Below are positions 1 to 53,563 of a stretch of 53,563 nucleotides of DNA, in pieces. The DNA is taken from positions 1 to 53,563 of the IMG/VR virus record IMGVR_UViG_3300006128_000015; one strand, given 5' to 3'. A program made the translations under genes and the position numbers. The notes below the pieces were generated by a model. The model made no database searches. It had not been told where the DNA came from and saw only the letters and a program-made list of their open reading frames with translations. How positions within the stretch are numbered: position 1 is the stretch's first letter; the number at the start of each line of letters is the position of its first letter. This stretch comes from a virus.

Positions 1-2
1 AG

Positions 3-71
3 GAGTGTGGACGCGAATACCAGCGCCCCGCCCCACCCGCGATCTGCCGGGCTTTGGGGAGTGAGGGGTGA
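3..71 (+). CDS. 3' end of a possible zinc-binding protein (partial)
   Basis: Frame 3 is open from the window edge and ends in TGA at 69-71, sharing its last base with the ATG at 71 (TGATG). That coupling is used repeatedly in this operon. The visible tail is about 22 residues with a CG pair near its start (ECGREY) and a later cysteine, which could be the end of a zinc ribbon. Frame 2 is also open to a TGA at 62-64, so the frame choice rests only on the TGATG overlap. No function can be assigned. Confidence 0.3.
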   Translation, partial: ECGREYQRPAPPAICRALGSEG

Positions 72-214
72 TGACATGGCTTCGCTGGCAAATATCGCTT
101 GCCGCATGGTGGCTCTGGCTTAAGGTGACTCCAGAGAGCCCATTCAAGGCCGACATCGTGGATGCAGTATGCGCGCTTAGGCGGCTTTATCCGAAAAAGG
201 AACAACCCCAATGA
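71..214 (+). CDS. small hypothetical protein (47 aa)
   Basis: An ATG at 71 opens a 47-residue frame whose TGA (212-214) overlaps the next ATG at 211 as ATGA. A G-rich stretch (GGGGAGTGAGGGG) precedes the start and can act as a ribosome site. The N-terminus is rich in Trp and hydrophobic residues (MTWLRWQISLAAWWLWLK), resembling a short membrane-associated helix. The second half is polar (PFKADIVDAVCALRRLY). No family is recognised. Overlaps on both sides support expression as part of the left operon. Confidence 0.55.
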   Translation: MTWLRWQISLAAWWLWLKVTPESPFKADIVDAVCALRRLYPKKEQPQ

Positions 215-471
215 CCAATGACATTACACAAGCGGATGTGGACGCAGCCGTTGATTGGTACGCACCACGGCGGGGCAGGCGATCCCTATTGGCGGAATCC
301 TTCGCCGCTCACCGCCAAGCCGCCGAGCGTAAGCAAATCTTAATGTCGGAAGCATACCGCGAAGGTGTGCGCGCTGAACGGGATAGGATTGTGGAGTTTA
401 TCCGCAGCCGAGACAATTATGACTTTGACGACTTGGCGCACGATATTGCCGCAGGGGAGCACATGAAATGA
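211..471 (+). CDS. hypothetical early protein (86 aa)
   Basis: The 86-residue protein is charged and mostly helical in appearance. Its central part (AYREGVRAERDRIVEFIRS, about residues 48-66) resembles the helical tails of many small phage proteins of unknown role. It starts in an ATGA overlap with the upstream gene, and its own stop overlaps the next ATG at 468 (ATGA). No catalytic motif is visible, and I do not recognise the family. Confidence 0.7.
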   Translation: MTNDITQADVDAAVDWYAPRRGRRSLLAESFAAHRQAAERKQILMSEAYREGVRAERDRIVEFIRSRDNYDFDDLAHDIAAGEHMK

Positions 472-860
472 CTGACACCAACTACGGCACGTTCGTGCCC
501 ATCAAAAATGAAATAAACTATGCCATCACCTTCGCGAAACCTCCCGAGTGGTCAATATCGTTCAAACCAAACGGCACCATTGAGATGTCCGACAGTTTAA
601 GGGATCAGCCGGAAGAAGCAGCGCGCAAGTTTCTTGAACATCTCCAGAACCAATTTGCTCACATGGTTGGGGCCGCTCATGTTGAAGGCGTGAAGATGGG
701 GCTGGAGGCTGCGGCGAAGGCTGCTGACGAAAGCATTGATGCGCTATCTGACGATTGCTGCCTTGACCATGTGGGCGATGCTGTTGCCGCCATCCGCAAT
801 CTCGATGCGGAGGCTATTGTGAGGGAGGGAAATGACCCAACCCCAATACGGCGGCAATAA
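468..860 (+). CDS. hypothetical early protein (130 aa)
   Basis: The 130-residue soluble protein is coupled to the previous gene by ATGA. The second half (AAHVEGVKMGLEAAAKAAD, then a short acidic segment and AAIRNLDAEAIV) follows a pattern I know from small early proteins of proteobacterial phages: an Ala-rich helix, a loop and an IRxLD helix. The first half looks beta-rich, with no known motif. Function is unknown; operon position suggests an early or replication-stage role. Confidence 0.7.
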   Translation: MTDTNYGTFVPIKNEINYAITFAKPPEWSISFKPNGTIEMSDSLRDQPEEAARKFLEHLQNQFAHMVGAAHVEGVKMGLEAAAKAADESIDALSDDCCLDHVGDAVAAIRNLDAEAIVREGNDPTPIRRQ

Positions 861-877
861 GATAAGAAGGACGATTA

Positions 878-1186
878 ATGCCCGGAAACAAGAAAACCGC
901 AGAATGTTCCGTCTGTCAGAAACCTGTCGTACCCAATAAGACCGGGTTGTGTAGTCATCATGCACACCTAGACCCTGACATTCGTGCGGCCCGCGCCGAA
1001 CGGATGCGACAGCGTTGGTTGAATGGGCCCACGGCGCAGTTCCGTCGTGGTGGCGGGCATGTGAAGCTGGACGACATCCCTGCAGAAATGCTTGACGACT
1101 ATCGCAACCTGGCACGCAAGAGGTTTCGAGCTAACGACGCACGTAAGATACTGGGGCTGCCACCAAGGAAAGTAAGGAGCAAATGA
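878..1186 (+). CDS. small zinc-finger protein, likely nucleic-acid binding
   Basis: The 102-residue basic protein has a candidate zinc site, C10-x2-C13-x11-C25-x2-H28, near the N-terminus. A very basic middle (RAARAERMRQRWLNG) and a C-terminal helical part (LARKRFRANDARKILGLPPRK) follow. The architecture suggests DNA or RNA binding, perhaps regulation, but no specific family is assigned. The start is preceded by AAGGACG. The stop overlaps the polymerase start (ATGATGG at 1183). Confidence 0.7.
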   Translation: MPGNKKTAECSVCQKPVVPNKTGLCSHHAHLDPDIRAARAERMRQRWLNGPTAQFRRGGGHVKLDDIPAEMLDDYRNLARKRFRANDARKILGLPPRKVRSK

Positions 1187-3012
1187 TGGATATTATTACG
1201 GCGGATTTTGAAACGGCCTACTCCAAAGACTATTCATTAACTAAGGTAACCACTGAAGAATATATCCGCCACCCGGACTTCGAGGTGATTGGTGTAGCTG
1301 TGCAGGTTAACGACGGCGAGCCGCAGTGGTTCAGTGGGACCAAGGAGAATACCAAAGAATGGCTGGACCAGTTTGACTGGGGTAACTCCGTCGTTATCGC
1401 GCACAACGCCATGTTTGATGTGGCTATCCTTAGCTGGCATTTTGATATTAAGCCTAAGCGTATTGCAGACACGCTAAGTATGGCACGAGCGTTGCACGGT
1501 GCGGAAGGCATATCACTGTCACTCAAAAGCCTAGCAGAATATTACAAGCTCGGGATCAAGGGCGACGAGGTGCTTAACGCGCTAGGCAAACGCCGTATAG
1601 ATTTTAACAAGTGGGACTTGGCCGCCTACGGCAGCTACTGCTGCAATGACGTTGCGCTTACATACGCGCTGTTTGCAAAACTAGCGCCACAACTACCACC
1701 AACAGAAATGCGGCTAATCGACCTGACTATCCGTATGTTTTCAGAACCGGTGCTGGTCTTATATGAAGGGGGTTTAGCAGACCATCTGGAGAGCGTGAAG
1801 GACAAGAAGGCCGCGCTCATGGAGCTCGTGGACGCCGAGAAAACTGACATCATGTCTAACCCGAAGTTGGCGGGCCTGCTCCGCGATATGGGTGTCGAGC
1901 CGCCGATGAAAACTAGCCCCACGACGGGCAAAGAGACTTACGCTTTCGCTAAGAACGACGAGGCGTTTAAAGAGCTACTGGAGCATGAGAACCCCGCAGT
2001 GCAGGCGCTGGTTGCGGCTAGGCTGGGCGTTAAATCGACCCTCGAAGAAACCCGGACGCAGAGGTTTATCGACATTGCGAAGCGCGGGCGGCTACCAATT
2101 CCCCTACGCTACTACGCCGCACACACCGGGCGTTTTGGCGGCGACGACAAAATTAACATGCAAAATATTCCTCGGGGCTCGCCGCTCAAACATTGTATCG
2201 TTGCACCGTTGGGGCAGCTGTTGATTGACTGTGACTCGTCGCAGATTGAAGCGCGCACACTTGCATGGCTGGCGGGACAGGATGACTTGGTGCAAGCGTT
2301 CGAGAACGGGGAGGACGTATATAAGATTATGGCGTCTTCGATATATGGCAAGCCGGTAGAAGACATTACCAAGAGTGAACGGTTTGTAGGTAAAACAACG
2401 ATCCTCGGTGCAGGCTACGGGATGGGGGCCAAAAAGTTTCAAGCACAGCTGAAGACATTCGGGGTGGATACGGACCTAACCGAATGCGAGCGCATTATCC
2501 GCGTCTACCGAGAGACATATCCAAAAATCCCGGAGCTTTGGGCGCAAGCCGGGCGGGCACTGGAGGCTATGCTACAAAATGCGACTGCACCTATAGGTCG
2601 TGACGGGGTTGTAGAGGTAGTTACATGTAACCGGGTAAAGCTACCTAGCGGTCTGCACATCACCTACCCCAACCTTAGAAAGCAGAGCATGCTGGGGAGC
2701 CAGCATACGGAGACAGTCTACGACACCAAGAAGGGGCGTGCTGTTATCCCTAACCGGATATATGGCGGCAAGATGGTGGAGAATCTGTGCCAAGCGCTCG
2801 CGCGAATTATTATTGCTGAACAGATGCTGATGATTTCCCGTAGGTTCAAAGTAGCTATGACCGTGCACGATAGTGTGGTTGCCGTCATCCCCCAAAATGA
2901 GGTTGACAATGCCAAGGAGTTCGTCGAGACATGTATGCGGATACGGCCTAAATGGGCGATGGGATTGCCTCTCGGCTGTGAGAGCAAGGTAGGAGCAACT
3001 TATGGCGGATGA
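1183..3012 (+). CDS. DNA polymerase, family A, with 3'-5' exonuclease
   Basis: This is the replicative polymerase. The N-terminal DnaQ-like exonuclease has Exo I D8-x-E10, Exo II (IAHNAMFD, about residues 72-79) and Exo III (YCCNDVALTYALF, about 152-164). The polymerase domain has motif A (DCDSSQIEAR, about 348-357), motif B (KSERFVGKTTILGAGYGM, about 396-413) and motif C (TVHDSVV, about 559-565, holding the second catalytic Asp). At 609 residues it is shorter than T7 gp5 (704), so the thioredoxin-binding insertion may be reduced or absent. Start: ATGATG at 1183 behind AAGGAGC. The 3' end overlaps the gene at 3002. Confidence 0.96.
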   Translation: MMDIITADFETAYSKDYSLTKVTTEEYIRHPDFEVIGVAVQVNDGEPQWFSGTKENTKEWLDQFDWGNSVVIAHNAMFDVAILSWHFDIKPKRIADTLSMARALHGAEGISLSLKSLAEYYKLGIKGDEVLNALGKRRIDFNKWDLAAYGSYCCNDVALTYALFAKLAPQLPPTEMRLIDLTIRMFSEPVLVLYEGGLADHLESVKDKKAALMELVDAEKTDIMSNPKLAGLLRDMGVEPPMKTSPTTGKETYAFAKNDEAFKELLEHENPAVQALVAARLGVKSTLEETRTQRFIDIAKRGRLPIPLRYYAAHTGRFGGDDKINMQNIPRGSPLKHCIVAPLGQLLIDCDSSQIEARTLAWLAGQDDLVQAFENGEDVYKIMASSIYGKPVEDITKSERFVGKTTILGAGYGMGAKKFQAQLKTFGVDTDLTECERIIRVYRETYPKIPELWAQAGRALEAMLQNATAPIGRDGVVEVVTCNRVKLPSGLHITYPNLRKQSMLGSQHTETVYDTKKGRAVIPNRIYGGKMVENLCQALARIIIAEQMLMISRRFKVAMTVHDSVVAVIPQNEVDNAKEFVETCMRIRPKWAMGLPLGCESKVGATYGG

Positions 3013-3256
3013 AATTCACCCTGTAGTGGCATTGTTGGTCGCGCGCCGTGAGTCACACCCGCAAGAGTTTGAAATACTCTATGAAAAGGGATGGAGCGCG
3101 GCGCAAGGGCAGGGGCGCTGGGAGGGTGCGTTGGCTATGCTCGGGTGGTATTTAAACCCCGCAGAACGCGAGCTTCTACATGCGAACCGGAGAGAGCTGA
3201 TATTTGATAAGGTGTATGAGTACGTAGCCGAGCGGCTGCTGGTAGGAGCAGACTAA
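3002..3256 (+). CDS. hypothetical protein, paralogue of the next gene
   Basis: The 84-residue protein starts inside the polymerase 3' end behind AGGAGCAACTT. It shares a clear pattern with the following gene: HP-x-V-x-LL-x-AR near residue 6, then SHPQEF, then a PAE[R/K]-x-L segment followed by a basic helix. The two look like a tandem duplication. Residues W31 and W48 lie in a variable middle. No known domain is recognised. Its last base is the first base of the following ATG (TAATGG). Confidence 0.75.
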   Translation: MADEIHPVVALLVARRESHPQEFEILYEKGWSAAQGQGRWEGALAMLGWYLNPAERELLHANRRELIFDKVYEYVAERLLVGAD

Positions 3257-3705
3257 TGGATGAAGAAGAAACCCAAGAACACCCCGAGCAGGAGGTTCAC
3301 CCCGCAGTTCAACTTTTGCTGGCGCGGATGGACAGCCACCCCGAGGAGTTTAAGAGCGGCGGCACGTGGCATAGGTATTTCGAGCCCTACAAGGGCTACT
3401 GGAACGCCACCGAGAAGAAGCTCTTCAAGGCCAAGCAGCGTGAAATCCATATGCAGGCTATGCACGAAGAAGTGATGAAGAAGCTGTTTGGGGGGCCGAA
3501 ACAGGACCTTAACGAAGGTGTGTTGGAGTCGGTTACGCGCAATATTAAAAAGAACGCGGTCTACATCAGCCAACTTCAAGCCACGCAACAACAAGCAAAC
3601 GCGGCAATGTTAAATGCATTTAACACCAATACATACACTTTCCCCACCGACCCCATCCCGCAAAAACCCGGCCTTCTAGGCACGCTCAAAGGACTCATTA
3701 AGTGA
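3256..3705 (+). CDS. hypothetical protein, paralogue of the preceding gene
   Basis: Residues 14-75 repeat the plan of the upstream 84-residue protein: HPAVQLLLAR, SHPEEF, an aromatic middle, TEKKLFKAKQREI and a helix ending VMKKLFGG. It adds an acidic N-terminus and an extension of about 75 residues (Gln/Asn-rich, then a Pro-rich end). The start is preceded by AGGAGCAGACTA. The TGA overlaps the GTG start of the glycosyltransferase-like gene at 3702. Function is unknown. Confidence 0.75.
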   Translation: MDEEETQEHPEQEVHPAVQLLLARMDSHPEEFKSGGTWHRYFEPYKGYWNATEKKLFKAKQREIHMQAMHEEVMKKLFGGPKQDLNEGVLESVTRNIKKNAVYISQLQATQQQANAAMLNAFNTNTYTFPTDPIPQKPGLLGTLKGLIK

Positions 3706-4475
3706 CCAAGAAGAAACCAGTGACACCGAAGCCTAAGTCGGTTATTATCGCTACGCCTATGTACGGCGGCATGTGCGCCGGTATGTATGTTCATGGTCTG
3801 CTGACTACAGCGGACAAGATGCGCAGTAAGGGCATCAACGTGGGCTTCCTGCACATGTCCAATGAGAGCTTGATTACGCGTGCCCGCAATGAGTTGGTTC
3901 GCGTATTCTTGGAAGGGCAGAATGACTACCTCATGTTCATTGACGCCGACATCGGGTTCGATGGCGAGGCTGTAGCTGCGCTTGTTGATGCAGACGTGGA
4001 TATCGCATGCGGTATCTACCCCAAGAAGGAGATCGACTGGAAACAAATTGAAGCAGCAGCCAAGCGCGGCGAAGAAGGGTTGGAAGACTTCGGAGGCGCA
4101 TTTGTGCTGAATATGGCTGGTGACACCAGTGCCGAGACAAACGAAAAAGGGCTGATCGAAGTCCGCCACGGTGGCACGGGCTTCATGCTCATCAAGAGGA
4201 GGGTCTTCGAAGACCTCGCACCCCATGTGCACACGTACCGCATATCGTCTGTTATTGATGAAACATCAGGAGAACCAAGCAAACCACTTACACATGAATA
4301 CTTCGCTACCTCCATCGACCACAACGGAGTGCTTCTCTCAGAGGACTACCACTTCTGCGAGCTGTGGAGAAAGCATGGTGGGAAAATCTACGCCAACCCA
4401 TTCATAAAATTGTACCATGTTGGTACCTACGTCTACCAAGGAAACATCCTGCGGTCAGGCGGCAACCTCAAGTAA
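3702..4475 (+). CDS. glycosyltransferase-like protein (GT-A type)
   Basis: The 257-residue protein has the features of the phage glycosyltransferase family with a GT-A fold: an N-terminal VIIATPMYGG strand, an R-A-R-N-E element (about residues 60-64), and the metal/nucleotide-sugar motif D81-A-D83 in YLMFIDADIGF. A later GTGFMLIKRRVFE segment and LSEDYHFCELWRKHGG (usual position of the catalytic acid) follow. The substrate could be DNA bases, virion proteins or cell-surface glycans. A second member is at 38644-39381 on the other strand. It starts at GTG in a GTGA overlap. Confidence 0.85.
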   Translation: MTKKKPVTPKPKSVIIATPMYGGMCAGMYVHGLLTTADKMRSKGINVGFLHMSNESLITRARNELVRVFLEGQNDYLMFIDADIGFDGEAVAALVDADVDIACGIYPKKEIDWKQIEAAAKRGEEGLEDFGGAFVLNMAGDTSAETNEKGLIEVRHGGTGFMLIKRRVFEDLAPHVHTYRISSVIDETSGEPSKPLTHEYFATSIDHNGVLLSEDYHFCELWRKHGGKIYANPFIKLYHVGTYVYQGNILRSGGNLK

Positions 4476-4487
4476 GGAGCAAATACC

Positions 4488-4925
4488 GTGGCTAGTAAAT
4501 ACAGCAGCGTTCGCAAGTACAACAAAAGCGGACACATCAAGGACTTCATTCAACGGAACCCTAACATAGCGCCCGTCATTGTGGCCCAGAAGTTTGGTAT
4601 CAAAGTGTCGTCCGTGTATAAGTACCGCAGCGCCGTTAACAAGGAGAAGCCTATCCTGCATCTTGTGCCGAACATGGAAGCAAAGGAAGACGGGGGCACC
4701 CAAGTGATCGAGACCGAAGCAGTTAATCATCCGCCCCACTACACAGACGGCGGCATTGAGACTATCGAGTTCATTCGTGCCAAGCTGACGCCGGAAGAGT
4801 TCCGTGGTTACTGTGTTGGCAACGCCCTCAAGTATTTGAGTCGCGCCGGTAAGAAGGGCGATGCATCGGAAGACCGCCGTAAGGCCGTCTGGTATCTGAG
4901 CTACCTTGAGGACCACACTGCGTGA
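4488..4925 (+). CDS. DUF3310-family protein with N-terminal helix-turn-helix
   Basis: Residues about 15-50 (HIKDFIQRNPNIAPVIVAQK and on to VSSVYKYR) look like a helix-turn-helix. Residues about 79-142 match DUF3310: VNHPPHYTDGGIE, then F-x-GY-x-x-GNALKYLSRAGKK and a KAVWYL end. As I recall, DUF3310 includes the T7 gp1.7 nucleotide kinase; here only family membership is visible. The start is GTG behind AAGGAGCAAATACC. The stop overlaps the next GTG. Confidence 0.85.
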   Translation: MASKYSSVRKYNKSGHIKDFIQRNPNIAPVIVAQKFGIKVSSVYKYRSAVNKEKPILHLVPNMEAKEDGGTQVIETEAVNHPPHYTDGGIETIEFIRAKLTPEEFRGYCVGNALKYLSRAGKKGDASEDRRKAVWYLSYLEDHTA

Positions 4926-5125
4926 CCAAGAACGAACGTAAGAACGCTCGCCTCGCAGAAGTGGCTAGGACTAAACTAGCGGCGCTAGATGATAAAGTAC
5001 TAGAGCGCCGCAAAGAAGAAGTAGAGCGGCAGCGAAAAGAACGTGAAGCGCTCTTGCTGCAGCAGGAAAAAGAGAAATACGGGTTAATTAAGCAGTATAA
5101 ACCCCTGAGCGAGATGGTGGCGTAA
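4922..5125 (+). CDS. small coiled-coil protein (67 aa)
   Basis: It starts at GTG in a GTGA overlap with the DUF3310 gene. The composition is almost entirely charged: residues about 20-52 (LAALDDKVLERRKEEVERQ and onward) form a continuous Arg/Lys/Glu helix, likely a coiled coil. A short end (YKPLSEMVA) follows. The TAA at 5123-5125 directly abuts the ATG of the membrane protein at 5126. No family is recognised. Confidence 0.65.
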   Translation: MTKNERKNARLAEVARTKLAALDDKVLERRKEEVERQRKEREALLLQQEKEKYGLIKQYKPLSEMVA

Positions 5126-5254
5126 ATGGAGAATCCAGTGCCTTATGTAGTAGCCGCATTCTTTTGCGTTGGCGTGTTTGTGTCTATTGGATGGGCACTG
5201 GATTTTATTATGTCGTTTCTGGAGCGGCTGTTTGATAAGGGGGGCGAACAGTGA
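5126..5254 (+). CDS. small single-pass membrane protein (42 aa)
   Basis: The frame starts at the base after the preceding TAA and ends in TGA overlapping the next start (GTGA at 5251). Residues 5-25 (VPYVVAAFFCVGVFVSIGWAL) form one hydrophobic helix, followed by an amphipathic end, DFIMSFLERLFDKGG. Zero spacing on one side and overlap on the other indicate a real gene. Role unknown; tiny early membrane proteins in phages often act on the host envelope, which is inference here. Confidence 0.6.
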   Translation: MENPVPYVVAAFFCVGVFVSIGWALDFIMSFLERLFDKGGEQ

Positions 5255-5922
5255 CAGCTTGGTCATACAGCAGCATCAAAACTTTCGACCAATGCCCCAA
5301 GAAGTACTACCACCTTAAAGTAGCTAAAGACGTAAAGGATGTGCCGCATGAGGCGGCAATCTATGGGACTGACGTTCATGCGGCGGCTGAAGAATATGTT
5401 AAGAACGGTACACCCGTGCCAAAGAAGTACTCGGTTATCGCCCCTCTGGTAGAGACTCTTGCTAAGTTTCCCGGGGACAAATACACAGAACTTAAACTAG
5501 GTTTGGAGCAAACTTGTGGTGGGTATTCTGGATGCGACTTCTTTGCTGATAGTGTTTGGTACCGTGGCATCGTTGATCTACTTATTGTTAACGGAACCAC
5601 CGCACACTTGATAGACTACAAAACCGGGAAGAACGCAAAGTACGCCGACATGAAACAGCTGGACCTTATGGCCGGTGCCGTGTTCGTGCACTTCCCGGAA
5701 GTAGAGAAGATCAAGTCTGCACTAGCATACGTAGTTAGCGACGAGTTCATCAAGAAGACACACACCAAGGAAAACCTTGAAACCTACCTATCCGTGTTTG
5801 CTCCGCAGCTGGAAGCATTGGACGCCGCCCATGAAAATGGTGTATGGAATCCAAAGAGCAGCCCGTTGTGTGGTTGGTGCCCCGTTGAGGAGTGCCCGCA
5901 CTGGAGGCCACGGAGGCGGTGA
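5251..5922 (+). CDS. PD-(D/E)XK exonuclease, Cas4/RecB-like, with Fe-S cysteines
   Basis: This 223-residue nuclease has the Cas4/AddB-type plan. It opens with WSYSSIKTFDQCPKKYY (C15), then H43 (GTDVH), catalytic D109 (RGIVDLL) and D122-x-K124 (LIDYKTGK). A C-terminal CGWCPVEEC (C207, C210, C215) follows. C15 plus the three C-terminal cysteines is the ligand set of the [4Fe-4S] cluster in this family. The expected activity is DNA end resection, perhaps in recombination or host-DNA breakdown beside the polymerase and helicase. It starts at GTG in a GTGA overlap. No cas1 or cas2 is near, so this is not a CRISPR gene here. Confidence 0.9.
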   Translation: MTAWSYSSIKTFDQCPKKYYHLKVAKDVKDVPHEAAIYGTDVHAAAEEYVKNGTPVPKKYSVIAPLVETLAKFPGDKYTELKLGLEQTCGGYSGCDFFADSVWYRGIVDLLIVNGTTAHLIDYKTGKNAKYADMKQLDLMAGAVFVHFPEVEKIKSALAYVVSDEFIKKTHTKENLETYLSVFAPQLEALDAAHENGVWNPKSSPLCGWCPVEECPHWRPRRR

Positions 5923-6224
5923 TGGCTAAGAAACGCGATTATACCCATTCGGATCAGTGGGAGGATAGCCCCCAGCAGGTGAAGAACCGCGAGATGCGCA
6001 ACGCCGCCCGACGGGAGCTGGCGCGCAAGGGGAAGGTCCGCAAGGGCGATGGCAAAGATGTGGACCATAAGAAGATGCTCGCTATGGGCGGCAAAAATGT
6101 TGGCAGCAACCTGCGGGTTGTGACCGAACGCGAGAACAGGTCTTTCCCACGCAACCCCAACAACACGCCGAAAAATAACGGTAAGGGGCCCGCCGAGCGC
6201 AAAAGCACAAAACGCGGTAAATAA
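5922..6224 (+). CDS. small HNH-like protein
   Basis: The frame extends upstream to 5892, but the ATG at 5922 overlaps the nuclease stop as TGATGG, so I start it there (100 aa, MAKKRDYTHSDQW). The C-terminal half holds a compact HNH-type motif: DVDHKKMLAMGG, then N-x-x-SNLRVV and E-x-NRSF. Small phage proteins with this motif may be nickases or endonucleases acting in recombination or packaging. The lysine-rich ends suggest DNA binding. Confidence 0.75.
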   Translation: MAKKRDYTHSDQWEDSPQQVKNREMRNAARRELARKGKVRKGDGKDVDHKKMLAMGGKNVGSNLRVVTERENRSFPRNPNNTPKNNGKGPAERKSTKRGK

Positions 6225-6241
6225 CCGCACAAGGAGCAAAC

Positions 6242-7801
6242 GTGCAAATCATCGACGATAAAGTCCTGCTAGTCAGGACAAGCCGACCCGACCTTATCAC
6301 GGACAATATTAAAAAGAGCGCACTGCTCGAAGAGCATAACGGCATATTCAAAGTAGCGGTGCACTGGGGACTAAAGGAAGCCGAAGCGCTGGCTAAGCTC
6401 AGGGTAGAAGACGACGTCCCGTCGCCCCTGCTACGGGACTATAAGTGGACAGGTAAGCATAAACCGTTTGAACACCAAAAAACCACGGCATCATTTCTGT
6501 CGCTCCATCGGCGGGCGTTTTGTTTCAGTGAGGCCGGGACGGGTAAAACTGCCAGCGTAATCTGGGCCGCTGACTATCTGATGAAGCTGGGCTTGGTCAA
6601 GCGCGTGTTGGTGTTATGCCCGTTGTCGATTATGAAGGCTGCATGGCAGCGGGATTTGTTTACGTTTGCAATGCATCGTAGTTGTTGCGTGGCCCACGGT
6701 TCGGCTGAACAGCGCAAGAAAGCTATCGCTACCGGCTGCGAGTTCCTGATTATCAATTACGACGGGGTGGCTGTGGTGAAGGACGAGATTGCCGCTGGCG
6801 GCTTTGACTTGATCGTGGTGGACGAAGCAAACAGCCTGAAGAATGCCCAGACTAACCGCTGGAAGGTATTTAACCAGCTAGTTAAGGCTACCCTGCCGAG
6901 ACTATGGATGCTTACGGGTACACCCGCCGCGCAGTCTCCGGTTGATGCTTATGGCCTAGCCAAGCTAGTGAACCCCGAAGGGTGCCCACGTACATTCGCG
7001 GAATTTAGGGACTCCGTGCTTCGCAAGGTGACGCAGTTTAAATGGGTACCTAAACCAGACGCGCCCACGCGCGTACACAACTTGCTCCAACCCGCGATAA
7101 GGTTCGAGAAGAAAGATTGTTTGGACCTACCCGAAGTCATACATGTTCACCGAGATGCACCGCTAACGTCGCAGCAGATGGCGTACTACAAGAAGCTCAA
7201 GAACGATATGAGTTTCGAGGCAGACGGGGAGCGCATCAGTGCGCTGAACGCAGCGACCAATATTAACAAGCTACTGCAGATCAGCGGCGGGGCTGTTTAC
7301 ACGGATGATCGGGGCGTCGTTGAGTTTGACGTTAGCAACCGCCTGAACGCCGTTCTGGAAGTTATCGAGGAAGCTAGCCACAAGGTGCTGGTATTTGTGC
7401 CGTTCTCGCACACTATCGAGCTACTTAAGAAGCACTTGGAGAAACATAAAATACCATGTGCGGTCATTAATGGCGATGTATCTTTGAACCGGCGGAGCAG
7501 TTTAGTGGATCGGTTTCAAACCGAGAAAGACCCACACGTACTTATCATACAGCCGCAAGCGGCGAGTCATGGTCTTACGTTGACGGCGGCAGATACTGTC
7601 ATATGGTATGCGCCAGTTACGAGTGTCGAAACTTATTTGCAGGCTAACGCGCGGATTGACCGCCCCGGCCAGAAGAACGCTATGACCATCGTGCATATTA
7701 AGGGTAGCCCGGTGGAAGAGCGGCTCTACGACATGTTGCAGGACAACATTGCTAACCACGAAAAGCTCGTGGATTTATATCAGGCAGTCGTGTCAAATTA
7801 G
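6242..7801 (+). CDS. SNF2-type DEAD/DEAH-family helicase
   Basis: The 519-residue superfamily 2 protein has all main motifs: Walker A EAGTGKT (97-103), Walker B DEAN (194-197), motif III LTGTPA (224-229), a helicase C-terminal domain (VLVFVPFSHTIELL) and motif VI QANARIDRPGQ near residue 465. The QANARIDRPGQ form is typical of SNF2-like phage helicases. It likely remodels or unwinds DNA in replication or recombination with the neighbouring nuclease. It starts at GTG behind AAGGAGCAAAC. Its end is followed by a 60-base gap with a promoter. Confidence 0.93.
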   Translation: MQIIDDKVLLVRTSRPDLITDNIKKSALLEEHNGIFKVAVHWGLKEAEALAKLRVEDDVPSPLLRDYKWTGKHKPFEHQKTTASFLSLHRRAFCFSEAGTGKTASVIWAADYLMKLGLVKRVLVLCPLSIMKAAWQRDLFTFAMHRSCCVAHGSAEQRKKAIATGCEFLIINYDGVAVVKDEIAAGGFDLIVVDEANSLKNAQTNRWKVFNQLVKATLPRLWMLTGTPAAQSPVDAYGLAKLVNPEGCPRTFAEFRDSVLRKVTQFKWVPKPDAPTRVHNLLQPAIRFEKKDCLDLPEVIHVHRDAPLTSQQMAYYKKLKNDMSFEADGERISALNAATNINKLLQISGGAVYTDDRGVVEFDVSNRLNAVLEVIEEASHKVLVFVPFSHTIELLKKHLEKHKIPCAVINGDVSLNRRSSLVDRFQTEKDPHVLIIQPQAASHGLTLTAADTVIWYAPVTSVETYLQANARIDRPGQKNAMTIVHIKGSPVEERLYDMLQDNIANHEKLVDLYQAVVSN

Positions 7802-7804
7802 TGG

Positions 7805-7833
7805 TTGACACTGTTAAATGTTATGTTTACTAG
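7805..7833 (+). promoter_or_regulatory. candidate sigma70 promoter with an internal TGTTAT box
   Basis: A perfect TTGACA (7805-7810) is followed by 17 bases and TACTAG (7828-7833). It lies in one of the few real gaps of the left operon. The spacer holds AAATGTTATG, matching the repeated box of the array at 52038-52566. The -10 is only a partial match to TATAAT but resembles TACTAT at 52684, which has the same 17-base spacing. Confidence 0.45.
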
Positions 7834-7861
7834 TAGCCCCCCAAACCAAGAAGGAGCAAAC

Positions 7862-8266
7862 ATGGGGACCGAACCTACCGTAGATGAGCTGGTCCTCGCC
7901 TACCGCAACCTCAGGGATGCCAAGTACGCGAGTGAGAACAAACATAAGGAGGAAATGAAGGAGTATAACGCACAGCTTGATGCTATCTCGGCGCGCCTAC
8001 TAGAGATTTGTAACGCTCAGAATGTGGACGGTCTTCGGGCTTCCACAGGAACGGTCAGCCGACGCATAGTGACTAAGTATTGGACTAGCGACTGGTCGTC
8101 TATGTACGACTTTATCAAGGACCATAATGCTTTTTATCTTCTGGAGCAGCGCCTTAGCAACGGCAATATGAAGCAGTTCCTAGAAGATAACCCGGATGCC
8201 ATGCCCGTCGGCCTCAATGCCGATACTAAGTATACTATCCAAGTTCGTAAACCAACCAGCAAGTAA
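7862..8266 (+). CDS. conserved phage protein of unknown function (134 aa)
   Basis: The frame reaches back to 7805, but the ATG at 7862 sits behind AAGGAGCAAAC and downstream of the promoter, so it is the likely start. The N-terminal half is a long charged helix (YRNLRDAKYASENKHKEEMK). It is followed by NVDGLRASTGTVSRR, a W-x-S-DW segment, a region that looks like FYLLEQRLSN, and a C-terminal beta strand ending V-RKPT. I recognise this plan from phage early regions beside single-strand-binding proteins, but no function is known to me. Confidence 0.75.
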   Translation: MGTEPTVDELVLAYRNLRDAKYASENKHKEEMKEYNAQLDAISARLLEICNAQNVDGLRASTGTVSRRIVTKYWTSDWSSMYDFIKDHNAFYLLEQRLSNGNMKQFLEDNPDAMPVGLNADTKYTIQVRKPTSK

Positions 8267-8276
8267 GGAGCAGACT

Positions 8277-8441
8277 ATGTACGGAGAAGTAGAAGATGGG
8301 TGGGACCCCGTAGGTGCACGAGAGGTTGCGCTGGGGCTGGCATGTGATGTGCTAGCGCCGTGTATGGTTAACCCGGCGGCAGCCGAGATCGTTGAGTTTG
8401 CAGAAGCATTTTATCAGTTCCTCAAAGGAGAAAAGAAGTGA
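8277..8441 (+). CDS. small acidic hypothetical protein (54 aa)
   Basis: The start is the ATG at 8277 behind AAGGAGCAGACT; the longer in-frame extension upstream lies inside the previous gene. The protein is acidic and probably helical (AAAEIVEFAEAFYQFLKG), ending in KK. Its TGA overlaps the GTG start of the next gene at 8438 (GTGA). No family is recognised. The position just before the candidate ssDNA-binding protein suggests a replication-stage accessory role. Confidence 0.65.
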   Translation: MYGEVEDGWDPVGAREVALGLACDVLAPCMVNPAAAEIVEFAEAFYQFLKGEKK

Positions 8442-9337
8442 GCACTAACCTGTCCATCTTTAAGAACCCTAACGCCGTTGTCGCGGCTTCGGGCCGCACG
8501 TCCGCACTTGCCCAACAGATTGCCTCTGGTTCGGGTGGTATCCGCCGCATCACGACCGCCACGGGCGGCACGTTCAAGCGCATCGTGAATGGCGAACAGA
8601 TTGGTAAGGCTATCCGTGGCGAGTTCAACGCCATCATTGTGCACCAGATGCCCAAGGTCAGCCGCGAGTTTTACGCGAGCGAGTACGACGCGGATGCCAA
8701 ACCCACACTGCCTGATTGCTGGTCCAACCTAGGTGATCGCCCGGAAAGCAAGGCGGCAAACCCACAGGCAGCCAACTGCACTATGTGCCCGAAGAATGTG
8801 GACGGCTCGGGTGCTAAGGGCAAGGGGCGTGCCTGTCGGTTTAACCGCCGTATCGCTCTCCTGCTTGAGGGGGATGATACGGGCGAGGTCTATCAGCTCA
8901 AAATCCCGGCCAAGTCTTTGTTCGGTAAGGGGGAAGGAAACACCCATCCGTATGAGAGCTATGGCCGTTTTCTCGTGGCGAACGGTTCGGCACCTGATCT
9001 AGTGGTTACCACTATTGCTTATAGCCTCGAAGCAGATACCATGGAGCTTAACTTCACGGCGGCGCGACCCATTACGGACGAGGAATGGGAACTTGTACAG
9101 GCGGCGCAGGCTGACCCCGACACACAGCGGTATGTGTCTCTTACTGTGGCAGAAGCCGACGGGGTATCACGTAAGCCTAGTCCGGCCAAGGTGATTGCCG
9201 CCCCTGTGGAACCCGCTGATGAGGACGACGAGGTGCACGAGCCCAAGGCCGCCAAGCGCGCCCCGAAGGCGGAAGAAGCCCCCAAGCCTAAGGGTGATCT
9301 TGCAGCCATCGTTAATGCTTGGGCTGAGGACGACTAA
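8438..9337 (+). CDS. putative single-stranded DNA-binding protein with zinc motif
   Basis: The 299-residue protein has four cysteines, C94, C114, C117 and C133 (CTMCPKN, then KGKGRACRFNRR), suggesting a zinc site. A beta-rich middle follows (VYQLKIPAKSLFG). A long Ala/Pro/Lys linker leads to an acidic tip, AIVNAWAEDD. An acidic C-terminal tail is typical of phage SSBs (T7 gp2.5, T4 gp32) that bind polymerase and helicase. SSB is therefore the best guess from architecture and context, not a proven homology. It starts at GTG in a GTGA overlap. Confidence 0.65.
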   Translation: MSTNLSIFKNPNAVVAASGRTSALAQQIASGSGGIRRITTATGGTFKRIVNGEQIGKAIRGEFNAIIVHQMPKVSREFYASEYDADAKPTLPDCWSNLGDRPESKAANPQAANCTMCPKNVDGSGAKGKGRACRFNRRIALLLEGDDTGEVYQLKIPAKSLFGKGEGNTHPYESYGRFLVANGSAPDLVVTTIAYSLEADTMELNFTAARPITDEEWELVQAAQADPDTQRYVSLTVAEADGVSRKPSPAKVIAAPVEPADEDDEVHEPKAAKRAPKAEEAPKPKGDLAAIVNAWAEDD

Positions 9338-9567
9338 TGAGCCACGGATACAGCCTGCGGCTCCAAGCTCTGAATGGGAAGGCGGACCAACGTAAACTTG
9401 GTGTCCGCCTAGGGAAGGCGTGTATTGAACACAGCGTTCCTGTTTCGGTGGTCGCGCAGCGCATGGGTGTGTCTCGTACTACGGTGTATAATTGGTTCTG
9501 CGGGGTTACGACCCCGCAGGACTCCCTCACTGTAGTTATTGAGTCGTATATATCCAACCTGCAGTGA
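9337..9567 (+). CDS. small helix-turn-helix protein (76 aa)
   Basis: Residues about 35-56 (VSVVAQRMGVSRTTVYNWF) form a clear helix-turn-helix of Cro/XRE type, preceded by a helix (KLGVRLGKACIEH). It is the only obvious DNA-binding regulator of this type in the window and could be the factor acting at one of the repeat families, although nothing links them directly. The ATG overlaps the upstream TAA (TAATGA). Confidence 0.75.
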   Translation: MSHGYSLRLQALNGKADQRKLGVRLGKACIEHSVPVSVVAQRMGVSRTTVYNWFCGVTTPQDSLTVVIESYISNLQ

Positions 9568-9629
9568 GGCATACGGCCTCGATTTATAAACCACACACTG
9601 CGGGGGGTAGCTTCCGCTAATGGGTAGCC

Positions 9630-12449
9630 ATGTCTGATTTCGACCTTCTATCTGCCGTTCAGCCCACAGGTGGTTGGTATGCTGTTGTGGGCATAAAGGA
9701 CGGCGCAGGCGTTAAACAAACTTTCGTAGAGACACGGGAGGAAGTCGAAGAGGTAGCCGGGCGGCTCCTAGAAAACCAATATAATGTGTTTTTCGGTGTA
9801 GCTAAATACGCAACTAATAGGGGGCGCAAGCAGGACAACGTCCAAGCACTTCAGGCATTGTGGGTAGACCTCGACTGTGGGGCTGGCAAACCCTACGCAG
9901 ACCAGAACGAAGCGATGGCCGCACTCAAGGAGTTCTGCGGAACCATCGGGTTGCCTAAGCCTATCATCGTTAACTCGGGGCGCGGGCTACACGTATACTG
10001 GTCGCTAGAGGAAGCGGTATCTCGGGCGGAGTGGGAGCCCGTCGCGGCGCGGCTTAAGGAGCTGTGTGATATACACAGTCTCCACGCTGACCCCAGCTGC
10101 TTCGAAGCGGCGCGCGTCCTACGCTTGCCGGGCACCTACAACTTTAAAGGTGACGAACCGCTTGGAGTCTCGGTAGTCGTCGAGAGCAAGAAGCGCACGA
10201 AACTAGAGGACCTGAAGTCACTTCTAGGCGTCAAGGAAAAGCCGATAGCGCACGACTTTGCGCGGCGCGAACTCAGTCCTCTGGCGCAACAGCTGCAAGC
10301 CAGCATCCAGTCCAGTTTTAGCAAGATTATGCGTCGGGGTGAGAAAGGATGCGCCCAACTTAATGCCTGCTATGCCGAGCGTGCGGAGCTGTCTGAGCCG
10401 CGTTGGTTCGACGCCCTGTCTGTTGCTAAGTTCTGTAAGGATAGGGATGTAGCTATCCACAAACTATCCGCAGACTATCCGGGTTACGACCCGGCGGAGG
10501 TAGACCGCAAGGTTCAGCATATCTTGGGGCCCCACACCTGCGCAGCATTCGACAAGAACAACCCGGGTCTATGTGATGAATGCCCTCACAAGGGTAAGTT
10601 CCGGTCCCCTATCGCCCTTGGCCGCGAGGTCGAAGCAGCGAGCGAGGAAGATAATAACGTATCTGTTTCTGGCGACAACGGGGAGCTTCTTGGCGAATAC
10701 CGTATACCTGAGTATCCCTTCCCGTACTTCCGGGGTAAGGGGGGCGGCATCTGGAAGAAGGGTACCGGGGAAGAAGCTGAGGACTTTCTTGTCTACGAGC
10801 ATGATCTGTATCTCGTTAAGCGCATGGAAGACCCCAACCTTGGCGCAGTAGTATTGATGCGCCTCCACCTCCCTTGCGACGGTGTTAAGGAAGTAGTTGT
10901 ACCCAGCGCTAAAATAAACGACGGCACCGAGCTACGGGGTATACTTGGGTTTCTGGACGTTGTAGCCACCAAGAAGCAGTTTGATCTGCTTGTAGACTTC
11001 ATAATTCGGTCTTTGAAGACATTGCAACATAAAAGGAGCGCAGAGCAAATGAGAAATCAGTTTGGGTGGGCCGACGGCGATAGCCGTTTTATTATCGGTG
11101 ACCGCGAGATTAGTGCAGATGGTACGCGAGCAAGTCCTCCGTCGTCAGTAACTTCTGCTATTGCACCTCATATGCAGACCGTGGGTACCTTCGAGAAGTG
11201 GAAGGAGGTGTTTGATATGTACGGCCTCCCGGGGCTTGAGGCTAACGCCTTCGCCGCCGCTACGGCTTTCGGTGCGCCGCTACTTAAGTTCTCCGGGCAG
11301 AAGGGCGCGATCATCAACCTGATCCACCCCAACTCGGGCACAGGTAAGACAACCATCCTGCACATGTGCAACTCGGTGTGGGGTAACCCAGACGCACTCT
11401 GCGCCAAGAAGGACGACACCTTTAACTCGAAGGTCCACAAGCTCGGTGTGCTGCGTAACTTGCCCGTCTGCTTTGATGAGATGTCTAACACAGAAGGCAA
11501 GCAGTTGTCTGAGCTGGCGTACCTTATCACACAGGGCATCGGTAAGGACCGAATGAAGGCGTCCTCTAACGAGCTGCGCGTCAACAACACCACGTGGCAG
11601 ACTATCGCACTGTGCTCGTCTAACCACTCGTTCTATGAAAAGCTGGAGGACCTGAAGGACTCACCGCAGGGTGAGATGATGCGTATCATTGAGCTGTACC
11701 TAGACTACTCCGACGCTATCGAGACCGGTGTAGCCAAGCACATGTTCGATCATCAGTTGAAGGAAAACTACGGCCACGCTGGCGACATCTATGCCCGGTT
11801 CTTGGTTGAGAACCACGAAGAGGTTAAAACTACCTATCTCAATATGCAGGGGATCATCGACCGGCGGCTTAATCTCACCCAGCGTGAGCGGTTCTGGTCT
11901 GCGACTGCAGCAGCTAACTTGACTGGCATCCACATCGCTATCCGCCTCGGGCTGTGCAAGTGGGACCTCGAACGTATTTACAAGTGGGTGTGCAAGCAAA
12001 TCCTCGAACTCAGGACTACCACTCTCCCGCCATTGGACGGGGCCCAGCAAATCCTTGCTGAGTTCATTTTGCGCCACATCGACAACACGCTAGTGATTAA
12101 CGACGAAGTAGACCTTCGCTCGGGTATGCGGTCTTTCGCGCTGTTGGAGCCGCGCCGCGACCTTAAGATCAGGTTTGAGCCGGACACTCAGAAGGTGTTT
12201 ATCCTAGCAAGCGCATTCAGGCGCGAGTGCCAGCTTCGTAACGCCAGCTATCGTGAGACGACGAAGGAGCTGAAAAACAAGGGCTTGCTATTCCCCAAGA
12301 GCGAAAACAAGCGGCTATCCAAGGGGACCAAGATCGGCACGCCTACGGTAGCTACGCTGGTGTTTGACGCTTCCCACAGCGAGTTTATCGACATCACTGA
12401 GCTTGTTGCCAACGAGAGAGAACCCGTCGATGAGAGTGTCGGGGATTAA
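9630..12449 (+). CDS. primase-helicase (AEP-type primase plus DUF927-like ATPase)
   Basis: The 939-residue replication protein has an N-terminal prim-pol domain: WVDLDCG (D80, D82), SGRGLHVYW (116-124), HADPSCFEAARVLRLPGTYN. A Cys-rich segment follows around residues 300-330 (HTCAAF, then LCDECPHKG), possibly a zinc finger. The C-terminal half is a DUF927-like helicase with Walker A NSGTGKTT (568-575) and Walker B CFDEM (D616, E617). It probably primes and unwinds in one polypeptide. It lies 62 bases after the HTH gene, and a G-rich stretch precedes the ATG. Confidence 0.9.
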   Translation: MSDFDLLSAVQPTGGWYAVVGIKDGAGVKQTFVETREEVEEVAGRLLENQYNVFFGVAKYATNRGRKQDNVQALQALWVDLDCGAGKPYADQNEAMAALKEFCGTIGLPKPIIVNSGRGLHVYWSLEEAVSRAEWEPVAARLKELCDIHSLHADPSCFEAARVLRLPGTYNFKGDEPLGVSVVVESKKRTKLEDLKSLLGVKEKPIAHDFARRELSPLAQQLQASIQSSFSKIMRRGEKGCAQLNACYAERAELSEPRWFDALSVAKFCKDRDVAIHKLSADYPGYDPAEVDRKVQHILGPHTCAAFDKNNPGLCDECPHKGKFRSPIALGREVEAASEEDNNVSVSGDNGELLGEYRIPEYPFPYFRGKGGGIWKKGTGEEAEDFLVYEHDLYLVKRMEDPNLGAVVLMRLHLPCDGVKEVVVPSAKINDGTELRGILGFLDVVATKKQFDLLVDFIIRSLKTLQHKRSAEQMRNQFGWADGDSRFIIGDREISADGTRASPPSSVTSAIAPHMQTVGTFEKWKEVFDMYGLPGLEANAFAAATAFGAPLLKFSGQKGAIINLIHPNSGTGKTTILHMCNSVWGNPDALCAKKDDTFNSKVHKLGVLRNLPVCFDEMSNTEGKQLSELAYLITQGIGKDRMKASSNELRVNNTTWQTIALCSSNHSFYEKLEDLKDSPQGEMMRIIELYLDYSDAIETGVAKHMFDHQLKENYGHAGDIYARFLVENHEEVKTTYLNMQGIIDRRLNLTQRERFWSATAAANLTGIHIAIRLGLCKWDLERIYKWVCKQILELRTTTLPPLDGAQQILAEFILRHIDNTLVINDEVDLRSGMRSFALLEPRRDLKIRFEPDTQKVFILASAFRRECQLRNASYRETTKELKNKGLLFPKSENKRLSKGTKIGTPTVATLVFDASHSEFIDITELVANEREPVDESVGD

Positions 12450-12624
12450 TTACGAAGTAAACTGGCGTAAGTTCAAGCGGGGGGCGTCTATGTTCTTCCC
12501 CTGCTTGGACGCGCAGACCGCCAAGCGCGAAGTGCTGGCCGTCACCAGACGCCTACGAATAAAGACAGTCAGTAAAGCAGTTATTGTTGACGGTATCAGG
12601 GGTTTACGAATCTGGAGAGTGTGA
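12430..12624 (+). CDS. conserved small basic phage protein (64 aa)
   Basis: The ATG at 12430 (inside the primase-helicase 3' end) gives MRVSGINYEVNWRKF; a longer extension upstream would overlap too far. The middle reads MFFPCLDAQTAKREV and the end is KAVIVDGIRGLRIWRV. I recognise this plan from many tailed phages, where it accompanies the replication genes, but its function is unknown. It is the last gene before the terminator at 12666. Confidence 0.75.
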   Translation: MRVSGINYEVNWRKFKRGASMFFPCLDAQTAKREVLAVTRRLRIKTVSKAVIVDGIRGLRIWRV

Positions 12625-12665
12625 TATTACGGGGTTGGAAGTTTGCTCCTTCCCTCCCAACTTGG

Positions 12666-12695
12666 CCCCCGGTGTTAGCGCACCGGGGGTTTTTT
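12666..12695 (+). terminator. Rho-independent terminator of the left operon
   Basis: A 9-bp GC-rich stem (CCCCCGGTG / CACCGGGGG) with loop TTAGCG is followed by six T. It lies between the convergent left operon and the minus-strand structural genes. The minus strand has no T run after the hairpin, so it looks unidirectional. Confidence 0.9.
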
Positions 12696-15600
12696 ATTGT
12701 TCATCATACTCAGCGCGTACGTCGTAGTATCGCTTGTTGAACCGGCTGAAAATACGTTCTTCCCGGTCGCTAAACATTTTGGCTCGTTCTTTGCGAACCT
12801 GCGGGTCTTTCACTGCTTTAAGCATTTGCGCGCGGGCCCGGCTGAGTTCTGTCAGCTGTGTGCTAGCCATTTGGTAGGCCCCCAACACACGGGGGTCAGT
12901 CTCGAATGGGTACTTCTCTTTAGATTCCCGGAAGGCCAACGGTTCCTCTTTGCGTTGGTTGAGTAGTGCCTCGAAGCTAGGTACCCCCTCGGCGGTGTTT
13001 TTGTAGTAAGCAGCCATGGGGGCATATTCAGCACCTTGGCCAATGAACCCCTTAACCAAAGGCAGGCGTTCGGCTAGGGTCTTAGTGTCTTTATCTTTGC
13101 CGCTAGCAAAGTCGTCTATCTGCTTAGCGAACTGAAATGCACCGCCGCCATAACTCTCGATGAGGTGCTTGTAGCTCTCAGGGTGCAAATCAACCAGACC
13201 CGGCACACTGCCAGAACCGAAGGTTAGGTCGTTTACCTTACCCGCCAGCTCTTTATAGAACTCCGGTGTCCCTTCACGCCCCGATGCCGACGCAGCCTTA
13301 GTCTCCTTGTACTGATCCTTATAGATAGGCGAGTCAAAGAAATTACGGTTAGCCGCCAGCTGCGCGAAAGGTGCCACTAACGTAGGGGTGAGAGATGCGG
13401 CAATCTGGGTCCCCGTTTTACCGCGCGGCAGAGGGACCGGCGACAACAGTTCGCCCCATCCCCTAGCAACATCGGTAAGCGCAGCGCCCATATGGATAGC
13501 ACCATGTATGTGATTGGTCGCGCCATAGCCATACTCAGCCATTTTCTCACCCAGATAAAGGTAGGGTGTCGTGATGAAGGCCGCTGGCACCTTGATATAC
13601 TGGTCCGACTTATGGCCGTACCGGAGTATATAACTGTATAGTTTATCGTGGTCGGGAACATCCATCCAGTTAGGACGACCATCTTTATCATCGTCGTCAC
13701 TACCCATAGCAATATTCCACGCAGCAAGCATAGCACCCAGTGCTATCTGCGAGGCCATCAACTTCCTACCAATAGGGCTCAGTGGCATCTTTGCTGCGAT
13801 GCGTAGGGTATTAACCTTGGCGGTGGCAAACCAGTACAAGGCACCAAGCATCGGCCCCCGCTCGCCCATACGGCTAGTGTTGATATAGGAGTTGGCAGCC
13901 ATGTAGGCCGCTTCTTTCTCACTCATGCCGGTATCAAGTGCGGCCTTATATGCCGCCAGACGCACGCGAAGCTCGCCCATACGCACGAAGTTCTCTACGG
14001 CACCGAGGACAATCTTGGCCCGGTCTTTGCCAATAGCGAGCATATCACCTTGGTCACGCTTGGACATACCCTCCAGAAACTTCTGGTAGTGCTCGGCGGT
14101 ATCCTCAGCGGTGCGGAATGCTGTGTGGCTTGATGCACCGCCACTATCCAGCATTTGGTCAATAAGAAGCATAGTATGCGCTTGCGTGTCGGACTTCGGC
14201 TCGCGCTTCCAGATATGGTTCCACAGCGCGCCAGTAAGGTCTTTACCCGGGCCCCACATGGGGTTTAGGTTCTTGCCTACCTCTTTAGCATACTCCGTAT
14301 TACCAAAGGCAGGGCTGCTCTTGTCACCCACGGCCAGCTTGGCGTTCTTTAGTGCTTCGTCGGTGTCACGAATAATCATACGATCCAAGAACAGCGGACT
14401 GCGCTGGACGTTCAAAGACCGGAATACCGCGCCCCACTTGTTGACGACCCCCATAAACTTACCCAAGTCTTGGGGGCTTAGGTTCTCGAACATGCGCTTA
14501 AGCTGCGCACCCGCCTCGGTAGGCTGGAAGTCTAGGTAATGTGTGTTGCCATTGCGCTTAACGACGAGGTAGTCATCTGCTTCCTTGCGCATGTTAGACC
14601 GGATAGGGATACCGTCAGGATACTCTACACGCTCGCTGGGAATAACCCGCACCTTGGGGTTAGCATCGGTGTATGCTCTGACCACGTCCTTATATAGATC
14701 GGGTTCGGCTAACACATTCTCCAGCAGCTTCTGCCCAACCTCGTTCTTGGCGACACGTTGGGAGAGGGCCTTCGCATCTGCGATAAGGTTGATTGTGGGG
14801 CTGAACGGCATAGAGCCGCGACCCATGGCCTTACCTATAACAGCGGGATTGATACCGAGGTTCTGCCGGAATGTGGCCTCGTCGTGGGGGTTCTGGTCCC
14901 CGGCGGTATACATATCGCCATCTAGGGCGTGCCCCTTCAGCGCCGCATAGTTAGGTTGAGCTTTGCGCAGCTCGTCGGCCTGTTGTTTGGTGAGGAGCCC
15001 AGACTTAACGTACTCGTTCTGCGTGTAGTCGCGTAGAGCGTCATGCAGTTTGGCCGCCTTCTCAAGCGTGGGAGTCATGCCGTATTTATCGTATACCGCA
15101 AGGATACCCTTTGCCTGCGCGTCGGTGAGGCCAGAGCCACTTTCAAGGAACCGCGAGTTGCGCTCACCTACGATCTTATTACGGTCCACGGCACCGCGCG
15201 CCCACAGGTACATGTCTAGATCGGAGAGATTGACTTTCAGCGCCGCGAGCCCTTTAAACAGCGGGTCTACGTAGTCGCGGTCAATCTTAGCGGTCATACC
15301 GTTCTTCTTGTTTTTGACCAGTTCCGCTACAGCGCGCACCGACATATCGAACGGTAGCCGCGTAACACCGTACGCCTTAGCCAGCCAGCGATCCACGCTA
15401 TTAGATGCTTCCAAGTCGAAGACGTTCTTGGTCTTCTCGTCGGTAATGAGTTTCTGCAGCTTGGACTCGTTCTCCGCGATAGCGCCAAGCGTAGCATCCA
15501 CAGAACTGGTGGGCCCCTTCTTGCGTAACTCATCGCGCAGAGCTTGCACTTCTTCATCGTGGGCCCCCGGCCCGGTACCGCGTTCGACAGATGGGCCCGG

Positions 15601-18600
15601 ACGGGCTTCGGTTGCTTCTCCGATCTCGCTTGCGGCGCGGTCTACAACCGACATAATCTTTTCGACATAGTCTATCGCGGGCGCGGCTTCCGCTTCGGCC
15701 TTGGGCCCCTTACCGAAGATGCTCTTAACCGCGTCAACAAACCGCTGTAGCAGCGTGCGCGGCTGAGGCTCAGCCTTTGTAGGTTTCGGTGTAAGCTCGT
15801 CAATAACCTTGCGGAACTCAGGGTTAGTGTAAACCTCCGAGGCAAACTCGTGCGCATCGGTAAACCCGTAGTGGGCCTTCATCTCCTCAGGCGCAAGGAA
15901 CTCGAACAGCTTCCACAGGTGCTGCAGCTCTTTACCGATTGGTGTACTGTTCTCGATATGCCAGCTAGTTAACCCATGCACGATTTCATGCAGTGGGATA
16001 TGATCCAGTGTCATCTGCTGATTGAGGTACACCGTCTTAGTGCGCGGATCGTAGACGCCTTCTAGATTAGGGACGTCTTCTAGGCGTTCGCCCTCCCTGC
16101 GCGCCACAAGCCTGATAGTATCCGAGTCAACTACCAACACGCGCATATCAGGCGCAACAGCCAGAATACGTTGGGCAATCTCCGCAAGCGGGCCACCCCG
16201 GTTGATAATATCCTGCAGTACCGCGTGCGCACTCTGTGTCTCTTGGGCCACCCGAAGCGAGTGCTGCGCCGACTCCGTACGCTCCCCGGTAACCAAGTCC
16301 GTTGCAAGCCTCGGGGCCATAGGAGTTTCGACCCGCAAGGCTGCTTTCTGCATGTCGCGCTCGCGCGCGGTTATCTCACCAGCCTTATATGCAGCATCAA
16401 TCTGCCGCAGTTTCTCTTGGCGCGTGGCAACACGGGCTTGTGCTTCCCTACCCGCTGCGTTGGCAATATCTGACCGAGCGGCATCCAGTGCAGCATTACC
16501 TTGTTCGATAGCCGCTTTGAGCTGCGCCTTTTCTTTGGGGGCCGTGGCGTTCTGGAGTTGCTCGGCCTTGTCGTTGACGTCGGCCTGAAGACTAAGCACC
16601 TTGGTCCAACGGGCTTGCTGTGAGGGAGGCAGTGCATTGAGGTCTTCTTTCGACCCCGGCACGCGCATCATGTTGAGCACTTCACCCACATCTTGGTCGG
16701 ATACGAGGTTGTTATTCCGTAGGGTATTGAGCTGGCTGGTAACTTTTTGCTCATCCTGCATACCCTGAGTAAGCTCAGCAGCACCCTCAACCGGGCGGCC
16801 CATTTGGGTACCCATCATACCCTTGCGGGTTTCGTTCACGCCGCGCGCTACACCGGGGGTAACCTTGGTAATGGGAACAGGGGGGACTTCTTCGGCGGGT
16901 GTAGGGGAAGGAATGACTTCTTCGGGGGGTGCAGCACCAGCACCAGCACCGCCCCCAGCCGGAGTTAGAATAGGGGTTTCCGTAGTGGGCTTAGTAACCG
17001 CAGTCTCTTTTACGGTTTTGCTAGGCGGCGCTTCAGGTGCACCTTCTGTAAGGGCGGCGGCCTTGGCTTCGAGATACTTATTGAACGTACCAGCCCACTT
17101 AGGGTCGCGCGCAAATGCCTCGCTCTCGGGTGTCATCCCGAACTTCTTTAGCGTAGCCTCGATGCTGGCGATTGTTTCGTGTGGGTTTGCAGCTTCAGGC
17201 ACTTTCGCGGGTGCCGCCACGGGCACCCCAGTCGCCTCCGCCCCAGCGGGCTTTTGTGCGGGTATACCCCCCGCCGCAGGTTCTCCCGTGACGCCTAAAG
17301 GATGCCACTCTTCCAGCGGGCCTTCGCGCGGGGGGTATGTACCCGCACCGATACGTTGTTCTAGTTCTCCGCTGGGCCCAAACACGTCATTCAACCCGGC
17401 TGCGCGCCGTTCATGGGTAAGCAGTCCCATGAGCTCATCCTGCGTAAGCGGATCAAGGCCGCGCGCGGCGAGCTCTTTTTGCGTGGTGTGCAGTCGCTCC
17501 AACGGGTCCCCAGTAGTCTGGTCCAATATACGTTGGGCGATAGGTAGGCGGTCTTGCAGCCGCTGGGCCTGTATCAGGGCATCGACCGAAGTTTTTGCGT
17601 TTTCTGAAGCCACTAGCTGGCGCAGCTGGTTAATGTCTACGTGCTGGCCTACAGCCGCATCCCGCTGTTCTTGTGTGATATCCCCACGTTGGAATGCTTG
17701 ATTATACAGCTCAACCATACCTCGGTTGTACTGCACCATTTTACCAAACCGGAGTTTCTCTTCCGGTGTCATGTTCGGATCAAGCCCGTTGGCACTGAGG
17801 GCGCTCGAAAGCATGCCCTCTTGGTTCCCGGTACCTGTAAAGGTTTCCGGGTGTGCGGCTACGGCCTGAAATACATTTTGGCGCGCATTAAACGCATCTG
17901 TAGCCGCAGCCTGTTGAGCGTTTTGTTGGAGGAGTTCGGGAGACACTCCGGGAGCGGGCTCGCCCACTGTCACGCCGGGTTGCGCTTTTGCCTTGGCTTG
18001 TTCGGCCATGTAGTCCGTTACAATGGACTTGCTCTCAAGCCACACCCGCAGGCGTGGGTCTGATACGTTATCTACACCACCTTGCGCAAATTCATTTTGG
18101 GCCTGACGCAGACGCAACTTACTCGCACGGCCAGCCATATCCGATACATAGTCAGCCGCGCCCGATACGTTGCCTTGAGACAGCGAGCTGGTGAGCTTGT
18201 CCGTTGCTTGGTTGATTAAGTTAGTATGCTTTTCGGTGTCGTCGCCCGCAGCCGCCTCTAGGCGCCCCCTAATCATATCCTGACTGAAAGCATCAGAGAG
18301 GTGGCGCTCACCCACACCCGCATTCATCTGCCCCGTCTCAAAAACCGCGCCGAGGTCCGAGAGAGCACTAGCGTACTCTGCAGGAGACGATGCACCCGCC
18401 GTGAATCCGGTTTTGTTGGCCGTAGCGGCCTTGTCGGCGGGTGCTCCCTGCTCCGTCTCCGCGCGGGTATCCCGGGCATTACGTAACCATTCCGCGCCGC
18501 CGTGGAGAAGGGCGCCACCACCAGAAGTAACGCCGCCCAGAATAGCACCGGATAGGGCCGACTCTGGTACACCCTGCCAAACAGAGCGTGTAGGGTCGTA

Positions 18601-19380
18601 GTTCTGCTGTGCGACTATATTTTCGCCTAGTGTGGAGCCACCCATTAGCGCACCCGCGCCGACAGCATGCGCCCCAACTTCTCCGGCAACGCGCGCTGCG
18701 CCAGTTAGGCCCTTAGTAGCCGCCCCAGCGAGCCTCTCCCCGGGGTTAAGCAGCCCGATAATCCCCTGCACCCCGGCGTTTTCAAACCCAGCGCGTTCTG
18801 CTTCGGCGTCGCTTTTGCCTTTAGCTACTGCCTCGTCGTGTGCTTCTTGGTAGCCCTGCGCCGCGAAGATAGGCGCTACACCCGCGCCGCCAGTAAGAGC
18901 TCCCGCCGTGATTATGGGTACAAAACCACCCACCCCGCTCGCGACCTGTTCCGCCAAGTTCGGGTTACTCACCGCGTGTCGAGCCGCATCGGCCCGAAGT
19001 TGCGCCGCAGCTTTCGCTGCTAGGGCTTCTTGCTCTTTATCTTGACCTGTAAGGCGGTCTATCAGGGTGACGGGAGTAGGGATATATTCACTGAGTTTCT
19101 GCGCACCCTGTCCGGCGGCAGCTAAACCTGTCTCCAGCCCGCTAAGCGCGGAACTACCAAGCCGTTTCGCTTCACCCCAAACCCCAGTGTCTTGTGGCTT
19201 AGCCGGTTGCGGGGCGATCAACGGGCCTTGGTCCGGCTGCGGGGCAGTAGGCTGCTGCGGCACTCCCATATTGTAATAGGTATGCGCTACATAGGCGATA
19301 GCTTGGTCTTGCGTGGCGCCGTCGGGGGTATTGACGCGATACACCTTGCCATCAGGCCCCGTGACATTAAATGCTGGCAT
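12694..19380 (-). CDS. giant polyvalent/ejected virion protein with HExxH metallopeptidase motif
   Basis: The 2228-residue protein is the last gene of the virion block. The N-terminus (VTGPDGKVYRVNTPDG) is a motif common in phage internal proteins. Gly/Ala-rich hydrophobic stretches at about residues 155-300 could insert in membrane. A long Pro/Ala-rich linker lies around 680-830. H1131-E-I-V-H1135 with a downstream EFASEV is a gluzincin-like metallopeptidase motif. The last 900 residues (RSLNVQRSPLFLDRMI, SYINTSRMGERGPM) are of the large polyvalent type. The position matches T7 gp16-like internal proteins, so ejection into the host is the likely fate. The start is the ATG at 19380. Confidence 0.85.
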   Translation of the reverse strand: MPAFNVTGPDGKVYRVNTPDGATQDQAIAYVAHTYYNMGVPQQPTAPQPDQGPLIAPQPAKPQDTGVWGEAKRLGSSALSGLETGLAAAGQGAQKLSEYIPTPVTLIDRLTGQDKEQEALAAKAAAQLRADAARHAVSNPNLAEQVASGVGGFVPIITAGALTGGAGVAPIFAAQGYQEAHDEAVAKGKSDAEAERAGFENAGVQGIIGLLNPGERLAGAATKGLTGAARVAGEVGAHAVGAGALMGGSTLGENIVAQQNYDPTRSVWQGVPESALSGAILGGVTSGGGALLHGGAEWLRNARDTRAETEQGAPADKAATANKTGFTAGASSPAEYASALSDLGAVFETGQMNAGVGERHLSDAFSQDMIRGRLEAAAGDDTEKHTNLINQATDKLTSSLSQGNVSGAADYVSDMAGRASKLRLRQAQNEFAQGGVDNVSDPRLRVWLESKSIVTDYMAEQAKAKAQPGVTVGEPAPGVSPELLQQNAQQAAATDAFNARQNVFQAVAAHPETFTGTGNQEGMLSSALSANGLDPNMTPEEKLRFGKMVQYNRGMVELYNQAFQRGDITQEQRDAAVGQHVDINQLRQLVASENAKTSVDALIQAQRLQDRLPIAQRILDQTTGDPLERLHTTQKELAARGLDPLTQDELMGLLTHERRAAGLNDVFGPSGELEQRIGAGTYPPREGPLEEWHPLGVTGEPAAGGIPAQKPAGAEATGVPVAAPAKVPEAANPHETIASIEATLKKFGMTPESEAFARDPKWAGTFNKYLEAKAAALTEGAPEAPPSKTVKETAVTKPTTETPILTPAGGGAGAGAAPPEEVIPSPTPAEEVPPVPITKVTPGVARGVNETRKGMMGTQMGRPVEGAAELTQGMQDEQKVTSQLNTLRNNNLVSDQDVGEVLNMMRVPGSKEDLNALPPSQQARWTKVLSLQADVNDKAEQLQNATAPKEKAQLKAAIEQGNAALDAARSDIANAAGREAQARVATRQEKLRQIDAAYKAGEITARERDMQKAALRVETPMAPRLATDLVTGERTESAQHSLRVAQETQSAHAVLQDIINRGGPLAEIAQRILAVAPDMRVLVVDSDTIRLVARREGERLEDVPNLEGVYDPRTKTVYLNQQMTLDHIPLHEIVHGLTSWHIENSTPIGKELQHLWKLFEFLAPEEMKAHYGFTDAHEFASEVYTNPEFRKVIDELTPKPTKAEPQPRTLLQRFVDAVKSIFGKGPKAEAEAAPAIDYVEKIMSVVDRAASEIGEATEARPGPSVERGTGPGAHDEEVQALRDELRKKGPTSSVDATLGAIAENESKLQKLITDEKTKNVFDLEASNSVDRWLAKAYGVTRLPFDMSVRAVAELVKNKKNGMTAKIDRDYVDPLFKGLAALKVNLSDLDMYLWARGAVDRNKIVGERNSRFLESGSGLTDAQAKGILAVYDKYGMTPTLEKAAKLHDALRDYTQNEYVKSGLLTKQQADELRKAQPNYAALKGHALDGDMYTAGDQNPHDEATFRQNLGINPAVIGKAMGRGSMPFSPTINLIADAKALSQRVAKNEVGQKLLENVLAEPDLYKDVVRAYTDANPKVRVIPSERVEYPDGIPIRSNMRKEADDYLVVKRNGNTHYLDFQPTEAGAQLKRMFENLSPQDLGKFMGVVNKWGAVFRSLNVQRSPLFLDRMIIRDTDEALKNAKLAVGDKSSPAFGNTEYAKEVGKNLNPMWGPGKDLTGALWNHIWKREPKSDTQAHTMLLIDQMLDSGGASSHTAFRTAEDTAEHYQKFLEGMSKRDQGDMLAIGKDRAKIVLGAVENFVRMGELRVRLAAYKAALDTGMSEKEAAYMAANSYINTSRMGERGPMLGALYWFATAKVNTLRIAAKMPLSPIGRKLMASQIALGAMLAAWNIAMGSDDDDKDGRPNWMDVPDHDKLYSYILRYGHKSDQYIKVPAAFITTPYLYLGEKMAEYGYGATNHIHGAIHMGAALTDVARGWGELLSPVPLPRGKTGTQIAASLTPTLVAPFAQLAANRNFFDSPIYKDQYKETKAASASGREGTPEFYKELAGKVNDLTFGSGSVPGLVDLHPESYKHLIESYGGGAFQFAKQIDDFASGKDKDTKTLAERLPLVKGFIGQGAEYAPMAAYYKNTAEGVPSFEALLNQRKEEPLAFRESKEKYPFETDPRVLGAYQMASTQLTELSRARAQMLKAVKDPQVRKERAKMFSDREERIFSRFNKRYYDVRAEYDEQ

Positions 19381-19395
19381 GCAAGTACCCCTTAA

Positions 19396-20847
19396 TTAGT
19401 GTACAGGGGTAGCAGAGAAACCGGCAAAAGGCGACCCCGTATTCTGTCCTTGCGCACTATGGCCGTACTGAGCGCCGCCTTGACCACCCCCGGATATTTT
19501 ACCGAGCGCTGTATATTGCTGAGCCTGTTCCGGGGGCATGCCAACTAGGCCGATAAAGTTCTGCCTATAGAGGTTGTTGGCGTACTGCACCTTTTTGGCT
19601 GGGTCAGTTATACCTTGATAGTCATAGTCCGTTTTAAGCTGTTCTATCGTGGCAGCCTGCGCCTGCCGGGCGCCCCCCATAACCTGCATAGTAATCTGGC
19701 GATTAGCCGCTGCGCCTTCGGCACCCGCACGCATACCTTCCGCCTTCAGCGCGTACCCGCCGCGCAGGTTCTCTACTTGGACCGCCGAGGCCGCGCGCTG
19801 CGCCTCAATAGCTTGCTGGCTCTGGCGATTGCGCTCGTCTTCCGAAGCCTTTGTCCCGATACCAAATACGGCCAGAGTTTCTTGAGCGCGCTGCGCCGCC
19901 TGTGTATTTCGACCGGCTTCGATATCTGCAAGACCCTTGTTGATCTGGTCCTGACGCGCGTAGATATCTTTCTCACCCTGAACATAACCCGGCACGGCGG
20001 CGGCGATCCCGTTAGCCAGACCACGAGTGAACGACGGGCTACTCATCAGACCGCTAGCAAGCTGTAGGAGGGCGATGCCCTGAACTTGGTTCTGCCCCTT
20101 GTCGGGGTCAGATTGCTGTTGCAATAACTGTTGCTCTCGCGCGTCGGCATACTTGGTCTGTGGAGCCCCAAACAGCTTGCTAACTAGGCCAGCATTATTC
20201 TGCGATAGCAGGCTGCTAGTATCAATACCGTAGGTAGAAGCAAACTGGTTATTAGCGGCGGGAGCCTGTGGGGAAGTGGTATTGGGGTCAGCCGTAGCTA
20301 CTTGGGTATCCCCACTCCCGTCAAAGTGTTTAACATCCCCACCATCACCGAAAGCGATAATGCCACCCTGAGCGTACTGGTTGCCGTCGGTTTCCTTGAA
20401 CATGTCATCAGGGATAGGAAGCGCCGCGACACCGCCCACACCATCCGACTGCGTACCGGGTACGGGGTTAGATACTTCACCGCCGATAGCCATATGCTGA
20501 ACAGGAGCACTGGGAGCCCCTTGCGGGGCCATCATCTGAGGGGGCGCACCGAGACCCGCCGGAGGCGGTACGGGAGACTGGGGGTGAACCCCCTGAGGAG
20601 GAGCACCAAATGGCACAGGAGCCGCAGGCTTGGGCGGAGCCATAACTTGCTGGGCAACCGTCTGGTGGGGAGCCTGCTCGGCCTGCGCTGCACTGCGCAT
20701 ACGGTCGATGAACATACCAGCCATGATACCGGCGGTGGGATCAACAACCCCCAGCTGCATAGCCTGCGCGATGCGCTGCTTATCGCCGCCATATTCCATG
20801 GCAACAGCTTCAGGGGACTGAATCTTAAACGGTGCCGCTTCCATCAT
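19396..20847 (-). CDS. putative internal virion / ejection protein
   Basis: The 483-residue protein has an N-terminal motif (SPEAVAMEYGGDKQRIAQAM and VDPTAGIMAGMFIDRMR) seen in virion genes of environmental podophages. It is followed by a Pro/Ala/Gln-rich linker, a YAQGGIIAFGDGGD segment near residues 160-173, and long Ala/Gln/Arg helices to the C-terminus. Its place between the giant protein and the Gln/Asn-rich protein corresponds to the T7 gp14-gp16 region. This gives a structural or ejection role by context. Confidence 0.7.
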   Translation of the reverse strand: MMEAAPFKIQSPEAVAMEYGGDKQRIAQAMQLGVVDPTAGIMAGMFIDRMRSAAQAEQAPHQTVAQQVMAPPKPAAPVPFGAPPQGVHPQSPVPPPAGLGAPPQMMAPQGAPSAPVQHMAIGGEVSNPVPGTQSDGVGGVAALPIPDDMFKETDGNQYAQGGIIAFGDGGDVKHFDGSGDTQVATADPNTTSPQAPAANNQFASTYGIDTSSLLSQNNAGLVSKLFGAPQTKYADAREQQLLQQQSDPDKGQNQVQGIALLQLASGLMSSPSFTRGLANGIAAAVPGYVQGEKDIYARQDQINKGLADIEAGRNTQAAQRAQETLAVFGIGTKASEDERNRQSQQAIEAQRAASAVQVENLRGGYALKAEGMRAGAEGAAANRQITMQVMGGARQAQAATIEQLKTDYDYQGITDPAKKVQYANNLYRQNFIGLVGMPPEQAQQYTALGKISGGGQGGAQYGHSAQGQNTGSPFAGFSATPVH

Positions 20848-20855
20848 CGGTTCCC

Positions 20856-21980
20856 TTAACTAGCCAGCTTGCTGAGACCCAGCCCGGCAACACCCAACGA
20901 CGCCGCTGTTTGGGCCGCACTTGGTTCCGCCATATACGTCGTTGACGTAGAGCTGGGGCTGATAGGCAGCCCATGCAGGATGCCACTGTAATAGCTAAGC
21001 TGCTGCATCGGGTAATTGAGCTGGTTCTGGAAGTTTAGGTACTGTTGGTTGAGCAATGTTTGGTTCTGGGCCTGCTGCTGCTGCCCCACTGCCGACTGCG
21101 CTTGCAGGTTCTGAAGGTTTGCATTCTGTGCAGCGGACCCGGCCCCTGTAAGAGCGTAAGCTGCTTGGTTAGCCTGCGAGAGACCCTGAAGACCAAGGTT
21201 AGCGCCAAACTGCTGGGCCTGCGACCCATATTGCTGTGCCTGAAGGGAGTTCTGAGCATTAGCTAGCTGCGCCTGCAAGTCCTGACCAGAACCCAACTGT
21301 TGAACGCCAAGGTTAGCCTGCAGGTTAGCCAAGTTAGCTTGTTGCCCCAGCTGGTTCTGTGTGTTGAACTCGTTCTGTGCGTTAGCGAAGGCGCCCTGCG
21401 TGTTGGTGGCGTTAATGTTGGCCAGCTGCGTTTGCAGGTTCATATTGTTCTGAGTATTAGTCAGCGCGGAATTGCTACCGCCGTATGTACCCTGTGCCGC
21501 CTGCGCGAGGTTATTCTGTACTTGATTCTGGTTGGCGTTGCGCAGTGCTGCCTTTGTCTGGACGTCCGTAACATTCTGCATGTACGGAGACATATATTGA
21601 TTGACCGCGTTCTGGTCGAACTGTTGCGGCCCTTGGGCTTGGTAGTTAGTCAGGCTAGGCGCTTGCGCTTGCTGAGCGTTAAACTGCATCGGCGTGTACG
21701 TGTTACCAATATTAAGCGCCTGAGCGCCAGCCGTACTAGCCAGATTGGACGCCGTCCCATATTGACTGGGGGCTTGCAGCCCCATAGCAGCTTGCTGCGC
21801 GGCTAACTGATCCGGTGTAAAGTTAGCAACCTGCTGCCCTTGGTAGGGAGTATATGCCTGATTGGATAGCCCCTGAGCCTGCGCAAACGCCTGCATGACG
21901 TACGGTTGTGCGTACGCCGGAAGGTTAGAAGTATTAGTAGTAGACTGAACCTGCTGTGTGCCGCCACCGCCACTAGACAT
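20856..21980 (-). CDS. Gln/Asn/Ala-rich putative tail or ejection protein
   Basis: The 374-residue protein is dominated by Gln, Asn, Ala and Leu. Repeated heptad-like blocks (LANLQANLGVQQLGSGQDLQ) between residues about 130 and 310 suggest a long helical coiled structure. The N-terminus reads SNLPAYAQPYVMQAFAQAQG and the C-terminus has a short hydrophobic Ala/Gly helix (SLGVAGLGLSKLAS). Such proteins occur among podophage internal or DNA-injection proteins. No enzyme motif is visible. Confidence 0.7.
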   Translation of the reverse strand: MSSGGGGTQQVQSTTNTSNLPAYAQPYVMQAFAQAQGLSNQAYTPYQGQQVANFTPDQLAAQQAAMGLQAPSQYGTASNLASTAGAQALNIGNTYTPMQFNAQQAQAPSLTNYQAQGPQQFDQNAVNQYMSPYMQNVTDVQTKAALRNANQNQVQNNLAQAAQGTYGGSNSALTNTQNNMNLQTQLANINATNTQGAFANAQNEFNTQNQLGQQANLANLQANLGVQQLGSGQDLQAQLANAQNSLQAQQYGSQAQQFGANLGLQGLSQANQAAYALTGAGSAAQNANLQNLQAQSAVGQQQQAQNQTLLNQQYLNFQNQLNYPMQQLSYYSGILHGLPISPSSTSTTYMAEPSAAQTAASLGVAGLGLSKLAS

Positions 21981-21981
21981 A

Positions 21982-22419
21982 TTACGCTCCTATACCTGCG
22001 TCACCGGCAGGAAGTTCGAATAGCTGCCACAGCGGTTTGTAGCCGTCAGCCTTAAAAATCTTCGACCACCCAAGGCGGCCATTAGCTTCGATGCCGTCGC
22101 ACTGGTTATCATAAGCCCAGCACTTCATTACCCGAAGCATCTCTTCTTTCCAGTCAAACCCATCTTCGCCGCCACAGAACATCAAATAGAGATACTTCTT
22201 GCGTGGGTAAGTAACAATCGTGGTTACGACTATGCCTTTTATAACCGACCCTTCGTAAGCAATCCAGAGTAAATACTTGCCGTCAAGGATAAGGTCTAGC
22301 ACATCTTCCGGTTCAAAGCGACCATAGGAGTAGTCTGTCGATAGTTTTACGTAGTGCGCAATCTTGGGCCATACACCTAGGACACAGTCCATCGGTACTA
22401 CGCTAACTTGGGCAGCCAT
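21982..22419 (-). CDS. T7 gp13-like internal protein with GNAT-like fold
   Basis: The 145-residue protein has the strand-helix pattern of a GNAT acyltransferase fold: WIAYEGSVIKGIVVTTIVTYP in the middle, then WKEEMLRVMKCWAYDNQCDGIEA, and a C-terminal GRLGWSKIFKADGYKP. Phage virion genes of this kind, including T7 gp13, use the fold but usually keep no clear acetyl-CoA motif; none is visible here. The ATG overlaps the stop of the upstream virion gene (TAATGG). Confidence 0.65.
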   Translation of the reverse strand: MAAQVSVVPMDCVLGVWPKIAHYVKLSTDYSYGRFEPEDVLDLILDGKYLLWIAYEGSVIKGIVVTTIVTYPRKKYLYLMFCGGEDGFDWKEEMLRVMKCWAYDNQCDGIEANGRLGWSKIFKADGYKPLWQLFELPAGDAGIGA

Positions 22420-23309
22420 TATGCGAGACCCTTGCGCAACCCAGTATCCTGACCGCGCTTAGCTTTCTTGCGCGCGTTCTCTGCCTTCTTCATAAGAGCG
22501 TATAGTTTCTGGGTGCCCTTACTGTGGCTACCACTGCCTAGGCGCGCTACCGCTTCGGGGTCGAACTTAACTTCATCACGCGCCACGCGGGCCTTCTGGG
22601 TGCCGCCGATACTAGCAGGGATAGAGTCGCTTACACCATCACCGGGGCCGTGCAGGGGGTGACCACCCCAACGAGCAAGAAGGTCTTGACCCGCACTACT
22701 ACTACCGTTGCCCAATTCCGATACCGTGCGGGCATCCACAATGAACGAGCCGTCCTTAATGGGCATCGCGCCGCCACGGGCGTAATTGGAAATTGCCGGT
22801 AACCCCTTGATCTGGCTAGTGCCGTTAGGGTTGTTACCTACCTGTTGCGCGGGTGCAGGCGGCGGAATCTGCGGGGCTTGGAATTGGGGGGCGTTCATGT
22901 TTGCGCGCATAGCCGCAATCGGGTCTTGGGGAGCCATAAACTCGGGGTTATTGCCCGTGCTGGCCATAGTTTCCGCCGCAGGTTGGGGAACCGTCTGGTT
23001 CGGAGGAGAAGGTTGGTTGATTGGGCCACCAGAAGCGTACCCAGTGGGCATATTACCTACACCACCAAACTGATTGATTTTGTTCGCCGGGGCAGTCTCA
23101 TATACGTACGGGTTGTTGTTCTTGTCCAGCAACTGCATGTTATAGGTATTGAAGAACTGCGCTTCCTGCGTCGGCGCTTGGTACACGCCGTTGGGGCCCA
23201 TAACGAGCTGGCTGGCTTGAGGATTAACTGTACGGGGGGCATAATGATATGGCCCGTTGTAGATGGGTACTTGCTGCTGGGGGCCGCTACCGGGCGAGTG
23301 GGACATCAT
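22419..23309 (-). CDS. C-terminal part of a split virion protein
   Basis: The 296-residue frame starts at ATGATG (23309) with no good Shine-Dalgarno. The same frame is open 24 codons further upstream, to the TAA that ends the gene at 23382-23999. The N-terminal part is Pro/Gln-rich. GYASGGPINQ and NYARGGAMPI precede a segment reading GPGDGVSDSIPASIGG and RDEVKFDPEAVARLGSGS, a plan known from phage structural proteins. It may be expressed by re-initiation, or as a readthrough product of about 526 residues. Confidence 0.65.
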   Translation of the reverse strand: MMSHSPGSGPQQQVPIYNGPYHYAPRTVNPQASQLVMGPNGVYQAPTQEAQFFNTYNMQLLDKNNNPYVYETAPANKINQFGGVGNMPTGYASGGPINQPSPPNQTVPQPAAETMASTGNNPEFMAPQDPIAAMRANMNAPQFQAPQIPPPAPAQQVGNNPNGTSQIKGLPAISNYARGGAMPIKDGSFIVDARTVSELGNGSSSAGQDLLARWGGHPLHGPGDGVSDSIPASIGGTQKARVARDEVKFDPEAVARLGSGSHSKGTQKLYALMKKAENARKKAKRGQDTGLRKGLA

Positions 23310-23381
23310 ATCCGAGACACCACCGAGAAGGCCGAGGCCCGCAGCGTAGGGGGCGTACTTAGCCGCAGTGGCACTATCTAG

Positions 23382-23999
23382 TTAAGAGCCGGGTTCAAAC
23401 GGTGCTCTGGAAGCCGCAATCGTGCGTTGAAGAAGATTACCGGAGTTTGCTAGGTTAGTAGCACCAGCAGCACCAGTAGCCGTAGCCGTACCGCCCAATG
23501 CGGAAGCAACGTCAGAGCCGTACAGCGCACTAGCCTCCTCGGCAGACAACCCCCCAAGTGCACCAGCAGCACCAGCAGCACCAGCACCAGCACCAGAGGC
23601 CGCGCCAGTAGTAGCACCCGTAGCAGCACTCGCACCGCTAGCCGCGCCCGAAGCCAAACCAGTAGCAAGCGAAGCGCCGCCGAACGCGCCGAGGCCAGCC
23701 ATAAGGCCCTTGGTAAGACTACCAGTAGCGGCGGTATCAGCAGCACCCACAAGACCCGCTGCGGCAAGAGTTCCCACGCCGGGAATCATACTCAGCAACG
23801 CACCACCAAGCATAGGTAGCAAGCCGCTAAGGAAGCTAGCTTCGGGGAGGCCCGTCTCGGGGTTAATAGTCAGCGAACCACCAGCAGCTCTGGCGAGAGA
23901 CTGAAGACCACCAACTTCACCGGGTGTCATATGGACGAGCATAGTATCTTCGCCGCGACCCCGCGACTGCACGTGCTTAGCCATCTGCGAATAGGGCAT
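23382..23999 (-). CDS. N-terminal part of a split virion protein, Gly/Ala-rich
   Basis: The 205-residue protein begins MPYSQMAKHVQSRGRGEDTM and LVHMTPGEVGGLQSLARAAG, then has hydrophobic Gly/Ala-rich segments (FLSGLLPMLGGALLSMIPGV at about 56-75 and more to 160) that could be membrane-active. It ends PFEPGS followed by TAA. The next 24 codons in frame continue in similar style (TAAKYAPYAAGLGLLGG) straight into the downstream gene. This suggests that the TAA interrupts one ancestral gene. Confidence 0.75.
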   Translation of the reverse strand: MPYSQMAKHVQSRGRGEDTMLVHMTPGEVGGLQSLARAAGGSLTINPETGLPEASFLSGLLPMLGGALLSMIPGVGTLAAAGLVGAADTAATGSLTKGLMAGLGAFGGASLATGLASGAASGASAATGATTGAASGAGAGAAGAAGALGGLSAEEASALYGSDVASALGGTATATGAAGATNLANSGNLLQRTIAASRAPFEPGS

Positions 24000-24012
24000 A
24001 CTCTACCGTCCT

Positions 24013-24969
24013 CTAGTGTATCTTGACGCTTATACTACCAATTTGCCCAAAACCAAAGACCGGAAGTGGTGCAACATAAGTAGTCAGCGGGAACCGGCTG
24101 GAGATGTACTGCACTTCCAGAATAACAGACGGCGTGGCGGGTATAGCCGGAGTCACGCCCGCAGAATAGGTAACCGCCGATAGGGCCGCAACACTCGTCG
24201 TAGTCGCCGTGGACCCCCAGATAACCTCAATGTAGTCGTTCGCAGCAAGCTGAATAGTAAAGGGAGTAACCGCACACAATGCCGCAGGAGTACCGGCATT
24301 CTTTCGGGCCGGAATACTAAACTGAGTATTGGACGAAGCTATATCCGTGCCGTTCTTGCGAAACCAGAGGTTGATTAATTCAGTACCAGTAGAAGAACTC
24401 GTGAACTGAATGCTAGGTATGAACTGATACACGCCCGCATACTGCACGGTCACACGGCTATTACTTACTACACTGATCCCGTCTGGGAAGTTATTTACGT
24501 TATAGGTTATCGCAACTGCTTGGTCGATTGCCGAAAGTGTCTGGTTTGCTGTGCTCTGCAGGTCGTTATATGGTTTCCAGACGTTGCGCCCATCACCATA
24601 GAGGTAGTCGGCGTAGACGTTACCCACATCAACGTCGGTAGCTACCATGCGTCCGACTAGTGCCCCATATGCGATCAGGGCTGACGTCTTGATGCCGTTT
24701 GATGCTTGGTAGCCGATAGTCCCATACTGCGATTCAAGCGTTGTGGTGTTTACATCAGTAGCAGTTACGTTAGTTCCGGAGATCGTCGTACCCGCAAAAG
24801 AGCCGCCAATGAAAGTAGTGGCGGTGTACTGCTGTGCGTGATTAGGTGTAGCAGAGTCCAGCTGTGCAAAGTAAATCTCCAAAGCACGAATAAGCTGCCG
24901 CAGGTATTGCGGGTCGTACTCCCCAGAAGGGTTGGGTAGCGGAGGCGCTTTGAATTGATCTAAGGCCAT
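24013..24969 (-). CDS. appendage protein with C1q/TNF-like C-terminal domain
   Basis: The 318-residue protein has an N-terminal adaptor-like part (MALDQFKAPPLPNPSGEYDP), a Thr/Ser-rich repetitive stretch (GTTISGTNVTATDVNTTTLE), and a C-terminal half with a jelly-roll pattern: VTVQYAGVYQFIPSIQFTS, LWFRKNGTDIASS, FTIQLAANDYIEVIW. That last part resembles C1q/TNF-like modules on phage fibres, so host binding or trimerisation is likely. It sits beside the tail hub gene. Confidence 0.7.
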   Translation of the reverse strand: MALDQFKAPPLPNPSGEYDPQYLRQLIRALEIYFAQLDSATPNHAQQYTATTFIGGSFAGTTISGTNVTATDVNTTTLESQYGTIGYQASNGIKTSALIAYGALVGRMVATDVDVGNVYADYLYGDGRNVWKPYNDLQSTANQTLSAIDQAVAITYNVNNFPDGISVVSNSRVTVQYAGVYQFIPSIQFTSSSTGTELINLWFRKNGTDIASSNTQFSIPARKNAGTPAALCAVTPFTIQLAANDYIEVIWGSTATTTSVAALSAVTYSAGVTPAIPATPSVILEVQYISSRFPLTTYVAPLPVFGFGQIGSISVKIH

Positions 24970-24972
24970 AGG

Positions 24973-26946
24973 TTAACGCTTGCCATCAGCACGCACATCA
25001 AGTCTAGGTGAGCCCATCTGCCACTGAGACCCAAGTGCACTGGACCCAATCTGCAATGCCATCTGCCTCGCGCGGGCGCGAATAAACACCTGATCCGTGT
25101 ATGGGGTTACGTTGACTGTAGTGAGCCCCGACCCCGTTACGTTAGCGTTGTCCTCGGGAAAATTAGAGGGGGTGTTACCGGGGAAGTTTCGGAAGTACAT
25201 AGACATCGTAACTTGGGCGTTAGTGTTGGTAGACCCCTCAAACCCTATGTCGGGCACAAGGCGGCGACTAATCATAAACTGCTCGCCGTCGTCCAAGTCA
25301 AAATCATTAGAGCGGATATATGACACCATGGGTAGGCCGTCCGCATCCGCTCCGTCCTCGTGGTTGTACAGAATACCTGATTGGGTGGTAGTATTGTTTT
25401 GCCCCGTGTAAGCCGCCTGCGGCCAATGCCGAGTAGGCGTATCGAGCCAAGCAGTGCGCGCCAGCGTGCCATAATACCAGACCTTATCCAGATAATTGAA
25501 TACTACGTACGCGTTGTTCCAACTAGAATCTGCTGTAGGGTAGAACCACCACACTTCGTTCCACTGCTCGTTAGTACCACACACAACTTGTTCAGCTTGG
25601 TCGTTATTGATGTTCATGAATACATGGTTGCGCAAAGTACACGGTAGCGTCTCTACTCGCCCGGTGTAGGCATAGAACTTATCTTGGCCCATCCAGTACA
25701 CAATACTTGCTGCCGTAGCCGTACAGCGGGGGGATATGATTGAGATATTGTCGGCGTATTCTTGTAGTGCGAAGACAGAAGTTGTCCCGGTGAATTGAAG
25801 CGTATAAAGCGCTTGATCCGTCCATACGAGGATTTCCTGCCGGGTAGGCATAGCGCAGACGATACGCGAGCCGCGAGATACACGGATATAACCAGCAGCA
25901 CTATAGGTCGTGCCATCAGCAAGCGTTCCGGGGGTCCATTGCGCCGGGTTACTCTGGTCAGACCAACGAATAAGCAGGGGATCAAAAGTCGAAGGGCTAG
26001 TCTGCCCGTATGGCACTGCGCCAAACGCCAATACAATCTGATACTGCTGTGCAACCATAGACTGCATAACTTGCGACGGAACCGCGTTGGGGTCGTAGTT
26101 TGGACTACCCATGTTTGTAGCGACTTGGGCCAACGTAATGGCTCTGGTGTTCAACGCAGAAGTGGGGTCAGTCGTAGCTCCGCGCGCCCAGTAATACATC
26201 ACACCATTGCGCAGGTTAGCAATCAGGTCGTTGTCGTAGTTGCTAAGAAACCAATCATCTTGCTGTTCGTTGATACCACCAGCAGTAGAGCCCAGACCCC
26301 ACGCATCGCGGCCCCAATCACCAGCGCCCCAACCATAACCTAGCGTAGCCGAAGCATTACCCGGCGGAATCTCAAATGAGATACTAATACCCGTGCCGCC
26401 CTGAGCAGAGGTAGTAGACGTAGCGTTGGTGGTCGTCACGAAAGTAAACGTATTAGCACCCGTAACTGTAATCTCTTGGTTACCATTGATCTGGCTTACC
26501 GGAATACCGCCGATAGAAGTGCCCGCCACCCCCACAATGGTTACAAACGAGTTGCTTTCTGCTCCATGCCCCGTAGCGAGTGTGATGGTTACAACGCTAG
26601 AGTTGTTCGTTGTGCTTACGCAGTTGTTGGTGTTGGACCCCGTTAACGTCGGGTTTGCGTCGCGTAGGGGTGTGATATCGCTGTAGTACCCATTACCAGC
26701 TTCAATATAGAGCTTGTTGTTGGTGCCCAGTGCGAGGAAGTTATCACTAAACGTGGTAACCCAGTTCCACATCTGACGGCATACGCCATAGAAGCGGTTA
26801 GTCGTAACGCTGACCCAGCCGCCCAATTTTTCGGGGAACCCGGAACGGAACCTGATTTGGTCACACGCATACCAGCCGCCTTCGCCAGAATAGTTAGTCT
26901 GGTCTCGGTTAACACCCGGTCGGAACTGTAGTTTAATAAAAGTCAT
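24973..26946 (-). CDS. tail hub / DNA-stabilisation protein (P22 gp10 or T7 gp12 type)
   Basis: The 657-residue protein begins KLQFRPGVNRDQTNYSGEGG, then W-x-ACDQIRFRSGFPEKLGGW. This is the signature of a podophage tail protein annotated as packaged-DNA stabilisation or tail tubular protein. The middle has an inserted Thr/Asn-rich domain (about 105-200). The rest is Trp-rich and beta-propeller-like (RWSDQSNPAQWTPG, MGQDKFYAYTGRVETLPC). It would form the tail nozzle or hub. The exact equivalence to gp10 or gp12 is an inference. Confidence 0.8.
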   Translation of the reverse strand: MTFIKLQFRPGVNRDQTNYSGEGGWYACDQIRFRSGFPEKLGGWVSVTTNRFYGVCRQMWNWVTTFSDNFLALGTNNKLYIEAGNGYYSDITPLRDANPTLTGSNTNNCVSTTNNSSVVTITLATGHGAESNSFVTIVGVAGTSIGGIPVSQINGNQEITVTGANTFTFVTTTNATSTTSAQGGTGISISFEIPPGNASATLGYGWGAGDWGRDAWGLGSTAGGINEQQDDWFLSNYDNDLIANLRNGVMYYWARGATTDPTSALNTRAITLAQVATNMGSPNYDPNAVPSQVMQSMVAQQYQIVLAFGAVPYGQTSPSTFDPLLIRWSDQSNPAQWTPGTLADGTTYSAAGYIRVSRGSRIVCAMPTRQEILVWTDQALYTLQFTGTTSVFALQEYADNISIISPRCTATAASIVYWMGQDKFYAYTGRVETLPCTLRNHVFMNINNDQAEQVVCGTNEQWNEVWWFYPTADSSWNNAYVVFNYLDKVWYYGTLARTAWLDTPTRHWPQAAYTGQNNTTTQSGILYNHEDGADADGLPMVSYIRSNDFDLDDGEQFMISRRLVPDIGFEGSTNTNAQVTMSMYFRNFPGNTPSNFPEDNANVTGSGLTTVNVTPYTDQVFIRARARQMALQIGSSALGSQWQMGSPRLDVRADGKR

Positions 26947-28277
26947 TAGCGGAGCTCAGACCAATAATAGAGCGTTGGTGTGCCGTTAATTCTATAATAC
27001 CCGTTGTTCGGTACGATGAACGCAATCTGGGCGTGGTACTGAAAGTCAGAAAGCGTAATCCACGTAGAGCCATCGTTGGAGACCTGAAAGCCGTACGCAG
27101 TATTACCGCTGTCTGCTTGGATAGCGACCATGATTGGCCGCCCCGTAGTGTTTTGGTAGCTGGTGTTCACCGAGCGGGCTGGAACCTGCCACGTTTGCCC
27201 CACGCCGATAATCGTTGAGGATGCAGCTGCACCGAGGGACGTCAAAGCCGCAGCTGTCGTATTAGCCCCAGTACCACCGTTCGCTACCGGTAGGATACCC
27301 GTAACCTGAGACTGTAAGTTGACGCCCGTGAGTGTGCCGCCAAGCGTAAGGCTGCCCGAAGACGTAACCGTCCCGGTAAGAGTGATACCATTAACCGCAC
27401 CAGTGCCGCCCACAGAAGTAACTGTACCGCCCGGGTTTGTGGCCGCGATGGTGATACCGCCCGTGTTGGAGTTGGTAATGGTGATGTTAGACCCGGCGGT
27501 GAGCGTGGATAGCGCAAAAGCCCCGGTATTGGTGCCGACGGGAATCGTCCCCGCCGTAGGGGCGGTATTAAATCCCGTACCACCCGAAGCAATAGACAAC
27601 GGGGTAGTTAGACCAGAGATGTTGCCGCCCGTAATGGTGGCATTCGAAGAAGTTATGTTAGTCGAGGTGATGTTAGATGAGGTGATGTTAGACGAGGTGA
27701 TATTGGAGGAAGTCAGGCTTACACCAGAGACACTACCACCAGTAATAGCAACACCCGAAGCCGCTTGAGTGGACATAGTGCCGAGACCCAGCGCCGACTG
27801 CGCGGAAGCCTGAGTGTTACCTCCAGTACCGCCCGAGGCAATGCCCAGCGGAGAGCCGAGCGACAAAGACGATAGATAGGTAACTACGTCCTTCACGTTA
27901 GTGCCGTCGTTAAACACCCAGACGGTTTTACCTGCCGGGACGGCGATTCCAGTGCCCGTAGCATTTTTGACTGTAATAGTGCCATCAGTGCCGTTGTTGA
28001 CGATGTACGCTTTCTCGGTAGACGGGACCACGAGGTTATACCCAGACGTGGCAGTGCCAGTGAGATTCAGCCGCAGGTTGCGAGCTGTCTGCGAAGCGTT
28101 AGTGTCCGTAAGCGTCAGTGTGACGTTAGCATTAGAGAAAGCTACATCCGCCGACCCAGTAATAGCCTCTTCAATAGCCGTGCCCAAATTAAGGTTGGTA
28201 ACCGTACCCCACGTAGTAGAGTTTTCGCCGGTAGCCATGAGCTGGATTTTAAGTGTGGGGCTGTACGTACTAGACAT
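26946..28277 (-). CDS. tail fibre / baseplate-type protein with SSNIT repeats
   Basis: The 443-residue protein starts with an N-terminal anchor domain (YSPTLKIQLMATGENSTTWG, then NLNLGTAIEEAITGS) recognisable in phage fibre proteins. It then has a GIASGGTG motif, a stretch of five-residue SSNIT repeats (residues about 188-210), a second LSIASGGTGFNTAP and a GTVTSVGGTG segment. The C-terminal 90 residues (VPARSVNTSYQNTTGRP, then YWSELR) form a distinct, probably receptor-facing, domain. Overlaps the hub gene by one base. Confidence 0.8.
   Translation of the reverse strand: MSSTYSPTLKIQLMATGENSTTWGTVTNLNLGTAIEEAITGSADVAFSNANVTLTLTDTNASQTARNLRLNLTGTATSGYNLVVPSTEKAYIVNNGTDGTITVKNATGTGIAVPAGKTVWVFNDGTNVKDVVTYLSSLSLGSPLGIASGGTGGNTQASAQSALGLGTMSTQAASGVAITGGSVSGVSLTSSNITSSNITSSNITSTNITSSNATITGGNISGLTTPLSIASGGTGFNTAPTAGTIPVGTNTGAFALSTLTAGSNITITNSNTGGITIAATNPGGTVTSVGGTGAVNGITLTGTVTSSGSLTLGGTLTGVNLQSQVTGILPVANGGTGANTTAAALTSLGAAASSTIIGVGQTWQVPARSVNTSYQNTTGRPIMVAIQADSGNTAYGFQVSNDGSTWITLSDFQYHAQIAFIVPNNGYYRINGTPTLYYWSELR
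27651..27717 (-). repeat. 15-bp coding tandem repeat (SSNIT units)
   Basis: About four and a half units of 15 bp (ACCTCRTCTAACATC in minus orientation) encode SSNIT/STNIT. Neighbouring units differ mainly at the third positions of codons. Length variation by slippage would shorten or lengthen the fibre shaft by five residues. Confidence 0.8.
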
Positions 28278-28286
28278 CTTCGTTCC

Positions 28287-29048
28287 TTACGTCGGTATTT
28301 GAACCCAGACTACAGTGTTACCTTCGTTAATCTGTGCCCATGTAGCACTACTGCTTTCGTCTATAGGCGACCAATTAGGCGTTTGGCTCTCGTTAATTAA
28401 GCCCCATGCAAGCGGGGTAGAGATAAGTCCCTGTGCTTGTACACCATTTACTAGGGCTTGAACACTAATCTTGACGGAAGCCACACCGACTGCGCCAGAA
28501 GCAGAAACACCAGTAGCCGCGACATTGGCCGGGAAGGTAATACTGACCGACCCAATCGAGCCAGAAGCATTTACCCCCGTAGCGTTATTGTTAGCCGCAC
28601 CAGAGGCGCTTGACTGGTCTACACTCCCAGAAGCAGAAACACCAGAGATGGATACACTAACCGTGCCGGAGGTAGTAGCGGCCCCGATAGAACCCGCAGC
28701 GGTAATACCAGAGAGTGTTGCGGTAGCATCCGCCGACGTACTCGCTGACCCAATCAAGCCAGAAGCAGAAACCCCAGTAGCGCTTACGTTTATTTGGACA
28801 GCGGCTGTGGCGGAACCAACCGACCCAAAAGCCGAGACACCCGTAGTGCCGACATTAGCTGCAGCGGAAGTAGTAGCAGAACCAACAACACCAGAGGCCG
28901 AGACCCCGGTAACCGCTATATTGGCAGTTAGGTTAGTAGCTACTGTGCCGAGCGAGCCCGAAGCGGAAACACCAGTAACATTTACACTGATGTTATTGGA
29001 ACCGAGACTAGCAAACGGGGCCGCCGCAAAGGGGGTAAAGCCGAACAT
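28287..29048 (-). CDS. repeat protein: nine 22-residue units plus Trp repeats
   Basis: The 253-residue protein is almost entirely made of 22-residue repeats beginning TGVSASG-x-x-G (from about residue 24 to 200, eight full units and a ninth diverged). It ends with 11-residue units starting with Trp: WGLINESQTPN, WSPIDESSSAT, WAQINEGNTVV, WVQIPT. The repeats are Ser/Ala/Thr/Val-rich and probably fold as a beta solenoid or stacked strands. It lies between fibre and lysis genes, so a virion appendage is likely. No enzyme motif. Confidence 0.8.
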   Translation of the reverse strand: MFGFTPFAAAPFASLGSNNISVNVTGVSASGSLGTVATNLTANIAVTGVSASGVVGSATTSAAANVGTTGVSAFGSVGSATAAVQINVSATGVSASGLIGSASTSADATATLSGITAAGSIGAATTSGTVSVSISGVSASGSVDQSSASGAANNNATGVNASGSIGSVSITFPANVAATGVSASGAVGVASVKISVQALVNGVQAQGLISTPLAWGLINESQTPNWSPIDESSSATWAQINEGNTVVWVQIPT

Positions 29049-29068
29049 ATATTACCCCCTTTCTTTAA

Positions 29069-29299
29069 CTACTTGCTTTTTGGGCAGTCGTTCTCGCAGA
29101 CGCAAACCCACTGGCTATTGTGGTGCTCTATCTGTTTAACCGTTGGCGCGCTATCCAACTTGCTATTGTACATGATCGGCGCAGCAATTCGGCAATAATC
29201 ACTTACTGTTTTGGGCGGCATCAAACCGGCTGCGCAAGCGCTCGTCACGAACAGGGTCGGGAGTACTGACAGCTTCCTCAGCCTTGACCACATTAACAT
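29069..29299 (-). CDS. Rz1-like outer-membrane spanin (lipoprotein)
   Basis: The 76-residue protein has a signal-peptide-like start (MLMWSRLRKLSVLPTLFVTS) leading to A-C at residues 21-22, a passable though not ideal lipobox (VTSAC). The mature part (DYCRIAAPIMYNS, then a T-V-x-Q-I-x-x-HN-x-x-W segment and C-x-C) matches a pattern found beside phage lysis genes. The gene starts inside the upstream i-spanin frame and overlaps it by about 100 bases, the arrangement of Rz/Rz1. Expected role: outer-membrane disruption. Confidence 0.7.
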   Translation of the reverse strand: MLMWSRLRKLSVLPTLFVTSACAAGLMPPKTVSDYCRIAAPIMYNSKLDSAPTVKQIEHHNSQWVCVCENDCPKSK

Positions 29300-29408
29300 T
29301 CAGTACCTCCTCAACTTGCTGCCGCCCCTGTGCCTCTAGCTTGCTGTTTTGGTAAGCCGCGAACAGCTTGTTCAACAAAGAAAACAGGGACGACAGAAGC
29401 TGCAGCAT
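29199..29408 (-). CDS. Rz-like inner-membrane spanin
   Basis: The 69-residue protein starts with one hydrophobic helix (MLQLLSSLFSLLNKLFAAY). A charged helix follows (KLEAQGRQQVEEVLNVNV), then a tail reading TPDPVRDERLRSRF. An N-terminal anchor plus a coiled coil is the i-spanin plan, although it is shorter than lambda Rz. It lies just after the holin candidate and contains the start of the lipoprotein gene in another frame. Confidence 0.65.
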   Translation of the reverse strand: MLQLLSSLFSLLNKLFAAYQNSKLEAQGRQQVEEVLNVNVVKAEEAVSTPDPVRDERLRSRFDAAQNSK

Positions 29409-29410
29409 GA

Positions 29411-29617
29411 TTAGGCCTTCGGGGCTGCCGGAGCAGCAGGAGCCACAACCTTACCGCCATCAATGAAGAAAGCAGCAAGACCAGCGAGGGCCGCGACAAC
29501 CGCCGAAATAGCCTGATAGGCCGGGGTCGAAAGACCAAGCGCGGTAGCGAAAACTCCAAGACCTGCGTACGAAGATGGCTGAGTCAGCATCTTCAGGATA
29601 TAGTTAACGAAGTTCAT
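29411..29617 (-). CDS. putative holin
   Basis: The 68-residue protein has two hydrophobic segments, about residues 17-30 (SYAGLGVFATALGL) and 36-53 (AISAVVAALAGLAAFFID), and a short Ala/Pro tail ending in Lys. Size, topology and position directly after the endolysin (ATGA overlap at 29614-29617) fit a class II-type holin. The sequence itself is not diagnostic. Confidence 0.7.
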   Translation of the reverse strand: MNFVNYILKMLTQPSSYAGLGVFATALGLSTPAYQAISAVVAALAGLAAFFIDGGKVVAPAAPAAPKA

Positions 29618-30048
29618 TTCACTTCTCCTACTTGTTTAAGCCAAGCCCCCGCATCAAAACTGGGGCAGGCTTTCTGTACTCCCGGCCAATCGTGATGTCC
29701 AAGGATAATAATACCGGGGTATCTTTCCTTGTATATCTTAACAATCTCTAGAAGTGAAGCCTTCTGGGCGTCTGTGCGCGTGTCTTTGGGGGTCTTGTTG
29801 TCCTTGCAGACACCGCCTACGTAACATACACCAATATTGCCGGTATTATGACCACCCACATGAGCACCAAGCTGGTCGTCTTTAAGCGTCTGATGTTTTG
29901 ATCCATCGAGTTCTACTACCCAGTGGTAAGATGTCTGGCCGAATTTGGCCTTGTCCCAAGCACAAAGCTGCTCCGCAGTAACGAACCGCCCCTCGGGAGT
30001 GGCTGCACAATGAATGGTAAGGTGCGTTATAGGGCCAAGCTGTGCCAT
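29614..30048 (-). CDS. endolysin: N-acetylmuramoyl-L-alanine amidase (T7 lysozyme type)
   Basis: The frame opens upstream to 30168, but the ATG at 30048 overlaps the preceding TAA (TAATGG) and gives MAQLGPITHLTIHCAA (144 aa), so I start there. Amidase_2 residues are present: H13, Y41 (SYHWVVELDG), H118/H119, K126 and C128, matching T7 lysozyme H17, Y46, H122, K128 and C130. It cleaves the amide bond between MurNAc and L-Ala in peptidoglycan. In T7 the homologue also inhibits the phage RNA polymerase; no such polymerase is seen here. Confidence 0.92.
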   Translation of the reverse strand: MAQLGPITHLTIHCAATPEGRFVTAEQLCAWDKAKFGQTSYHWVVELDGSKHQTLKDDQLGAHVGGHNTGNIGVCYVGGVCKDNKTPKDTRTDAQKASLLEIVKIYKERYPGIIILGHHDWPGVQKACPSFDAGAWLKQVGEVK

Positions 30049-30377
30049 TACTGACTCCAAGGCAACGGGGGTGTTACTACAGGCGGCGCGGAAATAGCAG
30101 CAAGCTGCGTGTCCACATTCCCCTCGCACTGCGCCACACCGTCGGGGTCGAGGGATTCCTGCACCCATCCGGTCACTCGATCCTGCGTCAATTCTGCGTA
30201 CGGGATATACGGCTCTGCGGGATCAAGGGTGACTTGAGTGTTGCCGCTGGTGCTGCAAGTATTCACCCCGTCTGTCCCAGACAGCATCCAATAGACCGCA
30301 AACACGACATCGGCGTAGCTATCCTGCGTGGGGTAGCAGTCCATCCGAGTGATCGTCCAAGTGTAAGTGTTTGCCAT
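30048..30377 (-). CDS. conserved phage protein of unknown function (109 aa)
   Basis: The protein starts MANTYTWTITRMDCYPTQDS, continues DVVFAVYWMLSGTDG and ends in a proline-rich tail (APPVVTPPLPW). I recognise the plan from many tailed phages, where it sits among tail or appendage genes, without known function. The stop overlaps the amidase start. The pattern of an N-terminal beta region and C-terminal helix suggests a small accessory structural protein. Confidence 0.75.
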   Translation of the reverse strand: MANTYTWTITRMDCYPTQDSYADVVFAVYWMLSGTDGVNTCSTSGNTQVTLDPAEPYIPYAELTQDRVTGWVQESLDPDGVAQCEGNVDTQLAAISAPPVVTPPLPWSQ

Positions 30378-30386
30378 TGGTAGCCC

Positions 30387-31004
30387 TTAGAACATGAGAA
30401 GCATTGCGCTAGTCGCTGGTTGCTGTTTGAATGAAAATGCTACAGCACCCAGATTATTGCCGCCACTGAATGTAGCCGTTCTAGCCGTTGTTGTGCTTGC
30501 TGTGGCTTGGTTTTCATCGACAATTAGCAGCCCGCCGCCGGTTCCCGCGACAGCCGCCTGATTGATGCGTGTCGTAGTGCTGGCCGGGGCGGTGATTGTG
30601 GTATTAACGGATGCAGAGCAACCATACACCGAAATGACAAGATCATTTGCCGCCGTGGTCGTTTGGGTGTTTGTCGCAATCGAAGTGGCCGAGGCGCTGG
30701 CGTAAGTCGCGGAGGTATCTATGCCGTAGATGCCGCGATAGCACAGCATGACTGATCGTGCGGTAGCAGACCCACCGGCCAGCGTTACAGATGATTCACT
30801 GGCCCCAGCGAACTTATAGAACGCATACGCGTAGTTACCCGCCGAGATAGCAGTCCAGCCAGTCGGTGTGGATGTTAATGCACTGCTGCTTTCTAGACAG
30901 ATGACCAAAAGATCGCCCGCAGCGTATCCGGCAGGGACAGGAACTGTAGCACTAGCACCAGTCTGAATAGCGCCCGCTGCAATGTATGACCAGTTCTGCG
31001 CCAT
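30387..31004 (-). CDS. Ser/Thr/Ala-rich putative appendage protein (205 aa)
   Basis: The sequence shows alternating short beta strands (AAGDLLVICLESSSALTS, WTAISAGNYAYAFYKFAG, ARSVMLCYRGIYGIDTS) typical of a beta sandwich of the kind decorating virions. The composition is low in charge. It lies between two other appendage genes. No catalytic motif is seen; adhesion is a guess from composition and place. Confidence 0.65.
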   Translation of the reverse strand: MAQNWSYIAAGAIQTGASATVPVPAGYAAGDLLVICLESSSALTSTPTGWTAISAGNYAYAFYKFAGASESSVTLAGGSATARSVMLCYRGIYGIDTSATYASASATSIATNTQTTTAANDLVISVYGCSASVNTTITAPASTTTRINQAAVAGTGGGLLIVDENQATASTTTARTATFSGGNNLGAVAFSFKQQPATSAMLLMF

Positions 31005-31005
31005 A

Positions 31006-32580
31006 TTACTGCTGCGCCACGGCTACAACGTCCCAGAAGCTATCCTGAGAGTTGTAGATGCACCCGACATATAGAACCTTAGAGATAACCGTTGTTGCGG
31101 GAAGCGTTACGCCCACAGCGCGATAAGCGCCCGAAGTGGTCGTCCAAGTCAACGCTTGTGCCGTGCCGTTGTCCTTGAAGCGGAGCATCAGTTTTTGACC
31201 GTCCACCGGAGTGCCGCTTGGGGCCGCGATAGTGGCAGTGGCAGCAAGGGCCGTCACGGTGTATTGGTTAGTCGTACCCGCAGTCGGCGTGATCGTGCTG
31301 CCCGAGGTGGTAGATGCACTAAGACCCTGCACCGATCCGTTGATGGTGACGACACCGGGGGCCGCAGTGGAGCCGATAGCAATGGCCGTGGTTGAGCCGC
31401 TTAGGCCGCCCGTGCCGATGTTGACGGTTTTGGTATTGCCGGAGGTGGTTGCTGAGGTTGAATAATTCGCAGTGGTAGCCCCATTCGGGCCTGTGATATT
31501 AATAACACCTGTTGCGTTGAAAGTACCGCCGCTTACTGTTAATGCGCCGAGCAGCGCGTTATCTGCGCCGATTGCGTAAAGATTGCCCGACCCACTTACA
31601 TTTGTGCCTCTAGCCGGGTTTTTGAAATATGTACCATAAATGTTAGTGACGGTAATAGCATTCGTTGCAGCATAAGTCTCTGTATCAAACAAGTTCATGT
31701 AGGCGGTTGTTACGGTGCCAGATGCTACGGTGCTATTGTCTGTGAATGTTGCCGCAGACTGGATCAGACCGACGCCATTGGTAGACCAAGCCGCAAGCGT
31801 AGCGCCGATGGGTGCGAAAGTAATGCGCCCGTTTACCGTGGTGGTTTGGGTCGCGCCTGATACGGACGATCCGATAGTGATGGCTGTCGTGGAGCCGCTT
31901 AGACCGCCCGTACCGATGTTGACGGTTTTGGTTGAGCCGGAGGTGGTTGCGGCGGCTGAATAGTTATCGGCATGGGTGGAGGTCAGCGTTCCGAGGTTGA
32001 CACTATCAGCACCCAAGGCATATTTGGTCGTTGCCGTGACATTCGTGCCCGCAGTCGGCGCTGTAAAATACGTCCCATAAAGGTTTGTGACCGTAACGCT
32101 GGTATTTGTCGCGGCGTAAGTCTGCGCGCCAAACAAGTTCATGTAGGCGGTCGTCACCGTGCCTGATGCGGCGGTGCTGGTGTCGGTATATGTCGTGGCG
32201 CTCTGGATCAAGCCAACGCCGTTGGTCGTCCACGCCGCCGCAGAGGTTGCCGTGCCGCCGAACGTGGCGGCATCCTTGGAGATTTGTTTCTCGGCGGGGT
32301 AAGTGCAGAACACCGTAGACGTGCCGGACAATGTGATGGCCGCACCGGAATTGCTAGAGGACAGGATCGTTGTGCGCGAAAGCGTGGTGCCGGAAGCGGT
32401 GTAAGTGCCGATCCCGACTTCCCATGCCGAGCCGCTGGTCAGCGTGTAGTAGGTGGTGTTACCGTCACCGATAGCCGCGAAAGATTGAAACCCCGTGGGC
32501 GGGGAGTTGGCAAGTGTGATCGTCCCCGTGCCCGTGGTTGTGGTCGTATCCTGAACGCGGTCAGCAAAGGCAAGAGCCAT
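31006..32580 (-). CDS. tail-appendage protein with a large internal duplication
   Basis: The 524-residue protein has an N-terminal domain (MALAFADRVQDTTTTTGTGT, then PTGFQSFAAIGDGN) found in phage fibre-like proteins. Two copies of a module of about 150 residues follow. Each carries TNGVGLIQSA, then ASGTVTTAYMNLF, TYAATN, N[L/I]YGTYF and YA[L/I]GAD, then KTVNIGTGGLSGSTTAI. The C-terminus is another beta-rich domain (GQKLMLRFKDNGTAQALTW). The duplication is also visible at DNA level. Confidence 0.75.
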   Translation of the reverse strand: MALAFADRVQDTTTTTGTGTITLANSPPTGFQSFAAIGDGNTTYYTLTSGSAWEVGIGTYTASGTTLSRTTILSSSNSGAAITLSGTSTVFCTYPAEKQISKDAATFGGTATSAAAWTTNGVGLIQSATTYTDTSTAASGTVTTAYMNLFGAQTYAATNTSVTVTNLYGTYFTAPTAGTNVTATTKYALGADSVNLGTLTSTHADNYSAAATTSGSTKTVNIGTGGLSGSTTAITIGSSVSGATQTTTVNGRITFAPIGATLAAWSTNGVGLIQSAATFTDNSTVASGTVTTAYMNLFDTETYAATNAITVTNIYGTYFKNPARGTNVSGSGNLYAIGADNALLGALTVSGGTFNATGVINITGPNGATTANYSTSATTSGNTKTVNIGTGGLSGSTTAIAIGSTAAPGVVTINGSVQGLSASTTSGSTITPTAGTTNQYTVTALAATATIAAPSGTPVDGQKLMLRFKDNGTAQALTWTTTSGAYRAVGVTLPATTVISKVLYVGCIYNSQDSFWDVVAVAQQ

Positions 32581-33062
32581 TATGCAATCCTAATAATGGC
32601 AGTCGTATTCGTAGCCGACGGGAATATCACCGTAAAGTTACCATTAGTCGCGGTCGTATCAGCACCGAAATCCAACACGCACACCGCAGAATTGGTAAGG
32701 GTGGTGTTAGCATTGCTGTTGGCCTTCGGAGTGCTATTGTAGATCATAGCCCCACGCGCCGTCAGGGTGACGTTAGCAAAAGTCAGGTTGCTGAAGTTAG
32801 TAAACCCAGTACCCGCCGACGAGGAAGTGTTAACCGCAGTCACGCCAAGATTGGTTAGGGCCGCGCCACCTGCCGTGTAGTTTGTACCAGTAGCTTCACC
32901 AGTGGCCGTGTAAGCCGTAGCGTTAGCGTCAATCGTGGACGACGACGTGTACAAAGCCATCTTGAAAGTGCTGGCGCCCGTCTGGCCAGTAGGGCGGAAG
33001 TCGTGCACGGCGAGCATTACCTCGCCTTTGAAGCTGGTGCACATTGCTTGCGTCAGAGCCAT
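32580..33062 (-). CDS. putative virion protein (160 aa)
   Basis: The sequence starts MALTQAMCTSFKGEVMLAVH and continues with the Thr/Asn/Ala-rich strands of a small beta-sandwich protein (TFKMALYTSSSTIDANATAY, FTNFSNLTFANVTLTARGAM). I recognise this family from phage structural clusters, where it is usually annotated hypothetical. Overlaps the following fibre-like gene by one base. Confidence 0.7.
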   Translation of the reverse strand: MALTQAMCTSFKGEVMLAVHDFRPTGQTGASTFKMALYTSSSTIDANATAYTATGEATGTNYTAGGAALTNLGVTAVNTSSSAGTGFTNFSNLTFANVTLTARGAMIYNSTPKANSNANTTLTNSAVCVLDFGADTTATNGNFTVIFPSATNTTAIIRIA

Positions 33063-33063
33063 A

Positions 33064-33492
33064 TTAACCGTTCCTTCTTAAGTAATCCGCCGCCTTAAGA
33101 ACGGCTTCCAAGGTATCACCGAGCATACCGAGCCCACGATTACACTTATCGCATAGAAGCCCGCGCACTTTGCTTGTATCATGGCAATGGTCTACTGAGA
33201 AGTGCTTAGTACGTGTACCCAGAGTATCTGTGCCACAAACAGCACACGCGCCACCTTGCTGTTCTAACATTTGGGTATAGTCTTCGACAGTAATTCCGTA
33301 CCGGCGCTTAAAGTTCGTTCGGCGGTCCTTCTCCTGCGCCTTTACTTTGTTGTTTGCCCGCCACTTCCTAGCGTACGAGTTCATACATGGTTTGCAATAG
33401 GGGTGGCCGTTTGTGTGCCTTCTCGACGGCGGATTACCAAAACTATCCAAGGGTTTCAGCTCTCGACAGCTTTTGCACTCCTTTAGCTCCAC
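33064..33492 (-). CDS. endonuclease VII-type HNH endonuclease
   Basis: The 142-residue protein has an N-terminal zinc knuckle, C6-x2-C9 and C33-x2-C36. It is followed by RYGITVEDYTQMLEQQGGAC, C83-x2-C86, the catalytic DHCHD (101-105), VRGLLCDKCNRGLG and a C-terminal helix. This is the recombination endonuclease VII plan (PF02945). Squeezed with gaps of only 1-2 bases between a virion gene and a hypothetical gene, it looks like a free-standing homing-type insertion. A junction-resolving function in packaging is the alternative. Confidence 0.88.
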   Translation of the reverse strand: MELKECKSCRELKPLDSFGNPPSRRHTNGHPYCKPCMNSYARKWRANNKVKAQEKDRRTNFKRRYGITVEDYTQMLEQQGGACAVCGTDTLGTRTKHFSVDHCHDTSKVRGLLCDKCNRGLGMLGDTLEAVLKAADYLRRNG

Positions 33493-33494
33493 AA

Positions 33495-33782
33495 CTAGGC
33501 ATCCAGTATCGGAATGAGCTCAGGGTGCCCTAGTCGGTGAAACTTGTTTACCAGCGTCACATTACGTGAGTTTACGGCCTCATGTAGGGCACCCACCAGC
33601 ACCTGTCGGATACTGTCCTTGAAGGCTTCTACTTGGTCGCGGATGGCCGGGTGAGCATTGCTACCCACGAAGATTATCTTATCCAGCGCCATCTCTGCGA
33701 TCTCCTCGGGCGTATACCCGCGTTCGCTAGTGGTTCTAACGGTAACAGTCCCGCCTGTAATAGAGGCAATGCTATCTAACAT
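33495..33782 (-). CDS. conserved phage protein of unknown function (95 aa)
   Basis: The protein has a Thr-rich N-terminus, then GYTPEEIAEMALDKIIFVG, AHPAIRDQVEAFKDSIRQVL and GHPELIPIL. The helical plan is common in phage structural regions and I recognise it, but no role is known to me. It lies between the adaptor protein and the endonuclease VII-like gene. Confidence 0.75.
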   Translation of the reverse strand: MLDSIASITGGTVTVRTTSERGYTPEEIAEMALDKIIFVGSNAHPAIRDQVEAFKDSIRQVLVGALHEAVNSRNVTLVNKFHRLGHPELIPILDA

Positions 33783-33797
33783 ACGTTCCCTTTGCGC

Positions 33798-34460
33798 TTA
33801 CTTCACCGGATATCTAACCTGAGGCGTCCTGTAATTATCCTCGCGGTTCTTACCCTCAGCGTATTCCTTAAGGAGTGCAAGAGCTTCGTCATACCGCTTC
33901 TGATACTGAGCAATAACGTCTGCTTCACCCTTCATATAGGTATACGCTTCCAGTAGCGAACCATAGAGCAGCACTGAGTCAAAATTGTTACCGAGCCACG
34001 AGGTATTGGAAACCGTGATTGACGGCGGGTAGTAGAAGTAATGTAGCTCCATCTGATAGGCTTGGTCCGGTGTGGGGCCTAGAAGGTATGAGTTCTGGTC
34101 GAACATGGCGTAGTGTGTCGGGGTACCCGACGAGTTGGGGTAAGGGAATGCCTCACGGATGAAGCTGACATCCTTGTTAAGTAAATAACTATAAGCCCCC
34201 GTAGTGGGATCAATTACCGCCAACGAGAAATTGGCTAGCCAGTCCGAAGGGACGGCAAGGTATTTATTAGACCCCGTCGTGCTGCCAGTTACATTCTTGC
34301 GGAGTTCCAGCAGCTGAACGGAGTTGAAAATACGCTGCTCAGCTTCCATAATGAACGTATTGATCTGTTGCGTAGTCGTAAGCCCACCCGAACCTGTGTT
34401 GGCTGGGAAAGAGTTTTCTGTGTACGCAACAATCGTCTCAACGAGCGTAGGGTAGTCCAT
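33798..34460 (-). CDS. head-tail adaptor protein (SU10-adaptor-like)
   Basis: The 220-residue protein opens MDYPTLVETIVAYTENSFP and has INTFIMEAEQRIFNSVQLLE, then LAVPSDWLANFSLAV and a long C-terminal helix (ALALLKEYAEGKNREDNYR). This plan corresponds to the phage adaptor proteins that join the portal to the tail (SU10 adaptor / T7 gp11-like). Context with the other adaptor-like gene at 35678 supports this. Confidence 0.75.
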   Translation of the reverse strand: MDYPTLVETIVAYTENSFPANTGSGGLTTTQQINTFIMEAEQRIFNSVQLLELRKNVTGSTTGSNKYLAVPSDWLANFSLAVIDPTTGAYSYLLNKDVSFIREAFPYPNSSGTPTHYAMFDQNSYLLGPTPDQAYQMELHYFYYPPSITVSNTSWLGNNFDSVLLYGSLLEAYTYMKGEADVIAQYQKRYDEALALLKEYAEGKNREDNYRTPQVRYPVK

Positions 34461-34465
34461 ACCAA

Positions 34466-34669
34466 TTAGCCCATCTTGGTGCTATGTTTATTACCCTTGG
34501 TAGCCGCACCAGTTCCGCGCGTCTTTACCGTCTGAGTGCTAGCTACGTTGTTGGGGTAGCCATTGTTACCGAGGTCGGTGTTTTTGCCGCCAGAGGCGGA
34601 ATGGGGCTTGGCGTAGACGCTGGCAGCACCAACTTCTTTACCGCCCATTTTTTTGCTAAACTTAACCAT
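34466..34669 (-). CDS. small basic Gly/Lys/Thr-rich protein (67 aa)
   Basis: The protein is basic and low-complexity (KFSKKMGGKEVGAASVYAKP at the start, ATKGNKHSTKMG at the end) and probably disordered. It overlaps the preceding 42-residue basic protein by 8 bases. It belongs to the run of Lys/Gly-rich small genes in the structural block. No family is recognised; nucleic-acid binding is a guess. Confidence 0.6.
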   Translation of the reverse strand: MVKFSKKMGGKEVGAASVYAKPHSASGGKNTDLGNNGYPNNVASTQTVKTRGTGAATKGNKHSTKMG

Positions 34670-34790
34670 TCTTGTTCACCTTGGTTTCGTTAACCTTGAC
34701 CTTCTTGACTTCACTCTTTTGATTGGCAATCTTAGCAAGATTACGCCCCAGCTTCCTCAGCTGCTCGTTAGTTTTACCACCCTTAGCCAT
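34662..34790 (-). CDS. small basic protein (42 aa)
   Basis: The ATG at 34790 follows GGAGTAAGTC and opens a frame reading MAKGGKTNEQLRKLGRNLAK, then a Lys/Val-rich tail ending KVNKNG and TAA, with an 8-base overlap onto the next start. Without it there would be a 130-base hole in an otherwise gapless block. It is strongly basic and helical and probably binds nucleic acid or a virion protein. No family is known to me. Confidence 0.6.
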   Translation of the reverse strand: MAKGGKTNEQLRKLGRNLAKIANQKSEVKKVKVNETKVNKNG

Positions 34791-34800
34791 GACTTACTCC

Positions 34801-35190
34801 TTAACTAATCTGCACTGTTGCAACGCCGATCTGTCCACCCGCTTGTAGCGCATTTTCGAGCCCGGATAAACCCAGAGGATTATTAAGCCCTACTGGATTC
34901 CAACCCCATTGAATCACTCTACTACCTTCGCTCGGGTTTCCGTTGATGTTCAGACCCGCTTGGTAGTAGCTATGATCCCCGCGCGGGTTACGGATAGCTT
35001 GTGGGTCATCAACTGGGTACATGCCAAGTTGCAACTGCGGATGGTCCGGGTTCCAGCATTCGGGGCAAGCGAGAGTATTTACGTTTTTGGTTTTAATGAC
35101 GAGCTGTTTCAGCTCCTTGAGTTTATATCGCTCACCGCAAATATCGCATTCTGAGATTGCCCACTTACCAGAGGCAAACCGATTAGGCAT
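34801..35190 (-). CDS. zinc-ribbon virion-region protein (129 aa)
   Basis: C15-x2-C18 (CDICGERYKLKELKQL) and C42-x2-C45 (ACPECWNPDHPQL) form a zinc ribbon. A conserved-looking part follows: GMYPVDDPQAIRNPRGD and a GWNPVG segment. I know this plan from podophage structural clusters, where it is thought to be a minor virion or head-tail protein. The start overlaps the stop of the LAGLIDADG gene by 8 bases. Confidence 0.75.
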   Translation of the reverse strand: MPNRFASGKWAISECDICGERYKLKELKQLVIKTKNVNTLACPECWNPDHPQLQLGMYPVDDPQAIRNPRGDHSYYQAGLNINGNPSEGSRVIQWGWNPVGLNNPLGLSGLENALQAGGQIGVATVQIS

Positions 35191-35674
35191 CTGCCTTCTC
35201 CTTCGCGGGCTTAGCCTCAGTCTTCATAGAGGCCCGAATAGCCCGCAGCTCATATGCAATATCCACACGCCGCCCCTGTACTTCCTCGGGTATGGGGTTG
35301 CTGGGGCCGCCATACTTACGCCCATCTGGACTCGTCAGCGGATACTGCAAAGCTACATTGATTTGCTCGCGCTTGACCACGGTGTAATCTTTAATAGCGG
35401 CTAGAAACTCCGCCGCCTCGCGGTTACGCGTAACCCATGTGTACTGTACGGCCCAGCGTCTGCCGTTGGGCGTGCGGCAGTCGGATGTTTTTATTGCGCC
35501 TCCAAACCGCTTCAGGAACAGTTCCAAACACGGCAAGCTAGTCTGCGTTACCGTTGCGTGAAGCGAAGTCCTAAATCCGTGCCTACACTTCTTCTCCTTG
35601 GAAATCTCTACGATAACACACCCTTCACCGTCGAAGAATCCCGCAGCCCAAGCTAGAAACAGTTCATCCCGCAT
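35183..35674 (-). CDS. LAGLIDADG homing endonuclease
   Basis: Residues 7-20 (LAWAAGFFDGEGCV) are a LAGLIDADG motif with the catalytic acidic residue at its end. The following region (RTSLHATVTQTSLPCLELFL, then FGGAIKT) fits a single-motif member, which would act as a homodimer. The 163-residue protein lies between two structural genes with gaps of only a few bases and no sign of an intron around it, so it is free-standing. The C-terminus is Lys/Ala-rich. Confidence 0.88.
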   Translation of the reverse strand: MRDELFLAWAAGFFDGEGCVIVEISKEKKCRHGFRTSLHATVTQTSLPCLELFLKRFGGAIKTSDCRTPNGRRWAVQYTWVTRNREAAEFLAAIKDYTVVKREQINVALQYPLTSPDGRKYGGPSNPIPEEVQGRRVDIAYELRAIRASMKTEAKPAKEKADA

Positions 35675-35677
35675 ATA

Positions 35678-36385
35678 TCACCTAAAGTACTGGCGCGGGG
35701 CAATCCGCAGCGCAGCTTTCTCTCGGTCCTCGTCAGCGGCCAACTGCCACTGCTCGTCGTACATCTGCTTGAGCATCGGGATACGCTGCATAGCATCGGG
35801 AAGTTTTACTGATAAATGGTACGCAAGACCCGCGATCATGGCCGGAAGGAAGCGGAAGGGGATATCCTCGGTCTCAACACCGCTACCAGCATCCTGAATG
35901 CGGCGCAGCCGCCAGTAGACAAAGGTATAATAGTTGCTCTGATCTGGTGCGGGCCACACATTGATTGTTGGGTTCTGAATACCCGTAGGCGTAGTGGCGC
36001 CAGATTGTCGGTTAATCCACACCTGAATAGGGCGCCCCTGCGCGTTCTTGTTAGGGATCGTCGAGTAGGTATCGACACTGATACGAGTGATATTAATATC
36101 CGTCTGCTGCACACCAGTCTGAGTGCGAATCACATGCTCGGCAAGATCAATAGTGTCCACCGGGAGCGTGTAAGTAATCTGCCCCTGCACCATAGGGATC
36201 GAGCCCTGCTCGATAGTCCAGAGATTAATACCCTTATTGGCCCACTCTACAGTAAGCAGGTTCAGGCTGCGCCGCGCAGTGCGAAGATCATAACCAGTGC
36301 GAACCTCGGCACCGCAACGCTCGAAGGCTTCCTCAACAATATCGTTGAGGTTCATATTGAACGCAGAGGTACCAGTAGTCGTCAT
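35678..36385 (-). CDS. head-tail connector / adaptor-like protein
   Basis: The 235-residue protein reads NMNLNDIVEEAFERCGAEVR, TARRSLNLLTVEWANKGINL and a C-terminal helix (LKQMYDEQWQLAADEDREKA). This matches structural proteins next to podophage tail-tube or adaptor genes (T7 gp11-like in position). The ATG overlaps the stop of the upstream gene at 36382. The family is recognised only by pattern. Confidence 0.7.
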   Translation of the reverse strand: MTTTGTSAFNMNLNDIVEEAFERCGAEVRTGYDLRTARRSLNLLTVEWANKGINLWTIEQGSIPMVQGQITYTLPVDTIDLAEHVIRTQTGVQQTDINITRISVDTYSTIPNKNAQGRPIQVWINRQSGATTPTGIQNPTINVWPAPDQSNYYTFVYWRLRRIQDAGSGVETEDIPFRFLPAMIAGLAYHLSVKLPDAMQRIPMLKQMYDEQWQLAADEDREKAALRIAPRQYFR

Positions 36386-36864
36386 TTAGCTGGACCTTGT
36401 GGAAGTGCAGCAAGGCCGCCGACTGGGGCGGAAGTCTGGCCCGGTACCCCGCTCATAATCATTTGCCCCAACTGCTGGTTAGTAGCGTTCAGGGGGGTAC
36501 CGCCGCCCATACCAATATTAGCGGTGGCAGGATTAGGGTGGACCTGACCATACGGCGAATTAATAACTTGTCCGGCGGGTACCGGGCCACCAAGCGGGCT
36601 CATCTGGCCCGGAGGCGCATAGCCCGGAGGCACCATGCCTTGCCACCCCTGAGGAAGCTGTTGCGGTTGTCCCGGCTGCATCTGACCCCAATGGTGACGC
36701 TGAGCATCCTGATCCATACCCGGATGGTGCATAAAGCCCTGCGGCCCCTGCCCCGGAGTCGGACCGCCCATAGTATACCCGGGGGGTACCATACCCTGCC
36801 AATTAGAAGGAAGCGGTTGTCCCGACCCTTGGGCCTGACCGCCAGCGCCACCACCACCGCTCAT
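36382..36864 (-). CDS. Pro/Gly/Gln-rich virion-region protein with internal repeat
   Basis: The 160-residue protein is probably disordered. It contains two copies of LP-x-x-WQGMVPPGY (residues 18-30 and about 70-82), separated by a His/Met/Gln-rich stretch. The PPGY sequence is a tyrosine-containing proline motif that could bind a partner. The start is inside the upstream gene end (ATGA). Function is unknown; location is among adaptor genes. Confidence 0.65.
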   Translation of the reverse strand: MSGGGGAGGQAQGSGQPLPSNWQGMVPPGYTMGGPTPGQGPQGFMHHPGMDQDAQRHHWGQMQPGQPQQLPQGWQGMVPPGYAPPGQMSPLGGPVPAGQVINSPYGQVHPNPATANIGMGGGTPLNATNQQLGQMIMSGVPGQTSAPVGGLAALPQGPAK

Positions 36865-37376
36865 TTCTTCTTCCTTACACCAGAGAGGACCTGCGCGAAC
36901 CGTGCGCGCTGGCCGAGTTTACCGGGCTTCTTAGCCGCAGCAGCAATCTTGCTCGCCGGGATTTTCTCGCCCTTGGGAACACCGAGCTGTGCGTGAAGGG
37001 CACCGGGCTTCTTGATAGCCTTCTTGATGTTCAGCTTGGCCTTACCACCCTTAGCATACTCGGACACCTTGTCGGGGCTATCCTTGCGGGTGATGGTCTT
37101 GCCCTTGGGCATCTTTGAGGGGGACATATCCCCCATACCACGACTCGGTCTCACGGTCTTCCCCTTAGCTTCGCCGCCCTTCTTGAGACCGGCATCTTTC
37201 GGCAACTTCTGCCCTACAATGTTAGTAGTGTGCGCGCGGTTTACGTACCGCTCCTCGCGGCCCTTCATAGGGGAGTTAATCGAACGCGGGAGACGCTCGC
37301 CTCCAATTTTCCCCGCACGGGGCATCACCTCAGTGCGTTCGACGCTTTCGTCGTTGGGATTATTGGAGGCGGCCAT
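36861..37376 (-). CDS. Lys/Gly-rich basic protein with EYAKGG motif
   Basis: The 171-residue protein is basic and mostly disordered: GLKKGGEAKGKTV, SPSKMPKGKTITRKDS and EYAKGGKAK. It then has a more ordered end (KKPGALHAQLGVPKGEKIPA, SKIAAAAKKPGKLGQRA), which I recognise as a small helical module in phage virion-region proteins. It is one of several neighbouring basic proteins. Internal virion DNA-binding or packaging aid is a guess. Confidence 0.65.
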   Translation of the reverse strand: MAASNNPNDESVERTEVMPRAGKIGGERLPRSINSPMKGREERYVNRAHTTNIVGQKLPKDAGLKKGGEAKGKTVRPSRGMGDMSPSKMPKGKTITRKDSPDKVSEYAKGGKAKLNIKKAIKKPGALHAQLGVPKGEKIPASKIAAAAKKPGKLGQRARFAQVLSGVRKKK

Positions 37377-37377
37377 C

Positions 37378-37965
37378 TTAGCAAACCTTCGTCTTGGTCT
37401 TACCCTTGGATTCGATACCGCCAGCCGACGTACGGAACACCGAACCGCCCTTGGCGTACTTCTGACCAGGGCCCTTGGTCTCCTTAACAGTCGGGCCGCT
37501 ATCGCTCTTGTTGCCAGTAGTCAGACCGCCCTTGGCGTACTTCTTCATCACGCCGCCCTTCTTCTTACCAGTAGTCAGACCAACCGATTTACCATCGTCG
37601 TCTCGTGCCCCAAGAGCGCGGGTCTTGCCCTTCCTAGCGATGCCGTCATCCGCCTTCTTGTTGGGCAGCAGGCCGCCAGAGGCTTTCCGCATACCACCAC
37701 CGCTGCATGCTTTCTTCACAACCTTACCGCCCTTCTTCATACCCGGAGCACCGCCGGGAGCCCCACCAGACATATCAGGACCAGCGCCACCAGCGGGCGG
37801 AGCAGGAGGAGCACCAGCACCCATAGGGCCCGGGCCACCGGGGCCACCGGGGCCACCAGCACCGCCCAGCGCAGCGCGCATAGCAAGAGCACGACCAAGA
37901 CCGGCAAGGGCCGACTTGGCACCACCCGCCGGTTTACCTTTACCCATCTTCATCGACTTAGCCAT
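37378..37965 (-). CDS. Lys/Gly-rich protein with collagen-like and KYAKGG motifs
   Basis: The 195-residue protein has a basic Ala-rich N-terminus, a GGPGGPGGPG collagen-like stretch (about 36-48), a Pro/Ala/Gly-rich stretch, then MKKGGKVVKKAC. Two KYAKGG motifs and two copies of a GI-[A/E]-x-KGKT motif also occur in it. The last residue is Cys. The YAKGG and GKTK motifs recur in its neighbours, suggesting a shared binding partner. Confidence 0.65.
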   Translation of the reverse strand: MAKSMKMGKGKPAGGAKSALAGLGRALAMRAALGGAGGPGGPGGPGPMGAGAPPAPPAGGAGPDMSGGAPGGAPGMKKGGKVVKKACSGGGMRKASGGLLPNKKADDGIARKGKTRALGARDDDGKSVGLTTGKKKGGVMKKYAKGGLTTGNKSDSGPTVKETKGPGQKYAKGGSVFRTSAGGIESKGKTKTKVC

Positions 37966-38141
37966 TATACTATCTTCCCTTTGGTTTTACCACGTTCAGC
38001 GATACCGTCGGCCCGCTTGGATACGGAACCCCCAGTTTTGAACTTCGTGGGCTTCATGCCCGGATGGTCGTGCTTCTCATGCTTATGGATCATGGAGGCG
38101 ATCATCTTTTTGTCTTCTGCGGCGTCATCGTGCTTAGCCAT
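37965..38141 (-). CDS. small basic protein (58 aa)
   Basis: The open frame extends upstream to 38198, but the ATG at 38141 gives MAKHDDAAEDKKMIAS and overlaps the previous stop by 8 bases, so I start it there. The protein is His/Lys-rich (MIHKHEKHDHPGMKPTKF), then has TGGSVSKRADGIAERGKTK. The DGIA-x-RGKTK end is shared with the next protein at 37378. Function unknown. Confidence 0.6.
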   Translation of the reverse strand: MAKHDDAAEDKKMIASMIHKHEKHDHPGMKPTKFKTGGSVSKRADGIAERGKTKGKIV

Positions 38142-38388
38142 TTTTGTTCTTCCCCATATCGTCGATCTTCGTCTCAAGCCGTAGGATGCTAGCATCAATC
38201 CGGTCTACGATCCGATCCAGAGCCGAATTAACTTCCGCACGAGTGACGTGGTCCCGAGCAAACTCCTCACGCGTCCGGTTCACTAGAGTAGTCAATGCGT
38301 CTAGATGGCTTAGCTTACTCTGCACGAGAAAGCCAGTAATAGCCAGAAGGCACATCGTAACAAGGTTCCAAATAGTAGGCATTTCCAT
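38134..38388 (-). CDS. single-pass membrane protein with coiled coil (84 aa)
   Basis: Residues 5-22 (TIWNLVTMCLLAITGFLV) form one transmembrane helix. A long charged helix follows (LTTLVNRTREEFARDHVTRA) that looks coiled coil. The topology is like an i-spanin or a small holin-like protein, but the recognised lysis genes lie 8 kb away. It may be a second spanin or a membrane anchor for a structural factor. Confidence 0.65.
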   Translation of the reverse strand: MEMPTIWNLVTMCLLAITGFLVQSKLSHLDALTTLVNRTREEFARDHVTRAEVNSALDRIVDRIDASILRLETKIDDMGKNKNG

Positions 38389-38389
38389 G

Positions 38390-38644
38390 CTAGCAATCCC
38401 ACGCGCGAAGAGATTTATTGATGCGGCTATTAGGGTCGTTGGCTGTCTTCTTTGACGTCAACTTCTTCTTCATCCCGGACATCCGGGCACAGAATGACTT
38501 TTTGCGTGGGCCACCTTCGGGCTGCGGGGCCTTCAGCCCCGGCTTCCCCGGATTGGCCTTGTTGTAGGAGGCGCGGCCCTTGGCATTGAGGCCACCTTTC
38601 GGGTTCTTGCCTTCCTTACGGGTCCAAGCGGGAGTCTTAGCCAT
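38390..38644 (-). CDS. conserved small basic protein (DUF6321-like)
   Basis: The 84-residue protein reads TPAWTRKEGKNPKGGLNAKG, then SYNKANPGKPGLKAPQPEGG, then KSFCARMSGMKKKL and INKSLRAWDC. This pattern is very conserved in environmental phages and I recall it as DUF6321; the role is unknown. A conserved cysteine occurs at FCARM and at the C-terminus. The start overlaps the stop of the GT-like gene (TAATGG). Confidence 0.75.
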   Translation of the reverse strand: MAKTPAWTRKEGKNPKGGLNAKGRASYNKANPGKPGLKAPQPEGGPRKKSFCARMSGMKKKLTSKKTANDPNSRINKSLRAWDC

Positions 38645-39381
38645 TACGCAGCCTCCTCGACAGCCGGGACGATCATCGGATATAGGACATCATTACCAAA
38701 ATTACCGACGTACTCCTGCACGCCCATATGACCCAGCGAGATGGTGGGGTCGATCCATACCTCATAACCAAGCTCGCGGGCGCGGTCACAGAACAGGAAG
38801 TCTTCGCCTACGTAGCCTTCTTCGGTCAGAGCGAAGTCAAATAGGCAAGGTACCATGCGATTGGTTCGCGCATCGTGGTACTTCCACTCGGGGTGGGCTA
38901 CTGTCATATCCTCAAATACTTTGCGCTGTACCAGCATAAATGCGGTGGCTACGCGCTTGGCCCGTACTAGACCCATGCCGTTCATAGAGAGCTGGCCGTC
39001 CTCGTCGTGGTCGAGAGTAGCGATATAAACTTTGTCGGTGCTGCGAGTGCGAGGCACAGCAGCTACAATACCCATGTTAGGGTTCTCAGCCCACGCCATC
39101 AGGCGGAAGATATCTTCTGGCTCAAAGTTGATATCGGAGTCAACGAACAGCAAATAGTCACAGTGCGACTCAAGCAAATCCTGCACAAGCAGGTTGCGGG
39201 CGCGGGAAACGACCGAGCATCCGCAGATGCTCCCGATCTGGATATCAATACCGTGGGCAGCCGCCTTACCAGCAAACTGAGCCAACGACACCGCCAGCTT
39301 CAGAGATACCTTAAAATCATACGCCGGAAGAGCTACAAAAATGCTCTTACCAGCTAAGTCGAAACCCTTTTGCGCCCGCAT
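38644..39381 (-). CDS. glycosyltransferase-like protein (GT-A type), second copy
   Basis: The 245-residue protein has the plan of the left-operon protein at 3702: IFVALPAYDF at the start, R60-A-R-N (SRARNLLVQDLLESHCDY), and the metal motif D81-S-D83 in LLFVDSDINFEPED. Then ATAFMLVQRKVFEDM and GYVGEDFLFCDRARELG follow. Motif positions are the same as in the other copy, showing a common origin. Location among virion genes suggests late action, perhaps glycosylation of virion proteins or surface glycan modification. Confidence 0.85.
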   Translation of the reverse strand: MRAQKGFDLAGKSIFVALPAYDFKVSLKLAVSLAQFAGKAAAHGIDIQIGSICGCSVVSRARNLLVQDLLESHCDYLLFVDSDINFEPEDIFRLMAWAENPNMGIVAAVPRTRSTDKVYIATLDHDEDGQLSMNGMGLVRAKRVATAFMLVQRKVFEDMTVAHPEWKYHDARTNRMVPCLFDFALTEEGYVGEDFLFCDRARELGYEVWIDPTISLGHMGVQEYVGNFGNDVLYPMIVPAVEEAA

Positions 39382-39384
39382 ATA

Positions 39385-39690
39385 TCACCCATAAATAACC
39401 GTGGCGGATGCCACGTTGGTGACCGTACCATATACGCCAGTGCGGGCAAGTACACCTTCACCGGGAAGCAAAAGGTAAGTATTACCCGCATTAGCGGCTG
39501 TAGGGGTGTTGATCGTAGCAAGCGTAGCCCCACCATTACCGTCGGTAATAACTACAGACCCAGCAGAAGCGCCGCTAACAATGTACACGCCTTTAACGCG
39601 CACACGACCAATATTGACGCTACTCTGGTCCTGAAATGCCCCCGTTGAGGTGAGGGGCTGGCTTACTTTGACGTCTGTTTGCATGGTCAT
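39385..39690 (-). CDS. small putative virion protein (101 aa)
   Basis: The protein has a short N-terminal polar segment, then VGRVRVKGVYIVSG-type strands (GRVRVKGVYIVSGASAGSVV) and a C-terminal LPGEGVLARTGVYGTV. The beta-sandwich-like pattern with Gly-rich turns occurs in small phage capsid-region proteins. Start at the ATG behind GGAGAAAGCGA. A head-decoration role is a guess from context near the decoration genes. Confidence 0.6.
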   Translation of the reverse strand: MTMQTDVKVSQPLTSTGAFQDQSSVNIGRVRVKGVYIVSGASAGSVVITDGNGGATLATINTPTAANAGNTYLLLPGEGVLARTGVYGTVTNVASATVIYG

Positions 39691-39720
39691 TCGCTTTCTC
39701 CTTCAGAGATTAAACTCTAA

Positions 39721-40245
39721 TTAGGAAGTGGCGAACGGAGTAGCCAGCGTGCCCGAACCAATGATCTGCCCCTGCACCAGATAGGTGTTGGCCGCAATAG
39801 CAACAACGCTGACAACCGAACCAGCAATACCGCCGGTCGTGGTGCCGTTCAGATTGACCGAGCGAATCGTCGTACCATTAGCAACGTACGTGCTGGTAGC
39901 GCCGCCAGCGGCAGCAATGTCCACCGAACCAAGCAGGTAGTCGCCAGTGCCGGTAACGATCTTAACCGCAGTGGCAGTCGAAGGCAGCACGAAGTTGTAC
40001 ACGACGCCTTGGTTGTTGGTATTGGAGGGGTCCTGACCGGGGCCGGACGACTGCCCGTTAGCAGTAACATTAACCGCCGGAAGAGTGATCGTGGCGGTAG
40101 CCGCAGTAATAGACAGGTAACGACCCGCATGCAGAGCGGGGTCAAGCGTCAGCGTAGCAGTCGAAACAGGAACGACTGCACTGGGGCCCTGCTGGTACAG
40201 GCCCGACAGCGAACGAACGGGACCCTGAAAAGTAGTACGAGGCAT
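39721..40245 (-). CDS. putative capsid decoration / head fibre protein (174 aa)
   Basis: The sequence begins MPRTTFQGPVRSLSGLYQQG and is then an array of beta strands rich in Thr, Ala and Val (LSITAATATITLPAVNVTAN, VYNFVLPSTATAVKIVTG). A GDYLLGSVDIA segment follows. Similar proteins accompany podophage capsid genes as decoration or head-fibre proteins. It has its own structured leader (40246-40369) with a good ribosome site CGGAGATAAATC before ATG. Confidence 0.65.
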   Translation of the reverse strand: MPRTTFQGPVRSLSGLYQQGPSAVVPVSTATLTLDPALHAGRYLSITAATATITLPAVNVTANGQSSGPGQDPSNTNNQGVVYNFVLPSTATAVKIVTGTGDYLLGSVDIAAAGGATSTYVANGTTIRSVNLNGTTTGGIAGSVVSVVAIAANTYLVQGQIIGSGTLATPFATS

Positions 40246-40314
40246 GATTTATCTCCGCGTAGTAGCACATCCTCGTACAGTCTCTACTACGTCTGCTAGG
40301 CCAGTCTGTACGAG
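40235..40314 (-). promoter_or_regulatory. pseudoknot-capable translational leader
   Basis: On the minus strand, four elements occur in the order A-B-A'-B': CTCGTACAG (40314-40306), CGTAGTAG (40291-40284), CTGTACGAG (40280-40272), CTACTACG (40265-40258). A pairs with A' (9 bp) and B with B' (8 bp), so an H-type pseudoknot could end one base before GGAG. The first codons also hold CTCGTAC (40241-40235), which could instead pair with A' and enclose the ribosome site. Confidence 0.5.
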
Positions 40315-40336
40315 TATTAATCCTAGACGTATTGCT

Positions 40337-40346
40337 GTGGTACCAC
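40337..40346. repeat. 10-bp perfect palindrome
   Basis: GTGGTACCAC in the gap between the GIY-YIG gene and the decoration gene. It could be an operator or part of the structured leader. It is a single copy, so the significance is uncertain. Confidence 0.4.
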
Positions 40347-40369
40347 GTTGTTGTGTAGTTGGAAAGTAG

Positions 40370-41212
40370 TTATTTGTAGCGGAAGACAAGTCCCGCGTGC
40401 GGGCCTTTAGCTAGAGGCTTACCGGATACTAGCGCACGCCGCAGCGTGGGCATCTTCAAGCCGTAGTAGTTGAGCACCGCCGTCAGACTAGGAAACTCAG
40501 TATTAGTAGTCACTTCCATTACGGCTTTGCTCATCTTCAACTTAGACTCTTCTGTGTGCTGTTTGCCCAGCCAGTTCTGATTGCCTGTGTTGGCCTCCGC
40601 CAGCTTGCGGCGGTGTTCTTCGGTACGGGCGTGCCCCTTTGCATTCTGATTACCCTTAAGCGCTTCAGACATACGTTTCCGCGTCTCTTCAGAAGGCACG
40701 AACTTACCCCCGCGCCCCTCGGCCAAAACGCGCTGTACTTTAGCACTGATTTTGGCTTTAGTTTCTTCCGCGTGTGCTTTACCCCGGCGTGGCTGGTAAT
40801 CGGGGTCTTCATACCGCCGCTTTACACCGGCAGATATAGCCGTGAGCTCACTTTCTTTTTTGGGGCGTTCAAAATTAGGGTGCAGCTCTCTAGCTACCCC
40901 ACGCCACGGTGCACCCGACCGAAGCCCCGCGTTATAGCAACACGGTTGCCCGACATACTCTTGCAGCCAACGATCTTCCGCCGCTTGTAGGCTTGCTACG
41001 TCTGCGACTTCTTCCATGATCTCAAACTTAAAGCACTCCTCACCGTATTTATTCCATGCGGCTTGAAGATGCGGTGTATGATGAACCCCCCGCCGAAGTT
41101 TGCTGCGGTGTGTACGGAACCGCTCCTTCGAGTTGATGGTACTCCCCACATAAAACTTTTGGTTAACTATGTTGCGTATGCGGTAGATGACGGGGTGAGT
41201 GGATTTAGACAC
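40370..41212 (-). CDS. GIY-YIG homing endonuclease with NUMOD3-like repeats
   Basis: I take the GTG at 41212 as start because GGGAG lies seven bases before it; an ATG at 41248 is in frame upstream but sits in the -10 region of the promoter. The catalytic domain has PVIYRIRN, KFYVGS, R-x-x-H-R and YNAGL. DNA-recognition repeats of NUMOD3 type follow: SEETRKRMSEALKGNQNA, TEEHRRKLAEANTGNQNW, TEESKLKMSKA. A C-terminal helix-turn-helix-like part (SLTAVLNYYGLKMPTLRRAL) ends it. Its own terminator/promoter pair lies upstream, and the flanking genes are intact. Confidence 0.88.
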   Translation of the reverse strand: MSKSTHPVIYRIRNIVNQKFYVGSTINSKERFRTHRSKLRRGVHHTPHLQAAWNKYGEECFKFEIMEEVADVASLQAAEDRWLQEYVGQPCCYNAGLRSGAPWRGVARELHPNFERPKKESELTAISAGVKRRYEDPDYQPRRGKAHAEETKAKISAKVQRVLAEGRGGKFVPSEETRKRMSEALKGNQNAKGHARTEEHRRKLAEANTGNQNWLGKQHTEESKLKMSKAVMEVTTNTEFPSLTAVLNYYGLKMPTLRRALVSGKPLAKGPHAGLVFRYK

Positions 41213-41237
41213 AGGTAATCTCCCATTCGGTATAAGT

Positions 41238-41267
41238 CTTATATACAAACAACACCGAGTGGGTCAA
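41238..41267 (-). promoter_or_regulatory. sigma70-like promoter after the capsid terminator
   Basis: On the minus strand TTGACC (41267-41262) is followed at 16 bases by TATATA (41245-41240), or at 18 bases by TATAAG (41243-41238). It lies just after the capsid terminator and before the endonuclease gene, so it probably drives the endonuclease and perhaps the genes beyond it. Confidence 0.55.
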
Positions 41268-41271
41268 TACC

Positions 41272-41303
41272 TAAAAAGAAACCCCCCGGATTTCTCCGAG
41301 GGG
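41272..41303 (-). terminator. Rho-independent terminator after the major capsid gene
   Basis: On the minus strand CCCCTCGG (41303-41296), loop AGAAAT, CCGGGGGG (41289-41282) is followed by TTTCTTTTT. The 8-bp stem has one T-G wobble. It lies about 30 bases after the capsid stop codon. Confidence 0.85.
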
Positions 41304-41331
41304 TCTCCAAAAACCTAGGGTTTTTAAAGGT

Positions 41332-42237
41332 TTAGCCCTGCGAGCCGTAAACCCCGAGCGGATCAGACCATCCGAAGCTATAACGCTCACGGGCCTTGTA
41401 ACGGACGTTGCCCGTGTCGAAGTCTCCATCCATGGAGTTCGCCAGCGGCGAACGGACGAAGTGCTTCAGACCGTTAGGAACGTCCGTGGTCAGGAACCAC
41501 GACAGGTTGTTGGTCAGGAAGTGGTTGACCGCGTAACCATCAGGGATCGACCCGTTGTTCTTCAGGGCGTTGACGTCGTTATCGGCAGTCGAGACGCGCA
41601 GTTCGGTCTCAAGCAGTCGGGTAGCAACGAACATCAGGCTCGGGGGAACAATGAGCTTCTTCGGCTTCGCAGCGATCAGCAGGCCACGTTCGTCGGTCCA
41701 AGCGGCAATCTGAATCACGGCGGCTTCGAGGGCCGTCTCGTTCAGGTCAGCGTTGGTCGCGGAGGTGTTGCTGTTGACGCCACCGGTAACCACCGGGTGC
41801 GAGGTCGAGAAGAGGGGCTGACCATCACCACCAGCGTAGCTCGAATTGAACCCGTTGTTGAGGATGTTAGCGCCCTTAACCTGCTTGGTATAGGCCATGG
41901 CGCGAGCCAGAGCCTTGGTGTAGCGGGACGACAGCGAGTCGTAGAGGTTATCCTCAATCGCTTCTTCCGTCAGCGAGAACCCGAGGGCAATCGTTTCGTG
42001 GTTGTAGCGAGCGGTGAAAACTTCCTGCGCGTTGTCGTACGCAATAGCCGAACCTTCGTTCTTAACCGGAGCAGCCGAGAAGCCCGACAGCTTGGTTTCT
42101 TCTTCGAACGAACGCTCAGAGGTCTCAGTCTCGAAGATTTCCTTATGCTCTTCGCCGTAGCGAGCATATTCCAGACCGAACAGGGCGTTCAGACCGGGGA
42201 GGAGTTCCTTGAGAAGTTGTGCGCGTGAAATCGCCAT
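41332..42237 (-). CDS. major capsid protein (Mu gpT-like family)
   Basis: The 301-residue protein has the recognisable phage capsid pattern: NALFGLEYARYGEEHKEIFE, FSAAPVKNEGSAIAYDNAQE, TIALGFSLTEEAIEDNLYDS, LAYTKQVK-type core (AMAYTKQVKGANILNNGF), then a C-terminal YSFGWSDPLGVYG. It would assemble as the HK97-fold shell. It lies after scaffold and decoration genes, and a terminator directly follows, consistent with an abundant product. The ribosome site AGGAGATTAAATC precedes ATG. Confidence 0.92.
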   Translation of the reverse strand: MAISRAQLLKELLPGLNALFGLEYARYGEEHKEIFETETSERSFEEETKLSGFSAAPVKNEGSAIAYDNAQEVFTARYNHETIALGFSLTEEAIEDNLYDSLSSRYTKALARAMAYTKQVKGANILNNGFNSSYAGGDGQPLFSTSHPVVTGGVNSNTSATNADLNETALEAAVIQIAAWTDERGLLIAAKPKKLIVPPSLMFVATRLLETELRVSTADNDVNALKNNGSIPDGYAVNHFLTNNLSWFLTTDVPNGLKHFVRSPLANSMDGDFDTGNVRYKARERYSFGWSDPLGVYGSQG

Positions 42238-42249
42238 GATTTAATCTCC

Positions 42250-42843
42250 TTACACGCCGGTCGGGTTGAGGTACTGGTGCATACCCTGATTCCACTTGAC
42301 CACGACTTCCGTATAGGTGCCGGGGGCAGACTGGGTTTCAGAGATGGCGTCGATAACGCGCACCGGGAACGTGGAGGTGGTGCCAGTGGTGCCGCTAATA
42401 GCAACGCCGGAGTCACCAGTGATCGTGTTACCAGCGTTCTGAACCAGCACGGCGTTCTCACCCACGTTAGCGCGAGTGACATAGCCAATGGTGGTACCAG
42501 ACGAAACCACGGCCACCTTGTACAGCGCGTCCGGGTCATCCTGCACAAAGGCAACGGTGTCGGTCACGTTGGTGGTACCGGGGTAGTACTGGCGGAAGGT
42601 CTTGCCGAACACCGGGTCGGTGAACGAGCAACCGAGGAACACGCCCACGGGGGTAGCAGCCGAAGTACCGGTGTCCTTGTCGAGCGTACCGCCGCTGTTG
42701 AGCTTCACGACGTCACCAAAGTAAATGGCAGTCGAGGAGTTCACAGCAATGGGGATCGAACGAGTGGCACCAGCAAACACCTGCCCGCCGATCAGATTGA
42801 TCGGAATGAGGCCATAGGGCCCCGTAACAGAAGGATATGCCAT
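42250..42843 (-). CDS. capsid-associated / head decoration protein (197 aa)
   Basis: The sequence starts MAYPSVTGPYGLIPINLIGG and shows beta strands (YFGDVVKLNSGGTLDKDTG, VGVFLGCSFTDPVFGKTFR, LYKVAVVSSGTTIGYVTRAN). The plan is common to minor capsid or decoration proteins immediately upstream of the capsid gene in this phage type. No catalytic motif is seen. It is separated from the capsid gene by 12 bases. Confidence 0.75.
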   Translation of the reverse strand: MAYPSVTGPYGLIPINLIGGQVFAGATRSIPIAVNSSTAIYFGDVVKLNSGGTLDKDTGTSAATPVGVFLGCSFTDPVFGKTFRQYYPGTTNVTDTVAFVQDDPDALYKVAVVSSGTTIGYVTRANVGENAVLVQNAGNTITGDSGVAISGTTGTTSTFPVRVIDAISETQSAPGTYTEVVVKWNQGMHQYLNPTGV

Positions 42844-42859
42844 ATTCTAAGCTCCTAGC

Positions 42860-43312
42860 TTAAGATTTGCCTTTACCAAACGACGTCGTAGACCGCTTCT
42901 CACGGAACAGAGGCATACGAGAGTCGTTCTCTTTCATGAAGTTATTGTCTACGGCGTCCGACTGAGCTGCGGTGCTGTTGGCGTAATACTCACGCCGCTG
43001 TTCCACAAATTCGGTCGGGGCTTTACAGAGCAACAACCCACCTACTTCGATATTATCCTTGAACCGGCTATCCGGGTCAGCGAGCATCTTGAACTTAGGT
43101 TGTTCTTCGATCCCCACTGCCTCCCAGCCCTCACGAAGAGCTGCAGACAGATTACGGGGGTCTTTCATACCCAAGGTCGAGACACGCACCCAACGGTAGT
43201 CGTATCCGGGCTGCCTGTCGGGCTCCGGCAACAGAGAAGCTGGCTGCCACTTTTTAGGACGCGAGGCGTCTTCACGGGTATCCAGTTCACGAGTCAGTCG
43301 ATTCTGTGTCAT
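42860..43312 (-). CDS. conserved head-region protein (150 aa)
   Basis: The protein reads RPKKWQPASLLPEPDRQPGY, WVRVSTLGMKDPRNLSAALR, GWEAVGIEEQPKFKMLAD and IEVGGLLLCKAPTEF, with a polar C-terminal tail (SFGKGKS). I know this as a conserved gene between scaffold and capsid in podophages of this type; its function is not established. Confidence 0.75.
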   Translation of the reverse strand: MTQNRLTRELDTREDASRPKKWQPASLLPEPDRQPGYDYRWVRVSTLGMKDPRNLSAALREGWEAVGIEEQPKFKMLADPDSRFKDNIEVGGLLLCKAPTEFVEQRREYYANSTAAQSDAVDNNFMKENDSRMPLFREKRSTTSFGKGKS

Positions 43313-43314
43313 GT

Positions 43315-44232
43315 TTAACGCTCCATCTTCATAACTTCCTGAGCATATTGCTCAGGCGTAAGGCCCAGTTTCTTCGCAATCATAATCTGTGACTGCTTCA
43401 GCACGATCTTTTTGGAGGATGTACTTCTGGAGGCTGGCGCGACAACATTCGCAGTCCGGCTGGCCTGTTTGGTGCCAGTAGGCTTTTCAGGTTCCCCGAA
43501 GTATTCAGGGAAGCGCTTGCGCATCGTTGTGTCGATGGCTTGCCAATATTCGTCAGTACCGGCGTGGTTGTTACCATACTGCTTAATGAGCTTTTGATGA
43601 AGCCCAAGTGCCGCAGCGGTCATTTCTTCATCCGAACCCCACCACTCATTGCGCTCTTGCCACGCCAGTGCTTTACGGTCAGGAGTAGGTACATTAACCT
43701 GCGGTTGTGGTAGTTGTACTTCAGGCTCAGTGTTTTGTAAAGTAGGCTGGTAATTACTTAGCTGATTAAGCCTATAGCTAGCGTTCTGCATGGCTTCTTG
43801 GGCGGCGATCAGCTTTTCAGAGTCACCAGACTCATATGCTTCCTTGTACGCGCGCCTTGCCTGTTCAGCTTCGAGCTTGGCTGCCTGCTGCCAGCTACCC
43901 ACCAAAGACTGCTCGCCCTGCGACAGGGTTGCTTTCAGGCGGCGGTTTTCGTCGAAGATGCGCTGAGCAACAGAGATGGCTTCCTGCTGTTCACGGAAAG
44001 CCCGTTCCTTTTCCCGGCGCTCATCGTGCCAGACCTTCTTCATCTGCTTGAGACGAGTCTTTACCTTATCGGAATACTCTTCAAGCTCGTCGGCATCCAA
44101 CTCCTCGACAATATCCTTAGGCATAGGCTCTCGCCCACGGTCCTCCTCAGGAGTATCGTCCTCTACTTCAATTACGGGTTTTTCCTCGCCTTCGATCTCA
44201 AAGTCGAAGTCGTCCTTGTGTTCAATATTCAT
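43315..44232 (-). CDS. scaffolding protein
   Basis: The acidic N-terminus (DFDFEIEGEEKPVIEVEDDT), a long charged coiled coil (residues about 45-120, KTRLKQMKKVWHDERREKER) and a basic C-terminal helix (KLGLTPEQYAQEVMKMER) are the usual scaffold plan. The position between the GroES-like gene and capsid genes agrees. I start at 44232 (MNIEHKDDF), where GGAGGTAGCA precedes ATG; an ATG at 44244 overlapping the previous TAA is also possible. Confidence 0.82.
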   Translation of the reverse strand: MNIEHKDDFDFEIEGEEKPVIEVEDDTPEEDRGREPMPKDIVEELDADELEEYSDKVKTRLKQMKKVWHDERREKERAFREQQEAISVAQRIFDENRRLKATLSQGEQSLVGSWQQAAKLEAEQARRAYKEAYESGDSEKLIAAQEAMQNASYRLNQLSNYQPTLQNTEPEVQLPQPQVNVPTPDRKALAWQERNEWWGSDEEMTAAALGLHQKLIKQYGNNHAGTDEYWQAIDTTMRKRFPEYFGEPEKPTGTKQASRTANVVAPASRSTSSKKIVLKQSQIMIAKKLGLTPEQYAQEVMKMER

Positions 44233-44243
44233 TGCTACCTCCA

Positions 44244-44693
44244 TTAACCCCGACTAATTCCACGGGGGTCTTCAACGACAGCCTCAACAGAATCGTCGTT
44301 AATCAGGCGAAACTCACGACCATGAATCTTCACCCGGCTGCCCGCATGAGGGCGCGTAAGAATGAAGTCACCTTCCTTACACCACGGACCGCTGGGGAAC
44401 CGCGAGGCATCCTTGAAAGCATCAGGGCCGACCTTGAGCACAAACAGTACCGGAGTAGTGAGCTCTTCGTAGTGCTTGGTAATATCGGCCTTAAACAGGC
44501 CGCCAGCCGTCTTCTCTTCCACCTCGGGGATGGCGCAGAGGAGCCTATAACCAGAAGGGTCCGGAAGCTGCTGAGCTTTGCGCTCGTCGTCCTGCGGGAG
44601 GATGGTAGCATTGTCGATGTCGTTAACATCGGAGGCGAGAAAAATCTCGGGCATCTCAGGAAGGGTATTGTCCCCTACAGTATCAATCATCAT
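44244..44693 (-). CDS. GroES-like co-chaperonin
   Basis: Residues about 42-145 have the Cpn10 plan: PDPSGYRLLCAIPEVEEKTA, a mobile-loop-like GGLFKAD region, TTPVLFVLKVGPDAF, FPSGPWCKEGDFILTRPHAG and a closing strand (HGREFRLINDDSVEAVVEDP). It probably replaces or modifies host GroES so that capsid proteins fold in GroEL, like T4 gp31. It sits between portal and scaffold. I use the ATG at 44693 (MMIDTVGD), which overlaps the previous stop by 11 bases; an upstream ATG at 44723 would overlap by 41. Confidence 0.85.
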   Translation of the reverse strand: MMIDTVGDNTLPEMPEIFLASDVNDIDNATILPQDDERKAQQLPDPSGYRLLCAIPEVEEKTAGGLFKADITKHYEELTTPVLFVLKVGPDAFKDASRFPSGPWCKEGDFILTRPHAGSRVKIHGREFRLINDDSVEAVVEDPRGISRG

Positions 44694-44877
44694 CTTGTTC
44701 CATTCGTTGCGCGGTGTCTGCAATCAAAGTATTCGCCATCAGCAAACCGCGATAAATGCCAGCAGCGTACTTATAGGCACCGAAATCCTCGGCACGGCCC
44801 ATAGCCGTATCTTGTTCGATTACCCTAAGTTCTTCTTGTATCTTGCTTGAAAGATACTGGAGTAGGTCATTACTCAT
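44683..44877 (-). CDS. conserved small phage protein (64 aa)
   Basis: The helical acidic protein (LLQYLSSKIQEELRVIEQDT, then YKYAAGIYRGLLMANTLIAD and RMEQDDD) follows the portal gene, its ATG overlapping the portal stop. This small gene is conserved at the same position in related phages, but its function is unknown to me. A head-assembly role is suggested by the neighbours. Confidence 0.75.
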   Translation of the reverse strand: MSNDLLQYLSSKIQEELRVIEQDTAMGRAEDFGAYKYAAGIYRGLLMANTLIADTAQRMEQDDD

Positions 44878-47468
44878 TCGTTATCCTCTGTTTGAGAGTC
44901 ATCTTCGTCAGGCTCTTGTGGTGCCTGCGCTTGCTGCGCCTGTTGGGCGTTCTGAAGTAGGTCCATGCCGTGTTGGTGGGCTTGTTGCTGTTGCTGCAGA
45001 CCGAGCTGGCTTGCCTTGTGCACGCTATCCCAGTTAAGTTGCGTGGACTTGTATGCCGCGTCGATGCCCGCTTGGAGGCCCGACATCTGGCTCTTCATGT
45101 CGATATTAGCCTTATCAGAGGCGATCTTGGCACCTGCTTGGAGACCCGCGATTTCCTTCGACGCTGCGATACGTTCTTTCTCAATCTCAACATGGTCGGC
45201 TTTAGCCGCTGCCTCAACAGCCAGCTTCTGCTTCTTGAGTTCGAGCTCACCCTGCTTAATCTGCAACTCTTGCTGCTGCATCTGGACGAGGGGGTCTTGG
45301 GCGGTCTGCTGGTTCTTCTGCTGCTGGGCCTCTGCTTGGTTTTTCTGAAGGAGCTGCTGCGCGGCGGCGGCGGCCAGACGCGATACCTGTACTTCGATAT
45401 CTGGGGACATCGGCGCGTTGGGTGCCGGATAAGGTACGCCCGCCTGCTCTTCGATCTGCCTACGATACTCGAAGGCCACATGTTCACTGACGTGAGCCGC
45501 CATAGCTGCCTGCATGGCCCCCGCATTAGGGTTCTGCCCCACAAGCTGCATGATCTTGGGGTCTTGCATAGCCGCCGTATGGACCGCAATATGTGCTTGG
45601 TGGTCCTGCTCAATGAACGCTTTGACCGGCTTGCCGTTAATGATGTCCATATTCTCAGACACAGGATCACACGGCTTCATATCATCGCCGTCCTTAAGCG
45701 GGACGAGCTTCTCGGCGTTCTTGATACCCAATACTTCGAGCATCTGGCGGTGCAGGAATGGAAGATTATAAAGCTGCGGAGCCGTCTGGGCGAGCTGAAG
45801 AACCGCCTGATACTGGACGATCTTCTGCGCCATCGTGGCGGCATTAGGATCACTGACCGGAATTACATCGACGAGGTCGTAGTCAGCCTTCTTGGCCTTA
45901 GAGGTAGCATTAACCGGGGTGTAGTCGTAATCCTCGGGGGAGTAGTCACGGATGATATCCCGTAGGAGACGAAACTCCTGTTTCATCGCGTAGTGGATAC
46001 GCGCCTGCACCGCGCTCATGGCCTTCAGTGTGCGCTCAAGAATTGCCAGCGTGGTACCCACGGGCGCTTGGCCCGACATATCACTAATCTGCATGTCGGC
46101 TGCACCGGCAAACCGACGGCCTTCCTCCACGATATTCTGAAGGAGCGCAAACAGAACCTGACTTGGCTCCTTATACGGCAGCGGCATGATATTATCACGC
46201 ATAGTACCGCTAGCGACGTCCACGTCGCGCCATTCTGCCGGGCTGATGGGCGTATCATCGCCCTTAACCCTCAGACCCTTAGTCTTGAAGCCGCCCGGAA
46301 GGTTACTGAGAGTGCCAGCATCAACAAGCTGACGAATAATGCTGGTACCAGACTTAGCAAAAGCACCGACAAGATGAATAAGGCCGAAAGCGTAGAACCC
46401 AAAGCCCGGAACGTACGAGTAGTGTACGAAATGATTGCGCTTGAGTTTCTTCTTGTCAGTCGGGTCCCAATTTCGGCGTATCGCCAAGATGGTCTGCGTA
46501 GATTTCTCAATAGTAACGACATAAGGAAGCGCAATCTCGTCCTCAGACTCATCTTTAGCCTCCTCATCATCGCCCAATACGAGCTCAACGTGCATCTCAA
46601 GGAGCTTAAAACGGTCATCTGTGGACGCCCTAAAGCCCATTTTCTCGGCAATTTTCTTCTCGATTTCGTCAAAAGTATCGACGGGGTCACCAAGGTCCAC
46701 ATCTCGGTAGAACCCCGCCGCCTGCAGGCGCCTAAGCTCATTAGGAGTCTTACGCATTACGTGGGTAATACGCGGCGACGTCTCCAACGAAGTGGCACCA
46801 TAGGGCACAACGACGTCTTCTGCAGGAACATACATTGATACCTGACGCCCCAAGGTGGGGTCGTAGTATACCTTCTTGAACGCGTTACCAGATAGACCCA
46901 GACCCCACAGCATGCGCTCATGCTCGGGGCGATACTCAACCATCCGGTCGGTAAGCTGGTAGTTCATGTCGTCTTGTACGCGTTTTGCGGCTTTGGTTAC
47001 CTGTGGGGTCTCTTCACCGACAATCTCTACGCGGACAGGCCCCTGTGCAGGGAAGGTCTCCATCATGGTCTCGGCCTGAAACTTAACCAGAGCCTCACTC
47101 AGAAGGGGGTGGTGCACACCACAAGCGCCCGGCCAAGGCTCGGTACGGTCTTCGACCTTCATACCAAGCAACTCAAGGCCGTCTACATAGGTCTGAATCC
47201 AGTCTTTCCGCGAGGACATATCGTCGTCGAAGTCGCCAAGCAGGTCACCGGCAAGCTCCGTAAGTGCGCCCTCGTCCATATCTTCAGCGAGGTTCTCGGC
47301 AAAATCATCGCCGTCCTCATCAGGGTCAATATGAAGCAGGTGATGGCCCGCAATACTCAAATCAACACTCTCGGGGTCCTCGATTTCAATTTCGAGCGCC
47401 GGTTCTTGGTTCAGATGGTCCGATTGCAGGCCAATAGGGGCTTGGTTAAGTGACTTGAAGACCGACAT
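44874..47468 (-). CDS. portal protein
   Basis: The 864-residue protein is of the large P22-like portal type. It has an acidic N-terminal arm (about 25-80), SRKDWIQTYVDGLELLGMK, TEPWPGACGVHHPLLSEALV, VSMYVPAEDVVVPYGATSLE and a helical domain (DYSPEDYDYTPVN). A C-terminal Gln-rich coiled coil from about 690 probably forms the barrel. It makes the dodecameric DNA gate at the portal vertex. Its neighbours, terminase on one side and scaffold on the other, give the standard order. Confidence 0.9.
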   Translation of the reverse strand: MSVFKSLNQAPIGLQSDHLNQEPALEIEIEDPESVDLSIAGHHLLHIDPDEDGDDFAENLAEDMDEGALTELAGDLLGDFDDDMSSRKDWIQTYVDGLELLGMKVEDRTEPWPGACGVHHPLLSEALVKFQAETMMETFPAQGPVRVEIVGEETPQVTKAAKRVQDDMNYQLTDRMVEYRPEHERMLWGLGLSGNAFKKVYYDPTLGRQVSMYVPAEDVVVPYGATSLETSPRITHVMRKTPNELRRLQAAGFYRDVDLGDPVDTFDEIEKKIAEKMGFRASTDDRFKLLEMHVELVLGDDEEAKDESEDEIALPYVVTIEKSTQTILAIRRNWDPTDKKKLKRNHFVHYSYVPGFGFYAFGLIHLVGAFAKSGTSIIRQLVDAGTLSNLPGGFKTKGLRVKGDDTPISPAEWRDVDVASGTMRDNIMPLPYKEPSQVLFALLQNIVEEGRRFAGAADMQISDMSGQAPVGTTLAILERTLKAMSAVQARIHYAMKQEFRLLRDIIRDYSPEDYDYTPVNATSKAKKADYDLVDVIPVSDPNAATMAQKIVQYQAVLQLAQTAPQLYNLPFLHRQMLEVLGIKNAEKLVPLKDGDDMKPCDPVSENMDIINGKPVKAFIEQDHQAHIAVHTAAMQDPKIMQLVGQNPNAGAMQAAMAAHVSEHVAFEYRRQIEEQAGVPYPAPNAPMSPDIEVQVSRLAAAAAQQLLQKNQAEAQQQKNQQTAQDPLVQMQQQELQIKQGELELKKQKLAVEAAAKADHVEIEKERIAASKEIAGLQAGAKIASDKANIDMKSQMSGLQAGIDAAYKSTQLNWDSVHKASQLGLQQQQQAHQHGMDLLQNAQQAQQAQAPQEPDEDDSQTEDNE

Positions 47469-47731
47469 TACTTGTTCCTCAGCGTAGCAGCATTGGTGTG
47501 GGGGTTATACTTATAATCACTTTTAGGTTTGCCCGACTTCTTGGACGCGCGGTCTATAGCCCGTTCTTCGGCAGTCATAGCGTCGCGCTTCTTCCCTTTG
47601 GCCGTGAGGTTGCCGTTAGGCTTCATATCCCCACGACCAATAAGCAAGGCTCGGGCAAGCCCTTCGCTACCAACCTGCGCTGTAAGGCGCGGCAACAACT
47701 CGTGTGCGCCAATATGAGCCCTAGTAACCAC
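47468..47731 (-). CDS. conserved small basic protein between terminase and portal (87 aa)
   Basis: It starts at GTG overlapping the terminase TAG (TAGTG) and reads HIGAHELLPRLTAQVGSEGL and ARALLIGRGDMKPNGNLTAK. It ends with a conserved basic region, AMTAEERAIDRASKKSGKPK, SDYKYNPHTNAATLR. An internal start at 47626 (MKPNGNL) would leave only the basic half. The plan is known to me from many phages, without function. Confidence 0.75.
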   Translation of the reverse strand: MVTRAHIGAHELLPRLTAQVGSEGLARALLIGRGDMKPNGNLTAKGKKRDAMTAEERAIDRASKKSGKPKSDYKYNPHTNAATLRNK

Positions 47732-49266
47732 TAATAAAACCCCTGCCCACGGTGGCTCTTGAAGTAACGCAATTCATCCGGTTCGTCTAGGTTAGTAGTA
47801 ATGTAACCGCCCTTACGGAACCTCATCATGGCCATACTTACAGTATCGGTGTAGTCGTCATGTTCAGCGCCGGGAAAACTGGCTACTTCTTCAATCACTT
47901 CTTCGGCCCACCGAGTAGCAGGGGCCCATACCCGTCCAGACGCAAAGAGGTCGCTTACAGCATTCAACCGGCTTATCTTGTCGTTGCCTCGGCTAGGAGT
48001 GAACTCCTGCACCGGAATACCCATCGACCGCATCTCGTAGATCAAAGGTGCGCCGGAAGCCTTCTTCTCGATTATCACGCTGTCCGGCTGCCATTCTTTG
48101 TACTCCTCGATGGCGCACTGCTTCAATGATGGGAACTCCATGCGGTCCCGAAAGGCGTTGAGGAGGATGATGTTGGCCTGTGGTGTACCTGTATCGTCGG
48201 GCTGGTAGAACACACCCCATGTAGTACACGCCGAATAGTCGGCGCGCTGGTGCTTCTCGAAAGCAGTATCCCATGCCTGCAGGATAAAGTCGCAGTTGGG
48301 TGGGTCGTCGCGGTCCCATATCTGCCACCATTCGCGCTTCACAATAGCGCTGGCATCCCCAGTCGGGTTTTGTTGGTACTGCGCCATCCACTTGGAATTA
48401 GGCAGTTCTTCTTTAAGGACTTCAAGCTCGGCCATCGGCCAAAACTCAGGCCACAGCGGGTTACCGCTAGGGAGGATGGCGGGAAACTCAATGACTTCCC
48501 ACTCGTCGCCGCCGCGCTGAGCAGCGGCCTTTAATACCTGTGCAGTTAGGTCTCGCTTCGACCATCGCGTCATAACGATGATAATTGCCCCACCCGGCTG
48601 CAAACGCTGCCGTGGACCTGAGGTGTACCACTCGTAAGTCTTGTCGTAGATGTCGGGGTTTACTTCAGCTAGCGCAGCTTCCTGTTCACTGTGAGGGTCG
48701 TCAATTATGAGAAGATCAGCACCTTTACCGGTAACTGCACCTCCCACACCGATAGCGAAGTAATCACCCCCTTTCGATGTATTCCACCGCCCGGCTGCCT
48801 TGCTATCCGTAGATAGAGACAAACCGGGGAAGACCCGGTGGTATTGGTCGGTATCGACCAGATTTCGAACCTTACGCCCGAATCCTACAGCAAGTTCTGC
48901 TGTGTGGCTAGTCTGAATTACTTTCTTGCCGGGGTATTTTCCGAGAAACCATGCAGGTAATAGGTAGGACGCAAACTCACTTTTTGTGTGGCGAGGCGGC
49001 ATGTTGATAATGAGGCGCTTACACTCGCCGCGAGCCACCCGTTCAAACGCTTCCGCCATCTTGGCATGGTGCCTACCCCCGATAAACGATGGCCACATCT
49101 GTTTGACGAAGCCAAGAAACTTATCTTGTGCCTGCTTAACCGCCTTCAGCTCTTCCAGCTTGTCCAGCTCGGCCAGCAGCTTCTCCTGCTCTGGTAGAGA
49201 CAAGAGGTGCAGTACCTTCGGGATATCCTTGATGGATATGTTGTCCAGCAGGGGGTTGGAAGCCAT
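47731..49266 (-). CDS. terminase large subunit
   Basis: The 511-residue packaging motor has an ATPase with Walker A MPPRHTKS (89-96), Walker B LLIIDDP (185-191) and MTRWSKRDL (232-240, a coupling-type motif). The RNase H-like nuclease has D333 (AWDTAF), E400 (VIIEKKASG) and an acidic HDDYTDTVSMA (469-479). It cuts and pumps DNA through the portal. The gene before it (49266-49631) overlaps by one base. Confidence 0.95.
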   Translation of the reverse strand: MASNPLLDNISIKDIPKVLHLLSLPEQEKLLAELDKLEELKAVKQAQDKFLGFVKQMWPSFIGGRHHAKMAEAFERVARGECKRLIINMPPRHTKSEFASYLLPAWFLGKYPGKKVIQTSHTAELAVGFGRKVRNLVDTDQYHRVFPGLSLSTDSKAAGRWNTSKGGDYFAIGVGGAVTGKGADLLIIDDPHSEQEAALAEVNPDIYDKTYEWYTSGPRQRLQPGGAIIIVMTRWSKRDLTAQVLKAAAQRGGDEWEVIEFPAILPSGNPLWPEFWPMAELEVLKEELPNSKWMAQYQQNPTGDASAIVKREWWQIWDRDDPPNCDFILQAWDTAFEKHQRADYSACTTWGVFYQPDDTGTPQANIILLNAFRDRMEFPSLKQCAIEEYKEWQPDSVIIEKKASGAPLIYEMRSMGIPVQEFTPSRGNDKISRLNAVSDLFASGRVWAPATRWAEEVIEEVASFPGAEHDDYTDTVSMAMMRFRKGGYITTNLDEPDELRYFKSHRGQGFY

Positions 49267-49631
49267 TACTTCGTTGCTTCCCGCAGTGCATCGCGGATGC
49301 GATTACGCTCCGACTGCTCCCACTCACGTCGCTTCTCTACTTCGGGGTCGTGTTCCCAGTCCTCAAACTTCTTGTCCCAGTGCTTGTTCTGCTTCTCGTA
49401 GAGCTTCTTGAGCGCTTCGGTCTGGCCCGGGACATAAACTAGTTGTTCTTTAGTTGGCTGAGCATAGGTACGCAGCCACCAACCAAGGTGGAGTTTCTTC
49501 GTGCGCTTGCTATACCGCATCTCGATCCGCAACGGGCCGCACAACATCTGGCAGCCTACGGACAAACTCCGCCACGGGTAGAAGTTGAAGCCTTGACGGA
49601 TAGGCTCGCCCTCTTCACGAATATAGAACAT
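49266..49631 (-). CDS. hypothetical protein next to terminase (121 aa)
   Basis: The N-terminal half is beta-rich with many aromatic residues (GFNFYPWRSLSVGCQMLCGP, LHLGWWLRTYAQPTKEQLVY). The C-terminal half is a very charged helix (KLYEKQNKHWDKKFEDWEHD, then ERNRIRDALREATK). No family is recognised. Location between terminase subunits suggests a packaging accessory. Confidence 0.65.
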   Translation of the reverse strand: MFYIREEGEPIRQGFNFYPWRSLSVGCQMLCGPLRIEMRYSKRTKKLHLGWWLRTYAQPTKEQLVYVPGQTEALKKLYEKQNKHWDKKFEDWEHDPEVEKRREWEQSERNRIRDALREATK

Positions 49632-49636
49632 ACCTA

Positions 49637-49825
49637 CTACTCTTCCACGTCCATGGCCTGCATCGTCAAATCCATCTTTATCATATCTAGGGCACCTACA
49701 ACAGCGGCTACGGGCACGTGGTGTACATGCTCATTAACAACCCGCGCCAAATCACGCATCAGGTTCTGAACCTCGGGATAATGCGGGGCGTAGCCCATAG
49801 ATACCACGTTGCTATCTTCACTCAC
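49637..49825 (-). CDS. small hypothetical protein (62 aa)
   Basis: It starts at GTG inside the end of the small-terminase gene (8-base overlap). The protein is acidic at its ends with helical segments (VQNLMRDLARVVNEHVHHVP, ALDMIKMDLTMQAMDVEE). Its stop lies 5 bases before the next gene. No family is recognised. Confidence 0.6.
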   Translation of the reverse strand: MSEDSNVVSMGYAPHYPEVQNLMRDLARVVNEHVHHVPVAAVVGALDMIKMDLTMQAMDVEE

Positions 49826-50429
49826 CCTCTATATCTCCCGTATTCTCGGCGTCTACCTCTTCAAACTCTGCGTCGTGAATCCCAAGCTCTTCCTCTAGGT
49901 CCATACCCAGAGGCTTAATATCTACTACTTCGGCGTTCAGCAGGCGCTTGACTCGCTCCTTAATGGCGTTCTCAAGGCTCTCGGGACTGTTGTAGTTGAT
50001 GTTAATCTCGCTCTTGCTGGTGAAGAGCCCAATATCGCTGTGCTTGCCGAGGAGCTCAATGGCCTTAAGTTCGTACTTAGCATCACCGCAGTCAGCTAGT
50101 TCAAGCAACTTAGTAGTTAGTGCTGTGCGCACTTGGACCACATCCATCGCCATTGATTGCCCATAGGATTTCAGGAACGCCGCTGCACCGAGCGCGGTGG
50201 GCAGGCTCTTTAGCAAGCCAGACTTCTGGTCCTTGATGGCCGACTCTAATAGGCGCTTCTCTTCTTTGAGTGTGGCGGGGTCAACCTCTACCGGGGCCCC
50301 TAGGGATTCGAGTAGCTCTGCCGTATTAGCGGCTGCCATCAACTCGTCAGCAAAAGAATTTAGCTCTTCGTCGTCTGTGCTGTAGGGGACTGGGTGGTCG
50401 TTACTAGGTTCTATCTTAACAACAGCCAT
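49818..50429 (-). CDS. terminase small subunit (putative)
   Basis: The 203-residue protein has the order typical of small terminases. An N-terminal polar part is followed by a helical core (MDVVQVRTALTTKLLELADC, AKYELKAIELLGKHSDIGLF), the TSKSEININY strand, a coiled helix (LENAIKERVKRLL) and an acidic C-terminal tail. The VRTALT/ELLGKHSDIGLFT pattern is known to me from phage small terminases. It would recognise the packaging site and load the large subunit. Confidence 0.75.
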   Translation of the reverse strand: MAVVKIEPSNDHPVPYSTDDEELNSFADELMAAANTAELLESLGAPVEVDPATLKEEKRLLESAIKDQKSGLLKSLPTALGAAAFLKSYGQSMAMDVVQVRTALTTKLLELADCGDAKYELKAIELLGKHSDIGLFTSKSEININYNSPESLENAIKERVKRLLNAEVVDIKPLGMDLEEELGIHDAEFEEVDAENTGDIEGE

Positions 50430-50460
50430 GAATAAGCATCCGCTTGTAGGAGCAAGGCGC

Positions 50461-50490
50461 TATATAGGCACGCAGATAGTAGTTAGTAAA
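50461..50490 (-). promoter_or_regulatory. weak candidate promoter before the small terminase
   Basis: On the minus strand TTTACT (50490-50485) is followed after 18 bases by TATATA (50466-50461). The start codon is at 50429. The -35 is a partial match, and nothing else supports it. Confidence 0.3.
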
Positions 50491-50496
50491 GGGGTA

Positions 50497-50823
50497 TTAT
50501 TCTGGCGGTAGATGTGGGCACTTCTTCTGGCTACGTACCTCATGGTGTAGCTCTTTGAGCTCTTTAAATTCGGCCAATAGTACTTCATGGTCTTGCTGGG
50601 CCCGCAGTTCCCCCTCTTTGCCCAGTACCGATTGCCCTACCATGATGAGCGGTAAGAATATTAGCTGCAAGAACGCACTCGATACATACTGAACTATAGG
50701 GCTAATACTGGGGAAGAAGATCGGGGACACAGTCAAGAACGCAAATATATACACGCACCACATGGTGCCTACGGCCTTAGTAGCCCTAGCTGCGATCCAG
50801 TTATTTACGTCGTCAAGGGTCAT
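50497..50823 (-). CDS. two-pass membrane protein (108 aa), possibly holin-like
   Basis: The sequence MTLDDVNNWIAARATKAVG is followed by two hydrophobic helices, about residues 21-39 (MWCVYIFAFLTVSPIFFPS) and 44-63, and a charged C-terminal helix with a Lys/Cys/Pro-rich end. I recognise the N-terminal pattern from small phage and bacterial membrane proteins of unknown role. It is the first gene of the minus block, right behind a strong promoter with no room for a ribosome site. Holin or superinfection protein are possible. Confidence 0.7.
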   Translation of the reverse strand: MTLDDVNNWIAARATKAVGTMWCVYIFAFLTVSPIFFPSISPIVQYVSSAFLQLIFLPLIMVGQSVLGKEGELRAQQDHEVLLAEFKELKELHHEVRSQKKCPHLPPE

Positions 50824-50829
50824 CCCACA

Positions 50830-50858
50830 TTTATACTATACCTGCGCACGGGACTCAA
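50830..50858 (-). promoter_or_regulatory. strong sigma70-like promoter, leaderless context
   Basis: On the minus strand TTGAGT (50858-50853), 17 bases and TATAAA (50835-50830) lie six bases before the ATG at 50823. Transcription would be expected to begin at or very near the A of the start codon, giving a leaderless message for the first gene of the structural block. Confidence 0.6.
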
Positions 50859-50937
50859 CGGGTCCCTTATAGGGGGGTGTTTCTGGAACGCGATACTTAT
50901 TAAACGAACTACAAAAAACATAGGGGGTGGGGGGTGT

Positions 50938-50998
50938 AAAACTGAAATCGTGTCGTCGGATGTGCAAAACTGAAATCGTGTCGTCGGATGTGTAAAAC
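50938..50998. repeat. 28-bp tandem direct repeat (two copies and a remnant)
   Basis: A 27-base unit, AAAACTGAAATCGTGTCGTC followed by GGATGTG, is identical at 50938-50964 and 50966-50992 (period 28). A five-base third start (AAAAC) lies at 50994. It lies in the gap between divergent gene blocks, so a binding site pair for a regulator or replication protein is likely. Confidence 0.85.
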
Positions 50999-51103
50999 AG
51001 TATGTAATATACAATGCGGAGTCCCATCTGGTGCTTTGGGGGGTGCCCCGCCCGTGGGGTCGCCCGGCGCTGGAAACAATGCCACCCTGCCACCACCCCG
51101 CGC

Positions 51104-51122
51104 GCCTAACGGCGTGTTAGGC
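51104..51122. repeat. palindrome GCCTAAC-5-GTTAGGC
   Basis: 7-bp arms around GGCGT. The longest member of a family of CTAAC/GTTAG inverted repeats seen at least six times in the right 2.3 kb (also 51878, 52070, 52731, 52799, 53321). Confidence 0.8.
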
Positions 51123-51195
51123 CGATAAAACCTAACAGAATCAAAGGCTTGCGATTTATCTTGCTTTATGTGCTACGTTTACCCCATAAGGATCA

Positions 51196-51213
51196 TGCAG
51201 CGATGATGCTGCA
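51196..51213 (+). promoter_or_regulatory. leader hairpin before the 189-residue protein
   Basis: TGCAGC, loop GATGAT, GCTGCA: a 6-bp perfect stem about 12 bases before the ribosome site ATGGAGC. It may stabilise the message or regulate it. Confidence 0.35.
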
Positions 51214-51237
51214 CATTAACGTAATGGAGCAAACGAC

Positions 51238-51807
51238 ATGACTGTTACCACTAAGAAAGCCTCTAAGGCTGAAGTCGCCCGTAATCAAACGGCCAAGGCC
51301 CATGCGCTTGCCAATACTAAGGCAATCGAGGTTACATGGGAAACCGCCTACGATAACGTGGTGAAAGGCGTTGGTTCGGAATTAGGCGCGGCGCGCATTT
51401 TGGGTGCCAAGCTCAACGAAGAATTTGCTGCTGAGATGGCTGCTTTTCAGTGCCACTGGTCATCTTTCACCACGGCGAATTGCCGGACGGACAACGAAAA
51501 GGCTATCCTCGCCCGGATTGAAGGGCACCGCAAAGCGATTCAGGCCATTGCGGAAGCCAGGCTAGGAACTGACGCGCGGGATATTCCGTGGAGCCGCGCC
51601 AAGGCTGCGAGTAAGGAATTGTTTGGGATAAAGCGTTTGGAGGCGACGCCTAAGCCACTGGAAAGCCGGATCAAGGAAACGCTGATCAAGCTAGGCAAGG
51701 CCGGACGGAAAGAGGAGCGGCCCACTGAAAGCGAGTTTACGCTTTGCAGTGAGATTGAACGGTTGCTTGTGACCTATTTCAAGTACGATACCTCACAGCT
51801 TGGCTAA
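51238..51807 (+). CDS. hypothetical early protein (189 aa)
   Basis: The 189-residue protein starts at the ATG behind GGAGCAAACGAC. It is Lys/Ala/Glu-rich and largely helical: a basic N-terminus (TVTTKKASKAEVARNQTAKA), a middle with WETAYDNVVKGVGSELGAAR, and a C-terminal part (LIKLGKAGRKEERPTESEFT). No family is recognised. It has its own promoter region and a perfect terminator, so it is a stand-alone, probably well-expressed early unit. Its place next to the repeat-rich region makes a replication or regulatory role possible. Confidence 0.75.
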   Translation: MTVTTKKASKAEVARNQTAKAHALANTKAIEVTWETAYDNVVKGVGSELGAARILGAKLNEEFAAEMAAFQCHWSSFTTANCRTDNEKAILARIEGHRKAIQAIAEARLGTDARDIPWSRAKAASKELFGIKRLEATPKPLESRIKETLIKLGKAGRKEERPTESEFTLCSEIERLLVTYFKYDTSQLG

Positions 51808-51830
51808 TCACTTAGCTATCTAATCACCCG

Positions 51831-51861
51831 CCCCGCTAGGTTCGCCTAGCGGGGTTTTTTT
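51831..51861 (+). terminator. Rho-independent terminator with TTCG tetraloop
   Basis: A perfect 10-bp stem CCCCGCTAGG/CCTAGCGGGG with a TTCG loop is followed by seven T. It lies 24 bases after the stop of the 189-residue protein. Confidence 0.95.
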
Positions 51862-51877
51862 GTGCCTGCGCTCCGCG

Positions 51878-51893
51878 CCTAACGCCTGTTAGG
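51878..51893. repeat. palindrome CCTAAC-4-GTTAGG
   Basis: 6-bp arms around GCCT, directly after the terminator. Member of the CTAAC/GTTAG family. Confidence 0.75.
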
Positions 51894-51956
51894 TGATTAG
51901 CTAGTCCGCGCTTGAGCAGCACCTTGTATGTCTCATCCACCTAACCACCCACCCCG

Positions 51957-51982
51957 CCAACCAGCCCCGCCAACCAGCCCCG
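51957..51982. repeat. 13-bp tandem repeat
   Basis: CCAACCAGCCCCG occurs twice in direct succession at the GC-rich edge of the AT-rich array. Confidence 0.8.
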
Positions 51983-52037
51983 CGTTATGACAGTGTTCAA
52001 AAGTTGTTAAGCGGCGACGCCGAGCGGTGATGACAGT

Positions 52038-52566
52038 GATGTTATAATGTTAAGTGGATACGCAGCGACCTAACCAACGGTTAGATTGTTATACTGTTAT
52101 AATGTTAGCTGTTTTGGGGGTAATTTGAGGCTCCTAATGTTATAATGTGATATGTTATGAAACTAAGGTTGTTATAATGTTAACGTAACATTTGGTTCAA
52201 AACTAACCTAATGTTATATTGTTCATTCAAATGTTATTATCTTATCGATGAACATTAGATATGTAGACGCTAATCCTAATGTTATGTAAAAACGCATAAC
52301 AAATACCATAACATTAATCATAACATTATAAGCTACTGAAACTAAACGAAAAAACGGGTAATGTTATTTGTTATGTTTTTTTGAGGGTGCGCGGGCGATT
52401 TCCGCGTTTGAGGCACTGTGCAAGTGGAAGCTGAGCAGCCGTTGTAATGTTGAAAACCCCTATTATTATATTATTATATCATTACTACTACTAACACTAA
52501 GAAATCATTACGTTTTTTTCCGATTTCAAATGTTATTTTTAATGTTATGAAAAACCAAACATAACA
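52038..52566. repeat. AT-rich array of TGTTAT/ATAACA boxes (candidate origin or operator array)
   Basis: TGTTAT occurs 13 times on the plus strand (starting 52040, 52087, 52095, 52138, 52153, 52170, 52212, 52232, 52280, 52362, 52369, 52531, 52543) and four times inverted (52296, 52308, 52320, 52561). Most sit in AATGTTAT or ATTGTTAT context. The 12-mer GTTATAATGTTA is exact at 52041, 52096 and 52171. The region has no convincing gene and contrasts with GC-rich surroundings, as expected for an iteron-type origin or a cooperative operator array. Confidence 0.75.
52070..52084. repeat. palindrome CTAACC-3-GGTTAG
   Basis: 6-bp arms around AAC, inside the left part of the TGTTAT array. Member of the CTAAC/GTTAG family. 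Confidence 0.75.
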
Positions 52567-52624
52567 TTACCCCTCGCTGCGCTCAGCCTGCTTCTCTCCG
52601 CTGCGCTTCGCTCCACTCAACTCC

Positions 52625-52646
52625 GTTTGCAGACTACTCTGCAAAC
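52625..52646. repeat. perfect hairpin, 9-bp stem
   Basis: GTTTGCAGA, loop CTAC, TCTGCAAAC. No T run follows, so it is not a standard terminator. It lies between the TGTTAT array and the next promoter. Confidence 0.75.
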
Positions 52647-52660
52647 CGAACCCACATCCA

Positions 52661-52689
52661 TTGACCCAAGCTATTTATTGTGCTACTAT
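52661..52689 (+). promoter_or_regulatory. sigma70-like promoter of the right-end operon
   Basis: TTGACC (52661-52666), 17 bases, TACTAT (52684-52689). It lies 70 bases before the ATG at 52762. A CTAAC/GTTAG palindrome (52731-52745) lies between it and the start, about 35 bases after the expected transcription start. Confidence 0.6.
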
Positions 52690-52730
52690 AAAAGAAAAAA
52701 TCAGAGTACAGGGGGGCCGACCATTTCGGC

Positions 52731-52745
52731 CTAACGAGTGGTTAG
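52731..52745. repeat. palindrome CTAAC-5-GTTAG (operator candidate)
   Basis: 5-bp arms around GAGTG in the leader of the right-end operon. The position just after a promoter fits a repressor site or a small leader hairpin. Confidence 0.65.
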
Positions 52746-52761
52746 ATTTTAGGAGCGAACG

Positions 52762-52974
52762 ATGAAGCACAAGAAAGAGATTATTGACCCCGCCGACCCT
52801 AACGGGCGGTTAGAATTGGCCGCCGCCTTCGGCTGGCCTGCTGCATGGGATGCGTGCATTAAGGTGCTAACCGCACGAGAGGCAAAGGAGACCGACCGGC
52901 GCAAGAAGGTACGGCTGCGCCTGATGCTACTCAATGCACAAACCCAATACGAAGTAGTGACGAGCAACACCTAA
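52762..52974 (+). CDS. hypothetical early protein (70 aa)
   Basis: First gene of the right-end operon, with AGGAGCGAACG before ATG. The sequence IDPADPNGRLELAAAFGWPA and WDACIKVLTAREAKETDRRK is helical with a basic C-terminal half. A CTAAC/GTTAG palindrome (52799-52813) lies inside its coding sequence. No family is recognised. Its stop lies 15 bases before the next ATG. Confidence 0.7.
   Translation: MKHKKEIIDPADPNGRLELAAAFGWPAAWDACIKVLTAREAKETDRRKKVRLRLMLLNAQTQYEVVTSNT
52799..52813. repeat. palindrome CTAAC-5-GTTAG inside a gene
   Basis: 5-bp arms around GGGCG, coding PNGRL in the 70-residue protein. Its occurrence in coding sequence suggests the family is under selection or is a mobile or host-derived signal. 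Confidence 0.6.
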
Positions 52975-52989
52975 CAAAGGAGCAGACCA

Positions 52990-53166
52990 ATGACCGAGTT
53001 TAAGTTTAGCAAAGAGCAACTGGATGCCGTTGCCCTACTGAGAGAAGCAGGCTGTGCCGTGGTCGTGTTCGACCCTGAGGAGCTCAAGGGGGTCGAGGAT
53101 AAGATCGACGACATCGAGGAGCGCCTGATCGAGCTGGGTTGGGACGTGATCGAGTATTGGAGGTAG
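52990..53166 (+). CDS. conserved small acidic phage protein (58 aa)
   Basis: The ATG at 52990 has AAAGGAGCAGACCA before it. The 58-residue protein reads FKFSKEQLDAVALLREAGCA, VVVFDPEELKGVEDKIDDIE and ERLIELGWDVIEYW. The FxPEEL and ERLIELGxxVI elements are known to me from a small phage protein family without assigned function. The stop is two bases before the next ATG, so the genes are co-translated. Confidence 0.75.
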   Translation: MTEFKFSKEQLDAVALLREAGCAVVVFDPEELKGVEDKIDDIEERLIELGWDVIEYWR

Positions 53167-53167
53167 T

Positions 53168-53362
53168 ATGCACTGGTGTGTGCAGTGCGGGGGAGATGTC
53201 GCGCCTCGACGTGCAGACTTAGGTTACTTAACTTGCCTAACCTGTGGCGACCGCGAAGCAAGGAGCGTGAGGCACACCGTCGTGCCTATGAACAAGTCCA
53301 ACTACACAGTGATTACTAACCTAACAGAGTTAGCACAGCTGAACCCGAAAGGAGTGAGGTGA
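53168..53362 (+). CDS. small zinc-ribbon protein (64 aa)
   Basis: C4-x2-C7 (MHWCVQCGGDVAPRRADLG) and C23-x2-C26 (LTCLTCGDREA) form a zinc ribbon, followed by RHTVVPMNKSNYTVIT and LAQLNPKGVR. I recognise the plan from phage early regions. It may bind DNA or a host protein. A CTAAC/GTTAG repeat (53321-53333) lies in its 3' part. The next gene starts one base after its stop codon. Confidence 0.75.
   Translation: MHWCVQCGGDVAPRRADLGYLTCLTCGDREARSVRHTVVPMNKSNYTVITNLTELAQLNPKGVR
53321..53333. repeat. palindrome CTAAC-3-GTTAG inside a gene
   Basis: 5-bp arms around AGA, coding LTELA in the zinc-ribbon protein. Sixth clear member of the family. Confidence 0.6.
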
Positions 53363-53363
53363 A

Positions 53364-53563
53364 GTGGAAGCTAAACCAAGGGAACCGCCCGCAGTTCCGG
53401 AACTCCTCTGGCCCAAGTTAGTGGAGGGCTCGAAGACCTTCGCCGGATACGGATACGGATACAGAGACGGATACGGAGACGGATACGGATACGGAAACGG
53501 AAACGGAGACGGAAACAAAGACGGAGACGGATACGAAAACGGAGACGGAGACGGATACGGAGA
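53364..53563 (+). CDS. Gly-Tyr/Asp/Asn repeat protein (partial, runs off the window)
   Basis: It starts at GTG behind AAAGGAGTGAGGTGAA. About 27 ordinary residues (PREPPAVPELLWPKLVEG, then SKTFAG) lead into a dipeptide repeat of Gly followed by Tyr, Asp or Asn, with occasional Arg, Lys or Glu for Gly. I have seen such Gly-Tyr/Asp repeat ends in early proteins of other phages, with unknown role. The gene has no stop before the window end. Confidence 0.7.
   Translation, partial: MEAKPREPPAVPELLWPKLVEGSKTFAGYGYGYRDGYGDGYGYGNGNGDGNKDGDGYENGDGDGYG
53445..53563 (+). repeat. hexanucleotide coding minisatellite
   Basis: Nineteen full GGA-NAC hexamers and a partial one, with N mostly T, G or A, and three units replacing GGA by AGA, AAA or GAA. 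The plus strand is strongly purine-rich. Unit number may vary by slippage. Confidence 0.9.

Follow-up and report, generated by a model that had tools for sequence, protein, structure and literature searches.

Genomic context of the island

The window analysed here comprises the whole of a 53,563-base IMG/VR record that is listed as linear and in which the late genes run leftwards and the early genes run rightwards across the record ends. The late block includes the genes for the portal (44874-47468, leftwards) and the terminase large subunit (47731-49266, minus strand), the latter starting 2.8 kb to the left of an array of short repeated boxes, as in relatives. Directly left of the island that carries this array stands a gene for a 189-aa protein (51238-51807, plus strand), and to its right lies a gene for a 64-aa CxxC...CxxC protein (53168-53362, plus strand) that is kept at that place in six relatives. 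The early block proceeds from the array through a promoter and small genes to a replication module with a family A DNA polymerase (PolA; 1183-3012, plus strand), followed by a PD-(D/E)XK nuclease (5251-5922), an SNF2 helicase (6242-7801), a 76-aa HTH protein (9337-9567, plus strand) and, just after the latter, a 939-aa PrimPol-DUF927 primase-helicase (9630-12449, plus strand), the candidate initiator. Because the record is a linear IMG/VR fragment, the closeness of the array to the record end carries no meaning.

Several other features of the window were observed. A GGATACGGA/GGAGACGGA repeat (53440-53563, reading GYGDGYG...) is cut off by the end of the record, where the assembly probably broke, such that the true genome is probably larger than the record. 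Two genes of the glycosyltransferase-like family phrog_1574 are present, one early (3702-4475) and one late (38644-39381), a GIY-YIG homing endonuclease lies among the head genes (40370-41248), and a 2228-aa protein with an LPD38 domain is encoded at the end of the late block (12694-19380). A nucleotide search of positions 51200-53563 against annotated phages returned no match.

The box array and its borders

The array comprises 17 TGTTAT boxes at positions 52040-52566, as established by counting and by comparison with shuffled sequences. Thirteen are on the plus strand (52040, 52087, 52095, 52138, 52153, 52170, 52212, 52232, 52280, 52362, 52369, 52531 and 52543) and four on the minus strand (52296, 52308, 52320 and 52561). 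An earlier, sequence-only reading of this DNA had described 17 boxes in about 530 bases, three exact copies of a 12-mer and four inverted boxes, and each of these descriptions was borne out: 17 of the 28 TGTTAT copies in the window fall within the array, GTTATAATGTTA occurs exactly at 52041, 52096 and 52171, and the inverted boxes agree in position (52296-52325 and 52561-52566). The 11 copies outside the island constitute no excess, 19.7 being expected for the whole window from shuffles. Among 200 dinucleotide shuffles of the 700 bp around position 52300, the most frequent hexamer reached 4.2 copies on average and never the 17 copies of the real sequence. Within the array, a triple tandem box, TGTTATAC-TGTTATAA-TGTTAG (52087-52108, plus strand), shows 8-bp spacing, the three inverted boxes at 52296-52325 (minus strand) show 12-bp spacing, and a double box, AATGTTATTTGTTAT (52360-52374, plus strand), adjoins the central element discussed below.

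Of all 400-bp stretches in the genome, that with the lowest GC content also lies in the island (52151-52550; 0.30 vs 0.54 overall), and within it an AT-rich tract with tandem ATTATTAT octamers at 52462 and 52470 (52457-52500) is a candidate melting region. The absence of any credible gene inside was likewise upheld, the sole ORF of at least 60 aa wholly within the island being a 60-aa frame with a TTG start (52368-52550). The bordering elements that had been proposed were all located: an intrinsic terminator of the 189-aa gene, whose 11-pair stem leads into a T run (51830-51855, plus strand), lies on the left border; the GC-rich direct repeat CCAACCAGCCCCG is present in two copies at 51957 and 51970 (51957-51982, plus strand); and a perfect 9-bp hairpin, GTTTGCAGA-CTAC-TCTGCAAAC, lies at 52625-52646. 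On the right border lies an early promoter, TTGACC-17-TACTAT (52661-52689, plus strand). Most relatives have a TTGACA-like promoter with a 16-18 bp spacer in this position: 21 of 29 islands show a downstream match that reaches 10/12 or better.

Other repeats are scattered around these islands. Dispersed palindromes of the form CCTAAC...GTTAG(G) occur in the window at 51105-51121, 51878-51893, 52069-52084, 52730-52745 and 52798-52813. Phage-specific palindromes precede many early genes in the window and in relatives, each phage with its own sequence (CCTAACAATGTTAGG in L037, L048 and L053; CTAGA...TCTAG in L025; TTACTGTCAGACAGTAA in L028; TTCATACAGTATGAA in L073; AAAAGGTAGNAANTTNCTACCTTTT in Pseudomonas phage Rollin). 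A second element consists of further short direct repeats between terminator and array, of the ATGATAGT, ACCAGTTCT or ATACCTGTATC type, in relatives L017, L025 and L165; L018, L028 and L050; and L073, and AATCTCGAAGTTTGAATATC is repeated beside the island of L034 (400-700).

Conservation among related phages

The motif played no part in the collection of eighty terminase relatives, and near-complete relatives were found via PolA. Several island positions were picked by eye from the AT-rich stretch before box statistics were computed, which biases the statistics towards clusters; the syntenic position and element A, described in the next section, are less affected. In many of the relatives whose sequence reaches far enough upstream of the terminase gene, the stretch highest in AT is found 2.2-3.2 kb ahead of that gene, and tandem and inverted boxes are visible when these stretches are read. 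Near-complete relatives with both ends share a common order of terminase, 2.5-3 kb of intervening DNA, AT-rich island, early genes, PolA, SNF2 and DUF927. Altogether, the same kind of non-coding box cluster occupies the same place in some thirty related phages, each with its own box. The sequence-only reading had named absence of the boxes from this place in relatives as the outcome that would overturn it; the check came out the opposite way, and a candidate replication origin is therefore the best-supported reading. Conservation, however, extends to the position, the AT richness and the arrangement of boxes in tandem and inverted order, while the exact TGTTAT box recurs only in some relatives. 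Boxes in the different phages read TGTTAT, TGTTAC, TGTTAG, TGTAAG, TGTTCT, TGTTCA, TGTTCC, TGTTTC, TATTCT, ATTATTAT or ATAAGA.

A hexamer was repeated beyond chance in all 24 islands tested, although in a few the top hexamer represented other repeats such as dispersed palindromes. Among the relatives, the commonest spacing between neighbouring same-strand boxes was 8-9 bp (38 of 69 pairs). Forward boxes tend to lie to the left and reverse boxes to the right, with a mean AUC of 0.76 over 31 islands, a value equalled in none of 2000 permutations, and two opposed arms are perfect in L028, L048, L066, L078, G001 and G022. In a few TGTTAG phages the AUC for this dyad fell below 0.5, probably on account of dispersed CCTAAC...GTTAGG palindromes that contain the same hexamer. 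The window island, with 13 forward vs four reverse boxes, is irregular compared with its relatives, and its AUC of 0.77 is intermediate among them. In one relative, L053, two copies of a gene of the 189-aa type (16-537 and 1583-2110) flank one island.

The near-complete relative G002 has an AT-rich stretch at the island's place with no evident boxes, and no comparable AT-rich cluster was found in the 40.9 kb searched of Rhizobium phage RHph_TM3_14A. Inspection by eye revealed no such island at the equivalent position in the distant cultured phages DSL-LC04, 023Pt_psg01, HTVC023P, HTVC027P and Pag-Yong1. In a motif scan of viral contigs, most of the matches inspected were chance occurrences in AT-rich coding DNA, and that in L137 was real. 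In the distant marine phage 023Pt_psg01 (L143:1500-1720), tandem and inverted TGTGCCAAGTGTGCCA boxes lie near an exonuclease gene, possibly as another origin of this style.

Additional elements and a cultured example

Two further elements recur within the islands. Element A, TAAGTNNTTGAT (ATCAANNACTTA on the other strand), is present in 26 copies in 19 of 30 islands, compared with 0.1 in shuffles, and typically borders a double box on its outer side. The element agrees with the IHF consensus WATCAANNNNTTR, a match to which is found in 20 of 30 islands where shuffles predict 1.6; IHF is predicted from sequence to bind these IHF-like sites. The window island itself has no good IHF-like site, only sites with one mismatch, and the only exact match of the window to the consensus, AATCAAAGGCTTG (51139-51151, plus strand), lies 0.9 kb left of the array. 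The second element, GCAAGTG, often in the form CNGCAAGTGCA, is found in 10 of 30 islands against 2.4 expected from shuffles; it is located between the arms and always on one strand. Its window copy, GTGCAAGTGGAAG (52418-52430, plus strand; GCAAGTG at 52420), corresponds to the inter-arm element (C)NGCAAGTGCA of part of the relatives. DnaA boxes are not enriched, five sites being found in 30 islands vs 3.8 expected.

Pseudomonas phage Rollin provides a cultured example. It shares the replication module, its PolA being about 34% and its PrimPol-DUF927 protein 28% identical to those of the window, and its island, at positions 200-700 of the circular record, follows the same plan with a box that differs from the window's. 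Three forward ATATGCAA-type boxes are followed by element A, the centre, three inverted boxes with 9-bp spacing and a run rich in AT. This copy of element A is the only one in the Rollin genome, and eight of the 29 TATGCA sites in that genome fall within 415 bases of this stretch.

Candidate box-binding proteins

Three proteins had been proposed earlier as binders of the boxes, and among them the PrimPol-DUF927 primase-helicase is the best initiator candidate. Its DUF927 part is clear (PF06048, E = 2.4e-27), while the AEP PrimPol match is weak. The protein matches SCCmec Cch (5dgk) and a pathogenicity-island protein (8tch) with E values of about 1e-8, and it matches NCBIfam Cch1 with an E value of 2.3e-14, although this match falls far short of the equivalog cut-off. 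A PrimPol-DUF927 protein was present in all 14 relatives examined, and the module of PolA, SNF2 and PrimPol-DUF927 is common to all near-complete genomes examined; no DUF927 relatives were found in bacterial genomes. PrimPol-DUF927 fusions have been predicted to act as replication helicases (PMC5862659), the DUF927-containing Cch is a relative of SaPIbov1 Rep, and SaPI Rep helicases bind origin iterons through a C-terminal domain, apparently as two hexamers (PMC7581432). The distance from island to initiator gene is about 11 kb in the window, measured across the record ends, and about 15-21 kb in several near-complete relatives. Across the few complete genomes, similarity in the DUF927 C-terminal region shows no visible covariation with the box.

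The other two proteins are disfavoured. The HTH protein is near-universal in relatives, yet its recognition helix, VSRQTVYNWF, is nearly constant while the boxes vary, which argues against it as the binder. Homologues of the 189-aa protein occupy the same place in only part of the relatives, and because none was found beside several islands, the protein was rejected as a general box binder. A search for close relatives of this protein found none, its homologues being identified only by position and profile; the family is all-helical, with a confident model (pLDDT 83.5) for which no fold match was found.

A probable replication origin and its alternatives

The boxes are iterons by sequence: they are tandem, 8-9 bp apart and arranged mostly as two facing arms across an AT-rich stretch. 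Together, the agreement in box layout and the homology of the DUF927 protein to Cch and the pathogenicity-island protein lead us to read the island as a PICI/SaPI-like iteron origin. We assign a probability of roughly 0.72 to the reading that positions 52040-52566 are the phage's replication origin, of this type, served by the PrimPol-DUF927 protein and distant from its gene; we infer both the binding of the boxes and the origin activity. The earlier alternatives of replication origin or operator array are thus no longer on an equal footing, the origin now being the better supported through the layout kept in relatives and the operator array the weaker. Cumulative GC skew had also been proposed as a check, and a minimum does lie near the island. 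However, this minimum coincides with the divergence of the gene blocks and the maximum with their convergence, and in seven relatives the skew turns near the island together with gene direction; the skew is therefore not diagnostic and constitutes no independent evidence.

Mechanistically, the PrimPol-DUF927 protein would bind the boxes through a non-helicase part, probably its C-terminal region, and would assemble one hexamer per arm. The AT-rich tract would then melt, assisted in many relatives by DNA bending at the IHF-like sites, and the helicase would unwind in both directions with primers made by the PrimPol domain and extended by the phage PolA. The box sequence may drift in step with changes in the initiator, rendering the origin private to each phage. 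More speculatively, and in our estimation rather doubtfully, the islands might constitute an undescribed class of bidirectional phage origin, in which a pair of inverted iteron arms, accompanied in many cases by an IHF site, loads two opposed PrimPol-DUF927 hexamers around a constant central GCAAGTGCA as priming or melting site, and in which the iterons drift as immunity types do, restricting each phage to the copying of its own DNA. No description of the origin of this phage group was found in the open-licence literature, to which the search was confined.

Both a packaging site and a promoter array are weaker explanations. In the former, which we consider unlikely, the island would be a packaging start (cos or pac) whose boxes bind terminase, with the AT-rich region being cut or opened and IHF bending the DNA in the manner of lambda cos. 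Layouts combining a terminase site with IHF are known in lambda, the island lies just 2-3 kb from the terminase gene in relatives, and GC-rich direct repeats adjoin it; however, the island opens the early rather than the late gene block, and 17 boxes over 530 AT-rich bases in opposed arms exceed, to our knowledge, known cos and pac sites. Two-arm iterons around an AT-rich stretch are, moreover, the described plan of PICI origins (PMC6092414). It is similarly improbable that the array serves transcription control, with a phage regulator on the boxes silencing or activating the early promoter at 52661. While a sigma-70-like promoter lies just right of the island in most relatives and the phage encodes HTH proteins, the distance from the promoter to the first boxes is as much as 620 bp, no other promoter of the genome shows box enrichment, and the core HTH protein keeps its recognition helix constant as the boxes change. 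Least plausible is a partition or other maintenance site, a centromere-type array bound by the fast-evolving 189-residue protein whose gene adjoins it in the window and many relatives, given that several island-bearing phages yielded no such homologue there, that one neighbour family accompanies different boxes (TAAGAA in L053; TGTTAG/TGTTAT in L165), and that no partition ATPase or integrase was among the proteins scanned.

The replication origins of most environmental phages are unknown, and here place, layout and replication module recur together in a widespread group, for which one scan returned at least 600 terminase relatives. If the islands are origins, they would offer a straightforward rule by which to locate origins in metagenomic genomes, with Rollin as a cultured member for experiment, and their varied boxes would form a natural series from which the specificity of initiators could be read. 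Box drift could additionally help phages to escape origin capture, if satellites use the same kind of origin.

Comparison with known replication origins

Origins of the lambda and P4 types do not fit the islands. Satellite phage P4, with its ori and crr sites and alpha protein, resembles the present system in its fused primase-helicase initiator and short iterons. Its origin has short boxes, yet P4 needs two separate sites, whereas the window has a single box cluster and a PrimPol with DUF927 in place of a primase with a D5-like helicase. Origin specificity differs between related lambdoid phages, as the box sequence does between phages here; in lambda, however, the iterons lie inside the initiator gene O, whereas the islands are non-coding with opposed arms. 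The DnaA boxes that mark DnaA-dependent origins are likewise not enriched in the islands.

The SCCmec cch/cch2 origin has three 5-nt iterons in a 23-bp direct-repeat region (PMC7581432), from which we calculate a similar spacing of about 9 bp, and the window protein has a homologue in Cch, itself a DUF927 helicase. That origin differs in having only three iterons, located beside the helicase gene, and the experimentally tested Cch2 is not a DUF927 protein. The closest parallel in plan is the pri-rep-ori arrangement of SaPIs and PICIs (SaPIbov1, EcCICFT073), in which iterons also differ between elements and the initiator is a self-loading helicase (PMC6092414, PMC7581432), related to DUF927 in SaPIbov1 Rep and Cch as in the window protein (PMC7581432). 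The AT-rich region of a PICI origin always lies between two sets of iterons (PMC6092414); the opposed arms match this plan across relatives, with the window less regular, and the phage encodes a helicase of the SaPI Rep/Cch kind (PF06048, 5dgk, 8tch). In contrast to SaPIs and PICIs, whose origins lie beside rep, the island is about 11 kb from the candidate initiator gene; it belongs to phage genomes with their own DNA polymerase and with the primase fused as PrimPol; and many members carry IHF-like sites and the central GCAAGTGCA element. Since closeness to the rep gene is lacking, we term the island PICI-like in plan and not a PICI member. Most likely, phages with their own polymerase thereby join the phage satellites and the mobile or resistance islands from which this type of origin has mainly been known until now.
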